Below, in pieces: positions 1 to 64,000 of a stretch of 64,000 nt of DNA (its first letter is position 1; each line of letters opens with the position of its first letter). The stretch comes from Corallococcus macrosporus DSM 14697. Its GTDB lineage: Bacteria > Myxococcota > Myxococcia > Myxococcales > Myxococcaceae. The translations under genes were made by a program, and so were the position numbers. The notes under the pieces are model-generated. The model was not told the DNA's origin. It ran no database searches and was given only the letters and a program-made list of their open reading frames with translations. The stretch spans positions 4,256,501 to 4,320,500 of the forward strand of contig NZ_CP022203.1 in the NCBI RefSeq assembly GCF_002305895.1. The letters run 5' to 3'.

Positions 1-3000
1 CGCATCAGCGGGGCCTTGTTCCAGGTGAAGGGCTGGATGCGCTCCTTCTCCGCCCATGCCTGCAAGTAGGCCGTTTGCTGGGCGGTCTCCAGGTGTCGGA
101 GGTCTTCGAACCTCAGCGGCAGTGCAACGTCTCGGTGGACCCACTGGAGGGGCTCTTCGAAGCCCTCCAGGTGGAACGACGTGCGTAGGATGGCGTGGCG
201 CGCGAACAGCTCCCGGAAAGACTGGTGCAACAGCGACTCATTCAGCGCCATCTCCACGTGGAAGCTGAACATGTCGTGATAGATGCCGGCCGAGGCATCC
301 AGGGCACTCTCGAACAGCATGCCTGACTGGAGCGCGGCCAGCGGATAGGCGTCCTCCACGTCCGACGGCAGTCGCTGGCGGTCGGTCTCGGACACGAGGC
401 TGAAGGGCTCGACCTGGAGCGAGGAGGGCTTGCCAGTCGCCTTGACGACACCCGCGAGCTCGCGAATAGTCGGGTGCTGGAGCAACTCCAGCGTGGGCAG
501 TTCCAGGCCGCGTTCACGCAGCTTCGCGATGACCTGGATGCTGCGGATGGAGTCTCCGCCCAACTCGAAGAAGCTGTCGTCGATGCCGACCTGTCGGAGG
601 CCCAGGACCTCCGCCCAGATGTCGGCCAGGGTCTGCTCGGAGGCGTTCCGAGGCCCTTCGAAGGGCGTGCCGGCCCGGGCCAGGTTCACGTCGGGAGCGG
701 GCAGGGCTTTACGGTCCACCTTGCCGTTCGGGGACAGCGGTAGGGCGTCCAGCGGCATGAAGACCGCGGGCAGCATGTACTCGGGCAGGCGTGTCTTGAG
801 GTACGTGCGGATGGCGCTCAGGACGTTCGCGCTCTGTTCGGCCGAAAGCGCTGGTGCGCTCGGGACGACGTAGGCGACGAGGCGCTTGTCGCCCGGCGCA
901 TCCTCGCGGGCGAGGACGACGGCTTCCTGGACACCTGGAGCTTGCTGGAGGACGGCTTCGATTTCGCCCAGCTCAATGCGGAAGCCGCGCACCTTCACCT
1001 GGAAGTCGGAGCGGCCGAGGAACTCCAGCGTGCCGTCGGGCTTCCAGCGGACGCGGTCGCCGGTGCGGTAGAGGCGAGCACCGGGGGCGGAGGAGAAGGG
1101 GTGAGGGAGGAACTTCTCAGCTGTCAACTCGGGGCGGTGGAGGTAGCCCCAGGCAAGGCCGTCACCGCCGACGAAGAGCTCGCCCGGGACGCCGACGGGG
1201 ACAGGCTCCAGGCGGGAGTCGAGGACGAAGGCGGAGGAGTGGCCCAGCGGCTTGCCAATGGGGACGGAGGTGCCGAAAGCCTCACCGGCGCGGAGGGTGT
1301 GGGTGGCAGAAAAGGTGGTGTTCTCGGTGGGCCCGTAGCCGTTGACGAGGATGGCACCGGAAGGAATGCGCTCCAGGTGCTGACGGACACGCAGCGGGGG
1401 CAACACGTCACCACCTGCCAGCACCTGCCTGACACCAGCCAGGGCAGTGCCTTGGTGAATCACCATCTGCTCGAAGAGAGCGGCGGTGAGCCAGAGGGTG
1501 GAGACGCGGTGGTGCGTCAGCAGTGCGGCGAGTTCATCCAGAGAAGGTGAGTGAGGCGGAGCGAGGACGAGGCGAGCGCCGTGAAGCAGGGCGCCCCAGA
1601 GCTCCAGGGTGGAGGCGTCGAAGGCGACGGGAGCGAGCTGGAGGAAGACTTCGTCAGGGCCGAAGTGGATGAAGGGATTGGCGAGGACGAGGCGAGCGAC
1701 GGCGCGGTGAGGGATGCAGACGCCCTTAGGCCTGCCGGTGCTGCCGGAGGTGAACATGACGTAGGCGAGGTCATCGCTGCCCACGTCCACGGAAGGAGGT
1801 GCGTCCCCCGGCAGGTCCGCGATGAGGTCCGCGTCCGTATCCACGCAGACTCGCTTGCTGTCTGAATCAGGGAGCCCTTCGGCCAGCGGCTGTGCCGTGA
1901 CAAGCACGCCGATGTCAGCCTCCTGAAGGAGCAGCGAGATGCGCTCCGCGGGGTAGTGGTGGTCGATGGGGACGTAGGCGCCGCCGGCCTTGAGGATGGC
2001 GAGCAGGCCCACCACCAGGTCCGGTGAGCGCTCCAGGCACAGGCCCACACGGGTTCCCCTCGTGACACCGTGCGCCCGGAGATGGTGCGCGAGCTGGTTC
2101 GCTCGGCACTCCAGCTCCGCGTAGGTGACAATCCGCTCACCACTGACGAGCGCCACAGACTCCGGCGTGCGTGCGGCTTGCTCGGAGAACAACGCGTGGA
2201 CCGGCGTCTCACGCGGGAACGTCGTGGACGTGGCGTTCCCGTCAGCCAGGAGTTGCTGCCGTTCCTCGGTGCGCAGCAGCGGCAGCTCGGAGAGGCGCTG
2301 GTCGGCGTTCTCGACCACGCTCTCCAGCAGGCGCACGTAGTGGCGTTCCATCCGTTCGACGGCTTTCGCGTCGAACAGGTCGGCGCAATACTCGATGCGG
2401 CCGATGAACCGGTCCGGCCGGTCCTCGCGCAGCTCCATCAGCAGGTCGAACTGGGAGGCGCCCAGGTCCAGCTCCACGTAACGCGCGAGCAGGCCCGGAA
2501 TCCGCAGGGCCGGCTGGGGCACGTTCTGGAGGACAAAGACGGCCTCGAAGAACGGATTGCGGCTGGGGTCGCGGGGCGGCTGCAGCTCCTCCACCAGCTT
2601 GTCGAAGGGCACGTCCTGGTGTGAGTAGGCATCCAGGCAGACCTGCCGCACCCGGTGCAGGAACGAACGGAAGGTCGGGTCTCCCGCCGCATCCGCGCGC
2701 ATCACCAGCATGTTGACGAAGAAGCCGATGAGCGGCTCGAGCTCGGGCGACTTGCGGTTGGCCACCGGTGAGCCCACCGCGAAGTCCTGCTGGCCGCTGT
2801 AACGGTGCAGCAGCGTCTGGTAGGCCGCCATCAGCACCATGAACAGCGTGGCGCCTTCCTTCTGCGCCAACTGCTTGAGCTTCCGCGCCAGATCCGGCTC
2901 CAGCCGGAAGTGATGCCACCCGCCGCGATAGGTCTTCAGCGCCGGGCGAGGATGGTCGCATGGAACCACCAGCGCGGGAGGGTGCGGCGTGAGCTGCCGC

Positions 3001-3724
3001 CGCCAGTAGTCGAGCTGTCCGGCCAGCTCCCGCGTCTCGAGCTGCTCACGCTGCCACCGCGCGTAGTCCGGGTATTGGAGCTGCAACTCCGGCAGGGGCG
3101 AGGGCAGGCCCTCCTCGAAGGCCTTGTAGAGCGCCATCAGCTCCTGGAGGAACACGCCCAGGGACCACTGGTCCGTCACGGAGTGGTGCAGCGTCAACAG
3201 CACCAGGGCGTGCTGCGCGTCGAGCCGCAGGACGCCGACCCGCAGCAGCGGTCCGGCGGTGAGGTCGAACTCGAAGTTGGCCTCGGCGATGATGCGGCGG
3301 CGGACCTCTTCTCCCTGGGCCTCCAGGGACAGCGCGGACAGGTCCTCCTCCGGCAGGGTGAGCTCCAGCGAGGGCGCGACCACCTGCACCGGGTCTCCGC
3401 CGTGGCTCCTCAGCGTCGTGCGCAGGGACTCGTGGCGGCGCACCACCTCGTTCACACAACGCGTGAGCAGCGCGCGGTCCAGCCGCCCGAAGAACTCCAC
3501 GCTCACGTGGACGTTGTAGGCGGCCATGCTGCTGGGGTCCAGCTCGTGCAGGACCCACAGCCGCTGCTGGGGGAAGGAGGCCGGAGCGGGCTCGTTGCTC
3601 TCACGCCGCACCAGCGCGGGCGCCGCCGCGTGAGGCCGCGCCGACTGCTGCTCCTGAAGGAGCAGGTCGAGCAGGGCGCGCTGCGAGGGAGAAAGCTGCT
3701 CGAGGGCCCGAGTAATGTCAGTCA
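1..3724 (-). CDS. NRPS, C-A-PCP-C..., C-terminus cut by window edge
   Basis: Non-ribosomal peptide synthetase; about 1241 residues lie in the window and the frame is still open at base 1. Domains by residue: condensation (about 45-485, active motif HHSVTDQ near 178), adenylation (about 490-1007, core TSGSTGRPKG near 657, YGPTENTTFS, terminal lysine in NGKVDRKAL), PCP (LGGDSIRS, phosphopantetheine Ser near 1058), then the first part of a second condensation domain (from about 1125, PLAALQSGMLFE). The binding-pocket residues read by hand are DALWLGGTFK, one residue from the common valine code DAFWLGGTFK, so an aliphatic residue such as Val is likely (inference). Start: ATG at 3724, without a strong ribosome binding site. 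The gene follows the PKS gene at 3783-8390 in the same direction, 58 bases downstream, so it probably extends that PKS product. Confidence 0.95.
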
Positions 3725-3752
3725 TCGAAGTCGATATCCAAAAGGGGGGTCT

Positions 3753-3780
3753 GGATGCTCCAGCGGGGGCTGGAGCGTCC
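3753..3780. other. Strong hairpin between PKS and NRPS genes
   Basis: Arms GGATGCTCCAGC (3753-3764) and GCTGGAGCGTCC (3769-3780) pair over 12 positions with one G-T wobble around a GGGG loop. It fills much of the 58-base gap between the PKS stop (3783) and the NRPS start (3724). No real T-run follows on the minus strand (only CCTTTTGG), so it looks more like an attenuating, processing or stabilising hairpin than a complete intrinsic terminator. Confidence 0.6.
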
Positions 3781-3782
3781 GT

Positions 3783-6700
3783 TCACGCGGCCTTCACGCC
3801 GCGGCGTCGAAGCTCTTCGGCGAGCTCCTGCTCGGAGACGCGGGTGACCCGCTCGATCAGCTCGCGATAGAGGGATTCCCGCTGCTGTGCCTGAAGGCCG
3901 GCGATTGCCTTCGCCAGGCCCGCCACGGTGGGGGACGTGAAGAGCAGCGCCAGGCTCAGGTCCAACTGCAACCGCGAGCGCAGCCGGCCGACGACCTGCG
4001 TGGCGAGCAGGGAGTGCCCACCCAGCTCGAAGAAGTGGTCCTGCCGCGTCACCTGCTCGACGCCCAGGACCTCCTGCCACAGGCCCGCGATGACGCGCTC
4101 CAGCTCATTGGCGGGGAGCGCCTCCTCTCCCGTGCGGGCCTTCCGCGAGACCTTGGGCTGCGCGGCCGCCCGCTGGAGCCACGCCGTCAACCGGCGTGAC
4201 ACGTCACCTGTCGCCACGACCACCGGGCCATCCAGGCCGCACGTGACGACGCGCTGGAAGGCCTCGGCGGCCTCGGCCTCGGTCATCGCATACGGCTCCA
4301 GGTCCGGCCTCCGCGCGTCGCTGGCGCCGGCCGCACGCGGCCACGGGTCCCACGCCACGCTCATCCAGGGCGTCGCCGAGCCCTGGCTGCGGTGGGCCGC
4401 GAACGCCTCCACGAAGAGGTTGGCCGCGGTCGAAGGCGTGTCGCCAAAGGGCGACAGCACGGCGGTCGACGCGGAGAACAGCATCACGAAGTCCAGCGCA
4501 CGGCCGCGCAGGACCTCCTCCAGCACGTACGTGCCGCGCACCTTGGCGCGGAAGCGCGCCTCCGCCTCCGGGCCCGTCGCCGAGAGCGGCGTCCGCTCGG
4601 GCGGCGCCGGGGGAAGGTCCGCGCAGTGCAAGACACCGTGGAGCGCGCCGAAGCGCTGGTCCACCTCGGAGAGGACTTCCTTCATCCAGCGCGGCTTGGA
4701 CACGTCGGCGCTCAGGACGAGGACCTCGGCCCCGTGGGCCTCCAGCTCGCGCACCTTCTGGATGAGCACGCTGGCGTCGTCATCCTCGCCCTGGGTGGAG
4801 AGCCAATCGTCCCAGAGGCGACGTGGAGGCAGCGGGGTGCGGCCCACCAGCGCCAGCCGCGCCTGCTTCGTCCGCGCCAGTTGGCCTGCCAGCAGCAGCC
4901 CCACGCGGCCCAGGCCACCCGTGATGAGGTACACGCCGCGCTCACGCAGCGGACGCGCGGGGGAGGACGACTCCGTCAGCCGGACGGACGACAGCTCCTG
5001 GACCCAGCGGCGGGAGCCACGCAACGCCACCCGGAAGTCGCGTGCCGTGGTGGCGAGCTCGGCGACGAGCTGCTCGGCCAACGCCGGAGCGCCCTCCGCG
5101 CCGGGGAGAATCACGTCGATGCCACGCGCGGTGATGTGCACCTGCTGCTGCGTCAGCACCTGACAGGGCCCCAACAGCGGCGCCTTCTCTGGGAGCGCCT
5201 CCGCCTGGCCGTCCGGGTCGAACAGGTGGTTGGAGATGACCTCCAACCGCAGGGGCCGTGCATCCTTCAGGCCTGCCAGGGCCTGTCCCAGGTGGGTCAC
5301 GCTGGAGTAGCCCAGGGTCTGCGCGGCCTGGAAGCGCGTGAGCTCGGACGCGCGCGCCTCTTGCGGCGTGAGGCTCCACAGATGGACGAACACCTCGGGC
5401 CGGTGCGCCGAGTCCTCCAGTTCGCTCAGCAGCGCGGCGTAGTCTCCGGGCGCGCCCGGGGACACCGTGAAGCGCCGCTCGCCCTCACGTGAGAACGCGC
5501 CTCCCGCGGACACGGTGACGACATGCTGTCCCGCCTCCTCCAGCCGGGAGACGAGCCGCGACGCCAGCGGGCCGCCATCGGTGAACACCACCCAGCCCCT
5601 GGGCTGGGCGAGCGCCGAGGGGGCCAGCGTGGCCGGAGGCGTGCGCCGCCATGAGGGGAGGTGGAACCAATCCGCCACGTCGGCCTGCTTGTTGGCGCCC
5701 GCGGTCCGCGAGGCCAGCAGCGCGGCGGACCTGTCCATCGGCGCCACCCAATACCGTTGCCCCTCGAAGGGGTACGTGGGCAGCGGGACGCGGCGGGCGC
5801 TCTCCGCTCCATGCACGCCGCTCCAGTCCACCTCCACGCCCGCGAGCCACAGCCGTCCCAGCGCGTTCAGGAAGACGGCCTCGTCCGGCTGGTCGTCCTT
5901 GGGGTGCCGGGCGGACGAGACGATGGTCCGCGAACCGGCGGGCTCTCCCTGGAGCCTCGCCGCGGCGGTCAGCGACTGCGCGGGCCCCACCTCCAGGAGC
6001 ACGCGCGCAGGGTCCTCCAGCAGCACCTGCATGCCGTCCCGGAAGCGCACCGCGTGACGCAGGTGGTCCACCCAGTATTGCGGCCGCGTCACCTCGTCCC
6101 CCGTCACGGGCCGGCCCGTCCGGCTGGAGAGGTAGGGCCGCTCGGGCGGGCGGAGCGTCAGGCGGGACACGCGTTCATGGAAGCGCGGGAGGACTCGCTC
6201 CAGCATGCGCGAGTGCGCCGCCGCCTCCACGTGCAACTGGCGGTGCTCCACGCCGCGCGCTGTCAGCACCGCCATCAACTGCTTCACCGCCGCCAGCGGG
6301 CCGGAGACCACGCACTGCGAGGGCGCGTTCACCGCCGCCAGGTCCAGCGCCTGCCCCAGGAGCGGCACCACCTCCGCCTCCGGGAGGCTGATGCTCAGCA
6401 TGGACCCCGCGGGCAGCTCGTCCATGAGCTGCCCGCGCAGCGCCACCAGGGCCGCGGCGTCCTCCACGGAGAGGACTCCGGCGAGGCACGCCGCCGCGTA
6501 TTCACCCAGGCTGTGGCCCAACATCTGCTCCGGCTCCACGCCGCACGACCTCCACAGCCGCGCCAGGGCGTACTCCGTCAGGAAGATGGCGGGCAGGGCG
6601 AGCGCGTTGCGGGAGAGCCCCGGGACCTCCTGGAGGGGCTCCTGGTAGAGCACCGTGCGCAGGTCCACGCCCAGGTGCGGACGCAGGACACTGGCGACCT

Positions 6701-8390
6701 CGTCGGCGGCCTCGCGGAAGACGGGCTCCGTGCGGTACAGGCCCGCGCACATGCCCAGGTGATGGGTGCCGCCTCCAGGGAAGAGGAACGCCACGGGCCG
6801 GCCGCGTGCCTCCTGCTTCTGTGTGGCCAGCCGCTCCGGCTCCTCGCCGCGCAGCACCCGGATGGCGTGCTCCCGGTCCCGCGCCACGGCGATGCGGCGG
6901 TGCTGGAAGGCCTGACGGCCCACTTGCAGCGTGAAGGCCACGTCCCTCAGCGCCAGCTCCGGGTGCTGCTCCAGATGGGTGGCCAGCGCCTCTGTCGCGG
7001 CATCCAAGGCCGTGCCCGTCTTCGCGGACAGCGGCAGCACGTACCAGGGGCGGGCGTCCGCGCTGGACGCGACGGGCGGGGCTTCCTCCAGGATGACGTG
7101 TGCGTTGGTGCCACCAATGCCGAAGGCGCTGACGCCAGCGCGGCGAGGGGCGGCGCCGCGCTCCCAGTCCCGCAGGGTGGCGTTGACGAAGAAGGGGCTG
7201 GCGGCGAAGTCTATCTGCGGGTTCGGCTCCTGGAAGTGCAGCGTGGGCGGCAACTGCCGGTGCTTCAGCGCGAGCACCGTCTTGATGAGACTGGCGATAC
7301 CCGACGCGGCATCCAGGTGACCGATGTTGGGCTTCACCGAGCCGAGCGCGCAGAAGCCCGTGTCCCGCGTGCTCGTCCGGAAGGCGCGGGTGAGCGCGCG
7401 CACCTCGATGGGGTCACCCAACTGCGTGCCCGTGCCATGGGCCTCCACATAGGTGATGCTCCGCGCGTCCACCTCCGCCGTCTGCAGGGCATGGCGGATG
7501 ACCCGGGACTGCCCCTGGACGCTGGGCGCGTTGAAGCTGGCCTTCTGCGCGCCGTCGTTGTTGATGGCCGAGCCGCGGATGACGGCGTGGACGGTGTCTC
7601 CATCCTCCAGGGCGTCCTCCAGACGCTTGAGCACCACCACGCCCGCGCCGTTGCCGAAGAGCGTGCCCTGCGCCTTGGCGTCGAACGCGCGGCAGCGCCC
7701 GTCGGGTGAGGCGACACCACCGAACTGGTACAGGTAGCCGGTGCGCTGGGGCGACTGGATGGCCACCCCCCCGGCGAGGGCCATGCGGCACTCTCCCGCC
7801 AGGAGCGCCTGGGCGGCCAGGTGCACCGCCACCAACGACGTGGAGCAGGCGGTGTGCAGTGAATAGGCGGGGCCCTTCAGGTTGAGCCGGTGCGCCACCC
7901 GCGTACTGAGGAAGGCCAGGTCATTGCCGAGCCCCACCTCGAACGCGCCCAGCATCCCCAGCGCGGCCGGGTTGGAGAAGAGGTTGAAGACGTACGTGTT
8001 GGTGCGGGCGCCCGCGTAGACGCCAACGTGCTCACGGTAGCGCTCGGCGTCGTAGCCCGCGTCTTCCAGCGCGGACCAGGCGCACTCCAGGAAGACGCGC
8101 TGCTGCGGATCCATCACCTCGGCTTCCTTGGGCGTGATGCCGAAGAAGGCCGCGTCGAACAACTCCGCGCCTTCAATGGGCGCCGCCGCGCGCACGTACT
8201 GGGGCGATTTGCGCAGGGCCGGGTCCTCCATGACGGAGGGCTCCAACGCGTCGTCCTCGAGGAAGGTGATGGACTCGACGCCGTCCCGCAGGTTCCGCCA
8301 ATACGCCTCGGCGTTGCCGGCCCCGGGAAAGCGGCACGCCATCCCGATGATTGCAATCTCCAGCCCGTTCCAGTGGGTGTCGCCAGCCAT
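3783..8390 (-). CDS. Type I PKS module KS-AT-KR-ACP with defective-looking KR
   Basis: Single-module polyketide synthase, about 1535 residues. KS at about 13-435 with active Cys in TACSTSLVAVH (near 181) and His motifs VEAHGTGTQLGDP and NIGHLDAASG; AT at about 530-825 with GHSLGEY (near 624), an unusual FPGGGTHH in place of FPGQGSQ and AAAHS in place of HAFHS; KR at about 905-1397 with GLGRVG (near 1156); ACP with LGGHSLLAT (Ser near 1458). There is no room for a DH or ER domain. The KR active site reads STAANLFVEAF where a functional KR has YxxxN, so the catalytic Tyr is Ser (codon 4431-4433) and the beta-keto group is probably not reduced. I use ATG 8390 because it sits just before the KS; a TTG at 8408 is possible. 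Divergent from the PKS gene at 8778. Confidence 0.93.
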   Translation of the reverse strand: MAGDTHWNGLEIAIIGMACRFPGAGNAEAYWRNLRDGVESITFLEDDALEPSVMEDPALRKSPQYVRAAAPIEGAELFDAAFFGITPKEAEVMDPQQRVFLECAWSALEDAGYDAERYREHVGVYAGARTNTYVFNLFSNPAALGMLGAFEVGLGNDLAFLSTRVAHRLNLKGPAYSLHTACSTSLVAVHLAAQALLAGECRMALAGGVAIQSPQRTGYLYQFGGVASPDGRCRAFDAKAQGTLFGNGAGVVVLKRLEDALEDGDTVHAVIRGSAINNDGAQKASFNAPSVQGQSRVIRHALQTAEVDARSITYVEAHGTGTQLGDPIEVRALTRAFRTSTRDTGFCALGSVKPNIGHLDAASGIASLIKTVLALKHRQLPPTLHFQEPNPQIDFAASPFFVNATLRDWERGAAPRRAGVSAFGIGGTNAHVILEEAPPVASSADARPWYVLPLSAKTGTALDAATEALATHLEQHPELALRDVAFTLQVGRQAFQHRRIAVARDREHAIRVLRGEEPERLATQKQEARGRPVAFLFPGGGTHHLGMCAGLYRTEPVFREAADEVASVLRPHLGVDLRTVLYQEPLQEVPGLSRNALALPAIFLTEYALARLWRSCGVEPEQMLGHSLGEYAAACLAGVLSVEDAAALVALRGQLMDELPAGSMLSISLPEAEVVPLLGQALDLAAVNAPSQCVVSGPLAAVKQLMAVLTARGVEHRQLHVEAAAHSRMLERVLPRFHERVSRLTLRPPERPYLSSRTGRPVTGDEVTRPQYWVDHLRHAVRFRDGMQVLLEDPARVLLEVGPAQSLTAAARLQGEPAGSRTIVSSARHPKDDQPDEAVFLNALGRLWLAGVEVDWSGVHGAESARRVPLPTYPFEGQRYWVAPMDRSAALLASRTAGANKQADVADWFHLPSWRRTPPATLAPSALAQPRGWVVFTDGGPLASRLVSRLEEAGQHVVTVSAGGAFSREGERRFTVSPGAPGDYAALLSELEDSAHRPEVFVHLWSLTPQEARASELTRFQAAQTLGYSSVTHLGQALAGLKDARPLRLEVISNHLFDPDGQAEALPEKAPLLGPCQVLTQQQVHITARGIDVILPGAEGAPALAEQLVAELATTARDFRVALRGSRRWVQELSSVRLTESSSPARPLRERGVYLITGGLGRVGLLLAGQLARTKQARLALVGRTPLPPRRLWDDWLSTQGEDDDASVLIQKVRELEAHGAEVLVLSADVSKPRWMKEVLSEVDQRFGALHGVLHCADLPPAPPERTPLSATGPEAEARFRAKVRGTYVLEEVLRGRALDFVMLFSASTAVLSPFGDTPSTAANLFVEAFAAHRSQGSATPWMSVAWDPWPRAAGASDARRPDLEPYAMTEAEAAEAFQRVVTCGLDGPVVVATGDVSRRLTAWLQRAAAQPKVSRKARTGEEALPANELERVIAGLWQEVLGVEQVTRQDHFFELGGHSLLATQVVGRLRSRLQLDLSLALLFTSPTVAGLAKAIAGLQAQQRESLYRELIERVTRVSEQELAEELRRRGVKAA

Positions 8391-8777
8391 GCGTTCGTGA
8401 ATCCCCAAGATGATTTCGGGAGTCGGAGGTTCCCAAATAGCAACTAAAGCAGCTTTGAAATTGAAAATCGCTTCAGCTAGATAAGCTCGAAATTCAGCTC
8501 AATAAAATTTTACAAGCCAAATGCGTTTATACGCTATTGCGAGGATGCGGTTGGATTTCCGAAGTCGTCAATGTCAGACTGTCCTCAGGATGAATCACTT
8601 GGAGTGTGATTGTTGTGCTCGGAGAGAGCGGGTGGGCGCGCGGCAGGCAGGTGCGGGCGCCCCGTCCTCCAACTCTTGAAGCGCCGCCAGATCACTTTCT
8701 CGCTGCCCCTCTCGGAGTGGCGGCTCGCGCGGTCCGCGCTCCACCCCGCGCGCGCGAACCATCAGAGGTAGACAAGC
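8391..8777. promoter_or_regulatory. AT-rich divergent intergenic region between PKS genes
   Basis: This 387-base gap separates two head-to-head PKS genes and is clearly richer in A and T than anything around it, especially 8440-8530. No convincing gene lies in it. A tandem TTGAAATTGAAA occurs at 8455-8466. On the plus strand TTGAAA (8455-8460), 17 bases, then TAGATA (8478-8483) is a weak sigma-70-like pair. A Shine-Dalgarno-like AGAGG precedes the ATG at 8778. Its position suggests it drives both PKS/NRPS units; the exact promoters are inference. Confidence 0.5.
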
Positions 8778-11700
8778 ATGGGTCGTCATACCCGGTATGA
8801 GGGGGACGCGAGTCTCGCGGTAGCCATTGTCGGCATGGCCGCCCGCGTGCCCGGCGCCGAAGACGTGGACGCCTTCTGGCGCCTGCTGCGCGAGGGCAGG
8901 GAGGCCATCACCTTCTTCACCAGCGAGGCGATGAAGGCATTGGGCGTGGAGCCTGGCTGGCTCGCCAATCCGAACTTCGTGAAGGCCGCGCCTGTCCTGG
9001 AGCGGCCGGGCCGCTTCGACGCGGCGCTCTTCGGGTATGCGCCGCGCGAGGCGGAGCTGTTGGACCCGCAGCACCGCATCTTCCTGGAGTGTGCCTGGGC
9101 GGCGCTGGAGCACGCGGGGTATGCCCCGGGCCGGGTGCAGGTCTCCACCGGCGTCTTCGCGGGCTCCAGCCTGAGCAGCTACCTGCTGTTCAACCTGCTC
9201 TCTCGGGCGGAGTTCCAGCAGGCCGAGGACACGTTCCCCGCCATGGTGGGCAACGACAAGGACTTCCTCGCCACGCGGGTGGCCTACCACTTCAACCTCA
9301 AGGGGCCCGCCCTCACCGTGCAGACGGGGTGCTCGACGTCGCTGGTGGCCACGCACCTCGCCTGTCAGTCACTGCTGGGCTACCAGTGCGACGTGGCGCT
9401 GGCGGGCGGTGTGTCCGTGCACATGCCCCAGCGGGCGGGCTACCACTATCAGGACGGCGGTATCTCCTCGCCGGACGGACACTGCCGCGCGTTCGACGCC
9501 AAGGGACAGGGCACGCTCTTCGGCAGCGGCGCGGGCGTGGTGGTGCTCAAGCGCCTGGAGGATGCGCTCAACGACGGGGACACCGTCCACGCCGTCATCC
9601 GTGGCTCGGCCATCAACAACGACGGCGCGATGAAGGTGGGCTTCACCGCCCCGGGCGTCGAAGGTCAGTCGGAGGTCATCGCCCGCGCGCAGGCCGTGGC
9701 GGAGGTGTCCCCGGAGTCCATCTCCTACGTGGAGGCGCATGGCACCGCGACGCCGCTGGGCGACCCCGTGGAGGTGCAGGCCCTCACGGAGGCCTTCCGC
9801 GCGGGGACGGACAAGCGTGGCTTCTGCGGGTTGGGCTCGGTGAAGACCAACGTGGGCCACCTGGACGCGGCGGCCGGCGTCACGGGGCTGCTCAAGACGG
9901 TGCTCGCGCTGGAGCACGGCGAGCTGCCACCCAGCCTCCATTACGAGAAGCCCAACCCGCGCATCGACTTCGAGAACAGCCCCTTCTACGTCAACGCCAC
10001 GCTCAAGCCGTGGCCGGAAGGGGACACGCCCCGGCGCGCGGGGGTGAGCTCGTTCGGGATTGGTGGCACCAACGCGCACGTCATCCTGGAGGAGGCGCCC
10101 GTCACCCTCCCGGGAGACGCGGCGCGCCCCTGGCAGCTCCTGGTGCTGTCCGCGAAGACGCCGTCCGCGCTGGAGACCCAGACGGCCGCGCTGCTGGCGC
10201 ACCTCCAGGCGCATCCCGAGCAGCAGCTCGCGGACGTGGCCTGGACGCTCCAGGTGGGCCGCAGGCCCATGGAGCTCCGCCGCGTGGTGGTGTGCGAAGA
10301 CCGGGCGAGCGCCGTGGCGGCGCTGGAGTCCAAGGACCCGCAGCGCATCTTCACCCTGGCCCCGGGCAACGGCACGCCGTCAGCCGTCTTCATGTTCCCG
10401 GGTGGTGGCGCGCAGTACCCGGACATGGGGCGTGGCCTCTACGCGTCGGAGCAGGTGTTCCAGGAGGCCGTGGACCGCTGCTGCGAGCTGCTGCGGCCCC
10501 GGCTGGGCTTCGACCTTCGGCCCGTCATGTACCCGGACGCGGCGAATGCCACGGAGGCGGCGCAGCGCCTCAAGCGCACCTCCCTGGCGCTGCCCGCGCT
10601 CTTCACCGTGGAGTACGCGGTGGCGCGGCTGTGGCTGTCCTGGGGCGTGAAGCCGGAGGCGCTCATCGGCCACAGCCTGGGGGAATATGCCGCGGCCTGC
10701 CTCGCGGGCGTCTTCTCGCTGGAGGACGCGCTGGCGCTGGTCGTGCTGCGCGGCAAGCTCTTCGAGGAGCTGCCCGGTGGCGGCATGCTCAGCGTCCCCT
10801 TGCCCGAGGCGGAGCTTCGTCCGCTGCTGGGAGCGTCGCTGTCCATCGCCGCGATGAACGGGCCCGCGCAGTGCGCGGTGGCGGGAGCCGTTGAGGCCGT
10901 GGAGGCGCTGGCCGCGGAGCTGACGAAGCGCGAGGTGGAGTTCCGTCGCATCCCCATCGACGTGGCGGCGCACTCGCACCTGGTGGAGCCCATCCTCGCG
11001 CGCTTCCAGTCCTTCGTGGGGACGCTGACGCGCAATGCGCCCACGCTGCCCATTGTCTCCAACGTCACCGGGACGTGGATGACGCCCGAGGAGGCGGTGG
11101 ACCCGGTGTACTGGACGCGGCACCTGCGGCAGACGGTGCGCTTTGGCGACGGCGTCCGCACCCTGGCCGCGCGGCCCGGCCGCGTCTACCTGGAGGTGGG
11201 CCCGGGCCGCACGCTGGGGACGCTGGCGCGCCTGCAGCTCAACGGGCCCAAGGCCCCCGCGGTGCTCTCTTCGCTGCGTCACCCGCAGGACCCGGTGCCG
11301 GACGACGCGTTCCTCACCACCACGGTGGGCCGGCTCTGGGCCTCCGGTGTGGAGGTGGACTGGAGCGCGGTGCATGGCGGCACCCGGCGGCTGCGCGTGC
11401 CTCTACCGACGTATCCCTTCGAGGGGCAGGACTACTGGCTGGCGCCGGAGGCGTCCTCCTCGCGCGGCCGGGGTGTCGCTCGCAAGAGCGCGGATGTGGC
11501 CGGCTGGTTCTATCTGCCCTCGTGGCAGCGCGCGCCGTTGCTGCCCAAGGCGGGGCCGGTGACGCCGCGCGGGTGGATTGTCTACCAGGATGCGGGAGGC
11601 GTGGGGGCCGCCCTGGCGGCGCGGCTGGAGCAGCAGGGGCACCGCGTCGTCCGCGTGACGCCCGGCCCGGGTTTCCGTCAGGTGGCCGAGCGCGACTTCA

Positions 11701-13304
11701 CCGTGGACGGCCGCGAACGGGAGGACCACGCCCGCTTGCTGCGCGCGCTGGAGGCCCGGGACTTCAAGGTGGAGCGCGTCGTGTATCTCTGGAGCCTGGA
11801 TGAGTCCGGAGCGGACTTCGATGAGGCCCAGGCGCGCGGCTTCTTCGGTGTGCTGCGGCTGGCGCAGGCCCTGTCCAGCGTGGAGTCGCCCGCGCCCGTG
11901 GAGTTGACGGTGGTGGGCCGCGAGGCGCTGGAGGTGGAGAGCGCCGACGCGGTGGCTCCCGAGCGCGCCACGCTGCCGGCGCTGTGCAAGGTGATTCCGC
12001 AGGAGCTGGACACCGTGGCCTGCCGTTACGTGGACGTGCGCGCTCCCTCGGTGGACGTGCTGCTGCGGGAAGTCACATCGGAGGCCCTGGAGCCCGTGGT
12101 GGCCTGGCGTGGAGCGCACCGGCAGGTGCAGGCGTACGAGCCGCTGCGCATCGAAGCGGACACTCCGGTGACCTGGCCCCTCAAGCAGCGCGGCGTCTAC
12201 CTCATCACGGGCGGCCTGGGCGGGGTGGGGCTGCGGATGGCGGACCATCTGGCTCGCACGAAGCAGGCTCGGCTGGTCCTGGTGGGGCGCACCGGCGCGG
12301 AGAAGGACGTGGATGGGCGCCGCCTGCGCGCGGTGCGGGCGTTGGAGGCCGCGGGCGCGGAGGTGCTGGTGGCTCGCGCGGACGTGGCGGATGAGGCGCA
12401 ATTGCGCGCGGTGCTGGCGGAGGTGGACGCCCGCTTCGGAGCGCTGGATGGCGTCATCCACGCGGCGGGGCTCGCGGGTGACGGCGCGGTGGCGTTGCTG
12501 GGCGGGATGGACCCGGCGACGTGCGCGCCGCACTTCCGGGCGAAGGTGCATGGCACGTACGCCCTGGAGCGAGCGCTGGCGGGCCGCACGCTGGACTTCG
12601 TGCTGTTGGTGTCCTCCAACGCCACCGCGTTGGGCGGGCTGGGGCTGGGCGCCTACGCGGCGGCCAACGCCTTCCTGGACGCCTTCGCGGCGGCGCGCTC
12701 GGGGCGGGGCGGCACGCGGTGGTTGAGCACCAACTGGGACGGCTGGCCGCTGGATTCAGCCGAAGGCGCGAAGGCCATCCAGACCAGCATCGACCAGTTC
12801 GCCATGACGCCCGCCGAGGCGGTGGAGGCCTTCCGCCGCGTGGTGGAAGCGCCGCTGGAGGGGCAGGTGCTGGTGTCCACGGGCAACCTGGACGCGCGCG
12901 TGGCGCAGTGGGTGCGGCGCGAGGGCGCGGGGGCGAAGAAGGACGCGGGCGGCGCGTTGCACTCGCGGCCCATGCTGGGCACCGAGTACGTGGCCCCCAC
13001 CGATGACGTGGAGCGCGCGCTGGTGCGCGTGTGGCAGGAGCAGTTGGGGCTGGAGCAGCTTGGCATCCACGACAACTTCTTCGACCTGGGAGGCAATTCG
13101 CTCCTGTGGCTGAAGATTGTCGGGCGCATGAAGCGGGAGCTGGGGCGGGATGTCCCCCTCACCAGCGTCTTCGAGGCCCCCACCGTGGCCACGCTGGCGA
13201 AGAAGCTGGGACAGGGGCCCGCCCCCGCGGAGAGCACCGCCGCCTTCGAGTCCAGCCAGAGCCGCGGGGCGCAGCGCAGGGAGCGCCGCAGCCGCCGCGA
13301 GTAG
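8778..13304 (+). CDS. Type I PKS module KS-AT-KR-ACP
   Basis: Single-module polyketide synthase of 1508 residues. KS at about 15-440 with Cys in TGCSTSLVATH (near 186), VEAHGTATPLGDP and NVGHLDAAAG; AT with FPGGGAQYPDMG, GHSLGEY (near 631) and VAAHS at the specificity/His position; KR with GLGGVG (near 1146) and intact active-site residues: Ser in VSSNAT, Tyr and Asn in YAAANAFLDAF (Tyr 1293); ACP with LGGNSLLWL (Ser near 1440). This is the only one of the three KRs in the window with a complete active site, so it should give a beta-hydroxy intermediate. No LDD motif is visible in the KR. The C-terminus is an arginine-rich tail (RGAQRRERRSRRE) that looks like a docking segment. ATG 8778 has AGAGG upstream. 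The next PKS gene begins 48 bases downstream. Confidence 0.95.
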   Translation: MGRHTRYEGDASLAVAIVGMAARVPGAEDVDAFWRLLREGREAITFFTSEAMKALGVEPGWLANPNFVKAAPVLERPGRFDAALFGYAPREAELLDPQHRIFLECAWAALEHAGYAPGRVQVSTGVFAGSSLSSYLLFNLLSRAEFQQAEDTFPAMVGNDKDFLATRVAYHFNLKGPALTVQTGCSTSLVATHLACQSLLGYQCDVALAGGVSVHMPQRAGYHYQDGGISSPDGHCRAFDAKGQGTLFGSGAGVVVLKRLEDALNDGDTVHAVIRGSAINNDGAMKVGFTAPGVEGQSEVIARAQAVAEVSPESISYVEAHGTATPLGDPVEVQALTEAFRAGTDKRGFCGLGSVKTNVGHLDAAAGVTGLLKTVLALEHGELPPSLHYEKPNPRIDFENSPFYVNATLKPWPEGDTPRRAGVSSFGIGGTNAHVILEEAPVTLPGDAARPWQLLVLSAKTPSALETQTAALLAHLQAHPEQQLADVAWTLQVGRRPMELRRVVVCEDRASAVAALESKDPQRIFTLAPGNGTPSAVFMFPGGGAQYPDMGRGLYASEQVFQEAVDRCCELLRPRLGFDLRPVMYPDAANATEAAQRLKRTSLALPALFTVEYAVARLWLSWGVKPEALIGHSLGEYAAACLAGVFSLEDALALVVLRGKLFEELPGGGMLSVPLPEAELRPLLGASLSIAAMNGPAQCAVAGAVEAVEALAAELTKREVEFRRIPIDVAAHSHLVEPILARFQSFVGTLTRNAPTLPIVSNVTGTWMTPEEAVDPVYWTRHLRQTVRFGDGVRTLAARPGRVYLEVGPGRTLGTLARLQLNGPKAPAVLSSLRHPQDPVPDDAFLTTTVGRLWASGVEVDWSAVHGGTRRLRVPLPTYPFEGQDYWLAPEASSSRGRGVARKSADVAGWFYLPSWQRAPLLPKAGPVTPRGWIVYQDAGGVGAALAARLEQQGHRVVRVTPGPGFRQVAERDFTVDGREREDHARLLRALEARDFKVERVVYLWSLDESGADFDEAQARGFFGVLRLAQALSSVESPAPVELTVVGREALEVESADAVAPERATLPALCKVIPQELDTVACRYVDVRAPSVDVLLREVTSEALEPVVAWRGAHRQVQAYEPLRIEADTPVTWPLKQRGVYLITGGLGGVGLRMADHLARTKQARLVLVGRTGAEKDVDGRRLRAVRALEAAGAEVLVARADVADEAQLRAVLAEVDARFGALDGVIHAAGLAGDGAVALLGGMDPATCAPHFRAKVHGTYALERALAGRTLDFVLLVSSNATALGGLGLGAYAAANAFLDAFAAARSGRGGTRWLSTNWDGWPLDSAEGAKAIQTSIDQFAMTPAEAVEAFRRVVEAPLEGQVLVSTGNLDARVAQWVRREGAGAKKDAGGALHSRPMLGTEYVAPTDDVERALVRVWQEQLGLEQLGIHDNFFDLGGNSLLWLKIVGRMKRELGRDVPLTSVFEAPTVATLAKKLGQGPAPAESTAAFESSQSRGAQRRERRSRRE

Positions 13305-13352
13305 GGCGCCCGCCCGCGCTCCTTCGAATCGAGAGAACCTGGAGACAACACC

Positions 13353-16300
13353 TTGGACAACCAGCTCCCGCAGGAGTTCGACGACGCCGACGTCGCCATC
13401 ATCGGCATGGCAGGGCGCTTCCCCGGCGCCCGGGATGTGGCCACGCTGTGGGCCAATCTCCGTGAGGGCGTGGAGTCCATCCGCTTCTTCACCCTGGAGG
13501 AGGCGCGCGCCGCCGGTGTGCCGGAGGCGCGGTTGGAGGACCCCGCCTTCGTGAGGGCCGCCGCCATCCTGCCGGAGCCCGAGTCCTTCGACGCGGCCTT
13601 CTTCGAGATGCCACCGCGCGAAGCGGAGATCACGGACCCCCAGCACCGCGTCTTCCTGGAGTCCTGCTGGGAGGCGCTGGAGCACGCGGGCTACTCACCG
13701 CGTGACTACGCTGGCGCCATCTCCGTCTTCGGTGGCGCCACGCTCAACACGTACCTGCTGATGAACCTGGCGCGGAACCCCCGGGTGCTGGAGTCCTTCG
13801 AGCCGGTGCAGGTGAACATCGGCAACGGGGGCGACTTCCTGGCCACCCGCGTCTCGTACAAGCTCAACCTGCGTGGCGCCAGCCACACCGTGCAGAGCGC
13901 GTGCTCCACGTCCCTGGTGGCGGTGCACCAGGCCTGCCAGAGCCTGCTCAATGGCGAGTGCGACATGGCGCTCGCGGGCGGCGCGTCCGTCAACGTGGGC
14001 TTCTTCAACGGCTACCGGTACGCGGAGGGGGGCATGGCCTCGCCGGACGGGCACTGCCGGCCCTTCGACGCGAAGGCGCAGGGCACGCTCTTCGGCAGCG
14101 GCGCGGGCGTGGTGCTGCTGAAGAAGCTGCGCGCCGCGGTGCGGGACGGCGACACCATCCACGCCGTCATCAAGGGCTCGGCCACCAACAACGACGGCGG
14201 GCTGAAGGCGGGCTTCACCGCGCCCAGCGTGGACGGCCAGGCGCAGGTGGTGGCGGAGGCGCTCGCGGCTTCCGCCCTGGAGGCGGACGACATCAGCTAC
14301 GTAGAGGCCCACGGCACCGCCACGCCGCTGGGCGACCCCATCGAGGTGCAGGCGCTCACCAAGGCCTTCCGCGCCACCACCCAGCGGCGGCGCTTCTGCG
14401 CGTTGGGCTCGGTGAAGGGCAACCTGGGCCACCTGGACGCCGCGGCGGGCATCACCGGCCTGATGAAGACGGTGATGGCGCTGAAGCACGGCGAGCTGCC
14501 GCCCAGCCTTCACTATGAGCGTCCCAACCCGGCCATCGACTTCGAGGCCAGCCCGTTCTACGTCAACGCCACGCTCAAGCCCTGGCCCGCCGGGGAGGCG
14601 CCTCGGCGCGCGGGCGTGAGCTCCTTCGGGGTGGGCGGCACCAACGCGCACGTGGTGCTGGAGGAGGCCCCCCGCTTGCCCGCGAGCGCGCCCTCGCGGC
14701 GGCCCTGGTATCTGCTGCCCTTGTCGGCGCGTACGCCCTCTGCGTTGGAGGCGGTGACGACGCGGCTGGTGGAGGCGCTCAAGGACTCGCGGAGCGCGAA
14801 TCTGGAGGACGTGGCGTGGACGCTCCAGGCCGGGCGTCAGCGTTTCCAGCACCGTCGCTTCGTGCTGGCGAGGAGCGCGGAGGACGCGGTCGGCGCGTTG
14901 TCGGAGCCCCAGGGGCCTCGCGTCTTCACCGAGGCGCAGGACGCGGTGGAGCGGTCCGTGGCCTTCCTCTTTCCGGGGCAGGGCTCGCAGCACGCGGACA
15001 TGGGCCGGGCGCTGTACGAGGCGGAGCCCGTCTTCCGCGCCGAGGTGGACCGGTGCGCGGAGCTGCTGAAGCCGCACCTGGACGGACTGGACCTGCGGAC
15101 CGTGCTGTACGCCCGGCCCGAGGCCGCCGAGGTGAGCGGGGCGAAGCTGGTGCGGACAGCGCTCACGCAGCCCGCGCTCTTCACGGTGGAGTACGCCACC
15201 GCGCGCCTGTGGATGTCCTGGGGCGTGGTGCCTCAGGCGATGTTGGGGCACAGCATCGGTGAATACGTGGCCGCGTGCCTCGCGGGCGTCTTCTCGCTGG
15301 AGGACGCGCTGCGGCTCGTGGCCGCGCGAGGGCGGCTCATGCAGGGCCTGCCGTCCGGCGCGATGCTGGCGGTGCCGCTGTCCGAGGACGAGGCGCAGCC
15401 CTATCTGCGCGCGGGCGGAGCCGGGCTGAGCCTGGCGGCCCTCAACGGGCCCATGCAGTGCGTGTTGTCCGGGACGCACGACGCCATCGATGCGGCGCGG
15501 AAGTCGCTCCAGGAGGCGGGAATCCAGTGCCAGCCGCTGGTGACGTCGCATGCCTTCCACTCGGCGATGATGGACGCCATCCTGGAGGACTTCGCCGCGC
15601 AGGTCGCCACGGTGCCTTTGGCCGCGCCCACGCTCCCGTTCGTCTCCAACGTCACCGGGACCTGGGTGACCGCGGAGCAGGCGACGAGCCCCCGATACTG
15701 GGCCGACCACCTGCGCGGGACGGTGCGCTTCGCGGACGGCCTGCACGCGCTCTTCTCCGATGGCAGGCGCGCGCTCCTGGAGGTGGGCCCGGGGCAGGTG
15801 CTCGGGAAGCTGGCGAAGCGCCACCCGGCCTTCACGGCCGCGCACGCGGTGCTGGCGTCCATGCCGCCGCCCAAGGATGACGGGGCCTCCGCTGGGGCGG
15901 CGCCGCTGGCCTATGAGACGCTCGGCCGGCTCTGGCAGGCAGGGGTGCGGGTGGACTGGAAGGGCTTCCATGGCGCGGACCTGCGCTACCGGGTGCCGCT
16001 CCCCACGTATCCCTTCGAGCGCCAGCGCTTCTGGATTGAACCCGCCGACGTCGAGCCGCTGCCTCGTGTCACGAACGCCGCCCAGCCCGTGGAGACAGCG
16101 CCTGAAGCCGCCGCGCAGGCGGAGCCGGTGGGAGAGGCCACCAGCGCACGGCCAACCCAGCCGCGTCCGCAGTTGCGCAGTGCCTATGTCATGGCGAGCA
16201 CGCCCCTCCAGCGTTCGTTGGTGGAGCTGTGGCAGGAGATGCTCGGCGTGGCGCCCATCGGCATCCAGGACAACTTCTTCGAACTCGGCGGTGACTCGCT

Positions 16301-16538
16301 CATCGCCGTGCAGCTCAGTGGCCGCATCAAGAAGCAACTGGGCCTGGACCTGCCCGCATCGAGCCTCTACGAAGGCGTCACCGTGGAGGCCCTGGCGGCG
16401 TTGCTGAAGCCGGCGGAGGCGGAGGTTCAGGAGCGCCGGGAGGAGGCGCCAGCGGCGGATGCGTCGCTCCTGCGCCGCAAGCAGACCCTGGCGCGGCAGC
16501 GCGACCTTCGTCGCTTCGATGACGACGATGATGCATGA
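13353..16538 (+). CDS. Type I PKS module KS-AT-ACP
   Basis: Polyketide synthase module of 1061 residues without reductive domains; it should leave a beta-ketone. KS Cys in SACSTSLVAVH (near 184), VEAHGTATPLGDP, NLGHLDAAAG; AT with FPGQGSQHADMG, GHSIGEY (near 632) and HAFHS, the pattern usual for malonyl-CoA; a linker rich in Ala, Pro and Glu; ACP with LGGDSLIAV (Ser near 980). It starts at TTG 13353, preceded by GGAGA at 13341-13345; the first downstream ATG lies inside the conserved KS start (IIGMAGRFPG), so it is not a credible start. The N-terminus is acidic (EFDDADV) and the upstream protein ends in a basic tail, which fits docking between the two. The C-terminal tail has a basic helix-like stretch followed by FDDDDDA. 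Same transcription unit as the 8778 gene. Confidence 0.94.
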   Translation: MDNQLPQEFDDADVAIIGMAGRFPGARDVATLWANLREGVESIRFFTLEEARAAGVPEARLEDPAFVRAAAILPEPESFDAAFFEMPPREAEITDPQHRVFLESCWEALEHAGYSPRDYAGAISVFGGATLNTYLLMNLARNPRVLESFEPVQVNIGNGGDFLATRVSYKLNLRGASHTVQSACSTSLVAVHQACQSLLNGECDMALAGGASVNVGFFNGYRYAEGGMASPDGHCRPFDAKAQGTLFGSGAGVVLLKKLRAAVRDGDTIHAVIKGSATNNDGGLKAGFTAPSVDGQAQVVAEALAASALEADDISYVEAHGTATPLGDPIEVQALTKAFRATTQRRRFCALGSVKGNLGHLDAAAGITGLMKTVMALKHGELPPSLHYERPNPAIDFEASPFYVNATLKPWPAGEAPRRAGVSSFGVGGTNAHVVLEEAPRLPASAPSRRPWYLLPLSARTPSALEAVTTRLVEALKDSRSANLEDVAWTLQAGRQRFQHRRFVLARSAEDAVGALSEPQGPRVFTEAQDAVERSVAFLFPGQGSQHADMGRALYEAEPVFRAEVDRCAELLKPHLDGLDLRTVLYARPEAAEVSGAKLVRTALTQPALFTVEYATARLWMSWGVVPQAMLGHSIGEYVAACLAGVFSLEDALRLVAARGRLMQGLPSGAMLAVPLSEDEAQPYLRAGGAGLSLAALNGPMQCVLSGTHDAIDAARKSLQEAGIQCQPLVTSHAFHSAMMDAILEDFAAQVATVPLAAPTLPFVSNVTGTWVTAEQATSPRYWADHLRGTVRFADGLHALFSDGRRALLEVGPGQVLGKLAKRHPAFTAAHAVLASMPPPKDDGASAGAAPLAYETLGRLWQAGVRVDWKGFHGADLRYRVPLPTYPFERQRFWIEPADVEPLPRVTNAAQPVETAPEAAAQAEPVGEATSARPTQPRPQLRSAYVMASTPLQRSLVELWQEMLGVAPIGIQDNFFELGGDSLIAVQLSGRIKKQLGLDLPASSLYEGVTVEALAALLKPAEAEVQERREEAPAADASLLRRKQTLARQRDLRRFDDDDDA

Positions 16539-16553
16539 CGACGGCGTGGGGGG

Positions 16554-17792
16554 TCAGGGCGTCTTGCGAATGCGAGCGTTCTGCGTGCCGCCGGCCGCCA
16601 TGGCCATGGCCACGCGTGAATAGGCAGACACGTACGGCTGAAGCACGGTGCGTGACCACCGCCCCGGAATCCACAGGTAGCTGTACAGCCCGTGCCGGCG
16701 CGCGCCCCTGCGCCGCTTCGTCTCGTATCCGCTGGCGCCCAGCCAGAGCTTCTTGGCGCCGAGCGCGTAGGCCCGGCGCAGGGGCTCGTAGAAGGCGAGG
16801 TTGAAATACAGCGGTGTCTCGGAGGCGCCGGCCTCGGCGCGGCCGACCCGGTAGAACCACAGCTCCTCGTGCTTTTGCAGCAGCAGGGAGAAGCCGATGG
16901 GGGCGTCGTGCTGGTAGGCGACCACGGCCTCCGCCTCGGGCGAGACGTGTTGGTCGAGCGCGGTCCAGAACGCGGAGGGGTGGCGGAGGTGCTCGTTGCC
17001 GTACTTGGAGTACGTCACCTCGTAGAACCGCTCCAACTGCTCCGCCATCGCGCCCATTTCAGTGATGCGCTCGAAGCGGACGCCCGCGTCCCGGGCGTGG
17101 GCCATCTCCTTCTTGATGACGCGCCGGACGTCGCTCTTGAACTGTCCCAGGTACGCGTCGAAGGTGTCCCCCGGGACGTCGATGACGTTGTCGTCGTAGA
17201 TGAAGACCTCCTGGAACGCCGCCGCGTTGAGCGTCTCTCTCAGCGTCGTGTCGTCCTGGGGCACGCCATAGAAGTAGAGCGGCAGGCGCTCCTCGGTCGC
17301 GAGCTCCCGGAGCCCTTGAAGGATGAGCTCCCGGGCCTGCGTCGCGAGCTCCGCCGACGGCGCGGCGCAGTGGATGCTGCTCCGCATGCTGAGCGGGCTG
17401 GTGACGAACACGCCTCCCTCGAAGCCGGCGCCGGCGCGCCAGGCCACGTTACGGTAGAGGTCCGCCGCCGCGATGGCCACCCGGCTCCAGGCTGGACCGT
17501 TGGCGAAGCCCTTCCTCCAACTGGTGAAGAGGAAATGCTCCAACGAATAGGGCGTGTAGATGGTCTTGCTGCGGGTGATGAAACACGGGCAGAGCGCGAT
17601 GGGCGTGCCCTGCTGATAGGCAATGGCATATCGCAGGGACAGCGCCCCCCGGGCCATGGCGGACAGGTCGACCGCGTCCAGCATCCGGAACCAGCGCCGG
17701 CCGAAGAAGACGCTCGACTCCGAGGTGAGGACATCCAGCTCCGCGTCACTCAGGTGGCTGACGGAGTCGTGGAATTTCAGGGTAAGCGTCAT
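16554..17792 (-). CDS. FemAB-like / GNAT-fold transferase
   Basis: Protein of 412 residues resembling the FemAB-like (peptidogalycan-type) GNAT superfamily: a first half with FGRRWFRMLD and a C-terminal acyltransferase-like half with FKSDVRRVIKKEMAHAR, FYEVTYSKYG, PIGFSLLLQKHEELWFYRVG and LYFNLAFYEPLRRA. Family members transfer acyl or aminoacyl groups to amines; FemABX relatives use aminoacyl-tRNA. No signal peptide or membrane span. It converges on the PKS gene ending at 16538 (15 bases apart) and follows the GST gene by 31 bases in the same direction. A tailoring acyl- or aminoacyl-transfer step on the cluster product is plausible but inferred. Substrate unknown. Confidence 0.72.
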   Translation of the reverse strand: MTLTLKFHDSVSHLSDAELDVLTSESSVFFGRRWFRMLDAVDLSAMARGALSLRYAIAYQQGTPIALCPCFITRSKTIYTPYSLEHFLFTSWRKGFANGPAWSRVAIAAADLYRNVAWRAGAGFEGGVFVTSPLSMRSSIHCAAPSAELATQARELILQGLRELATEERLPLYFYGVPQDDTTLRETLNAAAFQEVFIYDDNVIDVPGDTFDAYLGQFKSDVRRVIKKEMAHARDAGVRFERITEMGAMAEQLERFYEVTYSKYGNEHLRHPSAFWTALDQHVSPEAEAVVAYQHDAPIGFSLLLQKHEELWFYRVGRAEAGASETPLYFNLAFYEPLRRAYALGAKKLWLGASGYETKRRRGARRHGLYSYLWIPGRWSRTVLQPYVSAYSRVAMAMAAGGTQNARIRKTP

Positions 17793-17823
17793 GGCCGGGG
17801 GGCTTCGTGTGTCGCGGTGTCGC

Positions 17824-18510
17824 TCAGCCGTTGAGGAGCTGGACGGCGGGGTGCCGCTTGGGGCTGTCGAGGTGCCGCGCCAGGTTGGGGCGCTCCTTCA
17901 TGCGCCCGAAGAACGCGAACAGCCCCGGGTAGGTGCTCTCCAGCAGGTCCTGGAGGCCGTTGTCCACGAGCATCTCCAGGAAGCCGAAGACGCTGGTGTC
18001 CGCCACCGTCACCGAGGTGCCGACGAAGAAGCCGTCGCCGCTGCCGTTGCGCTTCAGCAGCCGCTCGAAGTGCGCGAGCCACTGCGGCAGCTCCTCGCCC
18101 AGGATGAGGGGCAGCATCTCGGAGAGCTGGTCCGGCGTGAACGAGGTCAGGCTGCGCGCGCGCGCGGACACCTCCTCGACGCCTTCAATGATCATGTCGC
18201 AGGCGGCCGCCTCTCGCGCGTCCTTGCCGTAGAGGCCGCGGGTGCGCGCGACGTGGCGCAGGATGGCCAGGCTCTGCACGACGCAGAAGCCGTCCGCCTC
18301 CTCCCACAGCGGCACCTTGTCGAAGGCGAGCTTGCCGGCGGCCTTGATGGCCTCGAAGGCGGGCGTCTTCACCTTGGCCTGCACGTCATAGGTGCCCAGG
18401 TCGATGTCTTCGTACTCCGTCCCGGACTCGGCGAGCAGCAGGCGGATCTTCTCGGCGATACCTCGACCCGTGAAATAGGAGAGGCGCGGCAATGATGATT
18501 GAGCGGTCAT
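17824..18510 (-). CDS. Glutathione S-transferase family protein
   Basis: Protein of 228 residues with the thioredoxin-like GST N-terminal fold (LSYFTGRGIAEKIRLLLAE; Tyr in YFTGRG at the usual catalytic position; VPLWEEADGFCVVQSLAILRH with the cis-Pro and the Gln-Ser glutathione-binding pair) and an all-helical C-terminal half (SVTVADTSVFGFLEML). The pattern resembles sigma/mu-like GSTs. It could conjugate glutathione, isomerise or open an electrophilic intermediate, or protect the cell. Placement inside the cluster, leading the FemAB-like gene and divergent from the LanB-like gene, argues for a role in the pathway, but the reaction cannot be read from sequence. Confidence 0.88.
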   Translation of the reverse strand: MTAQSSLPRLSYFTGRGIAEKIRLLLAESGTEYEDIDLGTYDVQAKVKTPAFEAIKAAGKLAFDKVPLWEEADGFCVVQSLAILRHVARTRGLYGKDAREAAACDMIIEGVEEVSARARSLTSFTPDQLSEMLPLILGEELPQWLAHFERLLKRNGSGDGFFVGTSVTVADTSVFGFLEMLVDNGLQDLLESTYPGLFAFFGRMKERPNLARHLDSPKRHPAVQLLNG

Positions 18511-18581
18511 ACAGGGTTCGTTGTTGGAAGGGAGTCGCTCTATACTAGAGTAAACGTATTATTCGGAAGGGGCAGACTTCC
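18511..18581. promoter_or_regulatory. Divergent promoter region, GST / LanB-like gene
   Basis: A 71-base gap between two divergently transcribed genes. It contains an AT-rich core (TATACTAGAGTAAACGTATT, 18541-18560), with TATACT as a possible -10 on the plus strand. No well-spaced -35 is obvious. GGAAGGGG at 18565-18572 is a ribosome binding site supporting the TTG start at 18582. Confidence 0.4.
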
Positions 18582-20888
18582 TTGAAGCCCGAAGCACCCG
18601 CGCTCGTTTCTCTTGCTCCAGGAATGGCCCTGTGGCCCTGGGCCGCGCTGCGTGGCGCCGGCTTCCCCGTCCAGGACGCGCTCCGGCTCGCCGCGCCCAC
18701 GGCGTCCTCCGCCGCCGATACATGGCTCGCCGCGGGAGCCGAAACACCGGGTGACGCACTCCGCACCGCGTTCGACGCGGACCTGTTGTCCATCAGCGCC
18801 GCATTGCGTGCCCTGGCGGGGGAGCCACACCTTCGCGAGGCGCTCGTCTGGCAGAACCGCCACGCCTACAAGACGGGGGTCGAGCCACTGGCGGCCCTTC
18901 CCGCCACCGCGCGCAACAGCAAGGCCCGGCAGCGCGAGCGCCTGGTGGCCTCCTATGTCCAGCGCTACAGCACCAAGAACGACACCATCGGCTTCTTCGG
19001 CCCGGTGGGGTGGGCGCGGCTGACGCCGTCGAGCGACGCGCTGCGCTGGGTTCCTGGAGAGCAGCTCGTCTCGCGACGGACGGTCTACTTCGAGACGTGG
19101 TGCATGGACACGCTCGGCGCGGCGCTGGCCCAGGATGCGTCCCTGAGACGCTGGGCGGCGCCCCGGCTGCTGCCGTATTTCAGGCTGGAGGGCCACCTGC
19201 TTCACGGCCCCATGCCCACGCCCGTGGAGCTGAGCCCGGAGCAGGCACAGTTGCTCTCACGCTGCGACGGCACGGTCAGCGCCGCGGCGCTCGCGCGGGA
19301 GTTCGCCGGGGGTGACAGCTCCGCCTTCGCCAGTGAGGAGGACCTCTACTCGGCGCTCGAACAGGCCGTGGGTTTCGGCGTCCTGCTCTGGGGCTGGCAG
19401 GTGCCGCTCGTGGTCCGGCCGGAGGTGGTGCTGCGGGGCGCGCTGCTGGCCATCGGGGACGCGGACGCGCGGGCCCGTGCGCTCGCGCCGTTGGAGCAGT
19501 TGGAGCGCGCGCGGGCCGCCGTCGAAGCCGCGGCGGGCGCACCCGAGGCGCTGGACGCCGCGTTCGCGGAGCTGGAGCGCGTGTTCAACGACGTGACGGG
19601 CGCGGCGCCAACTCGCGCGGCGGGGCAGACCTACGCCTCGCGGACGCTCATCTACGAGGACTGTGAGCGGGATGGCTCGCTGGAGCTGGGCGCGCCGTTG
19701 TGCGAGCGGCTCGGTCCCGTGCTGGAGCTGGTGTTGACCGGGGCGCGCTGGCTGGTGGGGGAGGTGACCCGCGGCACCCGCGCGAGCCTGGACGCGCTCT
19801 TCGACAAGCTGTCCGAGGGCGGGGCGCCGGTGTCGCTCACCACGCTTCAGCTCGCCTTCGTCCAGGGGCTCCAGAACCCGGCGACGACGGAGCAGATGAT
19901 GCCCGTGGCCCAGGCCGTCGCCGAGCATCGGCGGCGCTGGCGGGAGCTCTTCGCGCTGGAGGCCGGCGTCCGCCGCCAGTCGCGCACCGTCGAGTCGCTG
20001 CGTCCCAAGGTGCGTGAGGCCTTTGGAGCGGCCGGTCCCGCGTGGCGGAGCCGCTGGCATGCCTCGCCGGACGTGATGATTGACGCGGCGAGCGAGGCAG
20101 CGGTCCGCGCCGGGGACTACCAGCTCGTGTTGGGGGAGCTGCACCTGTGCAACAGCATCTCCTCGCTCTTCGTGGAGCAGCACCGGGCGCCCGAGGAGCT
20201 CTTCGCGCTCGCGGAGCGCTGTGCCACCGGGGCGGACGTCGTCCCGGTGTTCCCCAAGGCCGAGTGGAGCCAGCGGACCTTGCCGTGTCTGTTCCCGCGT
20301 GACAGCCAGTACTACCTCTCCGGGCAGGAGCCATCTCCGCGGCCGGACGTCCGTGCCCTCCGCGCGGGCGACATGGTGGTGGAGCGGCGGGACGGCGGGC
20401 TGGAGGTCCTCGACCGCGTGAGCGGACGCCGCTTCGGCCTGGTGGAGTTCATGGCCGTCTTCCTGGAGCAGCGGTGCGCCAGCATCTTCGACCTGGCGCT
20501 CACCGATGGGTACTCGCCTCGGGTGACGGTGGACGGCGTGGTGGTGGCCCGGGAGCGCTGGAGCGTGCCGGTGGCGAGCCTGGGGTTCGCGGGCCTCACG
20601 GAGGCGCTGACCCAGTGGCTGGAGGCGCGGCGCTGGCAGCAGGCGCAAGGCATCCCGCGCTTCGCGTTCTTCAAGGTCGCGACGGAGCGCAAGCCCTGCT
20701 TCGTGGACTTCGACAGCCCCTTGCTGGTGGAGATGATGGCCAAGCTGGTGCGGCGGTCCGCGGAGGCGTCGCCGGATTCTCGCGTCCAGTTCTCGGAGAT
20801 GCTGCCGGACCCGGAGCACCTCTGGCTCACGGATGCGGCCCAGCGCCGCTACACCAGCGAGCTGCGGCTCGTCTGCGAGATGTCCTGA
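18582..20888 (+). CDS. LanB-like (lantibiotic dehydratase N-domain) protein, stand-alone
   Basis: Protein of 768 residues related to the N-terminal glutamylation domain of LanB lantibiotic dehydratases. The best landmark is LREALVWQNRHAY followed by YVQRYSTKNDTIGFFGP, matching the family block that in classical LanBs reads R-x-x-x-R-x-x-PFG. The length fits only that domain; the C-terminal elimination (SpaB_C-type) domain is absent. In the family this domain moves an amino acid from aminoacyl-tRNA to a peptide, and small LanBs lacking the elimination domain include the PEARL peptide-aminoacyl-tRNA ligases. No precursor-peptide gene is visible nearby, so the substrate may be an assembly-line product (inference). 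Start TTG 18582 has AAGGGG nine bases upstream; ATG 18624 is an alternative. The ATP-grasp-like gene follows 55 bases downstream. Confidence 0.7.
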   Translation: MKPEAPALVSLAPGMALWPWAALRGAGFPVQDALRLAAPTASSAADTWLAAGAETPGDALRTAFDADLLSISAALRALAGEPHLREALVWQNRHAYKTGVEPLAALPATARNSKARQRERLVASYVQRYSTKNDTIGFFGPVGWARLTPSSDALRWVPGEQLVSRRTVYFETWCMDTLGAALAQDASLRRWAAPRLLPYFRLEGHLLHGPMPTPVELSPEQAQLLSRCDGTVSAAALAREFAGGDSSAFASEEDLYSALEQAVGFGVLLWGWQVPLVVRPEVVLRGALLAIGDADARARALAPLEQLERARAAVEAAAGAPEALDAAFAELERVFNDVTGAAPTRAAGQTYASRTLIYEDCERDGSLELGAPLCERLGPVLELVLTGARWLVGEVTRGTRASLDALFDKLSEGGAPVSLTTLQLAFVQGLQNPATTEQMMPVAQAVAEHRRRWRELFALEAGVRRQSRTVESLRPKVREAFGAAGPAWRSRWHASPDVMIDAASEAAVRAGDYQLVLGELHLCNSISSLFVEQHRAPEELFALAERCATGADVVPVFPKAEWSQRTLPCLFPRDSQYYLSGQEPSPRPDVRALRAGDMVVERRDGGLEVLDRVSGRRFGLVEFMAVFLEQRCASIFDLALTDGYSPRVTVDGVVVARERWSVPVASLGFAGLTEALTQWLEARRWQQAQGIPRFAFFKVATERKPCFVDFDSPLLVEMMAKLVRRSAEASPDSRVQFSEMLPDPEHLWLTDAAQRRYTSELRLVCEMS

Positions 20889-20943
20889 GCGGTCCTCACT
20901 CTTCCCAGCGTCTCACCCCCATTCGATGAAGGAGCCGTACGCC

Positions 20944-22383
20944 ATGCGCGTGCCCGAGCCGATCCCCGGCGGACAGTTCTCTCCAGAGGTCAAGGCGCTG
21001 CACGGCGCGCTGTCTCCCGCCGCCGCCGCGTTCCTCGAGTACGCCGAGCGCGTCCCCGAGGTCTTCTCGCGCCACAAGTTCCAGGCGCACGAGGCTTCGC
21101 CGCTCATCCCCTATGAGCTGCATGCGTGGCCCACCTTCGTCGAAGGCGCGGTCGCGCGGCAGATGCGGGAGGTCGCCCCGGCGCTGTGCCGCCTCATCAA
21201 GCGCGCGCCCCGGCGCCTGCTGGGAGACGCCGGCCGAGCAGCGGAGTTCTACGGAATCCCGCGGGCGCGCGCCGACGCGGCGTTCGCTGCCCTGGCTCGC
21301 ACGGATGACGCCCGCGGGGCCATTGGCCGCGGTGACTTCATCCATGACGGCGCCACGTTCAAGTGCGTGGAGTTCAACCTGACCGCGGGCGTGGGGGGCT
21401 GGGAGACCGCCATCCACGTGCAGCAGGTGCTGGCGCAACCTGCGATTCAGCGCTTCGCCGTGGAGCAGCGGCTGCGCGTCCGCCAGCCTCGGACCTTGCG
21501 CGACTTCTTCGCCAACATCGTGGACACGGTGCGCCGCGACCTCGACTGGGAAGGGGAGTGCAACATCGCCATCCTCTTCACCCCGAGCATCCTGCCGGCA
21601 GGCCCCCTGGCGGAGCAGGCGTCCCGGTTCTTCACCGGCCAGCTCCAGGAGGTCCTCCAGCCCGAGGGCGCTCGCGGGGAGGTCTTCATGACGACGTACG
21701 GCTCGGTCGAATCCGGGCCCGGCCACCGCCTCACGCTCCGAGGCAAGCGGCTGCACGCCGTCGTGGAGTATGACGCGCGAGACCGCCTGGCGATGGCGGG
21801 CGCGGCCTATGCCGAGCACGCCCAGGCCGCGTTCGATGCCCGCGCGGTCAGTCTCTTCAACGGCCCGGCGCAGGACGTGCTCGACGACAAGCGCAACCTC
21901 ACGCTGCTGTGGGAGCACGTGACGTCCGCCGCGCTGTCCGAGGCGGAGCAGGAGGTGGTGCGCCGGAACGTGCCCTGGTCGTTCCGGGTCCAGCGGGCCC
22001 ACGTCGAGCGCGACGGCACGCGGTACTCCATCCCGGAGCTGCTGGCCTCGCGGCGCGAGTCCTGGGTCCTCAAGCCGGGACGGGACTACGGCGGCGAGTC
22101 GGTGCTGCTGGGCGCGTCGACGCCCGCCGCGGAGTGGGACACGGCGGTGCGCAAGGCGCTCGACGCGGGCGGCTGGGTGGCGCAGGAGCGCGTGCAGCCG
22201 ACGTCCTTCCACACCCTGGGGCCAGAGGGCACGGTGGTGCCCCACAGCCTGGTCTGGGGCCTCTTCGTCCTGGGGGAGACCTACGGCGGGCACTTCCTCC
22301 GCCAGGGCCCCATGCAGCGAGGCGCTGGCGTGGTGAACGTCGCGCAGGGCGCCATGGTGGGCGCCCTCATCGAGCTGGAGTGA
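20944..22383 (+). CDS. Putative circularly permuted ATP-grasp ligase, copy 1
   Basis: Protein of 479 residues, paralogous over its whole length to the product of 34709-36124. Shared blocks are KCVEFNLTAGVGGWE, DWEGECNIAILF, LDDKRNLTLLWE, SWVLKPGRDYGGESVLLG, GGWVAQERVQP and a C-terminal VVPHSLVWGLFVLGETYGG. The lysine-containing LKPG-x-x-YGG loop and the ExN block resemble ATP/Mg sites of circularly permuted ATP-grasp enzymes such as glutathionylspermidine synthetase relatives, which join a carboxylate to an amine through an acyl phosphate. I infer a ligase; the family assignment is tentative. ATG 20944 is chosen because AAGGAG (20929-20934) sits nine bases upstream; ATG 20926 is in frame but lacks this. 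It is co-transcribed with the LanB-like gene and ends 15 bases from the convergent hydroxylase gene. Confidence 0.6.
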   Translation: MRVPEPIPGGQFSPEVKALHGALSPAAAAFLEYAERVPEVFSRHKFQAHEASPLIPYELHAWPTFVEGAVARQMREVAPALCRLIKRAPRRLLGDAGRAAEFYGIPRARADAAFAALARTDDARGAIGRGDFIHDGATFKCVEFNLTAGVGGWETAIHVQQVLAQPAIQRFAVEQRLRVRQPRTLRDFFANIVDTVRRDLDWEGECNIAILFTPSILPAGPLAEQASRFFTGQLQEVLQPEGARGEVFMTTYGSVESGPGHRLTLRGKRLHAVVEYDARDRLAMAGAAYAEHAQAAFDARAVSLFNGPAQDVLDDKRNLTLLWEHVTSAALSEAEQEVVRRNVPWSFRVQRAHVERDGTRYSIPELLASRRESWVLKPGRDYGGESVLLGASTPAAEWDTAVRKALDAGGWVAQERVQPTSFHTLGPEGTVVPHSLVWGLFVLGETYGGHFLRQGPMQRGAGVVNVAQGAMVGALIELE

Positions 22384-22398
22384 GGCGCGGGCGCCGCG

Positions 22399-23265
22399 TT
22401 ACTGCTCGCGGTACTCGCGGCCCAGCTTCTGCTGCTTGCGGATTCGGCCCACCGCGCTCAGGGCGATGGTGGGCACGAGCCGCGGGCCCAGCTTGGCCAG
22501 CATCGACCACGTCCACCACCAGTAGTTGGTGGCGATGGCGTCCTCCACCGTGTACACGCGGTGCCACCAGCCATAGGGCAGGTAGAGAATCTCACCGGCC
22601 TCCAGGATGAAGTCGTAGTCCGGGGCGAGGCCGCCGGGGAGCTGCTCCGGCTTGCCGCCGTGGGGCGTCAGGTCGTGCGCGCTCACGACGGACCAGGGGT
22701 GGCTGAGCTTCGCGGGGCTCAGCGCCTTGTCGCGGCTGGGCGAATAGAGCTGCCACTGCTTGCGGCCCACCATGACGGCGTGCAGGTTGTGCGCGCGGTC
22801 GAGGTGGAGCTGGGTGAAGGTGCCGCGCGGGCCCATGAAGAAGAGCTGCTCGGTGAGCTTGCGCTGGACGGCGTACTCGTCGAAGCGGACGTCCTTGTGC
22901 AGCTCCGGCAGGGTGCGGAACAAGTCATTGCCGATGAGGTAGCCCGGCGTCTCTCCGTCCTTCGCCTTCAGCGTGTCGACATACTCCTGCATGCGCATCT
23001 TCCGCACGCGGCCCACGCGCTCCACGCCGCCCGTGGCCTTGGCGTTGTACTGGAGCCACTCCACGGGGACGCTCACGTCGCGGTACTTCGTGGCGAAGTA
23101 GTCGAAGGTCCACCGCTCGGCGGCGGGCCAGCCCTTCATCGCTTCGGTGAGGATGACGGGTTTGTTGTTGGCTTCGATGCGCTCGTAGAAGGCCCGGTGG
23201 TTGTCGAGCGGCATGCGCTCGGGGACCAGGGGCTCGGGGACCTTCTGGGCGGTGGCGGTGCTCAT
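22399..23265 (-). CDS. JmjC/cupin-like Fe(II)/2-oxoglutarate hydroxylase
   Basis: Protein of 288 residues with a JmjC-type cupin. The iron ligands are visible as the H-x-D of TQLHLDRAHNLHAVMVG and the distal His of YLPYGWWHRVYTVED; WQLYSP and the Trp-rich TNYWWWTW stretch are typical of the cupin_8/JmjC hydroxylase group. Members hydroxylate side chains of amino acids or peptides with O2 and 2-oxoglutarate. The gene closes a nine-gene minus-strand run and follows the small gene by 22 bases; GGGAGAG precedes its ATG. It probably hydroxylates a residue of the peptide or a carrier-bound amino acid (inference). Confidence 0.85.
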   Translation of the reverse strand: MSTATAQKVPEPLVPERMPLDNHRAFYERIEANNKPVILTEAMKGWPAAERWTFDYFATKYRDVSVPVEWLQYNAKATGGVERVGRVRKMRMQEYVDTLKAKDGETPGYLIGNDLFRTLPELHKDVRFDEYAVQRKLTEQLFFMGPRGTFTQLHLDRAHNLHAVMVGRKQWQLYSPSRDKALSPAKLSHPWSVVSAHDLTPHGGKPEQLPGGLAPDYDFILEAGEILYLPYGWWHRVYTVEDAIATNYWWWTWSMLAKLGPRLVPTIALSAVGRIRKQQKLGREYREQ

Positions 23266-23287
23266 GTCGGCTCTCCCGGGCGAGGCG

Positions 23288-23611
23288 TCAGGCCGCGCTC
23301 TCGCTCTGGCTCTGGGCCTTCTGCAGGCGCTCGAAGTTGTTGTCGATGCCGTGGCGCACGTCCGCCAGCATGTGGATTTCGAACTCCTGGTACGGGAAGG
23401 ACGGCCAGGCGCGCAGCAGCGTCAGCAGCGACTCGTGGGAGTCGGCGTTGAGGATGCAGAGGCCCATCTTCGGGAGGACGTAGTAGGCACAGTCGAAGGT
23501 GCCGTCCTGGAGGCGGGCGCCCACCCAGTCACGGACAGCGCGGTTGAGCGCGATGGGGTCCTGGGGCTGGGGGCCGGAGGTGCGGTCCTTGACGTAGACG
23601 AGGTACTTCAT
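23288..23611 (-). CDS. Small conserved protein, YCII/muconolactone-isomerase-like
   Basis: Protein of 107 residues starting MKYLVYVKDR, with strand-helix-strand spacing (CAYYVLPKMGLCILNADS, then ESLLTLLRAWP and EFEIHMLADV) like small ferredoxin-like dimeric barrel proteins (YCII, muconolactone isomerase, DUF3303 types). I do not assign a reaction. The start is fixed by AAGGAG (23620-23625, minus strand) nine bases upstream of ATG 23611. It sits between the thioesterase and hydroxylase genes in the same run. Proteins of this fold in biosynthetic clusters are often small isomerases or cyclases, which is only a possibility here. Confidence 0.75.
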   Translation of the reverse strand: MKYLVYVKDRTSGPQPQDPIALNRAVRDWVGARLQDGTFDCAYYVLPKMGLCILNADSHESLLTLLRAWPSFPYQEFEIHMLADVRHGIDNNFERLQKAQSQSESAA

Positions 23612-23637
23612 GGGGAAGGCTCCTTGGAAGAGGCAGG

Positions 23638-24390
23638 TCAGCGAGTCGAGGCGGGCCGCAGCCTGGTGAGGCTCCGGCGGATGTTCTGCAGCAGGCCGCG
23701 CGGCGTCTGTCGCAGGAAGAAGTGGTCCCCCAGGAAGGTCTGGGAGGCGAAGGGGCCGGAGGAGAGCTGGCGCCACGCCTCCGTTGCGTCGTCGGGCACG
23801 TAGTCGTCGAAGCCGCGGAAGGCGGAGAGCGGGCACGTCAGCGCGGGGCCCTGCTTCCACGTGTAGCCCTCACACACGGCGGTGTCCGCGAGCATGGTGG
23901 CGCGCATCAGCGTCAGCAGCTCCTCCGCCATCTCTCCGGACACGGCGCGCGACTCGCCCAGGCGCCGGGCCTCGGACGCGTCGATGTCATGGGTGGCCGT
24001 GGCCGGCGTGTGCGCCTGGAGCGTGTGCGGCGCCCGGTAGCTGGCGACGAAGAGGTGCAGGGGCGCGGGGAGGCCGCGCTCCCGCAGCGCCCGCGTCAGC
24101 TCGTAGGCGAGCAGCGCGCCCATGCTGTGACCGAAGAGGGCGAAGGGCTTGTCCGCGTGCTTCGCCACCACCTCCACCAACGGCGCGATGACTTCCGGCA
24201 AGGTGCGCAGGGGCGCCTCGCGCAGCCGGTTCTCCCGGCCGGGGAGCTGGACCGGGCACACCTCGAGGTCTTGCCCCAGCTCCGCCTGCCAGGTGCGGAA
24301 CAACGACGCGCTGCCACCCGCATGCGGCAGACAGAACAGCCGCGCCCAGGCGCCCGGCTGCGGGACGTGGAAGGCCAGCCACTCCGTCAT
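23638..24390 (-). CDS. Type II (editing) thioesterase
   Basis: Protein of 250 residues with the alpha/beta-hydrolase thioesterase pattern: RLFCLPHAGGSASLF near the N-terminus, catalytic Ser in FGHSMGALLAYEL (near 92), an Asp in the FRGFDDYVPDDA region and the catalytic His in LGDHFFL (near 222). Stand-alone enzymes of this family remove misloaded or stalled acyl groups from carrier proteins of PKS/NRPS lines. It overlaps the glycosyltransferase gene by four bases (ATGA), showing translational coupling. No integrated release thioesterase is visible in the window, so product release must be encoded outside or done otherwise. Confidence 0.92.
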   Translation of the reverse strand: MTEWLAFHVPQPGAWARLFCLPHAGGSASLFRTWQAELGQDLEVCPVQLPGRENRLREAPLRTLPEVIAPLVEVVAKHADKPFALFGHSMGALLAYELTRALRERGLPAPLHLFVASYRAPHTLQAHTPATATHDIDASEARRLGESRAVSGEMAEELLTLMRATMLADTAVCEGYTWKQGPALTCPLSAFRGFDDYVPDDATEAWRQLSSGPFASQTFLGDHFFLRQTPRGLLQNIRRSLTRLRPASTR

Positions 24391-25664
24391 GACCGCACCT
24401 CCCGTCCGTTGCCGCCGACGAGCTTCTGGTACAGGGCGAGGTTGGCGGCCACCATGCGCGGCAGGCTGAACAGCTCCACCACGCGCTGCTGGCCGGCCAG
24501 CCCCATGCGCCGGGCCCGCTCCCGGTCCTCCAGCAGGGAGAGCTGCGCGTCGGCGAGCGCCGCGACGTCCACCTCGCGCGGCCCTCCCGGCGCGCCCGGG
24601 AGGACGGGGACGAGCAGGCCCGTCTTCTCGTGGTCCACGATCTCCGACGGACCACCGGAGCGGGTCGCCACCAGCGGGAGGCCGGAGGCCATGGCCTCGA
24701 TGGCCGTGTAGCCAAAGGGCTCGTACAGGGACGGCACCAGCGCCAGGTCCGCGATGCGGTGCAGGAGCCCGAGCTGCTGGCGCGGCAGCTTGCCCAGGAG
24801 CTTGATGCGCTGGCGCAGGTGCGCGTAGCGCTGGGACAGGTCCTGGACCATCTGCGTGGACTCGCGCGAGTCCGTGCCACCGGCCAGGAGGAAGCGCACG
24901 TTCGGCCGCTTCGCGAGCACGCGCTCGGCGGCGGCGAAGATGGCGCTGATGCCCTTCATGGGGTGGAGCCGGCCCGTGTACAGGACGACCGGGTCCTCAG
25001 GCGTGGCCACCGTGGCGCGCAGCCGGGCGTAGTCCTCCGGCGAATGCGAGGGCTGGAGGAAGGGGCCCGCGTCCATGCCGCAGTGGATGGTGTGCAGCAG
25101 CGCGGCCGGCATGCCGTAGGTCTCCCGGATGAGCTCGCTCATGGAGTCACTCACCGAGATGACGTGCTGCGAGCCGTCGTAGAAGCTGCGCTCCTCCTCC
25201 AGAATCTCCGGGTCCGGCGTCTGGCCCCACCAGCGCTCCGCGGGCTCGGAGATGTAGTGGCTGGTCCCCAGCACGGGCACCCCGGCCTCCTTCGCCAGCG
25301 CCCGGGCGGCGCGGTGGGTGTGCCACTGGTGGAAGTGGATGAGGTCGGGCTTCTCCTCGCGGAGGAGCTCGCGGCCGCGGTGGAGCAGGTCGTCGTTGAA
25401 GACGCGGATGCCGCCGACCAGGGAGAGCTTTCCCGCCTGGGAGAGGCTGCCCTGGCTGGGCGGCATCATGTGCACGGTGAGGTTGGGCTCGCGGAGCACC
25501 GCGGGCTCGCCGGGCGTGTACGCCAGGACGGTGACCTTGCACCCGCCGCGCGCGAGCCCTCGGGCCAGCTCGTAGACGTAGGTGCCCACGCCGCCGGCCA
25601 CGTTCGGGGTGTACTCCATGGCCAGGAGGAGCGCCTTCAGGGGTGGGGAATTGGGAGGTGCCAT
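24387..25664 (-). CDS. Glycosyltransferase, GT4-like (GT-B fold)
   Basis: Protein of 425 residues. The N-terminal half begins with the donor/acceptor loop EYTPNVAGGVGTYVYELARG and contains IHFHQWHTH. The C-terminal half has VVLYTGRLHPMKGI, the nucleotide-sugar pocket VPSLYEPFGYTAIEAMASG with the two glutamates of the E-x7-E motif, and VATRSGGPSEIV. These are typical of retaining GT4 enzymes using NDP-sugars. It sits 33 bases after a PKS gene and is coupled to the thioesterase, so the final compound may carry a sugar (inference). No sugar-biosynthesis genes are in the window, so a common cellular NDP-sugar is likely. Some GT4 enzymes in this position instead serve glycogen or cell-surface metabolism, but the operon context argues against that. 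Confidence 0.87.
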   Translation of the reverse strand: MAPPNSPPLKALLLAMEYTPNVAGGVGTYVYELARGLARGGCKVTVLAYTPGEPAVLREPNLTVHMMPPSQGSLSQAGKLSLVGGIRVFNDDLLHRGRELLREEKPDLIHFHQWHTHRAARALAKEAGVPVLGTSHYISEPAERWWGQTPDPEILEEERSFYDGSQHVISVSDSMSELIRETYGMPAALLHTIHCGMDAGPFLQPSHSPEDYARLRATVATPEDPVVLYTGRLHPMKGISAIFAAAERVLAKRPNVRFLLAGGTDSRESTQMVQDLSQRYAHLRQRIKLLGKLPRQQLGLLHRIADLALVPSLYEPFGYTAIEAMASGLPLVATRSGGPSEIVDHEKTGLLVPVLPGAPGGPREVDVAALADAQLSLLEDRERARRMGLAGQQRVVELFSLPRMVAANLALYQKLVGGNGREVRS

Positions 25665-25697
25665 GGGCTGTGTCTCGAAAGGGGTGTGGACGCGCGG

Positions 25698-28600
25698 CTA
25701 ACGGCTGGCCGCGCCCTCCTTGGCGGCGAGCTCCGCCAGCATCCGCAGCAGGGCCTCCACCTCCGGGTCTTCATGGCCAGGGCGCTTGCGCTGCTCGGCC
25801 ACCAGGGCCGCCAGCCGGGCCACCGTCGGTGCCTCGAACAGCGACTGCAGCGGCACCGTGAAGCCGAAGGTGTCCCGCAGCCGTCCCACCACCGTGGTGG
25901 CCAGCAGGGAGTGCCCGCCCAGCGCGAAGAAGTCGTCGTGGAGGCCCACCGGCCGCACGCCCAGGACGTCCTCCCAGATGCGGGCCACCACCTGCTGGTC
26001 CTCCGTCTCCGGGGCCACGTACGCCACCGCCAGGGCGGGGCGTGAGTAGCCCGTGGCCGGGGCCTCGTCGGGCGCTCGCGCCTCGGGGGCGCGCTCCGCG
26101 GACGGCGCGGCGGCCAAGGCGCGGTGCCCGTCCGGGGAGACCCAGTAGCGCTTGCGCTCGAAGGGGTAGGTGGGCAGCCCGACGCGGAGGCGCTGCTCCT
26201 CGCCTCGGAAGGCCTCCCAGTCCACGTCCACGCCAGCCAGCCAGAGCTGCCCCAGCGCGCCGAGCAGCACGGCCGTGTCCGCCTGCTTCGTGTCCGGATG
26301 GCGCAGCGACGTCACCGTGGTGGGCGGCTGCCGCAGCGCACCGGGCTGGGACGCGAAGGTGCTCAGCGTCCGGCCGGGGCCGACCTCCAGCAGCACCTGC
26401 GCGGGTTGGAGCTGCGAGAGGCCCGCGGCGAAGCGGACCGGCTGGCGCAGGTGGCGGGCCCAGTAGCCGGGGTCCTTCGCCTCGGCGGCCGTCACCCAGG
26501 TGCCGGTGACGTTGGAGAGGAAGGGGATTTGCGGCGCGGACAGCTTCATCCGCCGCAGGCGCTCGGTGAAGGGCGCGACGATGGGCTCCATCATCGCGGA
26601 GTGGAACGCGTGCGAGGTGTGCAGGCGGCGCGACTGGACGCCCCGCGCGTCGAGCCGTGCCTTCAGCGCGTCCACGGCGTCGACGGGCCCGGCCACCACC
26701 GTCATCGACGGCGCGTTCACCGCGGCCACGGAGAGCCGGGCATCCAGCGACGACACCAGCTCCGCCTCCGACAGCGGGACGGAGAGCATGGCCCCCGGCG
26801 GCAGCTCCTGCATGAGCTGGCCCCGCGCGGCCACCAGCCCCAGCGCGTCCGGCAGGCTGAAGACGCCCGCGAGGCACGCGGCCACGTACTCGCCGATGCT
26901 GTGGCCAATCATGGCCTCGGGCTTCACGCCCCAGGACATCCACAGCCGCGCCAGCGCGTACTCGATGGTGAAGAGGGCCGGCTGGGCCAGCCGCGTCTGC
27001 TGCAACTGGCGCTGGGCGTCTTCCGCGCGCTGGGCGGTGGGGAAGAGGAGCTCGCGCAGGTCCTGCTTCAGGTGCGGGATGAGCCGGGTGGCGCAGTCAT
27101 CCACGTCCGCGCGGAAGGTGCGCTCGCGCTCGTAGAGCCCCTGTGCCATCCCCGCGTACTGCGCGCCCTGGCCGGGGAACATGAACACTGTGGGGCGGCC
27201 CGTGCGCTCCTCGGCGGCGGAGAGCTGCCGCGCGACGTCGCCCAGGGCGGCCAGCGCGTCCTCCCGGCCCTGGCAGACGATGGCGCGGCGGTGGGGATGG
27301 CGGCGGCGGCCCACCTGGAGCGTGTACGCCACGTCCGCGGGCTCCAGGCCCTTGTTGGCGCGCAGGTGCTCCTCCAGCCGGGACGCCTGCGCGGCCAGCG
27401 CCGTGGGCGTGCGCGCCGACAGGAGCAGGAGCTGGTGCGCGCGCGCGGCCTTCACGGGCGCGCGGGCGGGGGGCTCCTCCAGGATGACGTGGGCGTTGGT
27501 GCCGCCCATGCCGAAGCTGCTCACGCCCGCGCGCCGGGGCTCCCGGGCGGGCGCCTTCCACTCGCGCAGCTTCGTGTTGACGTAGAAGGGGCTGGAGTCC
27601 CAGGGGATGTTGGGGTTCGGCGTCTCGAAGTTGAGGCTGGGCGGCAGCTTGCGGTGCTTGAGCGCCAGCGCCGTCTTGATGAGGCCTGCCACGCCCGCCG
27701 CCGCGTCCAGGTGGCCCACGTTGGGCTTGATGGAGCCCAGGGCGCAGGTGCGCGGTCCCTCCGCCTCGTCGCCGAAGGCGCGGATGAGCGCCTGGACCTC
27801 AATGGGGTCCCCCAGCGCCGTCCCCGTGCCGTGCGCCTCCACGTAGCCGATGCTCCCGGCGGAGACGCCCGCGCTGCCCAGCGCCTCGGAGATGACGGCG
27901 GCCTGGCCCTCGACGCCGGGCGCGGTGTAGCCCACGCGCGCGGCGCCGTCGTTGTTCACCGCGGAGCCCTTGATGACGGCGTAGATGGGGCTGCCATCCG
28001 CCAGCGCGTCCTCCAGGCGCCGCAGCGCCACCACGCCCGCGCCGCTGCCGAAGACGATGCCCTTCGCCTGCGCATCGAAGGGACGGCAGTGCCCGTCCGG
28101 CGACAGGATGCCGCCGTCCACGTAGCGGTAGCCGCCCTGAATCTGGAGGTTGATGGACACGCCGCCCGCGAGCGCCAGGTCACACTCCTGGTTGAGCAGG
28201 CTCTGGCAGGCGACGTGGACGGCGACCAGCGACGTGGAGCACGCGCTCTCCACGTTGAAGCTGGGGCCGCGCAGGTCCAGCTTGTACGCGGCCCGCGTGG
28301 TGAGGAAGCTGCCCGCGTTGCCCAGGTTGAGCTGGAGCGGGTCCGCGGAGCGCATCAGCTCCGCGTTGCCCATCAGGTTGAGCAACAGGTACGTGCTCAG
28401 GGCCTGGCCGCCGAAGACGCCCACCAGCAGCTCGGCGGGTGGGGCGCCGTGGCCCGCGTCCTCCAGCGCCTCCAGCGCGCACTCCAGGAAGAGGCGCTGC
28501 TGCGGGTCCATCACCTCCGCCTCGCGCGGGGTGTAGCCGAAGAAGGCCGCGTCGAAGCCCGCCACGTCCTCCAGCCGCGAGGCCACCTTCACGAAGTGCG

Positions 28601-28778
28601 GATCCTTCAGCACCTCCGGAGGCAGGCCCGCCTTCAGCACCGCTTCATCCGAAAGCGGCTCGATGGACTCCACGCCGTCGCACAGGTTGCGCCACAGCTC
28701 TTCCAAGCTGCGCGCACCCGGGAAGCGCCCGGCCATGCCGGTGATTGCGATCTCCATGCCCGTGTTGCTGTCGGCCAC
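25698..28778 (-). CDS. Type I PKS module KS-AT-ACP
   Basis: Polyketide synthase module of 1026 residues, no reductive domains. KS Cys in SACSTSLVAVH (near 178), VEAHGTGTALGDP, NVGHLDAAAG; AT with FPGQGAQYAGMA, GHSIGEY (near 627) and HAFHS (malonyl-CoA-like); ACP with LGGHSLLAT (Ser near 957); C-terminal tail EDPEVEALLRMLAELAA looks like a short coiled helix. Start is GTG 28778: GGGGGAGG lies at good spacing upstream, and the predicted N-terminus MADSNTGMEIAITGMAG leads straight into the KS. Only 24 bases separate it from the stop of the preceding PKS gene. It most likely extends the product of that module and yields a beta-keto intermediate. Confidence 0.94.
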   Translation of the reverse strand: MADSNTGMEIAITGMAGRFPGARSLEELWRNLCDGVESIEPLSDEAVLKAGLPPEVLKDPHFVKVASRLEDVAGFDAAFFGYTPREAEVMDPQQRLFLECALEALEDAGHGAPPAELLVGVFGGQALSTYLLLNLMGNAELMRSADPLQLNLGNAGSFLTTRAAYKLDLRGPSFNVESACSTSLVAVHVACQSLLNQECDLALAGGVSINLQIQGGYRYVDGGILSPDGHCRPFDAQAKGIVFGSGAGVVALRRLEDALADGSPIYAVIKGSAVNNDGAARVGYTAPGVEGQAAVISEALGSAGVSAGSIGYVEAHGTGTALGDPIEVQALIRAFGDEAEGPRTCALGSIKPNVGHLDAAAGVAGLIKTALALKHRKLPPSLNFETPNPNIPWDSSPFYVNTKLREWKAPAREPRRAGVSSFGMGGTNAHVILEEPPARAPVKAARAHQLLLLSARTPTALAAQASRLEEHLRANKGLEPADVAYTLQVGRRRHPHRRAIVCQGREDALAALGDVARQLSAAEERTGRPTVFMFPGQGAQYAGMAQGLYERERTFRADVDDCATRLIPHLKQDLRELLFPTAQRAEDAQRQLQQTRLAQPALFTIEYALARLWMSWGVKPEAMIGHSIGEYVAACLAGVFSLPDALGLVAARGQLMQELPPGAMLSVPLSEAELVSSLDARLSVAAVNAPSMTVVAGPVDAVDALKARLDARGVQSRRLHTSHAFHSAMMEPIVAPFTERLRRMKLSAPQIPFLSNVTGTWVTAAEAKDPGYWARHLRQPVRFAAGLSQLQPAQVLLEVGPGRTLSTFASQPGALRQPPTTVTSLRHPDTKQADTAVLLGALGQLWLAGVDVDWEAFRGEEQRLRVGLPTYPFERKRYWVSPDGHRALAAAPSAERAPEARAPDEAPATGYSRPALAVAYVAPETEDQQVVARIWEDVLGVRPVGLHDDFFALGGHSLLATTVVGRLRDTFGFTVPLQSLFEAPTVARLAALVAEQRKRPGHEDPEVEALLRMLAELAAKEGAASR

Positions 28779-28802
28779 GCTCGTTCCTCCCCCTCTGCGG
28801 AC

Positions 28803-31800
28803 TCAGTGTCCCGACTGTCGGCGTTGCTGGATGAGCTCCCGGCGCCTGGCTCCGCGGCTTCGCCGGTCACTCGTGGTGGCCGGCGCTGCTTCCTCCCCAC
28901 GGGTGAGCAGCCGCGCCATGGCGCTCAGGGTGGGGTTCTCGAAGAGTGCGACCACGGGCAGCTCCTTGCCGAAGCGCCGCTTCACCTCGTTGATGACCTT
29001 GAGGCCAATCAGCGAGTTCCCACCCAGCTCGAAGAAGTTCTCGTGCAGCGACACGCTCTCCACGCCCAGGAAACGCTGCCAGATGTCGGCCAGCTCGCGC
29101 TCGGCCTCGTCCATGTTGGTGGGCACCGCGCGCGCCGCCGTGGGCGCGGCGTCCGTCTCCATGGGGCCCATCAGGTCCTGGAGGAAGGACGCGCTGCGCG
29201 CCATGGCCGCCCGCAGGTCCTCCGTGGACACCACGACGTGCGCGGGCGCCTGCGCGAGGACGCGCTCGAAGACGTCTACTCCCTCGGCGGGCGACAGGGC
29301 GTGGGCGAGCATCGCGTCGCGCATCGCGCTGGCCCCGTCGGGCATCTGGGTGGTCACCGCCTGGCCCACCTCGCGCCAGGTGTCCCAGCCCAGGGAGATG
29401 ACGGGCGCGCCGCCCGTCACCGCGGCCTTGTGGGCGAAGGCGTCCTGGAAGGCGCACGCGGCGCAGTGGTCGATCTGCCCGGGCTCCGCCGTGTAGGCGG
29501 TGCGGGACGAGCAGAGCATGAAGAAGTCCAGGGGCGTGTCGCGCAGCAGCGCATGGAGCAACCAGGTGCCCAGCACCTTGGGCCGCAGGACGTCCTCCAC
29601 CGCCGCCTGGGTGCGAAGCTGGGCCAGTCCGCCCGCGGGCACGCCGGCGGCGTGGATGACGCCGTGGAGCTCGCCGAAGGCCTCACGCGCCTTGCGCAGC
29701 ACCTCCGCCAGTTGCTCGGCGTCGCCCACGTCCGCGGAGAGCACCAGGACCTCGGAGCCCAGGGCCTCCAGCGCGAGCACCTGCCGCAGCCGCTGGCTCG
29801 TCCGGTCCTGCTCGCCATGGGTGGCGAGCCACGCGTCCCAGTCACCGCGCTCCGGCAAGCCGCCGCGGCTGACCAGCACCAGCCGCGCCTGGACCTGCCG
29901 CGCCAGCGACTCCGCCAGCACCAGGCCGATGCCGCCCAGACCTCCGGTGATGAGGTAGGTGCCTCGCGGGCGCAGCCGGGAGGGCGCGTCCGGCGCGGGA
30001 GCGGGGAGGCGCACCGGCTCCAGCGACTGCTCCCAGCGGTGGGGGCCCCGCAGCGCCACGGCGCCGTTGGAGGAACCCGCGCTCAGCTCGTCCGCCAGCC
30101 GCGCCGCCAGGAGCCGCTGCGCCTTGCTACAGCCCGGCGCCTCCACGTCGATGGAGCGACAGGAGAGCCCCGGCACTTCATGGGGCAGCACGCGGCAGGC
30201 GCCGAGCAGCGTGGCCTTCTCCGGAGCCAGCACCTCGTGGCCGGTGACGGCCTGCACGCCGGTGGAGACCACGGTGAGGTGGACGGGGCTGGACGCGCCC
30301 TGGCCCGCCAGCGCCTGCGCCAGGAAGAGCAGGCTGAAGAAGCCGGCGCGCTGGGCGTGCTCCACGCTCGCCACGCCGTCTCCCGCGTCATCCACGCTCC
30401 ACAGGTGGACGATGCGCTCGGGCCGCCGCGACTCGTCGGCGAGCGCGGCCAGCAGCGCCGCGTAGGTCTCCGGGCGGGCCGGGTCCACCTCGAAGCCGCC
30501 GTCGTCCACGCGCCGGAAGTCGGAGCCGGGCGACACCCGGGTGACGCGGCCGCCGCCCTCCTCGAGCCGCGCGGCCAGGGCTTCTCCCACGCCGCTCGCG
30601 TCCGTGAAGAGGAGCCAGTGCCGGGGCGTCGCGGCCGGAGCGCGTGGGGCGAGCGTGCGCTTCCAGGACGGCAGGTAGAACCAGTCCGCCGGGTCCTTGC
30701 GCCGCTCCAGCCCCGCGTCACTGACGACCGCGGCGCTCAGCGTGTTCGGCTCCATCCAGTGCCGCTTGCGCTCGAAGGGGTAGGTGGGCAGCACCACGCG
30801 CCGGCGCTGCTCCGTGCCGTGGAGGCGCCGCCAGTCCACGGGCACGCCCGCCGCCCAGAGCCGGCCCAGCGTGGTGAGCACGAAGCGCAGGTCGGAGCCC
30901 GGCTCGCGAGGCGCCCGCATCGACGTCAGCACCACCGTGGGCTGGCCGCGCTCCACTTGCAGGCGCGCGAGCGAACCCAGCGTCCGGCCGGGGCCGACCT
31001 CCAGCAGCACGCGCGAGGGGTCCTCCAGCAGGCACCGCAGCCCGGGGCCGAAGCGCACCGTCTGCCGCAGGTGCCGCACCCAGTACCTGGGGTCGGTGGC
31101 CTCCTCCTCGGTCACCCACGTCCCCGTCACGCCGGACACGAAGCGCTGGGTCGGCGTCTGGAGCTTCAGCCGCCCCACGAACGCGGCGAACGCCGGCAGG
31201 ATGGAGTCGATGAGGTGCGAGTGCGCCGCCACGTCGATGTGCACGCGCCGGTGCTCGATGCCACGGGCGGCCAGGTCGGCGGCGAGCGCGTCCACCGACG
31301 CGGTGTCACCGGCCACCACGCACTGGGTCGGTCCGTTGACGGCGGCCAGGGACAGGCGCTCGCCGAGCATCGGCAGCAGCTCCTGCTCGGACAGGGCCAC
31401 GCTCACCATGGCGCCGGAGGGGAGCTGCTCGAAGAGGCGGCCGCGCTCGGCCACCAGCGCCAGCGCGTCCTCCAGCGTGAAGACGCCCGCGAGGCAGGCG
31501 GCCACGTACTCGCCCATGCTGTGGCCAATCATCGCCTCGGGCCGGACGCCCCAGGACTCCCACAGCTTCGCCAGCGCGTACTCCACGGTGAAGAGCGCGG
31601 GCAGGCCCACGGAGGGGCGGGGCAGCGGCGCGCCCGCGTCCGCGTCACCGGCCGGGTACAGCACCGCGCGGAGCGACGGTCCGCCGCGGCGCTGGAAGAG
31701 GGCGGCGCATGCGTCGAAGGCCTCGCGGAAGGCGGGCTCCTTCTCATACAGCTCCTGCCCCATGCGCAGGTGCTGGGCGCCGCCTCCGGGGAAGAGGAAC

Positions 31801-33407
31801 ACGACGGGCCGCCCGCCGTCCTTCGCCAGGTCCGTGAAGACGCGGTCCGAGCTGGCGGCGGACAGCACCTCGGCGCCGTCCTCGTGGCTCTCACAGACGA
31901 CCACGCGCCGGTGCGGGAAGGCCTTGCGGCCGAGCTGGAGGGTGTAGGCCGCGTCCGCCAGGGACTGCTCCGGGTGCGCCTCCAGGTGGGCGGCCAGGTT
32001 CTGCGTCATCACCTCCAGCGCCGCCGGCTGCTTCGCGGAGAGGACCAGCAACTGCCACGGCCGGGATGGACCGGAGGGGGCCGGAGCGGGAGGCGCCTCC
32101 AGGAGCGCGTGGGCGTTGGTGCCGCCAATGCCGAAGGAGCTCACGCCCGCGCGGCGCCGGTGGCCGTGGGGCTTCCACTCCTTCAGCGTGGCATTCACGA
32201 AGAAGGGGCTCCGGGCCCAGTCGATGTTCGGGTTGGGCGTCTGGAGGTGGAGGGTGGGCGGGATGCAGCCGTGCTCCACCGCCAGGGCCGCCTTGATGAG
32301 GCCGGCCACGCCCGCCGCCGCGTCCAGGTGGCCGATGTTCGACTTCACCGAGCCGAGCGCGCAGAAGCTGGTGGCCTCGGTGCCGGCCCGGAACGCGCTG
32401 GTCAGCGCGGAGACCTCCACCGGGTCTCCCAGCAGGGTGCCGGTGCCGTGCGTCTCCACGTAGCCCACGGTGTCCGGCGTCACGCCCGCCAGGGCGTGGG
32501 TGCGGGCGATGACCTCCGCCTGCCCCTCGGCGCTGGGGGCGGTGTAGCCCAGCTTGGAGGCGCCGTCGTTGTTGATGGCGGAGGCGCGGATGACGGCGTG
32601 GATGTGGCTGCCGTCCGCGAGCGCGTCATCCAGCCGCTTGAGCACCACCACGCCCACGCCGCTGCCGAAGAGGGTGCCCTGCGCCTGCGCGTCGAAGGGA
32701 CGGCAGTGCCCGTCCGGGGACGCGATGCCGCCGGGCTGGTGCACGTAGCCGGTGCGCTGGGGCACGTCCACGGACACGCCCCCCGCGATGGCCACGTCAC
32801 ACTGGAAGCCCATCAGCGCCTGACAGGCCAGGTGCGTGGCCACCAGCGACGTGGAGCAGCCCGTCTGGACGTCCAGGCTGGGGCCCTTGAGGTCCAGGTG
32901 GTACGCCAGCCGGGTGGCGAGGAAGTCCTTGTCGTTGCCAATCATCACCTGGAAGCTGTCGCTCGACTCGAGCAGCTCCGGGTGCGTGCGCAGGTTGAAG
33001 AGCAGGTACGTGCTCAGGCTGGTGCCCGCGAAGACGCCCACCGAGCGCGACTCCGTGTCCAACCCGTGGCCCGCGCGCTCGATGGCCTCCCACGCGCACT
33101 CCAGGAAGATGCGGTGCTGCGGGTCCATCAACGCCGCCTCGCGCGGCGAATAGCCGAAGAAGCCCGCGTCGAAGGCCTCCACCTGGTCCAGCACCGCGCC
33201 GGCGCGCACGAAGCCCGGCTGACGCAGGCGCTCCTCGGGGACGCCGCGCGCCCTCAGCTCGTCGTCGGTGAAGAAGCGGATGCCCTCCACGCCCTCGCAG
33301 AGGTTGCGCCAGTAGCGCTCCACGTCCGGAGCGCCGGGGAAGCGGCCCGCCATTCCGACGATGGCAATGGCCAGCTCGTCGCCTTCATTCAGATCGGCAT
33401 CGCTCAT
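28803..33407 (-). CDS. Type I PKS module KS-AT-KR-ACP with degenerate KR
   Basis: Polyketide synthase module of about 1534 residues. KS Cys in TGCSTSLVATH (near 183), VETHGTGTLLGDP, NIGHLDAAAG; AT with FPGGGAQHLRMG, GHSMGEY (near 628), VAAHS; KR with GLGGIG (near 1158); ACP with LGGNSLIGL (Ser near 1466). In the KR active site the expected Y-x-x-x-N reads HCAAC (His codon 29466-29468), so both Tyr and Asn are lost although the nucleotide-binding loop and Ser remain: reduction is unlikely. The tail SRGARRRELIQQRRQ is arginine-rich like that of the 8778 protein. ATG 33407 puts the start close to the KS (MSDADLNEGDELAIAIVGMAG); GTG 33479 would add 24 residues of no recognisable type. Confidence 0.93.
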   Translation of the reverse strand: MSDADLNEGDELAIAIVGMAGRFPGAPDVERYWRNLCEGVEGIRFFTDDELRARGVPEERLRQPGFVRAGAVLDQVEAFDAGFFGYSPREAALMDPQHRIFLECAWEAIERAGHGLDTESRSVGVFAGTSLSTYLLFNLRTHPELLESSDSFQVMIGNDKDFLATRLAYHLDLKGPSLDVQTGCSTSLVATHLACQALMGFQCDVAIAGGVSVDVPQRTGYVHQPGGIASPDGHCRPFDAQAQGTLFGSGVGVVVLKRLDDALADGSHIHAVIRASAINNDGASKLGYTAPSAEGQAEVIARTHALAGVTPDTVGYVETHGTGTLLGDPVEVSALTSAFRAGTEATSFCALGSVKSNIGHLDAAAGVAGLIKAALAVEHGCIPPTLHLQTPNPNIDWARSPFFVNATLKEWKPHGHRRRAGVSSFGIGGTNAHALLEAPPAPAPSGPSRPWQLLVLSAKQPAALEVMTQNLAAHLEAHPEQSLADAAYTLQLGRKAFPHRRVVVCESHEDGAEVLSAASSDRVFTDLAKDGGRPVVFLFPGGGAQHLRMGQELYEKEPAFREAFDACAALFQRRGGPSLRAVLYPAGDADAGAPLPRPSVGLPALFTVEYALAKLWESWGVRPEAMIGHSMGEYVAACLAGVFTLEDALALVAERGRLFEQLPSGAMVSVALSEQELLPMLGERLSLAAVNGPTQCVVAGDTASVDALAADLAARGIEHRRVHIDVAAHSHLIDSILPAFAAFVGRLKLQTPTQRFVSGVTGTWVTEEEATDPRYWVRHLRQTVRFGPGLRCLLEDPSRVLLEVGPGRTLGSLARLQVERGQPTVVLTSMRAPREPGSDLRFVLTTLGRLWAAGVPVDWRRLHGTEQRRRVVLPTYPFERKRHWMEPNTLSAAVVSDAGLERRKDPADWFYLPSWKRTLAPRAPAATPRHWLLFTDASGVGEALAARLEEGGGRVTRVSPGSDFRRVDDGGFEVDPARPETYAALLAALADESRRPERIVHLWSVDDAGDGVASVEHAQRAGFFSLLFLAQALAGQGASSPVHLTVVSTGVQAVTGHEVLAPEKATLLGACRVLPHEVPGLSCRSIDVEAPGCSKAQRLLAARLADELSAGSSNGAVALRGPHRWEQSLEPVRLPAPAPDAPSRLRPRGTYLITGGLGGIGLVLAESLARQVQARLVLVSRGGLPERGDWDAWLATHGEQDRTSQRLRQVLALEALGSEVLVLSADVGDAEQLAEVLRKAREAFGELHGVIHAAGVPAGGLAQLRTQAAVEDVLRPKVLGTWLLHALLRDTPLDFFMLCSSRTAYTAEPGQIDHCAACAFQDAFAHKAAVTGGAPVISLGWDTWREVGQAVTTQMPDGASAMRDAMLAHALSPAEGVDVFERVLAQAPAHVVVSTEDLRAAMARSASFLQDLMGPMETDAAPTAARAVPTNMDEAERELADIWQRFLGVESVSLHENFFELGGNSLIGLKVINEVKRRFGKELPVVALFENPTLSAMARLLTRGEEAAPATTSDRRSRGARRRELIQQRRQSGH

Positions 33408-33544
33408 GGCTGTCGACGAACTCACGTCCAGGAAGTGAAGAGAGGTTGGGACGGCGGGCTCCGCGATACACACACGCACCCCGGCGCCCGCTCACCTGGG
33501 GCGCCATGGTGTCGTCGGGTCGCCGAGCGGGGCGGAGCGCCGGC
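33408..33544. other. Intergenic gap, flavin monooxygenase / PKS, with inverted repeat
   Basis: A 137-base gap between two minus-strand genes. GGCGCCC (33483-33489) and GGGCGCC (33499-33505) form an inverted repeat with a nine-base loop. No T-run follows. No gene or clear promoter is visible. Confidence 0.35.
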
Positions 33545-34549
33545 TCAGCGCGCGAGGGCGAACGCGTCCGCGAGCAGCTCGTACGAGCGGAGCCGGGCGC
33601 GGTGGTCGTGGATGATGGTGGTGATGAGGAGCTCGTCCGCCTGGAATTCGGCGGCCATGGCCATCAGCCGTTCCTTCACCTGGTCCGGTGCGCCACACAC
33701 GACGCGCTTGCGGTCGAACTCGAGCGTCGCCAGGTCCTCGGGCGTATAGGGGTAGGCCTCCGCCTCCTCGATGGAGGGGATGGGCTCCTCGGGGCGGCCC
33801 CGGCGGGTGTTGATGGTGAGCAGGTCGCTGCTGCGCGCTATTCGCCGGGCCTCCTGCTCGGTCGGGGCACAGATGACGTAGACGCTGACCGCGGAGCGGG
33901 GCGCCGCCTGCACCTGGGACGGCTTGAAGTGCTCGCGGTATCCCCGCGTCACCGGAGCGCCGTGGACGGGGTTGAAGAAGTGGGCGAAGCAGAAGGACAG
34001 GCCCATCCGCGCCGCCAGCGCCGCGCTCTGCTCACCGGAGCCCAGCGCCCAGACCTGCGGCATGCCCGGCGCCATGGTCTTCAGGCTCAGCTTCTCGAAC
34101 TCCGCCGTCGCGGGCTTCGCGCCCGACAGGAAGGCGACCAGGTCCTCCAGCTTCGTCGGGAACCCCTCGTTGGGCATGGGCGTGCCGTAGGCCAGGGCCT
34201 TGGCCACCAGGTCCGTGCTGCCCGACGTCCGGCCAATGCCCAGGTCGATACGGCCCGGGTGGAGCGTCTCCAGCAACCGGAAGACCTCGGCGACCTTGAA
34301 GGGGCTGTAGTTCGACAGCAGGACGCCGCCGGTGCCCACGCGGATGCGAGACGTGGCCGCCGCCACGTGCGCGACCAGGATTTCAGGCGCAACGCCCGCG
34401 AAGTGTCCGGAGCCGTGGTGCTCGGCGAGCCAGAAGCGGTGATACCCGAGCTGCTCGGCCGCCCGGGCCAGCTCCACCGTGTTCTGGAAGGCCTCACGTG
34501 GCTGGCTGCCGCGGACGACGATGGAATGGTCGAGGACACTGAGCTTCAC
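33545..34549 (-). CDS. Discrete LLM-class flavin-dependent monooxygenase
   Basis: Protein of 334 residues of the luciferase-like monooxygenase superfamily, MsnO8-like branch: N-terminus KLSVLDHSIV, then FWLAEHHGSGHFAGVAPEIL, TSRIRVGTGGVLLSNYSP, GRIDLGIGRTSGSTDL and the C-terminal block FQADELLITTIIHDH. Members use reduced FMN and O2. It differs from the two LLM domains embedded in the NRPSs, which carry FYFA/SYFA and WHANDF motifs, so this is a third, separate flavin oxygenase. Start: GTG 34549 gives the family-typical N-terminus and has AAGGA upstream; longer readings add a low-complexity extension. It lies between the ATP-grasp copy 2 and the PKS genes in the minus-strand run and is likely a tailoring enzyme. 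Confidence 0.87.
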   Translation of the reverse strand: MKLSVLDHSIVVRGSQPREAFQNTVELARAAEQLGYHRFWLAEHHGSGHFAGVAPEILVAHVAAATSRIRVGTGGVLLSNYSPFKVAEVFRLLETLHPGRIDLGIGRTSGSTDLVAKALAYGTPMPNEGFPTKLEDLVAFLSGAKPATAEFEKLSLKTMAPGMPQVWALGSGEQSAALAARMGLSFCFAHFFNPVHGAPVTRGYREHFKPSQVQAAPRSAVSVYVICAPTEQEARRIARSSDLLTINTRRGRPEEPIPSIEEAEAYPYTPEDLATLEFDRKRVVCGAPDQVKERLMAMAAEFQADELLITTIIHDHRARLRSYELLADAFALAR

Positions 34550-34708
34550 GGCGAGCGTTCCTTTTTCGGGCAGGCAACGCTGTCGGGGCCGCTGCGAGAC
34601 GGGCCGAGTCGTCGCGTGTCCGCGTTTCAATGGGGTGACAAAGACTACAGTAGCGCGGTCATCTGCGACAAATGGGATTTATTTGAATATACTTGAAAAT
34701 TGAGAAAG
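34550..34708 (-). promoter_or_regulatory. AT-rich gap upstream of the monooxygenase gene
   Basis: A 159-base gap between the ATP-grasp copy 2 stop (34709) and the GTG start at 34549. Bases 34640-34705 are strikingly AT-rich (for example TTATTTGAATATACTTG, 34679-34695) against the GC-rich background. This suggests an internal promoter for the monooxygenase-PKS part of the minus-strand run. No precise -35/-10 pair can be fixed. Confidence 0.4.
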
Positions 34709-36124
34709 CTACTCGACGACGACGAGCGCGCACATCAGCGCGCCCTGTGTCGCGTTGACCACGTCCTTGCCCTGCCCGGTGGGGTTCATGCGCACCATGG
34801 TCCCGCCATAGCGCTCGCCGAAGACGAAGGCGCCCCAGATGAGGATGTGGGGGCCCACGGTGCCGTCGTCCCGCATGAAGTGGTAGGGGCGCGGCTCGAC
34901 GCGCTCCTGGACGATCCAGCCGCCGTGCTCCAGCGCCTCCTGGACGGCCGCGTCCCAGGCCTCCGCGGTCGTCCCGCGGCCAATGAGCACGGACTTGCCG
35001 CCATAGGCGCGGCCCGCCTTCAGCACCAGTCCATCGCGCTTGTCCGCGATGAGCTCGTCGGGGAGCCAGACGTCGGCGCCGCCGCGTGGGGTGTGGACGC
35101 GCCGCACGCGCCGCGTCCAGGGGATGTGCTGGCGGATGAGCGCCCGCTCCTCGGCGGTCAGCGCCGGGGACGCCGCGTTCTCCGACAGCAGCGCGATGTT
35201 GAGCTTGTCGTCCAGCAGCTCCTGGGCGGGGCCGTTGTAGAGGCACAGCGTGCGCGCGGCGACAGCGGCCCGGGCGCGGGCGTCGAAAGCGGGGCCCACC
35301 ACCTCCAGCCTGTCCCGGGCGTCATGCTCCTGCACGGCGTGCAGCCGCCGGCCGCGCATGGTGAAGGCCGCTCCCTCTGAGTCCTGGACCTCGCCGTAGG
35401 TGCCGATGAGCACCTCGCCCCGGGCGCCCTGGGCGCCGAGCAGCTCGCTGAAGGTGCTGTTGAGCAGCAGGCTCGCCATCTCGCTGCCCGTGGGGTCCGG
35501 CGGCTCGTCGTCTGGGAAGAGCACGGCCAGGTTGCATTCACCCTCCCAGGCGACCGTGCGCCGGACGTCTTCGATGACGTGCGTCAGGAAGGCGCGCAGC
35601 GTGTCCTGGAGCTGGACGCGCAAGCCCTGCTCCTGGACGAAGCGCTGGAGCACGGGCTGGTCCATCACGACCTGGGCCTTGAGCGCGGTCTCCCAGCCGC
35701 CCAGGCCCGCCATCATGTTGACCTCCAGGCACTTGAGGCCCTCCGCCGAGTCGATGAAGTCCCCGCGGCTCAGCCCGCCGCGCGCATCCTCCGTGAGGGC
35801 CAGGGCCTCCACCGCCACGCGGGCCCGCTCCTGCGTGACGCCGTAGAAGTCGGCGATGCGCTGGGGGTCGCCGCCCAGCAGCAGCCGGGGGCCGCGCTTG
35901 ACGAGCCGGCTGAGCTCCACCGAAAGCGACGCCAGCAGCCCGTCCCGGCGCGAGTCGATGAGCACCGGCCACCGGTGCAGCTCGTAATACATCAGCGGTG
36001 ATTCTTCGAACTTGTGGAACCGGTGACGCGCGAACACCTCCGGTGTCCGCTCCGCGAACTTCAGGAACGCCACCGCCGCGGCGGACAGCTCACCGTGCAG
36101 TCCCTTGATTTCCTCGGAGAACAT
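34709..36124 (-). CDS. Putative circularly permuted ATP-grasp ligase, copy 2
   Basis: Protein of about 471 residues, full-length paralogue of the 20944-22383 product. Matching blocks: EIKGLHGELSAAAVAFLKFAERTPEVFARH (first part of the protein), KCLEVNMMAGLGGWE, AWEGECNLAVLF, NGPAQELLDDKLNIALL, GLVLKAGRAYGGKSVLIG and GGWIVQERVEP. Proposed role: ATP-dependent carboxylate-amine ligation, by resemblance to circularly permuted ATP-grasp enzymes; tentative. The putative P-loop lysine is conserved in both copies (LKPG versus LKAG). I choose ATG 36124, which has AAGGCGG upstream and begins at the conserved region; ATG 36157 would give an N-terminus as long as that of copy 1. It lies downstream of the ABC exporter gene on the same strand. 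Confidence 0.6.
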   Translation of the reverse strand: MFSEEIKGLHGELSAAAVAFLKFAERTPEVFARHRFHKFEESPLMYYELHRWPVLIDSRRDGLLASLSVELSRLVKRGPRLLLGGDPQRIADFYGVTQERARVAVEALALTEDARGGLSRGDFIDSAEGLKCLEVNMMAGLGGWETALKAQVVMDQPVLQRFVQEQGLRVQLQDTLRAFLTHVIEDVRRTVAWEGECNLAVLFPDDEPPDPTGSEMASLLLNSTFSELLGAQGARGEVLIGTYGEVQDSEGAAFTMRGRRLHAVQEHDARDRLEVVGPAFDARARAAVAARTLCLYNGPAQELLDDKLNIALLSENAASPALTAEERALIRQHIPWTRRVRRVHTPRGGADVWLPDELIADKRDGLVLKAGRAYGGKSVLIGRGTTAEAWDAAVQEALEHGGWIVQERVEPRPYHFMRDDGTVGPHILIWGAFVFGERYGGTMVRMNPTGQGKDVVNATQGALMCALVVVE

Positions 36125-36171
36125 CGCCCCGCCTTGCGTCCCCGCCACGTGTGACATTATCCGCGCCAATT

Positions 36172-36188
36172 CACTCTGTCTCAGAGTG
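36172..36188. promoter_or_regulatory. Perfect inverted repeat upstream of ATP-grasp copy 2
   Basis: CACTCTG-TCT-CAGAGTG is a perfect 7-base inverted repeat with a 3-base centre, in the 106-base gap between the ABC exporter stop (36231) and the ATP-grasp start (36124). On the minus strand a possible -10 GATAAT lies 14 bases downstream of it. No T-run follows, so an operator overlapping a promoter, or a small hairpin, is more likely than a terminator. Confidence 0.4.
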
Positions 36189-36230
36189 CCTGTAAAGCGG
36201 ATGTTTCACGGGTGTGTCTGGGAAGGCGTT

Positions 36231-37877
36231 TCACGCGGAGGCTTCGGTCTCCCGGTGGGAGGGGGCGGCGCTGATGGCGCCAGACTCCAGGCGGAGGAGG
36301 TGGTCCGCGACGTCGAAGTACCGGTCGTCGTGGCTGATGACGACCACGGCCTTGCCCGCGGCCTTCAGGTCCGGGAGCAGCTCCCGGTAGAAGACCTCCT
36401 TGAACAAGGGGTCCTGGTCCGCGGCCCACTCGTCGAAGAGGTACACGGGGCGGTCCTCCAGATAGGCCGTCAGCAGCGCCAGGCGCTTGCGCTGGCCCGT
36501 GGACAGGTCCGTGGTGGAGAGGGCGCCGTGCGCGTCGATGCGGACCTTGCGCTCCAACTGGAGCCTCGTGAGGTAGGCGCGGACCTTGTCGGCCCGGCCT
36601 CCCTCGGCCAGGCCCAGCAGCGAGTCGAACAGGTGGAAGTCGGAGAACACCGTCGCGAAGTGCTGGCGGTAGAGCTCCCGCGTCTCGTCCGTCACCGGCT
36701 GTCCGTTGACGTGCACCGCGCCGGACTCCGGCGCGTAGAGGCCGGTGATGAGCTTGGCCAGCGTCGTCTTGCCGCTGCCGTTGCCGCCGACGATGAAGAG
36801 GATTTCTCCCGGGCGCAGCGTCAGGTCGATGGGGCCGAGCGTGAAGGGGAGGTCCTCGCTGTCGCGGCGGTAGGCGTGCGTGACGCCCACCAGGTCGATC
36901 CGGGCGGGCGCGACGGGCGGCGCCAGCGGCGTGGTGGCGAGCGGCCCGGACTCCGCGGGGACCAGCGCCAGCGCCTCGATGTGGCGCAGCGCCACCGTGC
37001 CCGCGCCCAGCATGGGCAGCAACGTCATGGACGCATCCAGCGGCTGCTGGAGGTAGAGGACGGCCAGCGTGTACCCCACCAGCGTGGTCGCGGGCACGTG
37101 GGTGAAGCCCGGCAGCGCGAACAGCAGCAGGCCGATGAAGAAGAAGAACAGGCTCATGCCCCAGCTCGTCGTCAGGGCGTGAAGGGAGGAGACGCGCTGC
37201 TGGAGCTGCTTGAGCGTCTGGGCGGTGGGGAACAGCTCCTGGAGGAGGAAGGCCTTGCGCCGGCCTTCGTGCAGCTTCAGCTCCTTCAGGCCCTGCGTGA
37301 GCGAGCGCAGGTCGCCGAAGAAGCGGTCATTCGTCTGCCGTGAGTCGCGCAGCAGTCCCATGATGTGCCGCAGGGGCAGCAGGTAGCTGACGGCGCCCAG
37401 CAGCGCGAAGACGAGCAGCGCCGCGAACACCATCCGCGACATGACGGCCAGGTACGTCATGCAGCCCAGGATGATGCCGCCGTTGATGAGCAGCGGCGGA
37501 ACGCACAGCAGCCCCTGCGTGACGGCCTGGACGTCGTCGATGAGCGTCGCCAGCAGGCGCGGGGTGCCCAGCTCCTCCAGCCGGCGCAGCGGCGTCGCGA
37601 GGATGCGCTGGCTGAGCTGATCTCTCAGCGCGAACGTGGTGTTCGTCTGCAGCCGCGTCAGCAGCAACTGGGAGCCGACGCGGGCGCCTAGCATGAGCAC
37701 TCCCAGTGTGGCGAAGCCGAGGAGGCTCCCCCGGTCCGCGAGCCCGCCACCCCTGGCCAGGACGTCATTGATGTACGCGATGAGCCCGGCGCTCGCGGCG
37801 CCCGTCATCAGCCCGAAGCACACGGCGAGTGCCACGAATCCACGGGACCTGCGCAGCAGCAGGATGAGCAGGTTCAC
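36231..37877 (-). CDS. Cyclic-peptide-type ABC exporter (SyrD/PvdE/YojI-like)
   Basis: Fused ABC transporter of 548 residues with an N-terminal membrane domain (hydrophobic segments such as FVALAVCFGLMTGAASAGLI, VFAALLVFALLGAVSYLL and FFFFIGLLLFALPG) and a C-terminal ATPase: Walker A GGNGSGKTTLAKLI, signature LSTGQRKRLALLTA, Walker B VYLFDEWAADQDP, H-loop ISHDD. LSTGQRKRLALL and FDEWAADQDP are hallmarks of the cyclic peptide export family. It exports peptides or siderophores from the cytoplasm and is the obvious exporter or self-resistance pump of this cluster. I chose GTG 37877 because it has GGAAGGA upstream and gives the usual family N-terminus MNLLILLLRRSRG; an ATG at 37925 would add 16 residues without a binding site. 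It is divergent from the giant NRPS gene. Confidence 0.92.
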   Translation of the reverse strand: MNLLILLLRRSRGFVALAVCFGLMTGAASAGLIAYINDVLARGGGLADRGSLLGFATLGVLMLGARVGSQLLLTRLQTNTTFALRDQLSQRILATPLRRLEELGTPRLLATLIDDVQAVTQGLLCVPPLLINGGIILGCMTYLAVMSRMVFAALLVFALLGAVSYLLPLRHIMGLLRDSRQTNDRFFGDLRSLTQGLKELKLHEGRRKAFLLQELFPTAQTLKQLQQRVSSLHALTTSWGMSLFFFFIGLLLFALPGFTHVPATTLVGYTLAVLYLQQPLDASMTLLPMLGAGTVALRHIEALALVPAESGPLATTPLAPPVAPARIDLVGVTHAYRRDSEDLPFTLGPIDLTLRPGEILFIVGGNGSGKTTLAKLITGLYAPESGAVHVNGQPVTDETRELYRQHFATVFSDFHLFDSLLGLAEGGRADKVRAYLTRLQLERKVRIDAHGALSTTDLSTGQRKRLALLTAYLEDRPVYLFDEWAADQDPLFKEVFYRELLPDLKAAGKAVVVISHDDRYFDVADHLLRLESGAISAAPSHRETEASA

Positions 37878-37999
37878 GCCAGGAGTTCCTTCCGCGAGGA
37901 TGAGAACCGGAATGTGGGCGCTCATAGCTTATGCTGCGCGCCGCTCTCCAGCGAAGGTCTCTCCGTCTTTTCACAGTTTCGCCACCTGGACTCCTCACC
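37878..37999. promoter_or_regulatory. Divergent gap between exporter and giant NRPS gene
   Basis: A 122-base gap between two divergent starts. It must hold promoters for the nine-gene minus-strand run and for the NRPS unit. An AT-richer patch (CTCATAGCTTATGCTGC, 37921-37937) is visible, but no convincing -35/-10 pair. GGAAGGA (minus strand, about 37886-37892) serves the exporter GTG start. Confidence 0.4.
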
Positions 38000-55136
<17,137 letters not shown>

Positions 55137-55144
<8 letters not shown>

Positions 55145-58100
55145 GCTTGATGACGTGCAGGGCGAGGACACCAGCAGCGACATCGCGGTCATCGGCATGG
55201 CGGGCCGCTTCCCGGGGGCCCGCGGCCTGGCGGACTTCTGGAGGAACGTCCGCGAGGGCGTGGAGTCCATCTCGTTCTTCTCCGAGGACGAACTGGAGCG
55301 CTCGCCGCTCATCCCTGAGGAGCTGTGGCGGCACCCGCGCTTCATCCGCGCGGGAGGCATCCTCGAAGGGGCGGATGACTTCGACCACGGCTTCTTCGAC
55401 ATCCCCCTGCGCGAGGCGCAGTGGATGGACCCCCAGCAGCGCGTCTTCCTCCAGTGCGCCTGGGCCGCGCTGGAGGACGCGGCGTATGACCCCACGCGCT
55501 ACAAGGGGCGGATCTCGCTCTACGCGGGGGCGGGCGCGTCAGGCCACCTGCTGAACCTGCTGAGCGAGGCGCGGAAGGACGCCGGCGCGGGCCTGGAGCT
55601 GGCCACGGCGGGGCCGGAGAGCCTGGCGATGAAGGCGTCCTTCAAGCTCCAGCTCCGCGGGGAGAGCGTGGCCGTCTACACGGCGTGCTCCACGGGGCTG
55701 GTGGCCATCCACATGGCCTGCCAGAGCCTGCTGACGCGGCAGTCGGACATCGCGCTCGCGGGCGCGGTGCGCATCGCCAGTCCCCAGCGCACGGGCTACC
55801 TGCACCAGGACGGGCTCATCTTCTCGCCAGACGGTCACTGCCGCGCCTTCGACCACCGCGCGGGTGGCACCGTGGCGGGCAACGGCGCGGGCGTGGTGGT
55901 GCTGAAGCTGCTGTCGGACGCGCTGCGGGACGGTGACCACGTCCACGCCGTCATCAAGGGCTCCGCCGTCAACAACGACGGCCAGCAGAAGGTGGGGTAC
56001 ACGGCGCCGAGCATCGAGGGCCAGACGGAGGTCATCGCGGATGCGCTGGCCTATGCGGGCCTGGGGGCGGACGACATCGGCTATGTGGAGGCCCACGGCA
56101 CGGGCACGTCCCTGGGCGACCCCATTGAAATCTCCGCGCTGACGCGCGCCTTCCGGAAGACGACGGAGCGCACGGGCTTCTGCGCCATCGGGTCGCTGAA
56201 GACGAACCTGGGGCACCTGGACGCGGCGGCGGGCGTGGCGGGCTTCATCAAGGTGGTGCTGTCGCTCCAGCACGGCGAGCTGCCGCCGAGCCTGCACTTC
56301 GAGCGCCCGAACCCCGAGATTGACTTCGAGCGCAGCCCCTTCTTCGTCAACACCGCGCTCACCGCGTGGCCCCAGGGCAACGCCCCGCGCCGCGCCGGGG
56401 TGAGCTCGTTTGGCATCGGCGGGACGAACGCCCACGTCGTGCTGGAGGAGGCGCCCCCGGAGGCGGCGAAGGCGCGCGGCCAGCGTCCATTGCACGTGGT
56501 GTCGCTGTCCGCCCGGACGCCGTCCGCCCTGGAGGTGATGGCGCGCGAGCTGGCCGCGCACGTGGTGTCCACGCCGGGGCTGGCGCTGGAGGACGTGGCC
56601 TTCACGCGCAACGTGGGGCGCCGCGCCTTCGAGCACCGGCGGGCGGTGGTGGCGGCGGACGCGGCCGAGCTGGCGGAGCGCCTGCGCAAGCCCGCGGCGG
56701 TGGAGGCGGGGCGCAACCGCCGGGTGGCCTTCCTCTTCCCGGGGCAGGGCTCGCAGGCGGTGGGCATGGGGCGCGAGCTGCATGCGACGGAGGCGGGCTT
56801 CCGGAAGGACGTGGACGCGGCGCTGGCGAGGCTGGAGCCGTCGCTGGCCGCCGAGGTGCGGGCGCTCCTGTTGCCCGCGAAGGGACAGGAGGACGCCGCG
56901 GCCCCGAGGCTGTCGGACCCGCGCGTCGCGCTGCCCGCGCTCTTCATCGTCGAGCACGCGCTGGCCCGGCTCTGGATGTCCTGGGGCGTCCGCCCCCAGG
57001 CGTTGTTGGGGCACAGCTTCGGGGAGTACGCCGCGGCCTGTGTGGCCGGTGTGCTGTCGCCGGAGGACGGGCTGCGCCTCGCGGTGGTGCGGGGCGCGCT
57101 CATGGCGCGGATGCCCGCCGGTGCGATGCTCGCGGTGGGCCTGGAGGAGGCGGAGGTCCTGCCGCTGCTGTCCGATGGGCTCGCGCTGGCGGCCGTCAAC
57201 GGGGAGGGCCGATGCGTCGTGTCCGGCCCCGTGGCGGCCATCGAGGCGCTGCAGGCCACGCTGGCGAGCCGGGGCGTGGGCATGGTCCGGCTCCCGTCCG
57301 CCCACGCCTTCCATTCCAGCGCCGTGGAGTCGCTGATGGCGGACCTGGCGCGGGTGGTGTCCTCGCTGCGCCTCAAGGCGCCGGAGCTGCCCTTCGTCTC
57401 CAGCCTGACGGGGACGTGGATTCGCCCGGAGGAGGCCGTCGACCCCACGTATTGGGCCCGCCAGATGCGCCAGCCGGTGCGCTTCGCCCAGGGCCTGGAG
57501 ACGCTGCTCGGGGACGGCTGCAGCGTGCTGCTGGAGGTGGGGCCCGGGACGGACCTCACGTCACTGGCCCGGGCTCGGACGCGCAAGGAGCGACACCTGG
57601 TTGTGACGCCCTCGCTGCGCCGCCGTCCCACGGAGGAGGACCTCCGCGGGCTCTTGCAGTCCGTGGGCGACCTGTGGGCCGCGGGGGTCGACGTGGCGTG
57701 GGACAAGGTCCATGGCGCGGAGGCGCGCCGCCGCGTCTCGCTGCCCACGTACCCCTTCGAGGAGAAGCCGTGCCGCCTGGAGTCCTCGGGCGCGCCGCTG
57801 GTGGTGCCCGCGACGTCCGCGCGCTCCACTCAGCCGGGGACGGCGCCAGGGCCCACCGTCACACCGGAGGCCGTGGCGCCCGCGTCCGTGGGGGAGATCC
57901 AGCAGCGCGTCATGGACATCTGGCGTGAGCGTCTGGGCGCGGTGGAGGTGGGGCCGGACGACGACTTCCTGGAGCTGGGAGGCAACTCGCTGATGGCGGC
58001 GCAGATGCTCACCCGCCTGCGGGAGACCTTCTCCGTCCAGCTCCCCCTGAGCGCGCTGTTCGAGGCGCCCACCGTGGCGGGCATCTCCGCGCGCATCGAG

Positions 58101-60818
58101 GCGATGCTCCAGGCGGCGCACCCGGCGGAGGGTGGGGCGGCCTCGGAAGCGATGGTGCGCATCGACCGCGCCGGCGAGCTGCCCCTGTCCGTCGTGCAGG
58201 AGCGGGTCTGGCGGATGGAGCAGCTCGACCCGGGCAACCCGTCCCTCAACATGCCGCTGGCGGTGCGCGTCTCCGGCGCGCTGGACGTTCCGGTCCTGGA
58301 GCGGAGCATCAACGAGGTCATCCGCAGGCACGAGATGCTGCGCGCGACGTACCGCGAGGAGGCGGGCCAGGTGCGGCAGCGGTTCGTCGCGGAGGTCCGC
58401 ATCCAGGTCTCCGGGGTGGACCTGCGGAGCCACGCGGGGGACCGCGAGGCGGAGGCGCTGCGGCTGGCCCTGGAGGAGGCGGTGCGGCCGTTCTCGCTGG
58501 AGCACGGGCCCATCGTCCGCGCCAGCGTGCTGCGGCTGGCCGAAGCCGAGCACCTGCTGCTGCTGACGGTTCACCACATCGCGGCGGACACGCTGTCCAT
58601 GGTGGCCTTCTTCCGCGAGGCCGCCGCGAACTACCACGCGTTCCTCGAGGGCAGGCCCGCGCCGTTGCCGGAGCTGGCGGTGCAGTACGTGGACGCGGCG
58701 GCCTGGGAGCGCCGCTCGCTCGCGGGGGGCTCGCTGGCGGCGCAGGAGGCCTACTGGCGCGAGGTGCTGGCGGACCTGCCGCCGTCGCTGGAGCTGGCCT
58801 CGGACAGGCCGCGTGGGACGGACTCGCGCCTCCGGGGCGCGCGCTTCCCCGTGGCCTTCCCGGCGGGGCTCAGCGCGGCGCTGGTGGCGTTCAGCCAGCG
58901 CGAGGGGGTGACGCCCTTCATGACGTTGCTGGCGGCCCTGTCGTCGGTGCTCGCCCGTTACTCCGGGCGCGAGGACATCGTGGTGGGGACGCCGGTGGGC
59001 AACCGCGCGCGGGGCGAGCTGGAGCCGCTCATCGGCTTCGTGGCCCACGCCATGGCCCTGCGCACCGACCTGTCCGGTGACCCGACGTTCCGCGAGCTGG
59101 TGGCCCGGGCCCGGGAGACGACGATTGGCGCGTCCAGCCACCAGGACGTGCCCTTCGAGCATGTGCTGCCGCGCGTGGCCCCGGGGAGAGACCCGGCGCG
59201 CTCGCGCCTGTGCGACGCCGCGCTGGTGCTGCACGCCCACGTCGCCACGGCGCCGCCTTCCGTGGCGGGCCTGGACATGGCGTTGGTGGAGGTCCCCGGG
59301 ACGCCCGCGCAGTTCGGCGCCACGCTCGGCGAGCTGACGCTGCTGCTCAACGAGAGCGCCGCTGGCGGCTTCCACGGCTTCATCGAGTACGCCACCGACC
59401 TCTACGACGAGCCGCGCATCCAGCGCCTGTCCGCGCACCTCCAGACGCTGCTGGGCGCGGTCCTGGCGGATCCCGAGCTCCGGGTGTCGCGGATGCCGCT
59501 GGCCACGGACGAGGAGCGGCGCGCGTCGCTGGCAGGGCTCGGGGCCCGGAGCGTCGCGCCTGGCGCTCCGGCGCTGCTCGGCCCGGGGAGCGCGGGCGGG
59601 GCTGAGCCGGTGTGGGGGGAGGGCGTCCTGGCCCGGCTGGCGTCGTGGGTGGCGCGGACCCCCGACGCGGTGGCGATCAGCTCGGGAGGGCGCCGCCTGA
59701 CGTGGCGGGAGCTGGCGGCTCGGGCCCAGGGGATCGCGGCCCGCTTGAAGCAGGAGGGCGTGGGTGTGGACGTGCCGGTCGCGGTGCGCGTCACGCCGTC
59801 CGTGGAGACCCTCATCGCGCTTTGGGGGGTGCTGGGCGCGGGCGGGGCCTGCCTGCCGGTGACGGCTGGAGACGTCGCGGAGCTGGCGTCACTCCTCCCC
59901 GCGCAGGGGCCTCGGTGGTTGCTGGTGTCCCGGGAGGCGGACGTGCCGGCCCTGCCGAAGGGCGTCCGGGCGCTCGCGGTGGCGTCGGTCGAGGCGGGGG
60001 ATGCGGCGGTGGAGTTCGTGCGCTCCGGGCAGTTGGCCTTCATCGTCCCCGCGCCCGACGCGCTGGGGGGCCGGGGCCGCGTCATGTTGAGTCACCTCAA
60101 CGTGGCGCAGGTCCTGGCGTCCATGGACGCGCGGCTGGACGTGGGTGAGGGGGCGTGTGGTTGGCGGCGGGCGGCCCTGCGTCGGACCCGGCGGGACTGG
60201 ACCTGTTGTGGGCGCTGGCCCGCGGCATGCGGGTCGTCGTTCCTCCCGAGCCCCTCGCCGCGCGCTTCGCGGTCCTGGGCCGCGAGCCGGACACGCGGCG
60301 CCCCCTGGACTTCAGCCTGTCCTACTTCGCCAATGACGAGGACTCGCTGGGCGAGGAGAAGTACGAGCTGCTGCTCGAAGGCGCGAAGTTCGCGGACGCG
60401 CATGGCTTCTCCGCCGTCTGGACGCCGGAGCGCCGCTTCCACTCGTTCGGCGGCCTGTACCCGCAGCCCTCGGTGGTGGGCGGCGCGCTGGCGATGCTCA
60501 CGCGCCGCGTGCAGATTCGCGCGGGCAGCGTGGTGCTGCCGCTCCATGACCCCATCGAGGTCGCCGAGCAGTGGTCCGTGGTGGACAACCTGTCTCGTGG
60601 CCGCGTGGGGTTGTCGTTCGCCACGGGGTGGCACGCGAACGACTTCTCGCTGTCGCCGGGCACCTTCGACCGCAGGCGCGAGGTGCTCATCGAGCGTCTG
60701 GAGGAGGTGCGGCGGCTGTGGCGGGGCGGCACGGTGCTGCGGCGCAACGGGGCCGGCCACGAGGTGGAGCTGGCGCTGCGGCCCAAGCCGAAGCAGGCGG
60801 AGCTGCCGGTCTGGCTGA
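55137..60818 (+). CDS. Hybrid PKS-NRPS KS-AT-ACP-C-A(degenerate), 5' part before frameshift
   Basis: Reading frame opened by ATG 55137, overlapping the NRPS stop by 8 bases (coupled translation; GAGG at 55122-55125). Domains: KS (about 12-440; Cys in TACSTGLVAIH near 184, VEAHGTGTSLGDP, NLGHLDAAAG), AT (FPGQGSQAVGMG, GHSFGEY near 625, HAFHS), ACP (LGGNSLMAA, Ser near 950), C (about 1012-1445, HHIAADTLSM), then an A domain whose P-loop block reads LAFIVPAPDALGGRGRV instead of TSGSTG-x-PKG. Genuine coding similarity ends near residue 1671: after 60150 this frame gives Arg/Ser/Trp-rich nonsense to the stop at 60818, while the meaningful sequence continues in the frame starting at 60155. The two parts are almost certainly one gene in which one G is missing, or a recently broken gene. 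Confidence 0.85.
60149..60153 (+). other. Apparent one-base frameshift in a run of five G
   Basis: Before this run the coding frame starts at positions divisible by 3 (ATG 60123: MDARLDVGEG); after it the frame is shifted by -1 (GTG 60155, TGG, TTG: VWLAAGGPASDPAGLDLLW). The joined sequence aligns with MDARVGAAPGTWLAVTSVSF...LELLW of the first MOx-bearing A domain. One added G in the run restores a single open frame. A sequencing or assembly error is most likely. Confidence 0.8.
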
Positions 60819-63800
60819 CGTCCACCGGCAACCCGGAGACCTTCCGGAAGGCGGGCGAGGTGGGGGCGGGCATCCTCACCAACGTGCTGGGCCTGGGCTC
60901 CAACCTGGACGAGCTGGCGGCGAAGGTGGCGCTGTACCGCGAGACGTACCGCAAGGCCGGGCACCGGTCCGGACGGGGCCAGGTCACGTTGATGCTCCAC
61001 ACCTTCCTCGGCGAGGACCTGGACGCGGTGCGCGAGGCGGTGCGCGAACCGCTGCTGCGCTACTTCCGCAGCTCGGTGGACGTGTTCGCCAACCTGGTGG
61101 CCAGCCAGGGCCTCCAGGTGGACGTGCGAGGCCTCACGCCGGAGGACGTGGAGGTGATGCTCGCCCAGGGGGTGGAGCACTACATCCGCGAGGGCGGCCT
61201 CTTCGGCTCGGTGGAGGACTGCGCGCGCGTGGTGGAGCGCGTGCGCGCCCTGGACGTGGACGAGATTGCCTGCCTCGTCGACTTCGGCGTCGAGCTGGAG
61301 CCGATGATGTCCAGCCTGCGCCTGCTGGACGTGCTGCGGCAGCGCAGCCAGGTGCGGGCGCCGCCGGCCGAGGCGGTGCTGACGGAGGGGGACGCCGGGT
61401 CCGGCGCGTTGTTGGCGCTGGTCCGCGACGAGGGCGTCACCACGCTGCGCTGCGCGCCGTCCCAGGCGCGCGCGCTGGCGGCGCTGCCCGGGGCGGAAGA
61501 CGCTGTGCGCGGCGTCCGCCTCTGGGTGCTCGGCGGCGACCCCGAGCGCGTCACCCCCCCGGCGCGGAGCGTGACGGTGGAGGCCTCCCTGGTGGGGGCG
61601 GCGTGGCCGTCCGCCGCGTCGGCGCCCGCGTATGTGCGGGACGCCTCGGGCGAGCCGGTGCCCGTGGGCGTGGTGGGGGAGCTGGCCCTGGGCGGCGCGG
61701 CGGTGCCGCTCGGCTTCTGGAACGACGCCGAGGCCACGCGGGCGCGCTTCATCACCGTCCCTGGCACGGGTGAGCGCTTCTTCGTGACGGGCCAGAAGGC
61801 CCGCTTCCGCGCCCCCGGCGAGGTCGAGCTCGTGGCGCCCGGACGTGCGACGAAGGCGCGGCGTCCAGCCGCGCAGCCGGCTCGCGACACGGTGGGGACG
61901 CGCCCCGCCGCCGCGCGGGCGGTGGTCCCGGACGCGCCCTCCGCGACGTCCACGCCGGTGGTGCGCGTGGGTCGGGACAAGCCGCTGCCGCTGTCCTTCC
62001 CGCAGCAGCGCATCTGGTACCTCCACCAGCTCGATCCGGCGGGCATCGCGTACAACAACACCGTCACGCTGCGGCTCGACGGCGCGGTGGACGAAGGACT
62101 CCTGGAGGCCGCGCTGAACGCGCTGGTGGACCGGCATGAGGTCCTTCGCACCACCTTCGCGCTCGAGGACGGAGGCGCGCATCAGGTGATCGCGCCGTCC
62201 ATGCCGCTGGTGCTGGAGCGGCTGACGGCGCGCGGGGAGACGCTGGCGGCGCGCGAGGCGGATGCCCTGACGCTGGCCCTGGCCGAGGCGCGCAAGCCCT
62301 TCGACCTGGAGCACGGGCCGGTGATGCGGGCCGTGCACATCCGTGTCGGCGAGGCCGTGTCGGTGTTGCACCTGACGCTGCATCACATCGCCTCGGATGG
62401 CTGGTCCGGAGGCGTGCTCTTCCGCGAGCTCGTGGCGGGCTATGGGGCGCTCGCGGCGGGCCGGCCGTCGCCGCTGCCCGAGCTGCCCGTGCAGTACGCG
62501 GACTACGCCGCGTGGCAGCGCGGGTGGCTGGAGGGGCCAGGCATGGAGGCCCAGCTCGCGTACTGGAAGCAGCAGCTCGCGGGCGCGCAGGTGCTGGAGC
62601 TCCCGACGGACCGACCTCGCCCCGCGCGGTGGACGGGGCGGGGCGGCCGGCTCGGGGTCTCCGTGGACAAGCCGTTGATGGACGCGGTGTGGGCGGTGGG
62701 CCGCCGCGAGGGGGCCACGCCCTTCATGGTGCTGACGGCGGCGTTCCAGACGCTGCTGCACCGGTACTCGGGGCAGGACGACATCATCGTCGGGACGTCC
62801 GCCGCCGGCCGCAACCGGCCCGAGCTCGAAGGGCTCATCGGCTGCTTCCTCAACACGCTCGCCATCCGGGGCGACTTCTCCCGGGCGCCCACCTTCGTGG
62901 AGCTGCTCCGTCAGGTGAAGCGGGCGTCGATTGGCGCATACGCGCACCAGGAGATTCCGTTCGAGCGGCTGGTGGACGAGCTGCGCGTGCCGCGTGACCC
63001 GAGCCGGATGCCCCTGGTCCAGGCGATGCTCACGTTCCACAACACGCCGCCCGTGGAGGTCCGCACGCCGGGGCTGGGCGTGAAGATGCTGGAGCTGGAC
63101 ATCGGCGCCACCAAGGTGGACCTGTCGCTGGAGCTGCGGGAGACGCCGGAGGGCCTCACGGGGGGGCTGGAGTACCCGGCGGACCTGTTCGACCTGTCCA
63201 CGGTGGAGGCGCTGTGGGAGCGCTTCGTGCGGCTGCTCCAGGGCATCGCCGCGAACCCGTCGCGGCGGGTGTCGGAGCTGCCCCTGCTGTCGGAGGTGGA
63301 GCGTCAGCGGATGCTGGTGGCGTGGAATGACACCCGCGCCCCCGTCCCGGAGGGCGCGACCCTGCATGGCCTGTTCGAGGCGCAGGCCCGGCGCACGCCC
63401 GACGCGGTGGCGGTGGTGGCCGAGGCGCAGCGCCTCACGTACGCCGAGCTGGACGCCCGGGCCAACCAGCTCGCGCACCACCTGCGCACGCTGGGCGTGG
63501 GGCCGGAGGTCCGCGTGGGCTTGTGCGCGGAGCGCACCGCGGAGCTGGTGGTGGGGCTCCTGGGCGTGTTGAAGGCGGGCGGCGCGTTCGTCCCGCTGGA
63601 CCCCGCCTATCCCACGGCCCGGCTGACGCACATGATGCGGGACGCCGGCCTGTCCGTGGTGGTGACGGTGGACGCCATCGCGGACGTGCTCCCCGCCGGG
63701 GGCGAGCTGCTCGTCGCGCTGGACGCGGAGTGGGGCCACATCGCGCGCAACCCCGTGGAGCCACCCCAGGTGGGCGCGCTGCCGGAGCACCTGGCATACG

Positions 63801-64000
63801 TCATCTACACGTCCGGCTCGACCGGCGTGCCGAAGGGCGTGCTGGTGCCGCACCACGGGCTCTGCAACACCCTGGGCACCGTCATCCGCGCCCATGGCGT
63901 GGGGCCGGGGCGGCGCGTGCTCCAGGCGGCGGCGCTCGGCTTCGATGCGTCCGTGCTGGAGGTGCTGTCCACGCTGGTGGCCGGGGCGGAGCTGCACCTC
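60155..64000 (+). CDS. Hybrid PKS-NRPS, 3' part after frameshift: MOx, degenerate A, C-A...
   Basis: Open to the window end (about 1282 residues). Order: end of the A4-like block, luciferase-like MOx2 (60302-61350), a rudimentary second half of the A domain (61370-61860) in which YGPTE, YRTGD, the A8 hinge and the A10 lysine are all unrecognisable (A7 reads FFVTGQKARF), an Ala/Arg/Pro linker without any PCP, a condensation domain (61980-63270; HHIASDGWSGG) and a normal-looking A domain (from 63330; YTSGSTGVPKGV, then FDASVLEVLS) cut by the window edge. A TGA at 60146-60148 closes this frame just upstream, so it cannot start earlier on its own; GTG 60155 has no ribosome binding site. It is best read as the continuation of the gene starting at 55137. 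Confidence 0.85.
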   Translation, partial: MWLAAGGPASDPAGLDLLWALARGMRVVVPPEPLAARFAVLGREPDTRRPLDFSLSYFANDEDSLGEEKYELLLEGAKFADAHGFSAVWTPERRFHSFGGLYPQPSVVGGALAMLTRRVQIRAGSVVLPLHDPIEVAEQWSVVDNLSRGRVGLSFATGWHANDFSLSPGTFDRRREVLIERLEEVRRLWRGGTVLRRNGAGHEVELALRPKPKQAELPVWLTSTGNPETFRKAGEVGAGILTNVLGLGSNLDELAAKVALYRETYRKAGHRSGRGQVTLMLHTFLGEDLDAVREAVREPLLRYFRSSVDVFANLVASQGLQVDVRGLTPEDVEVMLAQGVEHYIREGGLFGSVEDCARVVERVRALDVDEIACLVDFGVELEPMMSSLRLLDVLRQRSQVRAPPAEAVLTEGDAGSGALLALVRDEGVTTLRCAPSQARALAALPGAEDAVRGVRLWVLGGDPERVTPPARSVTVEASLVGAAWPSAASAPAYVRDASGEPVPVGVVGELALGGAAVPLGFWNDAEATRARFITVPGTGERFFVTGQKARFRAPGEVELVAPGRATKARRPAAQPARDTVGTRPAAARAVVPDAPSATSTPVVRVGRDKPLPLSFPQQRIWYLHQLDPAGIAYNNTVTLRLDGAVDEGLLEAALNALVDRHEVLRTTFALEDGGAHQVIAPSMPLVLERLTARGETLAAREADALTLALAEARKPFDLEHGPVMRAVHIRVGEAVSVLHLTLHHIASDGWSGGVLFRELVAGYGALAAGRPSPLPELPVQYADYAAWQRGWLEGPGMEAQLAYWKQQLAGAQVLELPTDRPRPARWTGRGGRLGVSVDKPLMDAVWAVGRREGATPFMVLTAAFQTLLHRYSGQDDIIVGTSAAGRNRPELEGLIGCFLNTLAIRGDFSRAPTFVELLRQVKRASIGAYAHQEIPFERLVDELRVPRDPSRMPLVQAMLTFHNTPPVEVRTPGLGVKMLELDIGATKVDLSLELRETPEGLTGGLEYPADLFDLSTVEALWERFVRLLQGIAANPSRRVSELPLLSEVERQRMLVAWNDTRAPVPEGATLHGLFEAQARRTPDAVAVVAEAQRLTYAELDARANQLAHHLRTLGVGPEVRVGLCAERTAELVVGLLGVLKAGGAFVPLDPAYPTARLTHMMRDAGLSVVVTVDAIADVLPAGGELLVALDAEWGHIARNPVEPPQVGALPEHLAYVIYTSGSTGVPKGVLVPHHGLCNTLGTVIRAHGVGPGRRVLQAAALGFDASVLEVLSTLVAGAELHL
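60302..61350 (+). other. Embedded luciferase-like monooxygenase domain MOx2 in degenerate A domain
   Basis: About 350 residues closely similar to MOx1: FSLSYFANDED, AVWTPERRFHSFGGLYPQP, AGSVVLPLHDPIEVAEQW, ATGWHANDF, WLTSTGNPETFRKAGEVG, DEIACLVDFGV. No obvious loss of conserved positions relative to MOx1, in contrast to the surrounding A domain, which has lost its catalytic motifs. It is probably an active FMN-dependent oxygenase held on a dead A-domain scaffold (inference). Confidence 0.88.

Follow-up and report, generated by a model that had tools for sequence, protein, structure and literature searches.

What does a stand-alone LanB N-domain protein do in the middle of a PKS/NRPS cluster? 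The question is raised by a 64,000-nucleotide stretch of the genome of Corallococcus macrosporus DSM 14697 (hereafter the window), which encodes such a protein of 768 residues. The nearest named relatives of this genome are Myxococcus species. PEARLs are ATP- and aminoacyl-tRNA-dependent peptide ligases, and the first-pass annotation proposed that the window protein may likewise append an amino acid taken from tRNA, in this case to a non-ribosomal product.

The LanB gene and its surroundings

The LanB reading frame starts with TTG just after a GGAAGG run, and its GC3 is 0.91. An 80%-identical orthologue has ATG at the aligned start. The gene is found in ten Myxococcus genomes including the source genome, with 79-86% identity in the nine others, and its dN/dS against one orthologue is 0.17. 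These orthologues and the low dN/dS indicate that the gene is real and under purifying selection. The protein matches PF04738 (Lant_dehydr_N) over model positions 3-647 of 649 (E 3.5e-28, 98.6 bits, cut-off 28), confirming its earlier description as a stand-alone LanB N-domain protein. The elimination domain (PF14028, Lant_dehydr_C) was said to be missing, and this holds beyond the protein itself. A Pfam profile search found none in the protein, and nothing in the 8.97 Mb genome (8,973,512 bp, single contig) rises above the cut-off of 24.4 bits; the best score is 15.4 bits.

The gene lies inside a PKS/NRPS cluster, as first described, with PKS and NRPS genes on both flanks (see the table), and the PKS/NRPS frames run on beyond both window ends. 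The related Myxococcus genomes that were compared share the cluster around the LanB gene. The last PKS-NRPS frame of the window breaks within the A domain and continues to 68236, past the window. The orthologous genome G136 has one open 4440-aa ORF at this place, and the break is either a frameshift in the source strain or an assembly error.

Table. Features of the cluster around the LanB gene, in window coordinates
Feature	Position	Strand	Remarks
PKS module KS-AT-KR-ACP	3783..8408	-	
PKS module KS-AT-KR-ACP	8778..13304	+	
PKS module KS-AT-ACP	13353..16538	+	
FemAB-like/GNAT-fold protein	16554..17792	-	412 aa; PF04339, 69.6 bits
Glutathione S-transferase-like protein	17824..18510	-	
PEARL-like LanB N-domain protein	18582..20888	+	768 aa; PF04738
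CP-ATP-grasp-like ligase (ATPg)	20926..22383	+	ORF list start 20833
Cupin_8/JmjC-like protein	22399..23265	-	
Conserved protein	23288..23611	-	107 aa; not in ORF list; weakly muconolactone-isomerase-like, not significant
Stand-alone thioesterase	23638..24390	-	
Family 4 glycosyltransferase	24387..25664	-	
PKS module KS-AT-ACP	25698..28778	-	
PKS module KS-AT-KR-ACP	28803..33479	-	
MsnO8-family luciferase-like monooxygenase	33545..34630	-	
Second CP-ATP-grasp-like ligase (ATPg2)	34709..36169	-	49% identical to ATPg; copy also in Corallococcus
Cyclic-peptide-type ABC exporter	36231..37925	-	
NRPS	37931..55144	+	5737 aa; five A-domain motifs (first FAAL-like), five C motifs, none ureido type
PKS-NRPS ORF	54987..60818	+	KS-AT-ACP-C and start of A domain

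No precursor-peptide gene was noticed near the LanB gene at first, and a closer look agrees. The intergenic gaps scanned around the LanB gene are 15-71 nt and leave no room for a scaffold-peptide gene adjoining it. The sole conserved small gene nearby encodes the 107-aa protein. A 79%-identical counterpart occurs in two Corallococcus clusters without a LanB gene, and the 107-aa protein is therefore not the substrate of the LanB protein. A hidden precursor peptide at the locus was rejected on the gap scan and this distribution.

Those two clusters, from genomes taken as Corallococcus by kinship (G075 and G088), are smaller relatives of the window cluster. They retain ATPg2, the glutathione S-transferase, the monooxygenase, PKS, the glycosyltransferase, the thioesterase and the cupin. 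LanB, ATPg and the FemAB-like gene are missing from them. Corramycin was considered as the product and rejected, since the 12 modules described for it far outnumber those of the related Corallococcus cluster. The FemAB-like protein gave no convincing match to PDB sequences; it could be a second transferase, either a tRNA-dependent aminoacyl-transferase or an acyl-transferase.

The association with assembly lines extends to homologous loci. NRPS/PKS domains lie within ~10 kb in 67 of 77 such loci, and there are none at five multi-LanB loci, which serve as a rough control only (the pair at 5.6 Mb in the source genome, G117, G127, G195 C68 and G525).

Residues, fold and phylogeny

The ATP site of PEARLs is formed by Asp542, Glu801 and Arg803 in TglB; Asp542 and Arg803 are reported in PEARLs only, and split LanBs have Tyr and Leu instead (PMC11117183). 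The CCA end of tRNA is contacted by Tyr205 and Arg208 in BhaBCTrp (PMC11962472). Judged by motif order, spacing and published descriptions rather than by aligning the TglB or BhaBC sequences, the equivalent residues in the window protein are D497 (TglB 542), E760 and R762 in an E-x-R motif (TglB E801 and R803), R24 (TglB R10), E519 (TglB E564), and Y125 and R128 (BhaBCTrp Y205 and R208). H521 and K132 are also present. The match of E519 carries little weight because TglB E564 is reported not to be essential. BhaBCTrp Arg197, Gln201 and Arg429 have no clear match. R657 and F696 correspond to the adenine-site R743 and F783 of TbtB, as read off a profile alignment after correction for the deposited chain being offset by three residues. 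Among 51 homologues there is no variation at D497, E519, H521, E760, R762, R128, K132, R657 and F696, and hardly any at R24 and Y125. Loss of the tRNA-contact residues would have counted against a PEARL-type function, and Y125 and R128 are kept. Conservation of these residues does not prove that the protein uses tRNA. The residue set is PEARL-type, and the label 'glutamylation-type' that the protein had been given is wrong.

Structure prediction against LanB proteins, proposed as a check by the first-pass annotation, recovered the TbtB/MibB/NisB fold. The AlphaFold model has a mean pLDDT of 91.9. Its best PDB matches are TbtB, with a Foldseek E of 3.6e-22 and a VIA-align Z of 22.0 over 660 residues, MibB and NisB; MadB and GodF were matched as well. 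By sequence, neither the LanB protein nor ATPg alone gave a meaningful match in the PDB. The protein contains an internal RRE-like winged-helix region (residues ~188-272), which is retained in the model, though no leader peptide is known at the locus.

The closest functional precedent is SnaE from Stackebrandtia nassauensis. In work by Yu and van der Donk (2024; PMC11212132), heterologous expression of the threopeptin pathway showed SnaE to attach Thr in vivo to an NRPS/PKS product. The use of tRNA by SnaE was inferred in that study, not reconstituted. The same study estimated that about 2,000 NRPS/PKS clusters carry such genes and reported that a scaffold gene is also absent for SnaE-type enzymes (PMC11212132). 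The EHHLVHDG condensation motif was published for SnaA (PMC11212132). This motif occurs in an NRPS next to the LanB gene of genome G543, together with KS-AT, TE and ABC genes, and we strongly infer from this neighbourhood that the G543 protein is SnaE. In a 107-row tree, built with a quick method, SH-aLRT support and midpoint rooting only, this protein and the window protein fall in one 99-row clade. The other side of the tree consists of eight LanB-like, PEARL-type proteins from multi-LanB loci, including the second pair of the source genome (support 100). Within the 99-row clade, the literature searched gave a published function for SnaE alone.

The second LanB-like pair of the source genome lies at 5.605-5.625 Mb (L072, ~9228-15414) and has the PEARL E-x-R and Asp. 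In a recurrent arrangement, seen in L006, L010, L230 and many Streptomyces/Micromonosporaceae loci, a lone adenylation-domain gene stands between two LanB-like genes; in L006 and L010 an acyl carrier protein and a PLP enzyme are encoded there too. Four LanB-like proteins are encoded within 20 kb in Salinispora pacifica (L228; G195, C68), resembling multi-PEARL pathways such as that of ammosamide.

The proposed reaction and its alternatives

The fold, the residue set, the clade, the genomic context and the co-presence with an ATP-grasp gene are the basis of our reading. They suggest that the window protein is probably a SnaE-clade PEARL-like amide ligase, which would join a tRNA-borne amino acid to the NRPS/PKS product. 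By homology, the enzyme would bind ATP and phosphorylate a free carboxylate of the product or of a late intermediate. The amino group of the aminoacyl-tRNA, its CCA end held by the enzyme, would then attack the acyl phosphate to form an amide. Hydrolysis of the tRNA ester would then release a product extended by one amino acid. As for the neighbouring CP-ATP-grasp-like ligase, it probably either adds another amide bond at the same end of the product or supplies the acceptor.

In the threopeptin pathway, SnaE acts after a ureido chain reversal that yields the free carboxylate (PMC11212132). The EHHxxHDG ureido signature is absent from all assembly-line C motifs in and around the window cluster, and it was found in only one of 79 C motifs at 77 related loci. 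Ureido chain reversal was rejected as the carboxylate source on the missing signature, so the acceptor carboxylate must arise in another way. Any free carboxylate on which the LanB protein acts probably comes from a source other than a ureido C domain.

The same fold could support amide formation without tRNA. Such a ligase would phosphorylate a carboxylate and take a free or carrier-bound amino acid, perhaps from its CP-ATP-grasp partner. Next to many homologues stands a gene whose product could load or make the amine, be it a lone A domain, an acyl carrier protein or an ATP-grasp protein. The presumed ancestors of PEARLs are ATP-grasp ligases with free amines as substrates (PMC11117183). However, the matches to the CCA contacts are kept among the homologues, with R128 and K132 invariant and Y125 almost so, and in PEARLs these contacts matter for tRNA and not for phosphorylation (PMC11962472). 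We consider a tRNA-free ligase unlikely. Another alternative is a classical PEARL whose substrate would be a ribosomal scaffold peptide from a gene outside the locus and which would be unconnected with the PKS/NRPS product. The known PEARLs do use scaffold peptides, and the RRE-like fold is in place. This possibility appears very unlikely given that the locus has no scaffold gene, that the Myxococcus relatives compared keep the surrounding cluster and that the classical-type PEARL groups branch apart in the tree.

The Pfam domain and the fold are common to TbtB, MibB and NisB, and the window protein might accordingly belong to the split lantibiotic dehydratases and use Glu-tRNA to glutamylate the Ser/Thr hydroxyls of a peptide. 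Such an enzyme is highly unlikely here. The genome has no PF14028 above the cut-off, the locus encodes no precursor peptide, Ser/Thr-rich or other, and the PEARL-only D497 and R762 stand where split LanBs have Tyr and Leu. A canonical dehydratase was rejected on the genome-wide absence of PF14028 and on the same residues.

The PEARL-like addition of a tRNA-borne amino acid to the NRPS/PKS product is therefore the best-supported reading of the locus, resting on SnaE clade membership, PEARL residues and fold together with the lack of an elimination domain and a scaffold gene. The idea of the first-pass annotation is well supported by homology, but it is not new, its precedent having been published in 2024 (PMC11212132). 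The newer parts are the paired ligase and the assembly-line-free operon described below, both of them predicted.

The putative partner ligase, related operons and known systems

The ATPg gene probably starts at 20926 or 20944 rather than at the listed position, because its orthologues have a TGA upstream. ATPg and ATPg2 resemble circularly permuted (CP) ATP-grasp ligases, but ATPg alone scores 13.9 bits against the CP_ATPgrasp profile (PF14403), below the Pfam cut-off. In an hhalign comparison its family is linked, with a probability of 99.4, to a Myxococcota protein group in which some members pass this cut-off, and the profile of that group matches a putative glutathionylspermidine synthase (PDB 3N6X). 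Through this profile link ATPg may be related to CP-ATP-grasp and glutathionylspermidine synthase-like ligases. Its AlphaFold model (pLDDT 40) is unusable. The absence of both LanB and ATPg from the Corallococcus cluster indicates that the two adjacent genes were gained or lost together, which suggests that their products share a step. A search for the LanB and ATP-grasp pair in other clusters had been recommended. The pair does exist elsewhere, but within NRPS/PKS clusters it was found in Myxococcus only.

In other Myxococcota, a LanB protein of the same clade is encoded beside a PLP enzyme, a CP-ATP-grasp protein and a protein of ~460 aa that we call X. The operon comprises an oxoamine synthase-like enzyme, CP-ATP-grasp, the second ATP-grasp-like protein X and a PEARL-type LanB. 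The PLP enzyme, analysed in one member, falls among oxoamine synthases in NCBIfam and among class I/II aminotransferases in Pfam. Protein X is weakly ATP-grasp-like (hhalign probability 90.8 over 92 columns). It was found at E < 1e-50 in 11 of 195 Myxococcota genomes, always beside a LanB gene (loci L055, L056, L057/L058, L059/L060, L061/L062, L063/L064, L065/L066, L067/L068, L177, L178 and L028); three of the 11 contigs are not long enough to hold the full set of four genes. No CP-ATP-grasp gene was detected in G107. X and LanB abut or overlap in four operons. The operon loci scanned have no NRPS/PKS domains within ~20 kb or to the contig end. A CP-ATP-grasp - LanB - CP-ATP-grasp triplet occurs in G065 (L049:16970-18451 and L050 to ~2433). 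The open-access literature searched, with few subscription papers, gave no description of a CP-ATP-grasp and PEARL operon or of a LanB gene in myxobacterial NRPS/PKS clusters.

Tentatively, LanB and CP-ATP-grasp may constitute a portable amide-forming module of Myxococcota that works without a ribosomal scaffold, placed beside PKS/NRPS genes in Myxococcus or in an assembly-line-free operon. Its products might be short peptides or aminoketones, formed as free-amine ligation alternates with tRNA-dependent ligation. We regard this as a possibility on the doubtful side.

If our reading of the LanB protein holds, tRNA-dependent tailoring of PKS/NRPS products extends to Myxococcus and to a cluster that lacks the ureido chemistry from which the free carboxylate used by SnaE arises. 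As the assembly-line-free operon suggests, small molecules may also be built by PEARL-like enzymes in the absence of both a scaffold peptide and an NRPS. The linked CP-ATP-grasp gene provides a testable handle.

Comparison with known systems places the window protein closest to SnaE. With the glutamyl-tRNA-dependent dehydratases TbtB, MibB and NisB it shares the overall fold, as well as the adenine-site Arg and Phe of TbtB, but it differs from them in lacking the elimination domain and in having D497 and R762 in place of the reported Tyr and Leu. The PEARLs TglB, BhaBC and AmmB, compared by published description, have the same ATP- and CCA-contacting residues but extend a ribosomal scaffold peptide, none of which is seen at the window locus. 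SnaE is likewise a stand-alone LanB N-domain protein from a hybrid NRPS-PKS cluster without a scaffold gene, and it has the same ATP and tRNA residues and belongs to the same clade. Over the best 382 residues the two proteins share 38% identity. A ureido C domain is present in the sna NRPS, whereas none of the C motifs of the window cluster is of this type. No CP-ATP-grasp gene neighbours snaE in the region searched; the gene that directly follows the window LanB gene is CP-ATP-grasp-like.

Follow-up and report, generated by a model that had tools for sequence, protein, structure and literature searches.

Flavin-dependent monooxygenase (MOx) domains set inside the adenylation (A) domain of a nonribosomal peptide synthetase (NRPS) module are known from MtaG and MelG, where the MOx is inserted between a4 and a5 and hydroxylates the glycine loaded by its own A domain (PMC10204066, PMC11342130). 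The locus described here raises the question of what such an oxygenase acts on when the A domain around it has lost the means to activate an amino acid. It lies in a stretch of 64,000 nt (the window) of the DSM 14697 genome, which is assembled as one contig of 8,973,512 bp. Pfam and profile searches give the domain order KS-AT-ACP-C1-ψA(N)-MOx-ψA(C)-C2-A, where ψA stands for the degenerate A domain. The features, in window positions, are as follows.

55176..56303, + strand: KS; TACST, HGTGT and GHLDAAAG are all kept and the domain looks active
56730..57656, + strand: AT of the malonyl type (GHSFG, HAFH)
57903..58097, + strand: ACP (GGNSL); the interval from AT to ACP is without KR, DH and ER
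58173..59522, + strand: C1, a condensation domain of a distinct clade, between ACP and ψA
58572..58592, + strand: active-site motif of C1, HHIAADT (HHxxxDT, not HHxxxDG), diagnostic of the class II cassette described below
59613..60310, + strand: N-terminal half of ψA, a degenerate adenylation domain inside which the frame switches
60051..60080, + strand: former A3 P-loop, now APDALGGRGR; the P-loop is retained in 0 of 58 class II modules
60149..60153, + strand: five-G run at the frame break, where ORF 54960-60818 gives way to the open frame 60149-64000+
60311..61339, + strand: MOx2, luciferase-like FMN monooxygenase of TIGR04020 (MupA/Atu3671 family), 519 bits against a cut-off of 244
61340..61880, + strand: C-terminal half of ψA; A5 and A7 lost, FFVTGQ, without the A subdomain
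61881..61984, + strand: linker at the expected site of the A subdomain and T, both absent; low-confidence in the model
61985..63316, + strand: C2, a condensation domain with HHIASDG, from the domain search
63374..64000, + strand: start of the next module's intact A domain, which extends beyond the window with Ac and T
41441..44245, + strand: class I comparison module, intact and glycine-type: A (41441-42049)-MOx1 (42134-43060)-A (43169-43969)-T (44051-44245)

The initial annotation regarded the A domain around MOx2 as dead by comparison with an intact glycine A domain in the same cluster, and the DNA bears this out. The A3 region has become APDALGGRGR, GPTE is gone, FFVTGQ stands in place of TGD, and the A8/A10 region is absent; the comparison domain (41441-43969) is indeed intact and of the glycine type, and has a MOx and a T of its own. 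The reported loss of a C-terminal lysine region is real but understated, as the whole A subdomain and the next T domain are missing, and C2 comes directly. None of the marks of a functional A domain (P-loop, GPTE, TGD, A10) is present in the window ψA, and no glycine selection can be read from it, the motifs with the selectivity residues being gone. The A-core fold on both sides of the oxygenase identifies the arrangement as a MOx insertion in an NRPS A domain.

We gathered MOx regions from the window genome, its relatives and GTDB contigs, and parsed their domains with one common seed set. Apart from a few others, these regions fall into two classes: class I is C-A-MOx-A-Ac-T, and class II, to which the window module belongs, is KS-AT-ACP-C1-ψA-MOx-ψA'-C2-A-Ac-T. 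Class II comprises 58 distinct modules from Myxococcus, Corallococcus, Pyxidicoccus, Archangium and one Myxococcaceae MAG; class I ranges more widely, also into Chloroflexota, Cyanobacteria, Actinomycetota and others. Among distinct modules the A3 P-loop is kept in 66/69 of class I versus 0/58 of class II, A5 (GPTE) and A7 (TGD) are each kept in 69/69 versus 0/58, a T domain precedes the next C in 67/69 versus 0/58, and no class II module keeps A8 or A10; the class II counts come from related sequences of one clade and do not represent independent events. An AT-T(ACP)-C arrangement lies directly upstream of all 53 class II modules that could be judged, versus none of the five judgeable class I modules. 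The earlier proposal that amino acid activation has been abandoned thus extends to the entire class, and none of its 58 modules has a fully functional A domain at this position.

The class II MOx domains form a single clade with support of 100/99, recovered in all bootstrap trees, which divides into four deep subclades: the window's cluster, a 3.8-kaa synthase, a group with ψA deletions, and myxoprincomide-like giants. The largest of the subclades sits in giant NRPS/PKS ORFs (15473 aa in genome G006). Class II is one ancient, conserved family, larger than the window locus. Chance or strain-specific decay is ruled out as its origin, since the architecture is shared by 58 distinct modules and by the orthologues of the window locus. 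Plain adjacency to a PKS module does not explain it either: loci L080 and L152 are intact class I modules further downstream of a PKS module. In both of these the AT-to-C interval is larger than in class II, and the C domain of L152 carries HHxxxDG.

In the window, ψA is interrupted by a frame switch near 60149: the upstream parts lie in ORF 54960-60818 and MOx onward in the open frame that begins there. Third-position GC moves between the frames at about 60120-60170 and is high both before and after the break. In other species, orthologues with 80-90% identity are open through ψA, mostly within one ORF of about 4,400-5,000 aa (4440 aa in L043). The myxoprincomide-type giant synthase of the window genome is also split, near a five-C run, into 9067 and 6433 aa versus 15473 in G006. 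Both breaks lie at or near five-G or five-C runs, though such runs are common at 72% GC. The DSM 14697 genome is a PacBio RSII/HGAP assembly, from whose annotation the authors took out suspected frameshifted genes (PMC5629066). Because the orthologues are open, the assembly is PacBio-based and the giant synthase is likewise split, the break near 60149 is most likely an assembly indel; it may instead be a true strain-specific lesion. A programmed frameshift as the purpose of the break is unsupported, the orthologues being without it. Three class II loci, namely the window (60149-60153), L011 (7947-8010) and L049 (5663-5813), have their frame broken in or close to the C1-ψA stretch; two of the three are in the PacBio-only window genome, and the third, in genome G010, is without a five-G/C run. 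The two halves of the window's ψA were analysed separately, and structure and rates were taken from open-frame orthologues.

An AlphaFold2 model computed from an orthologue and 25 class II sequences is of moderate confidence (mean pLDDT 70.4, pTM 0.55). In it, residues 34-781 align to NRPS A domains; the match to the A domain of LgrA covers 360 residues at a Z of about 34. Close pairs gave dN/dS ratios of 0.067 (MOx), 0.073 (C1), 0.20 and 0.21 (the two ψA halves) and 0.39 (linker); across all orthologue pairs the medians are 0.16 (MOx), 0.14 (C1), 0.24 and 0.26 (ψA halves) and 0.36 (linker). In intact class I modules, used as a control, the N-terminal part of the A domain gives 0.22, its C-terminal core part 0.13-0.15, and MOx 0.07-0.13. 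With values of about 0.20-0.26, ψA therefore stays near the 0.13-0.27 obtained for the A parts of intact class I modules. It changes more quickly than MOx does, and its C-terminal half more quickly than that of an intact A domain; both halves are far from neutral, and neutral decay of ψA is ruled out by these ratios. Judging from the predicted fold, ψA looks like a catalytically dead shell that is held folded.

The initial annotation had described the A domain as a scaffold and supposed that only the oxygenase was selected for. The scaffold idea captures part of the result. A persisting A-core fold is predicted and purifying selection acts on it, as a scaffold would have it, but in three loci most or all of ψA has gone and MOx has been retained. 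MOx is the most constrained part in close pairs, and ψA is also under purifying selection. The three loci (L050, 6884-8230; L068, 4941-6143; L069, 5386-6669) read C-MOx-C, with 33-35 residues between C1 and MOx. L050 retains a scrap of the C-terminal half of ψA (RLFGTGTPARHR) and L069 retains none, from which we take the ψA-less loci to be later deletions. A weakly supported tree suggests more than one deletion event. The three deletion loci indicate that the ψA shell is dispensable, and that the scaffold idea is half right.

The oxygenase itself is well preserved. MOx2 scores 519.3 bits against TIGR04020 (curated cut-off 244.45) over the full model (1-341/341), which places it in the family, and its best solved relative is PuwE (PDB 6ket, E 8.5e-118). 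The MOx of the orthologue is modelled with an LLM fold, at Z 37.2 to 6ket over 340 residues. MOx2 and MOx1, both in this cluster, share about 51% identity, and the claim that MOx2 keeps the landmarks of MOx1 agrees with 63 positions that are invariant across both classes, 60 of which PuwE has as well; no loss of conserved MOx residues is seen in the class II alignment. In close pairs MOx has a dN of 0.0075 and the lowest dN/dS of the module parts. Only five alignment columns discriminate class I from class II MOx domains; PuwE resembles class I at three of these and neither class at two. Residues diagnostic of substrate and common to class II and PuwE had been hinted at by a smaller set, and they disappeared in the larger set. 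On these alignments the MOx active site does not separate amino-acid-acting from PKS-acting members, and the substrate cannot be confirmed by sequence.

Of the class II loci, 56/59 have an upstream AT of the malonyl type (HAFH), and 60/60 have GGNSL as the ACP motif. A KR was looked for with Pfam in the modules of the window, L043, L050, L044 and L067 and was found in none, L067 being the locus with the longest AT-to-ACP linker. With a malonyl AT and no KR, the chain arriving at C1 should therefore be a β-ketoacyl thioester with a CH2 α-carbon. On the other side of the cassette, the downstream A domains have diverse codes (DVWHxxLVD, DAAxVVEIW and others), and two subclades are only partly readable. 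The class I A domains, as controls, read the glycine-type code DILQ...IW. No glycine-type code was read in the downstream A domains with a regular expression that left several positions unread and is a rough test; to that degree the downstream A domain is rejected as a glycine supplier. The window's synthase gene ends in T-C-C-T, the first of these C domains being a partial, E-like match, and its last module is without an A domain (L043 ORF residues 3394-4389; L005, 3-4733).

C1 carries a signature of its own. At the position that follows the Asp of HHxxxD, 57/57 class II modules have Thr, as do the three frame-broken loci (the window, L011 and L049), which brings HHxxxDT to 60/60 class II loci; among the other C domains compared, which include C2, the motif occurs in 0/190. 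The 21 C1 domains sampled from class II all group together in one supported clade. The shared signature and clade lead us to conclude that C1, ψA and MOx were inherited as one cassette. By analogy with the KS0 that comes after MupA-type α-hydroxylation modules, and because it has no A or T of its own and so no acceptor amine, C1 is probably a non-condensing gate or docking domain. It keeps both His residues and the Asp, and may still be catalysing something.

The reading that we consider probable, arrived at from sequence, is that the locus encodes a non-adenylating cassette at a PKS-to-NRPS junction, in which a MOx derived from a glycine A-MOx module carries out in-line α-oxygenation of a β-ketoacyl-ACP. 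The KR-less KS-AT(malonyl)-ACP module would produce the β-ketoacyl-ACP; the LLM domain of the MupA family would use O2 and FMNH2, the latter delivered by a free reductase, to oxygenate the ACP-bound β-ketothioester at its α-carbon, and the product would probably be an α-hydroxy-β-keto acyl unit; and C2 would couple the α-oxygenated unit to the next amino acid. With no A, no T and no substrate of its own, the MOx would have to act on the upstream ACP. The oxygenase would have been inherited from a glycine A-MOx-A-T module whose A domain is now a dead folded shell and whose T domain is gone. The initial annotation had likewise proposed a PKS-acting in-line oxygenase derived from an NRPS module, and this is still the best reading, given that the cassette always follows AT-ACP-C (53/53) and that the upstream modules checked have no KR. 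More tentatively, one may picture a glycine-oxidising NRPS module that was gutted and its oxygenase re-aimed at the upstream polyketide: its A domain would have died and, in some lineages, been cut out, its T domain would have disappeared, and its C domain would have turned into C1 (HHxxxDT), a non-condensing gate for presenting the β-ketoacyl-ACP to the MOx and so a C-domain counterpart of KS0; we offer this fuller scenario as a possibility to which we would not commit.

Other reactions could be imagined for the same enzyme. The MOx might perform a Baeyer-Villiger insertion or an oxidative C-C cleavage at the β-ketone, giving an ester or a shortened unit: the KR-less module leaves a ketone substrate, and there are Baeyer-Villiger enzymes among the flavin monooxygenases (PMC10952193). 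However, the closest characterised TIGR04020 members hydroxylate the α-carbon (MupA) or are assigned to a 2-hydroxy group (PuwE), and no feature of class II is specific to insertion; we regard this outcome as unlikely, and it is by family precedent only that α-hydroxylation would be favoured over it. Another possibility is that the MOx serves the other neighbour, that is, the aminoacyl- or peptidyl-T of the downstream C2-A-T, or an amino acid loaded in trans. That module comes directly after the cassette, and the ancestral class I function is α-hydroxylation of glycine (PMC10204066, PMC11342130). Against this stand the diverse downstream codes, none of which was read as DILQ...IW in the rough test, the constancy of the upstream PKS module (53/53 judgeable) and the PuwE domain, which is of the same type and serves a PKS chain. 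A downstream target thus seems doubtful to us.

Two further explanations would deny the cassette a reaction altogether. If the frame change near 60149 truly splits the synthase, as the split myxoprincomide-type synthase of the same genome might encourage one to think, the window module would simply be broken and its dead A domain a case of pseudogene decay. Yet the orthologues are open through ψA, third-position GC stays high across the break, dN/dS is well below 1 in all parts, the assembly is of a kind from which suspected frameshifted genes were dropped (PMC5629066), and both breaks of the genome lie at or near five-G/C runs, common as these are; we find a broken module quite improbable. 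A catalytically idle ψA-MOx that served only for spacing or docking between ACP and C2 would agree with the altered C1 and with the absence of any remaining substrate-loading function, but it deserves very little credence, as MOx is the most constrained part (dN 0.0075, close pairs), keeps the 63 conserved positions, and persists where ψA has been deleted.

If in-line α-oxygenation is correct, the locus is a natural case of a substrate-activating module stripped in place to a tailoring function, with intermediate stages visible in living species: a dead but folded A domain, a mostly deleted one, and none. A C domain with HHxxxDT, a ψA-MOx, no T and a KR-less PKS module upstream would then be a signature for predicting an α-oxygenated unit in uncharacterised myxobacterial NRPS/PKS products, and if ψA were annotated as a functional A domain, the predicted product would have one residue too many. 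For engineering, the loci L050, L068 and L069 suggest that a MOx can stand between C domains without an A shell.

Other observations concern neighbouring enzyme types. The window genome has a second kind of PKS-embedded luciferase-like monooxygenase (L008, 10482-14024, minus strand), in a MOx-DH-KR-ACP protein that adjoins a KS-AT protein. In the proteins of L085-L089 (about 900-1360 aa), a divergent condensation domain and a MupA-type MOx make up most of the length; these form a separate MOx class. Elsewhere in the window, a protein with a lantibiotic-dehydratase N-terminal domain (18582-20885, + strand) and a FemAB-like protein (16557-17792, - strand) lie beside PKS genes (8778-16535); the pair possibly performs a PEARL-type or related aminoacyl-transfer step.

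Several characterised systems share parts of the class II arrangement. An A-embedded MOx that acts on glycine and in-line OX domains that act on polyketides are already known, and a PKS-acting LLM oxygenase is, with MupA and PuwE, not new in itself; hydroxylation α to the thioester is described for FMO domains in PKS modules (PMC10204066, PMC11342130). In the open literature that we searched, whose scope does not extend to the original myxoprincomide and myxothiazol papers, a module type with a dead A domain, a lost T domain, an altered C1 and a PKS-serving MOx is undescribed. Class II resembles MtaG and MelG (myxothiazol, melithiazol) and the rest of class I in having an LLM monooxygenase of TIGR04020 inside an A domain. 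It differs in having none of the working glycine-coded A domain, A subdomain and T domain of that type, nor its hydroxylation of its own glycine, and in always following AT-ACP and a C domain with HHxxxDT. In distribution and position the giant class II ORFs fit the myxoprincomide clusters that have been described across Myxococcia (PMC10435759, PMC4902038), which makes these a candidate identity. The cluster in the window is a separate one, about 50% identical to the myxoprincomide-like giants.

In its position class II resembles the PuwE OX domain (puwainaphycin, 6ket), which is located between a PKS and an NRPS module and to which the 2-hydroxy group is attributed (PMC4219810), and the AMT-OX modules of tychonamide/floridanemamide and microsclerodermin, all with an OX that works on the polyketide at the PKS-to-NRPS junction. 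PuwE, however, is without an adenylation shell, is paired with an aminotransferase and falls outside the class II clade; Pfam searches found no aminotransferase in L043 and L050, so that, despite the OX at the junction, these are not PuwE-type AMT-OX modules. In its likely chemistry class II resembles MupA, which α-hydroxylates an ACP-bound β-ketothioester, requires the β-keto group, depends on a separate reductase for its reduced flavin and has a non-elongating KS0 after it (PMC10952193). MupA and OocM are of the same family, TIGR04020, and the unreduced β-keto substrate that they require would be supplied by the KR-less modules of the window, L043, L050, L044 and L067. No KS0 lies downstream in class II, where the next domains are C1, ψA-MOx and C2. 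Whereas MupA and OocM are free-standing enzymes that work in trans in trans-AT PKSs, the class II MOx is placed in cis, inside ψA and beside a pair of C domains.
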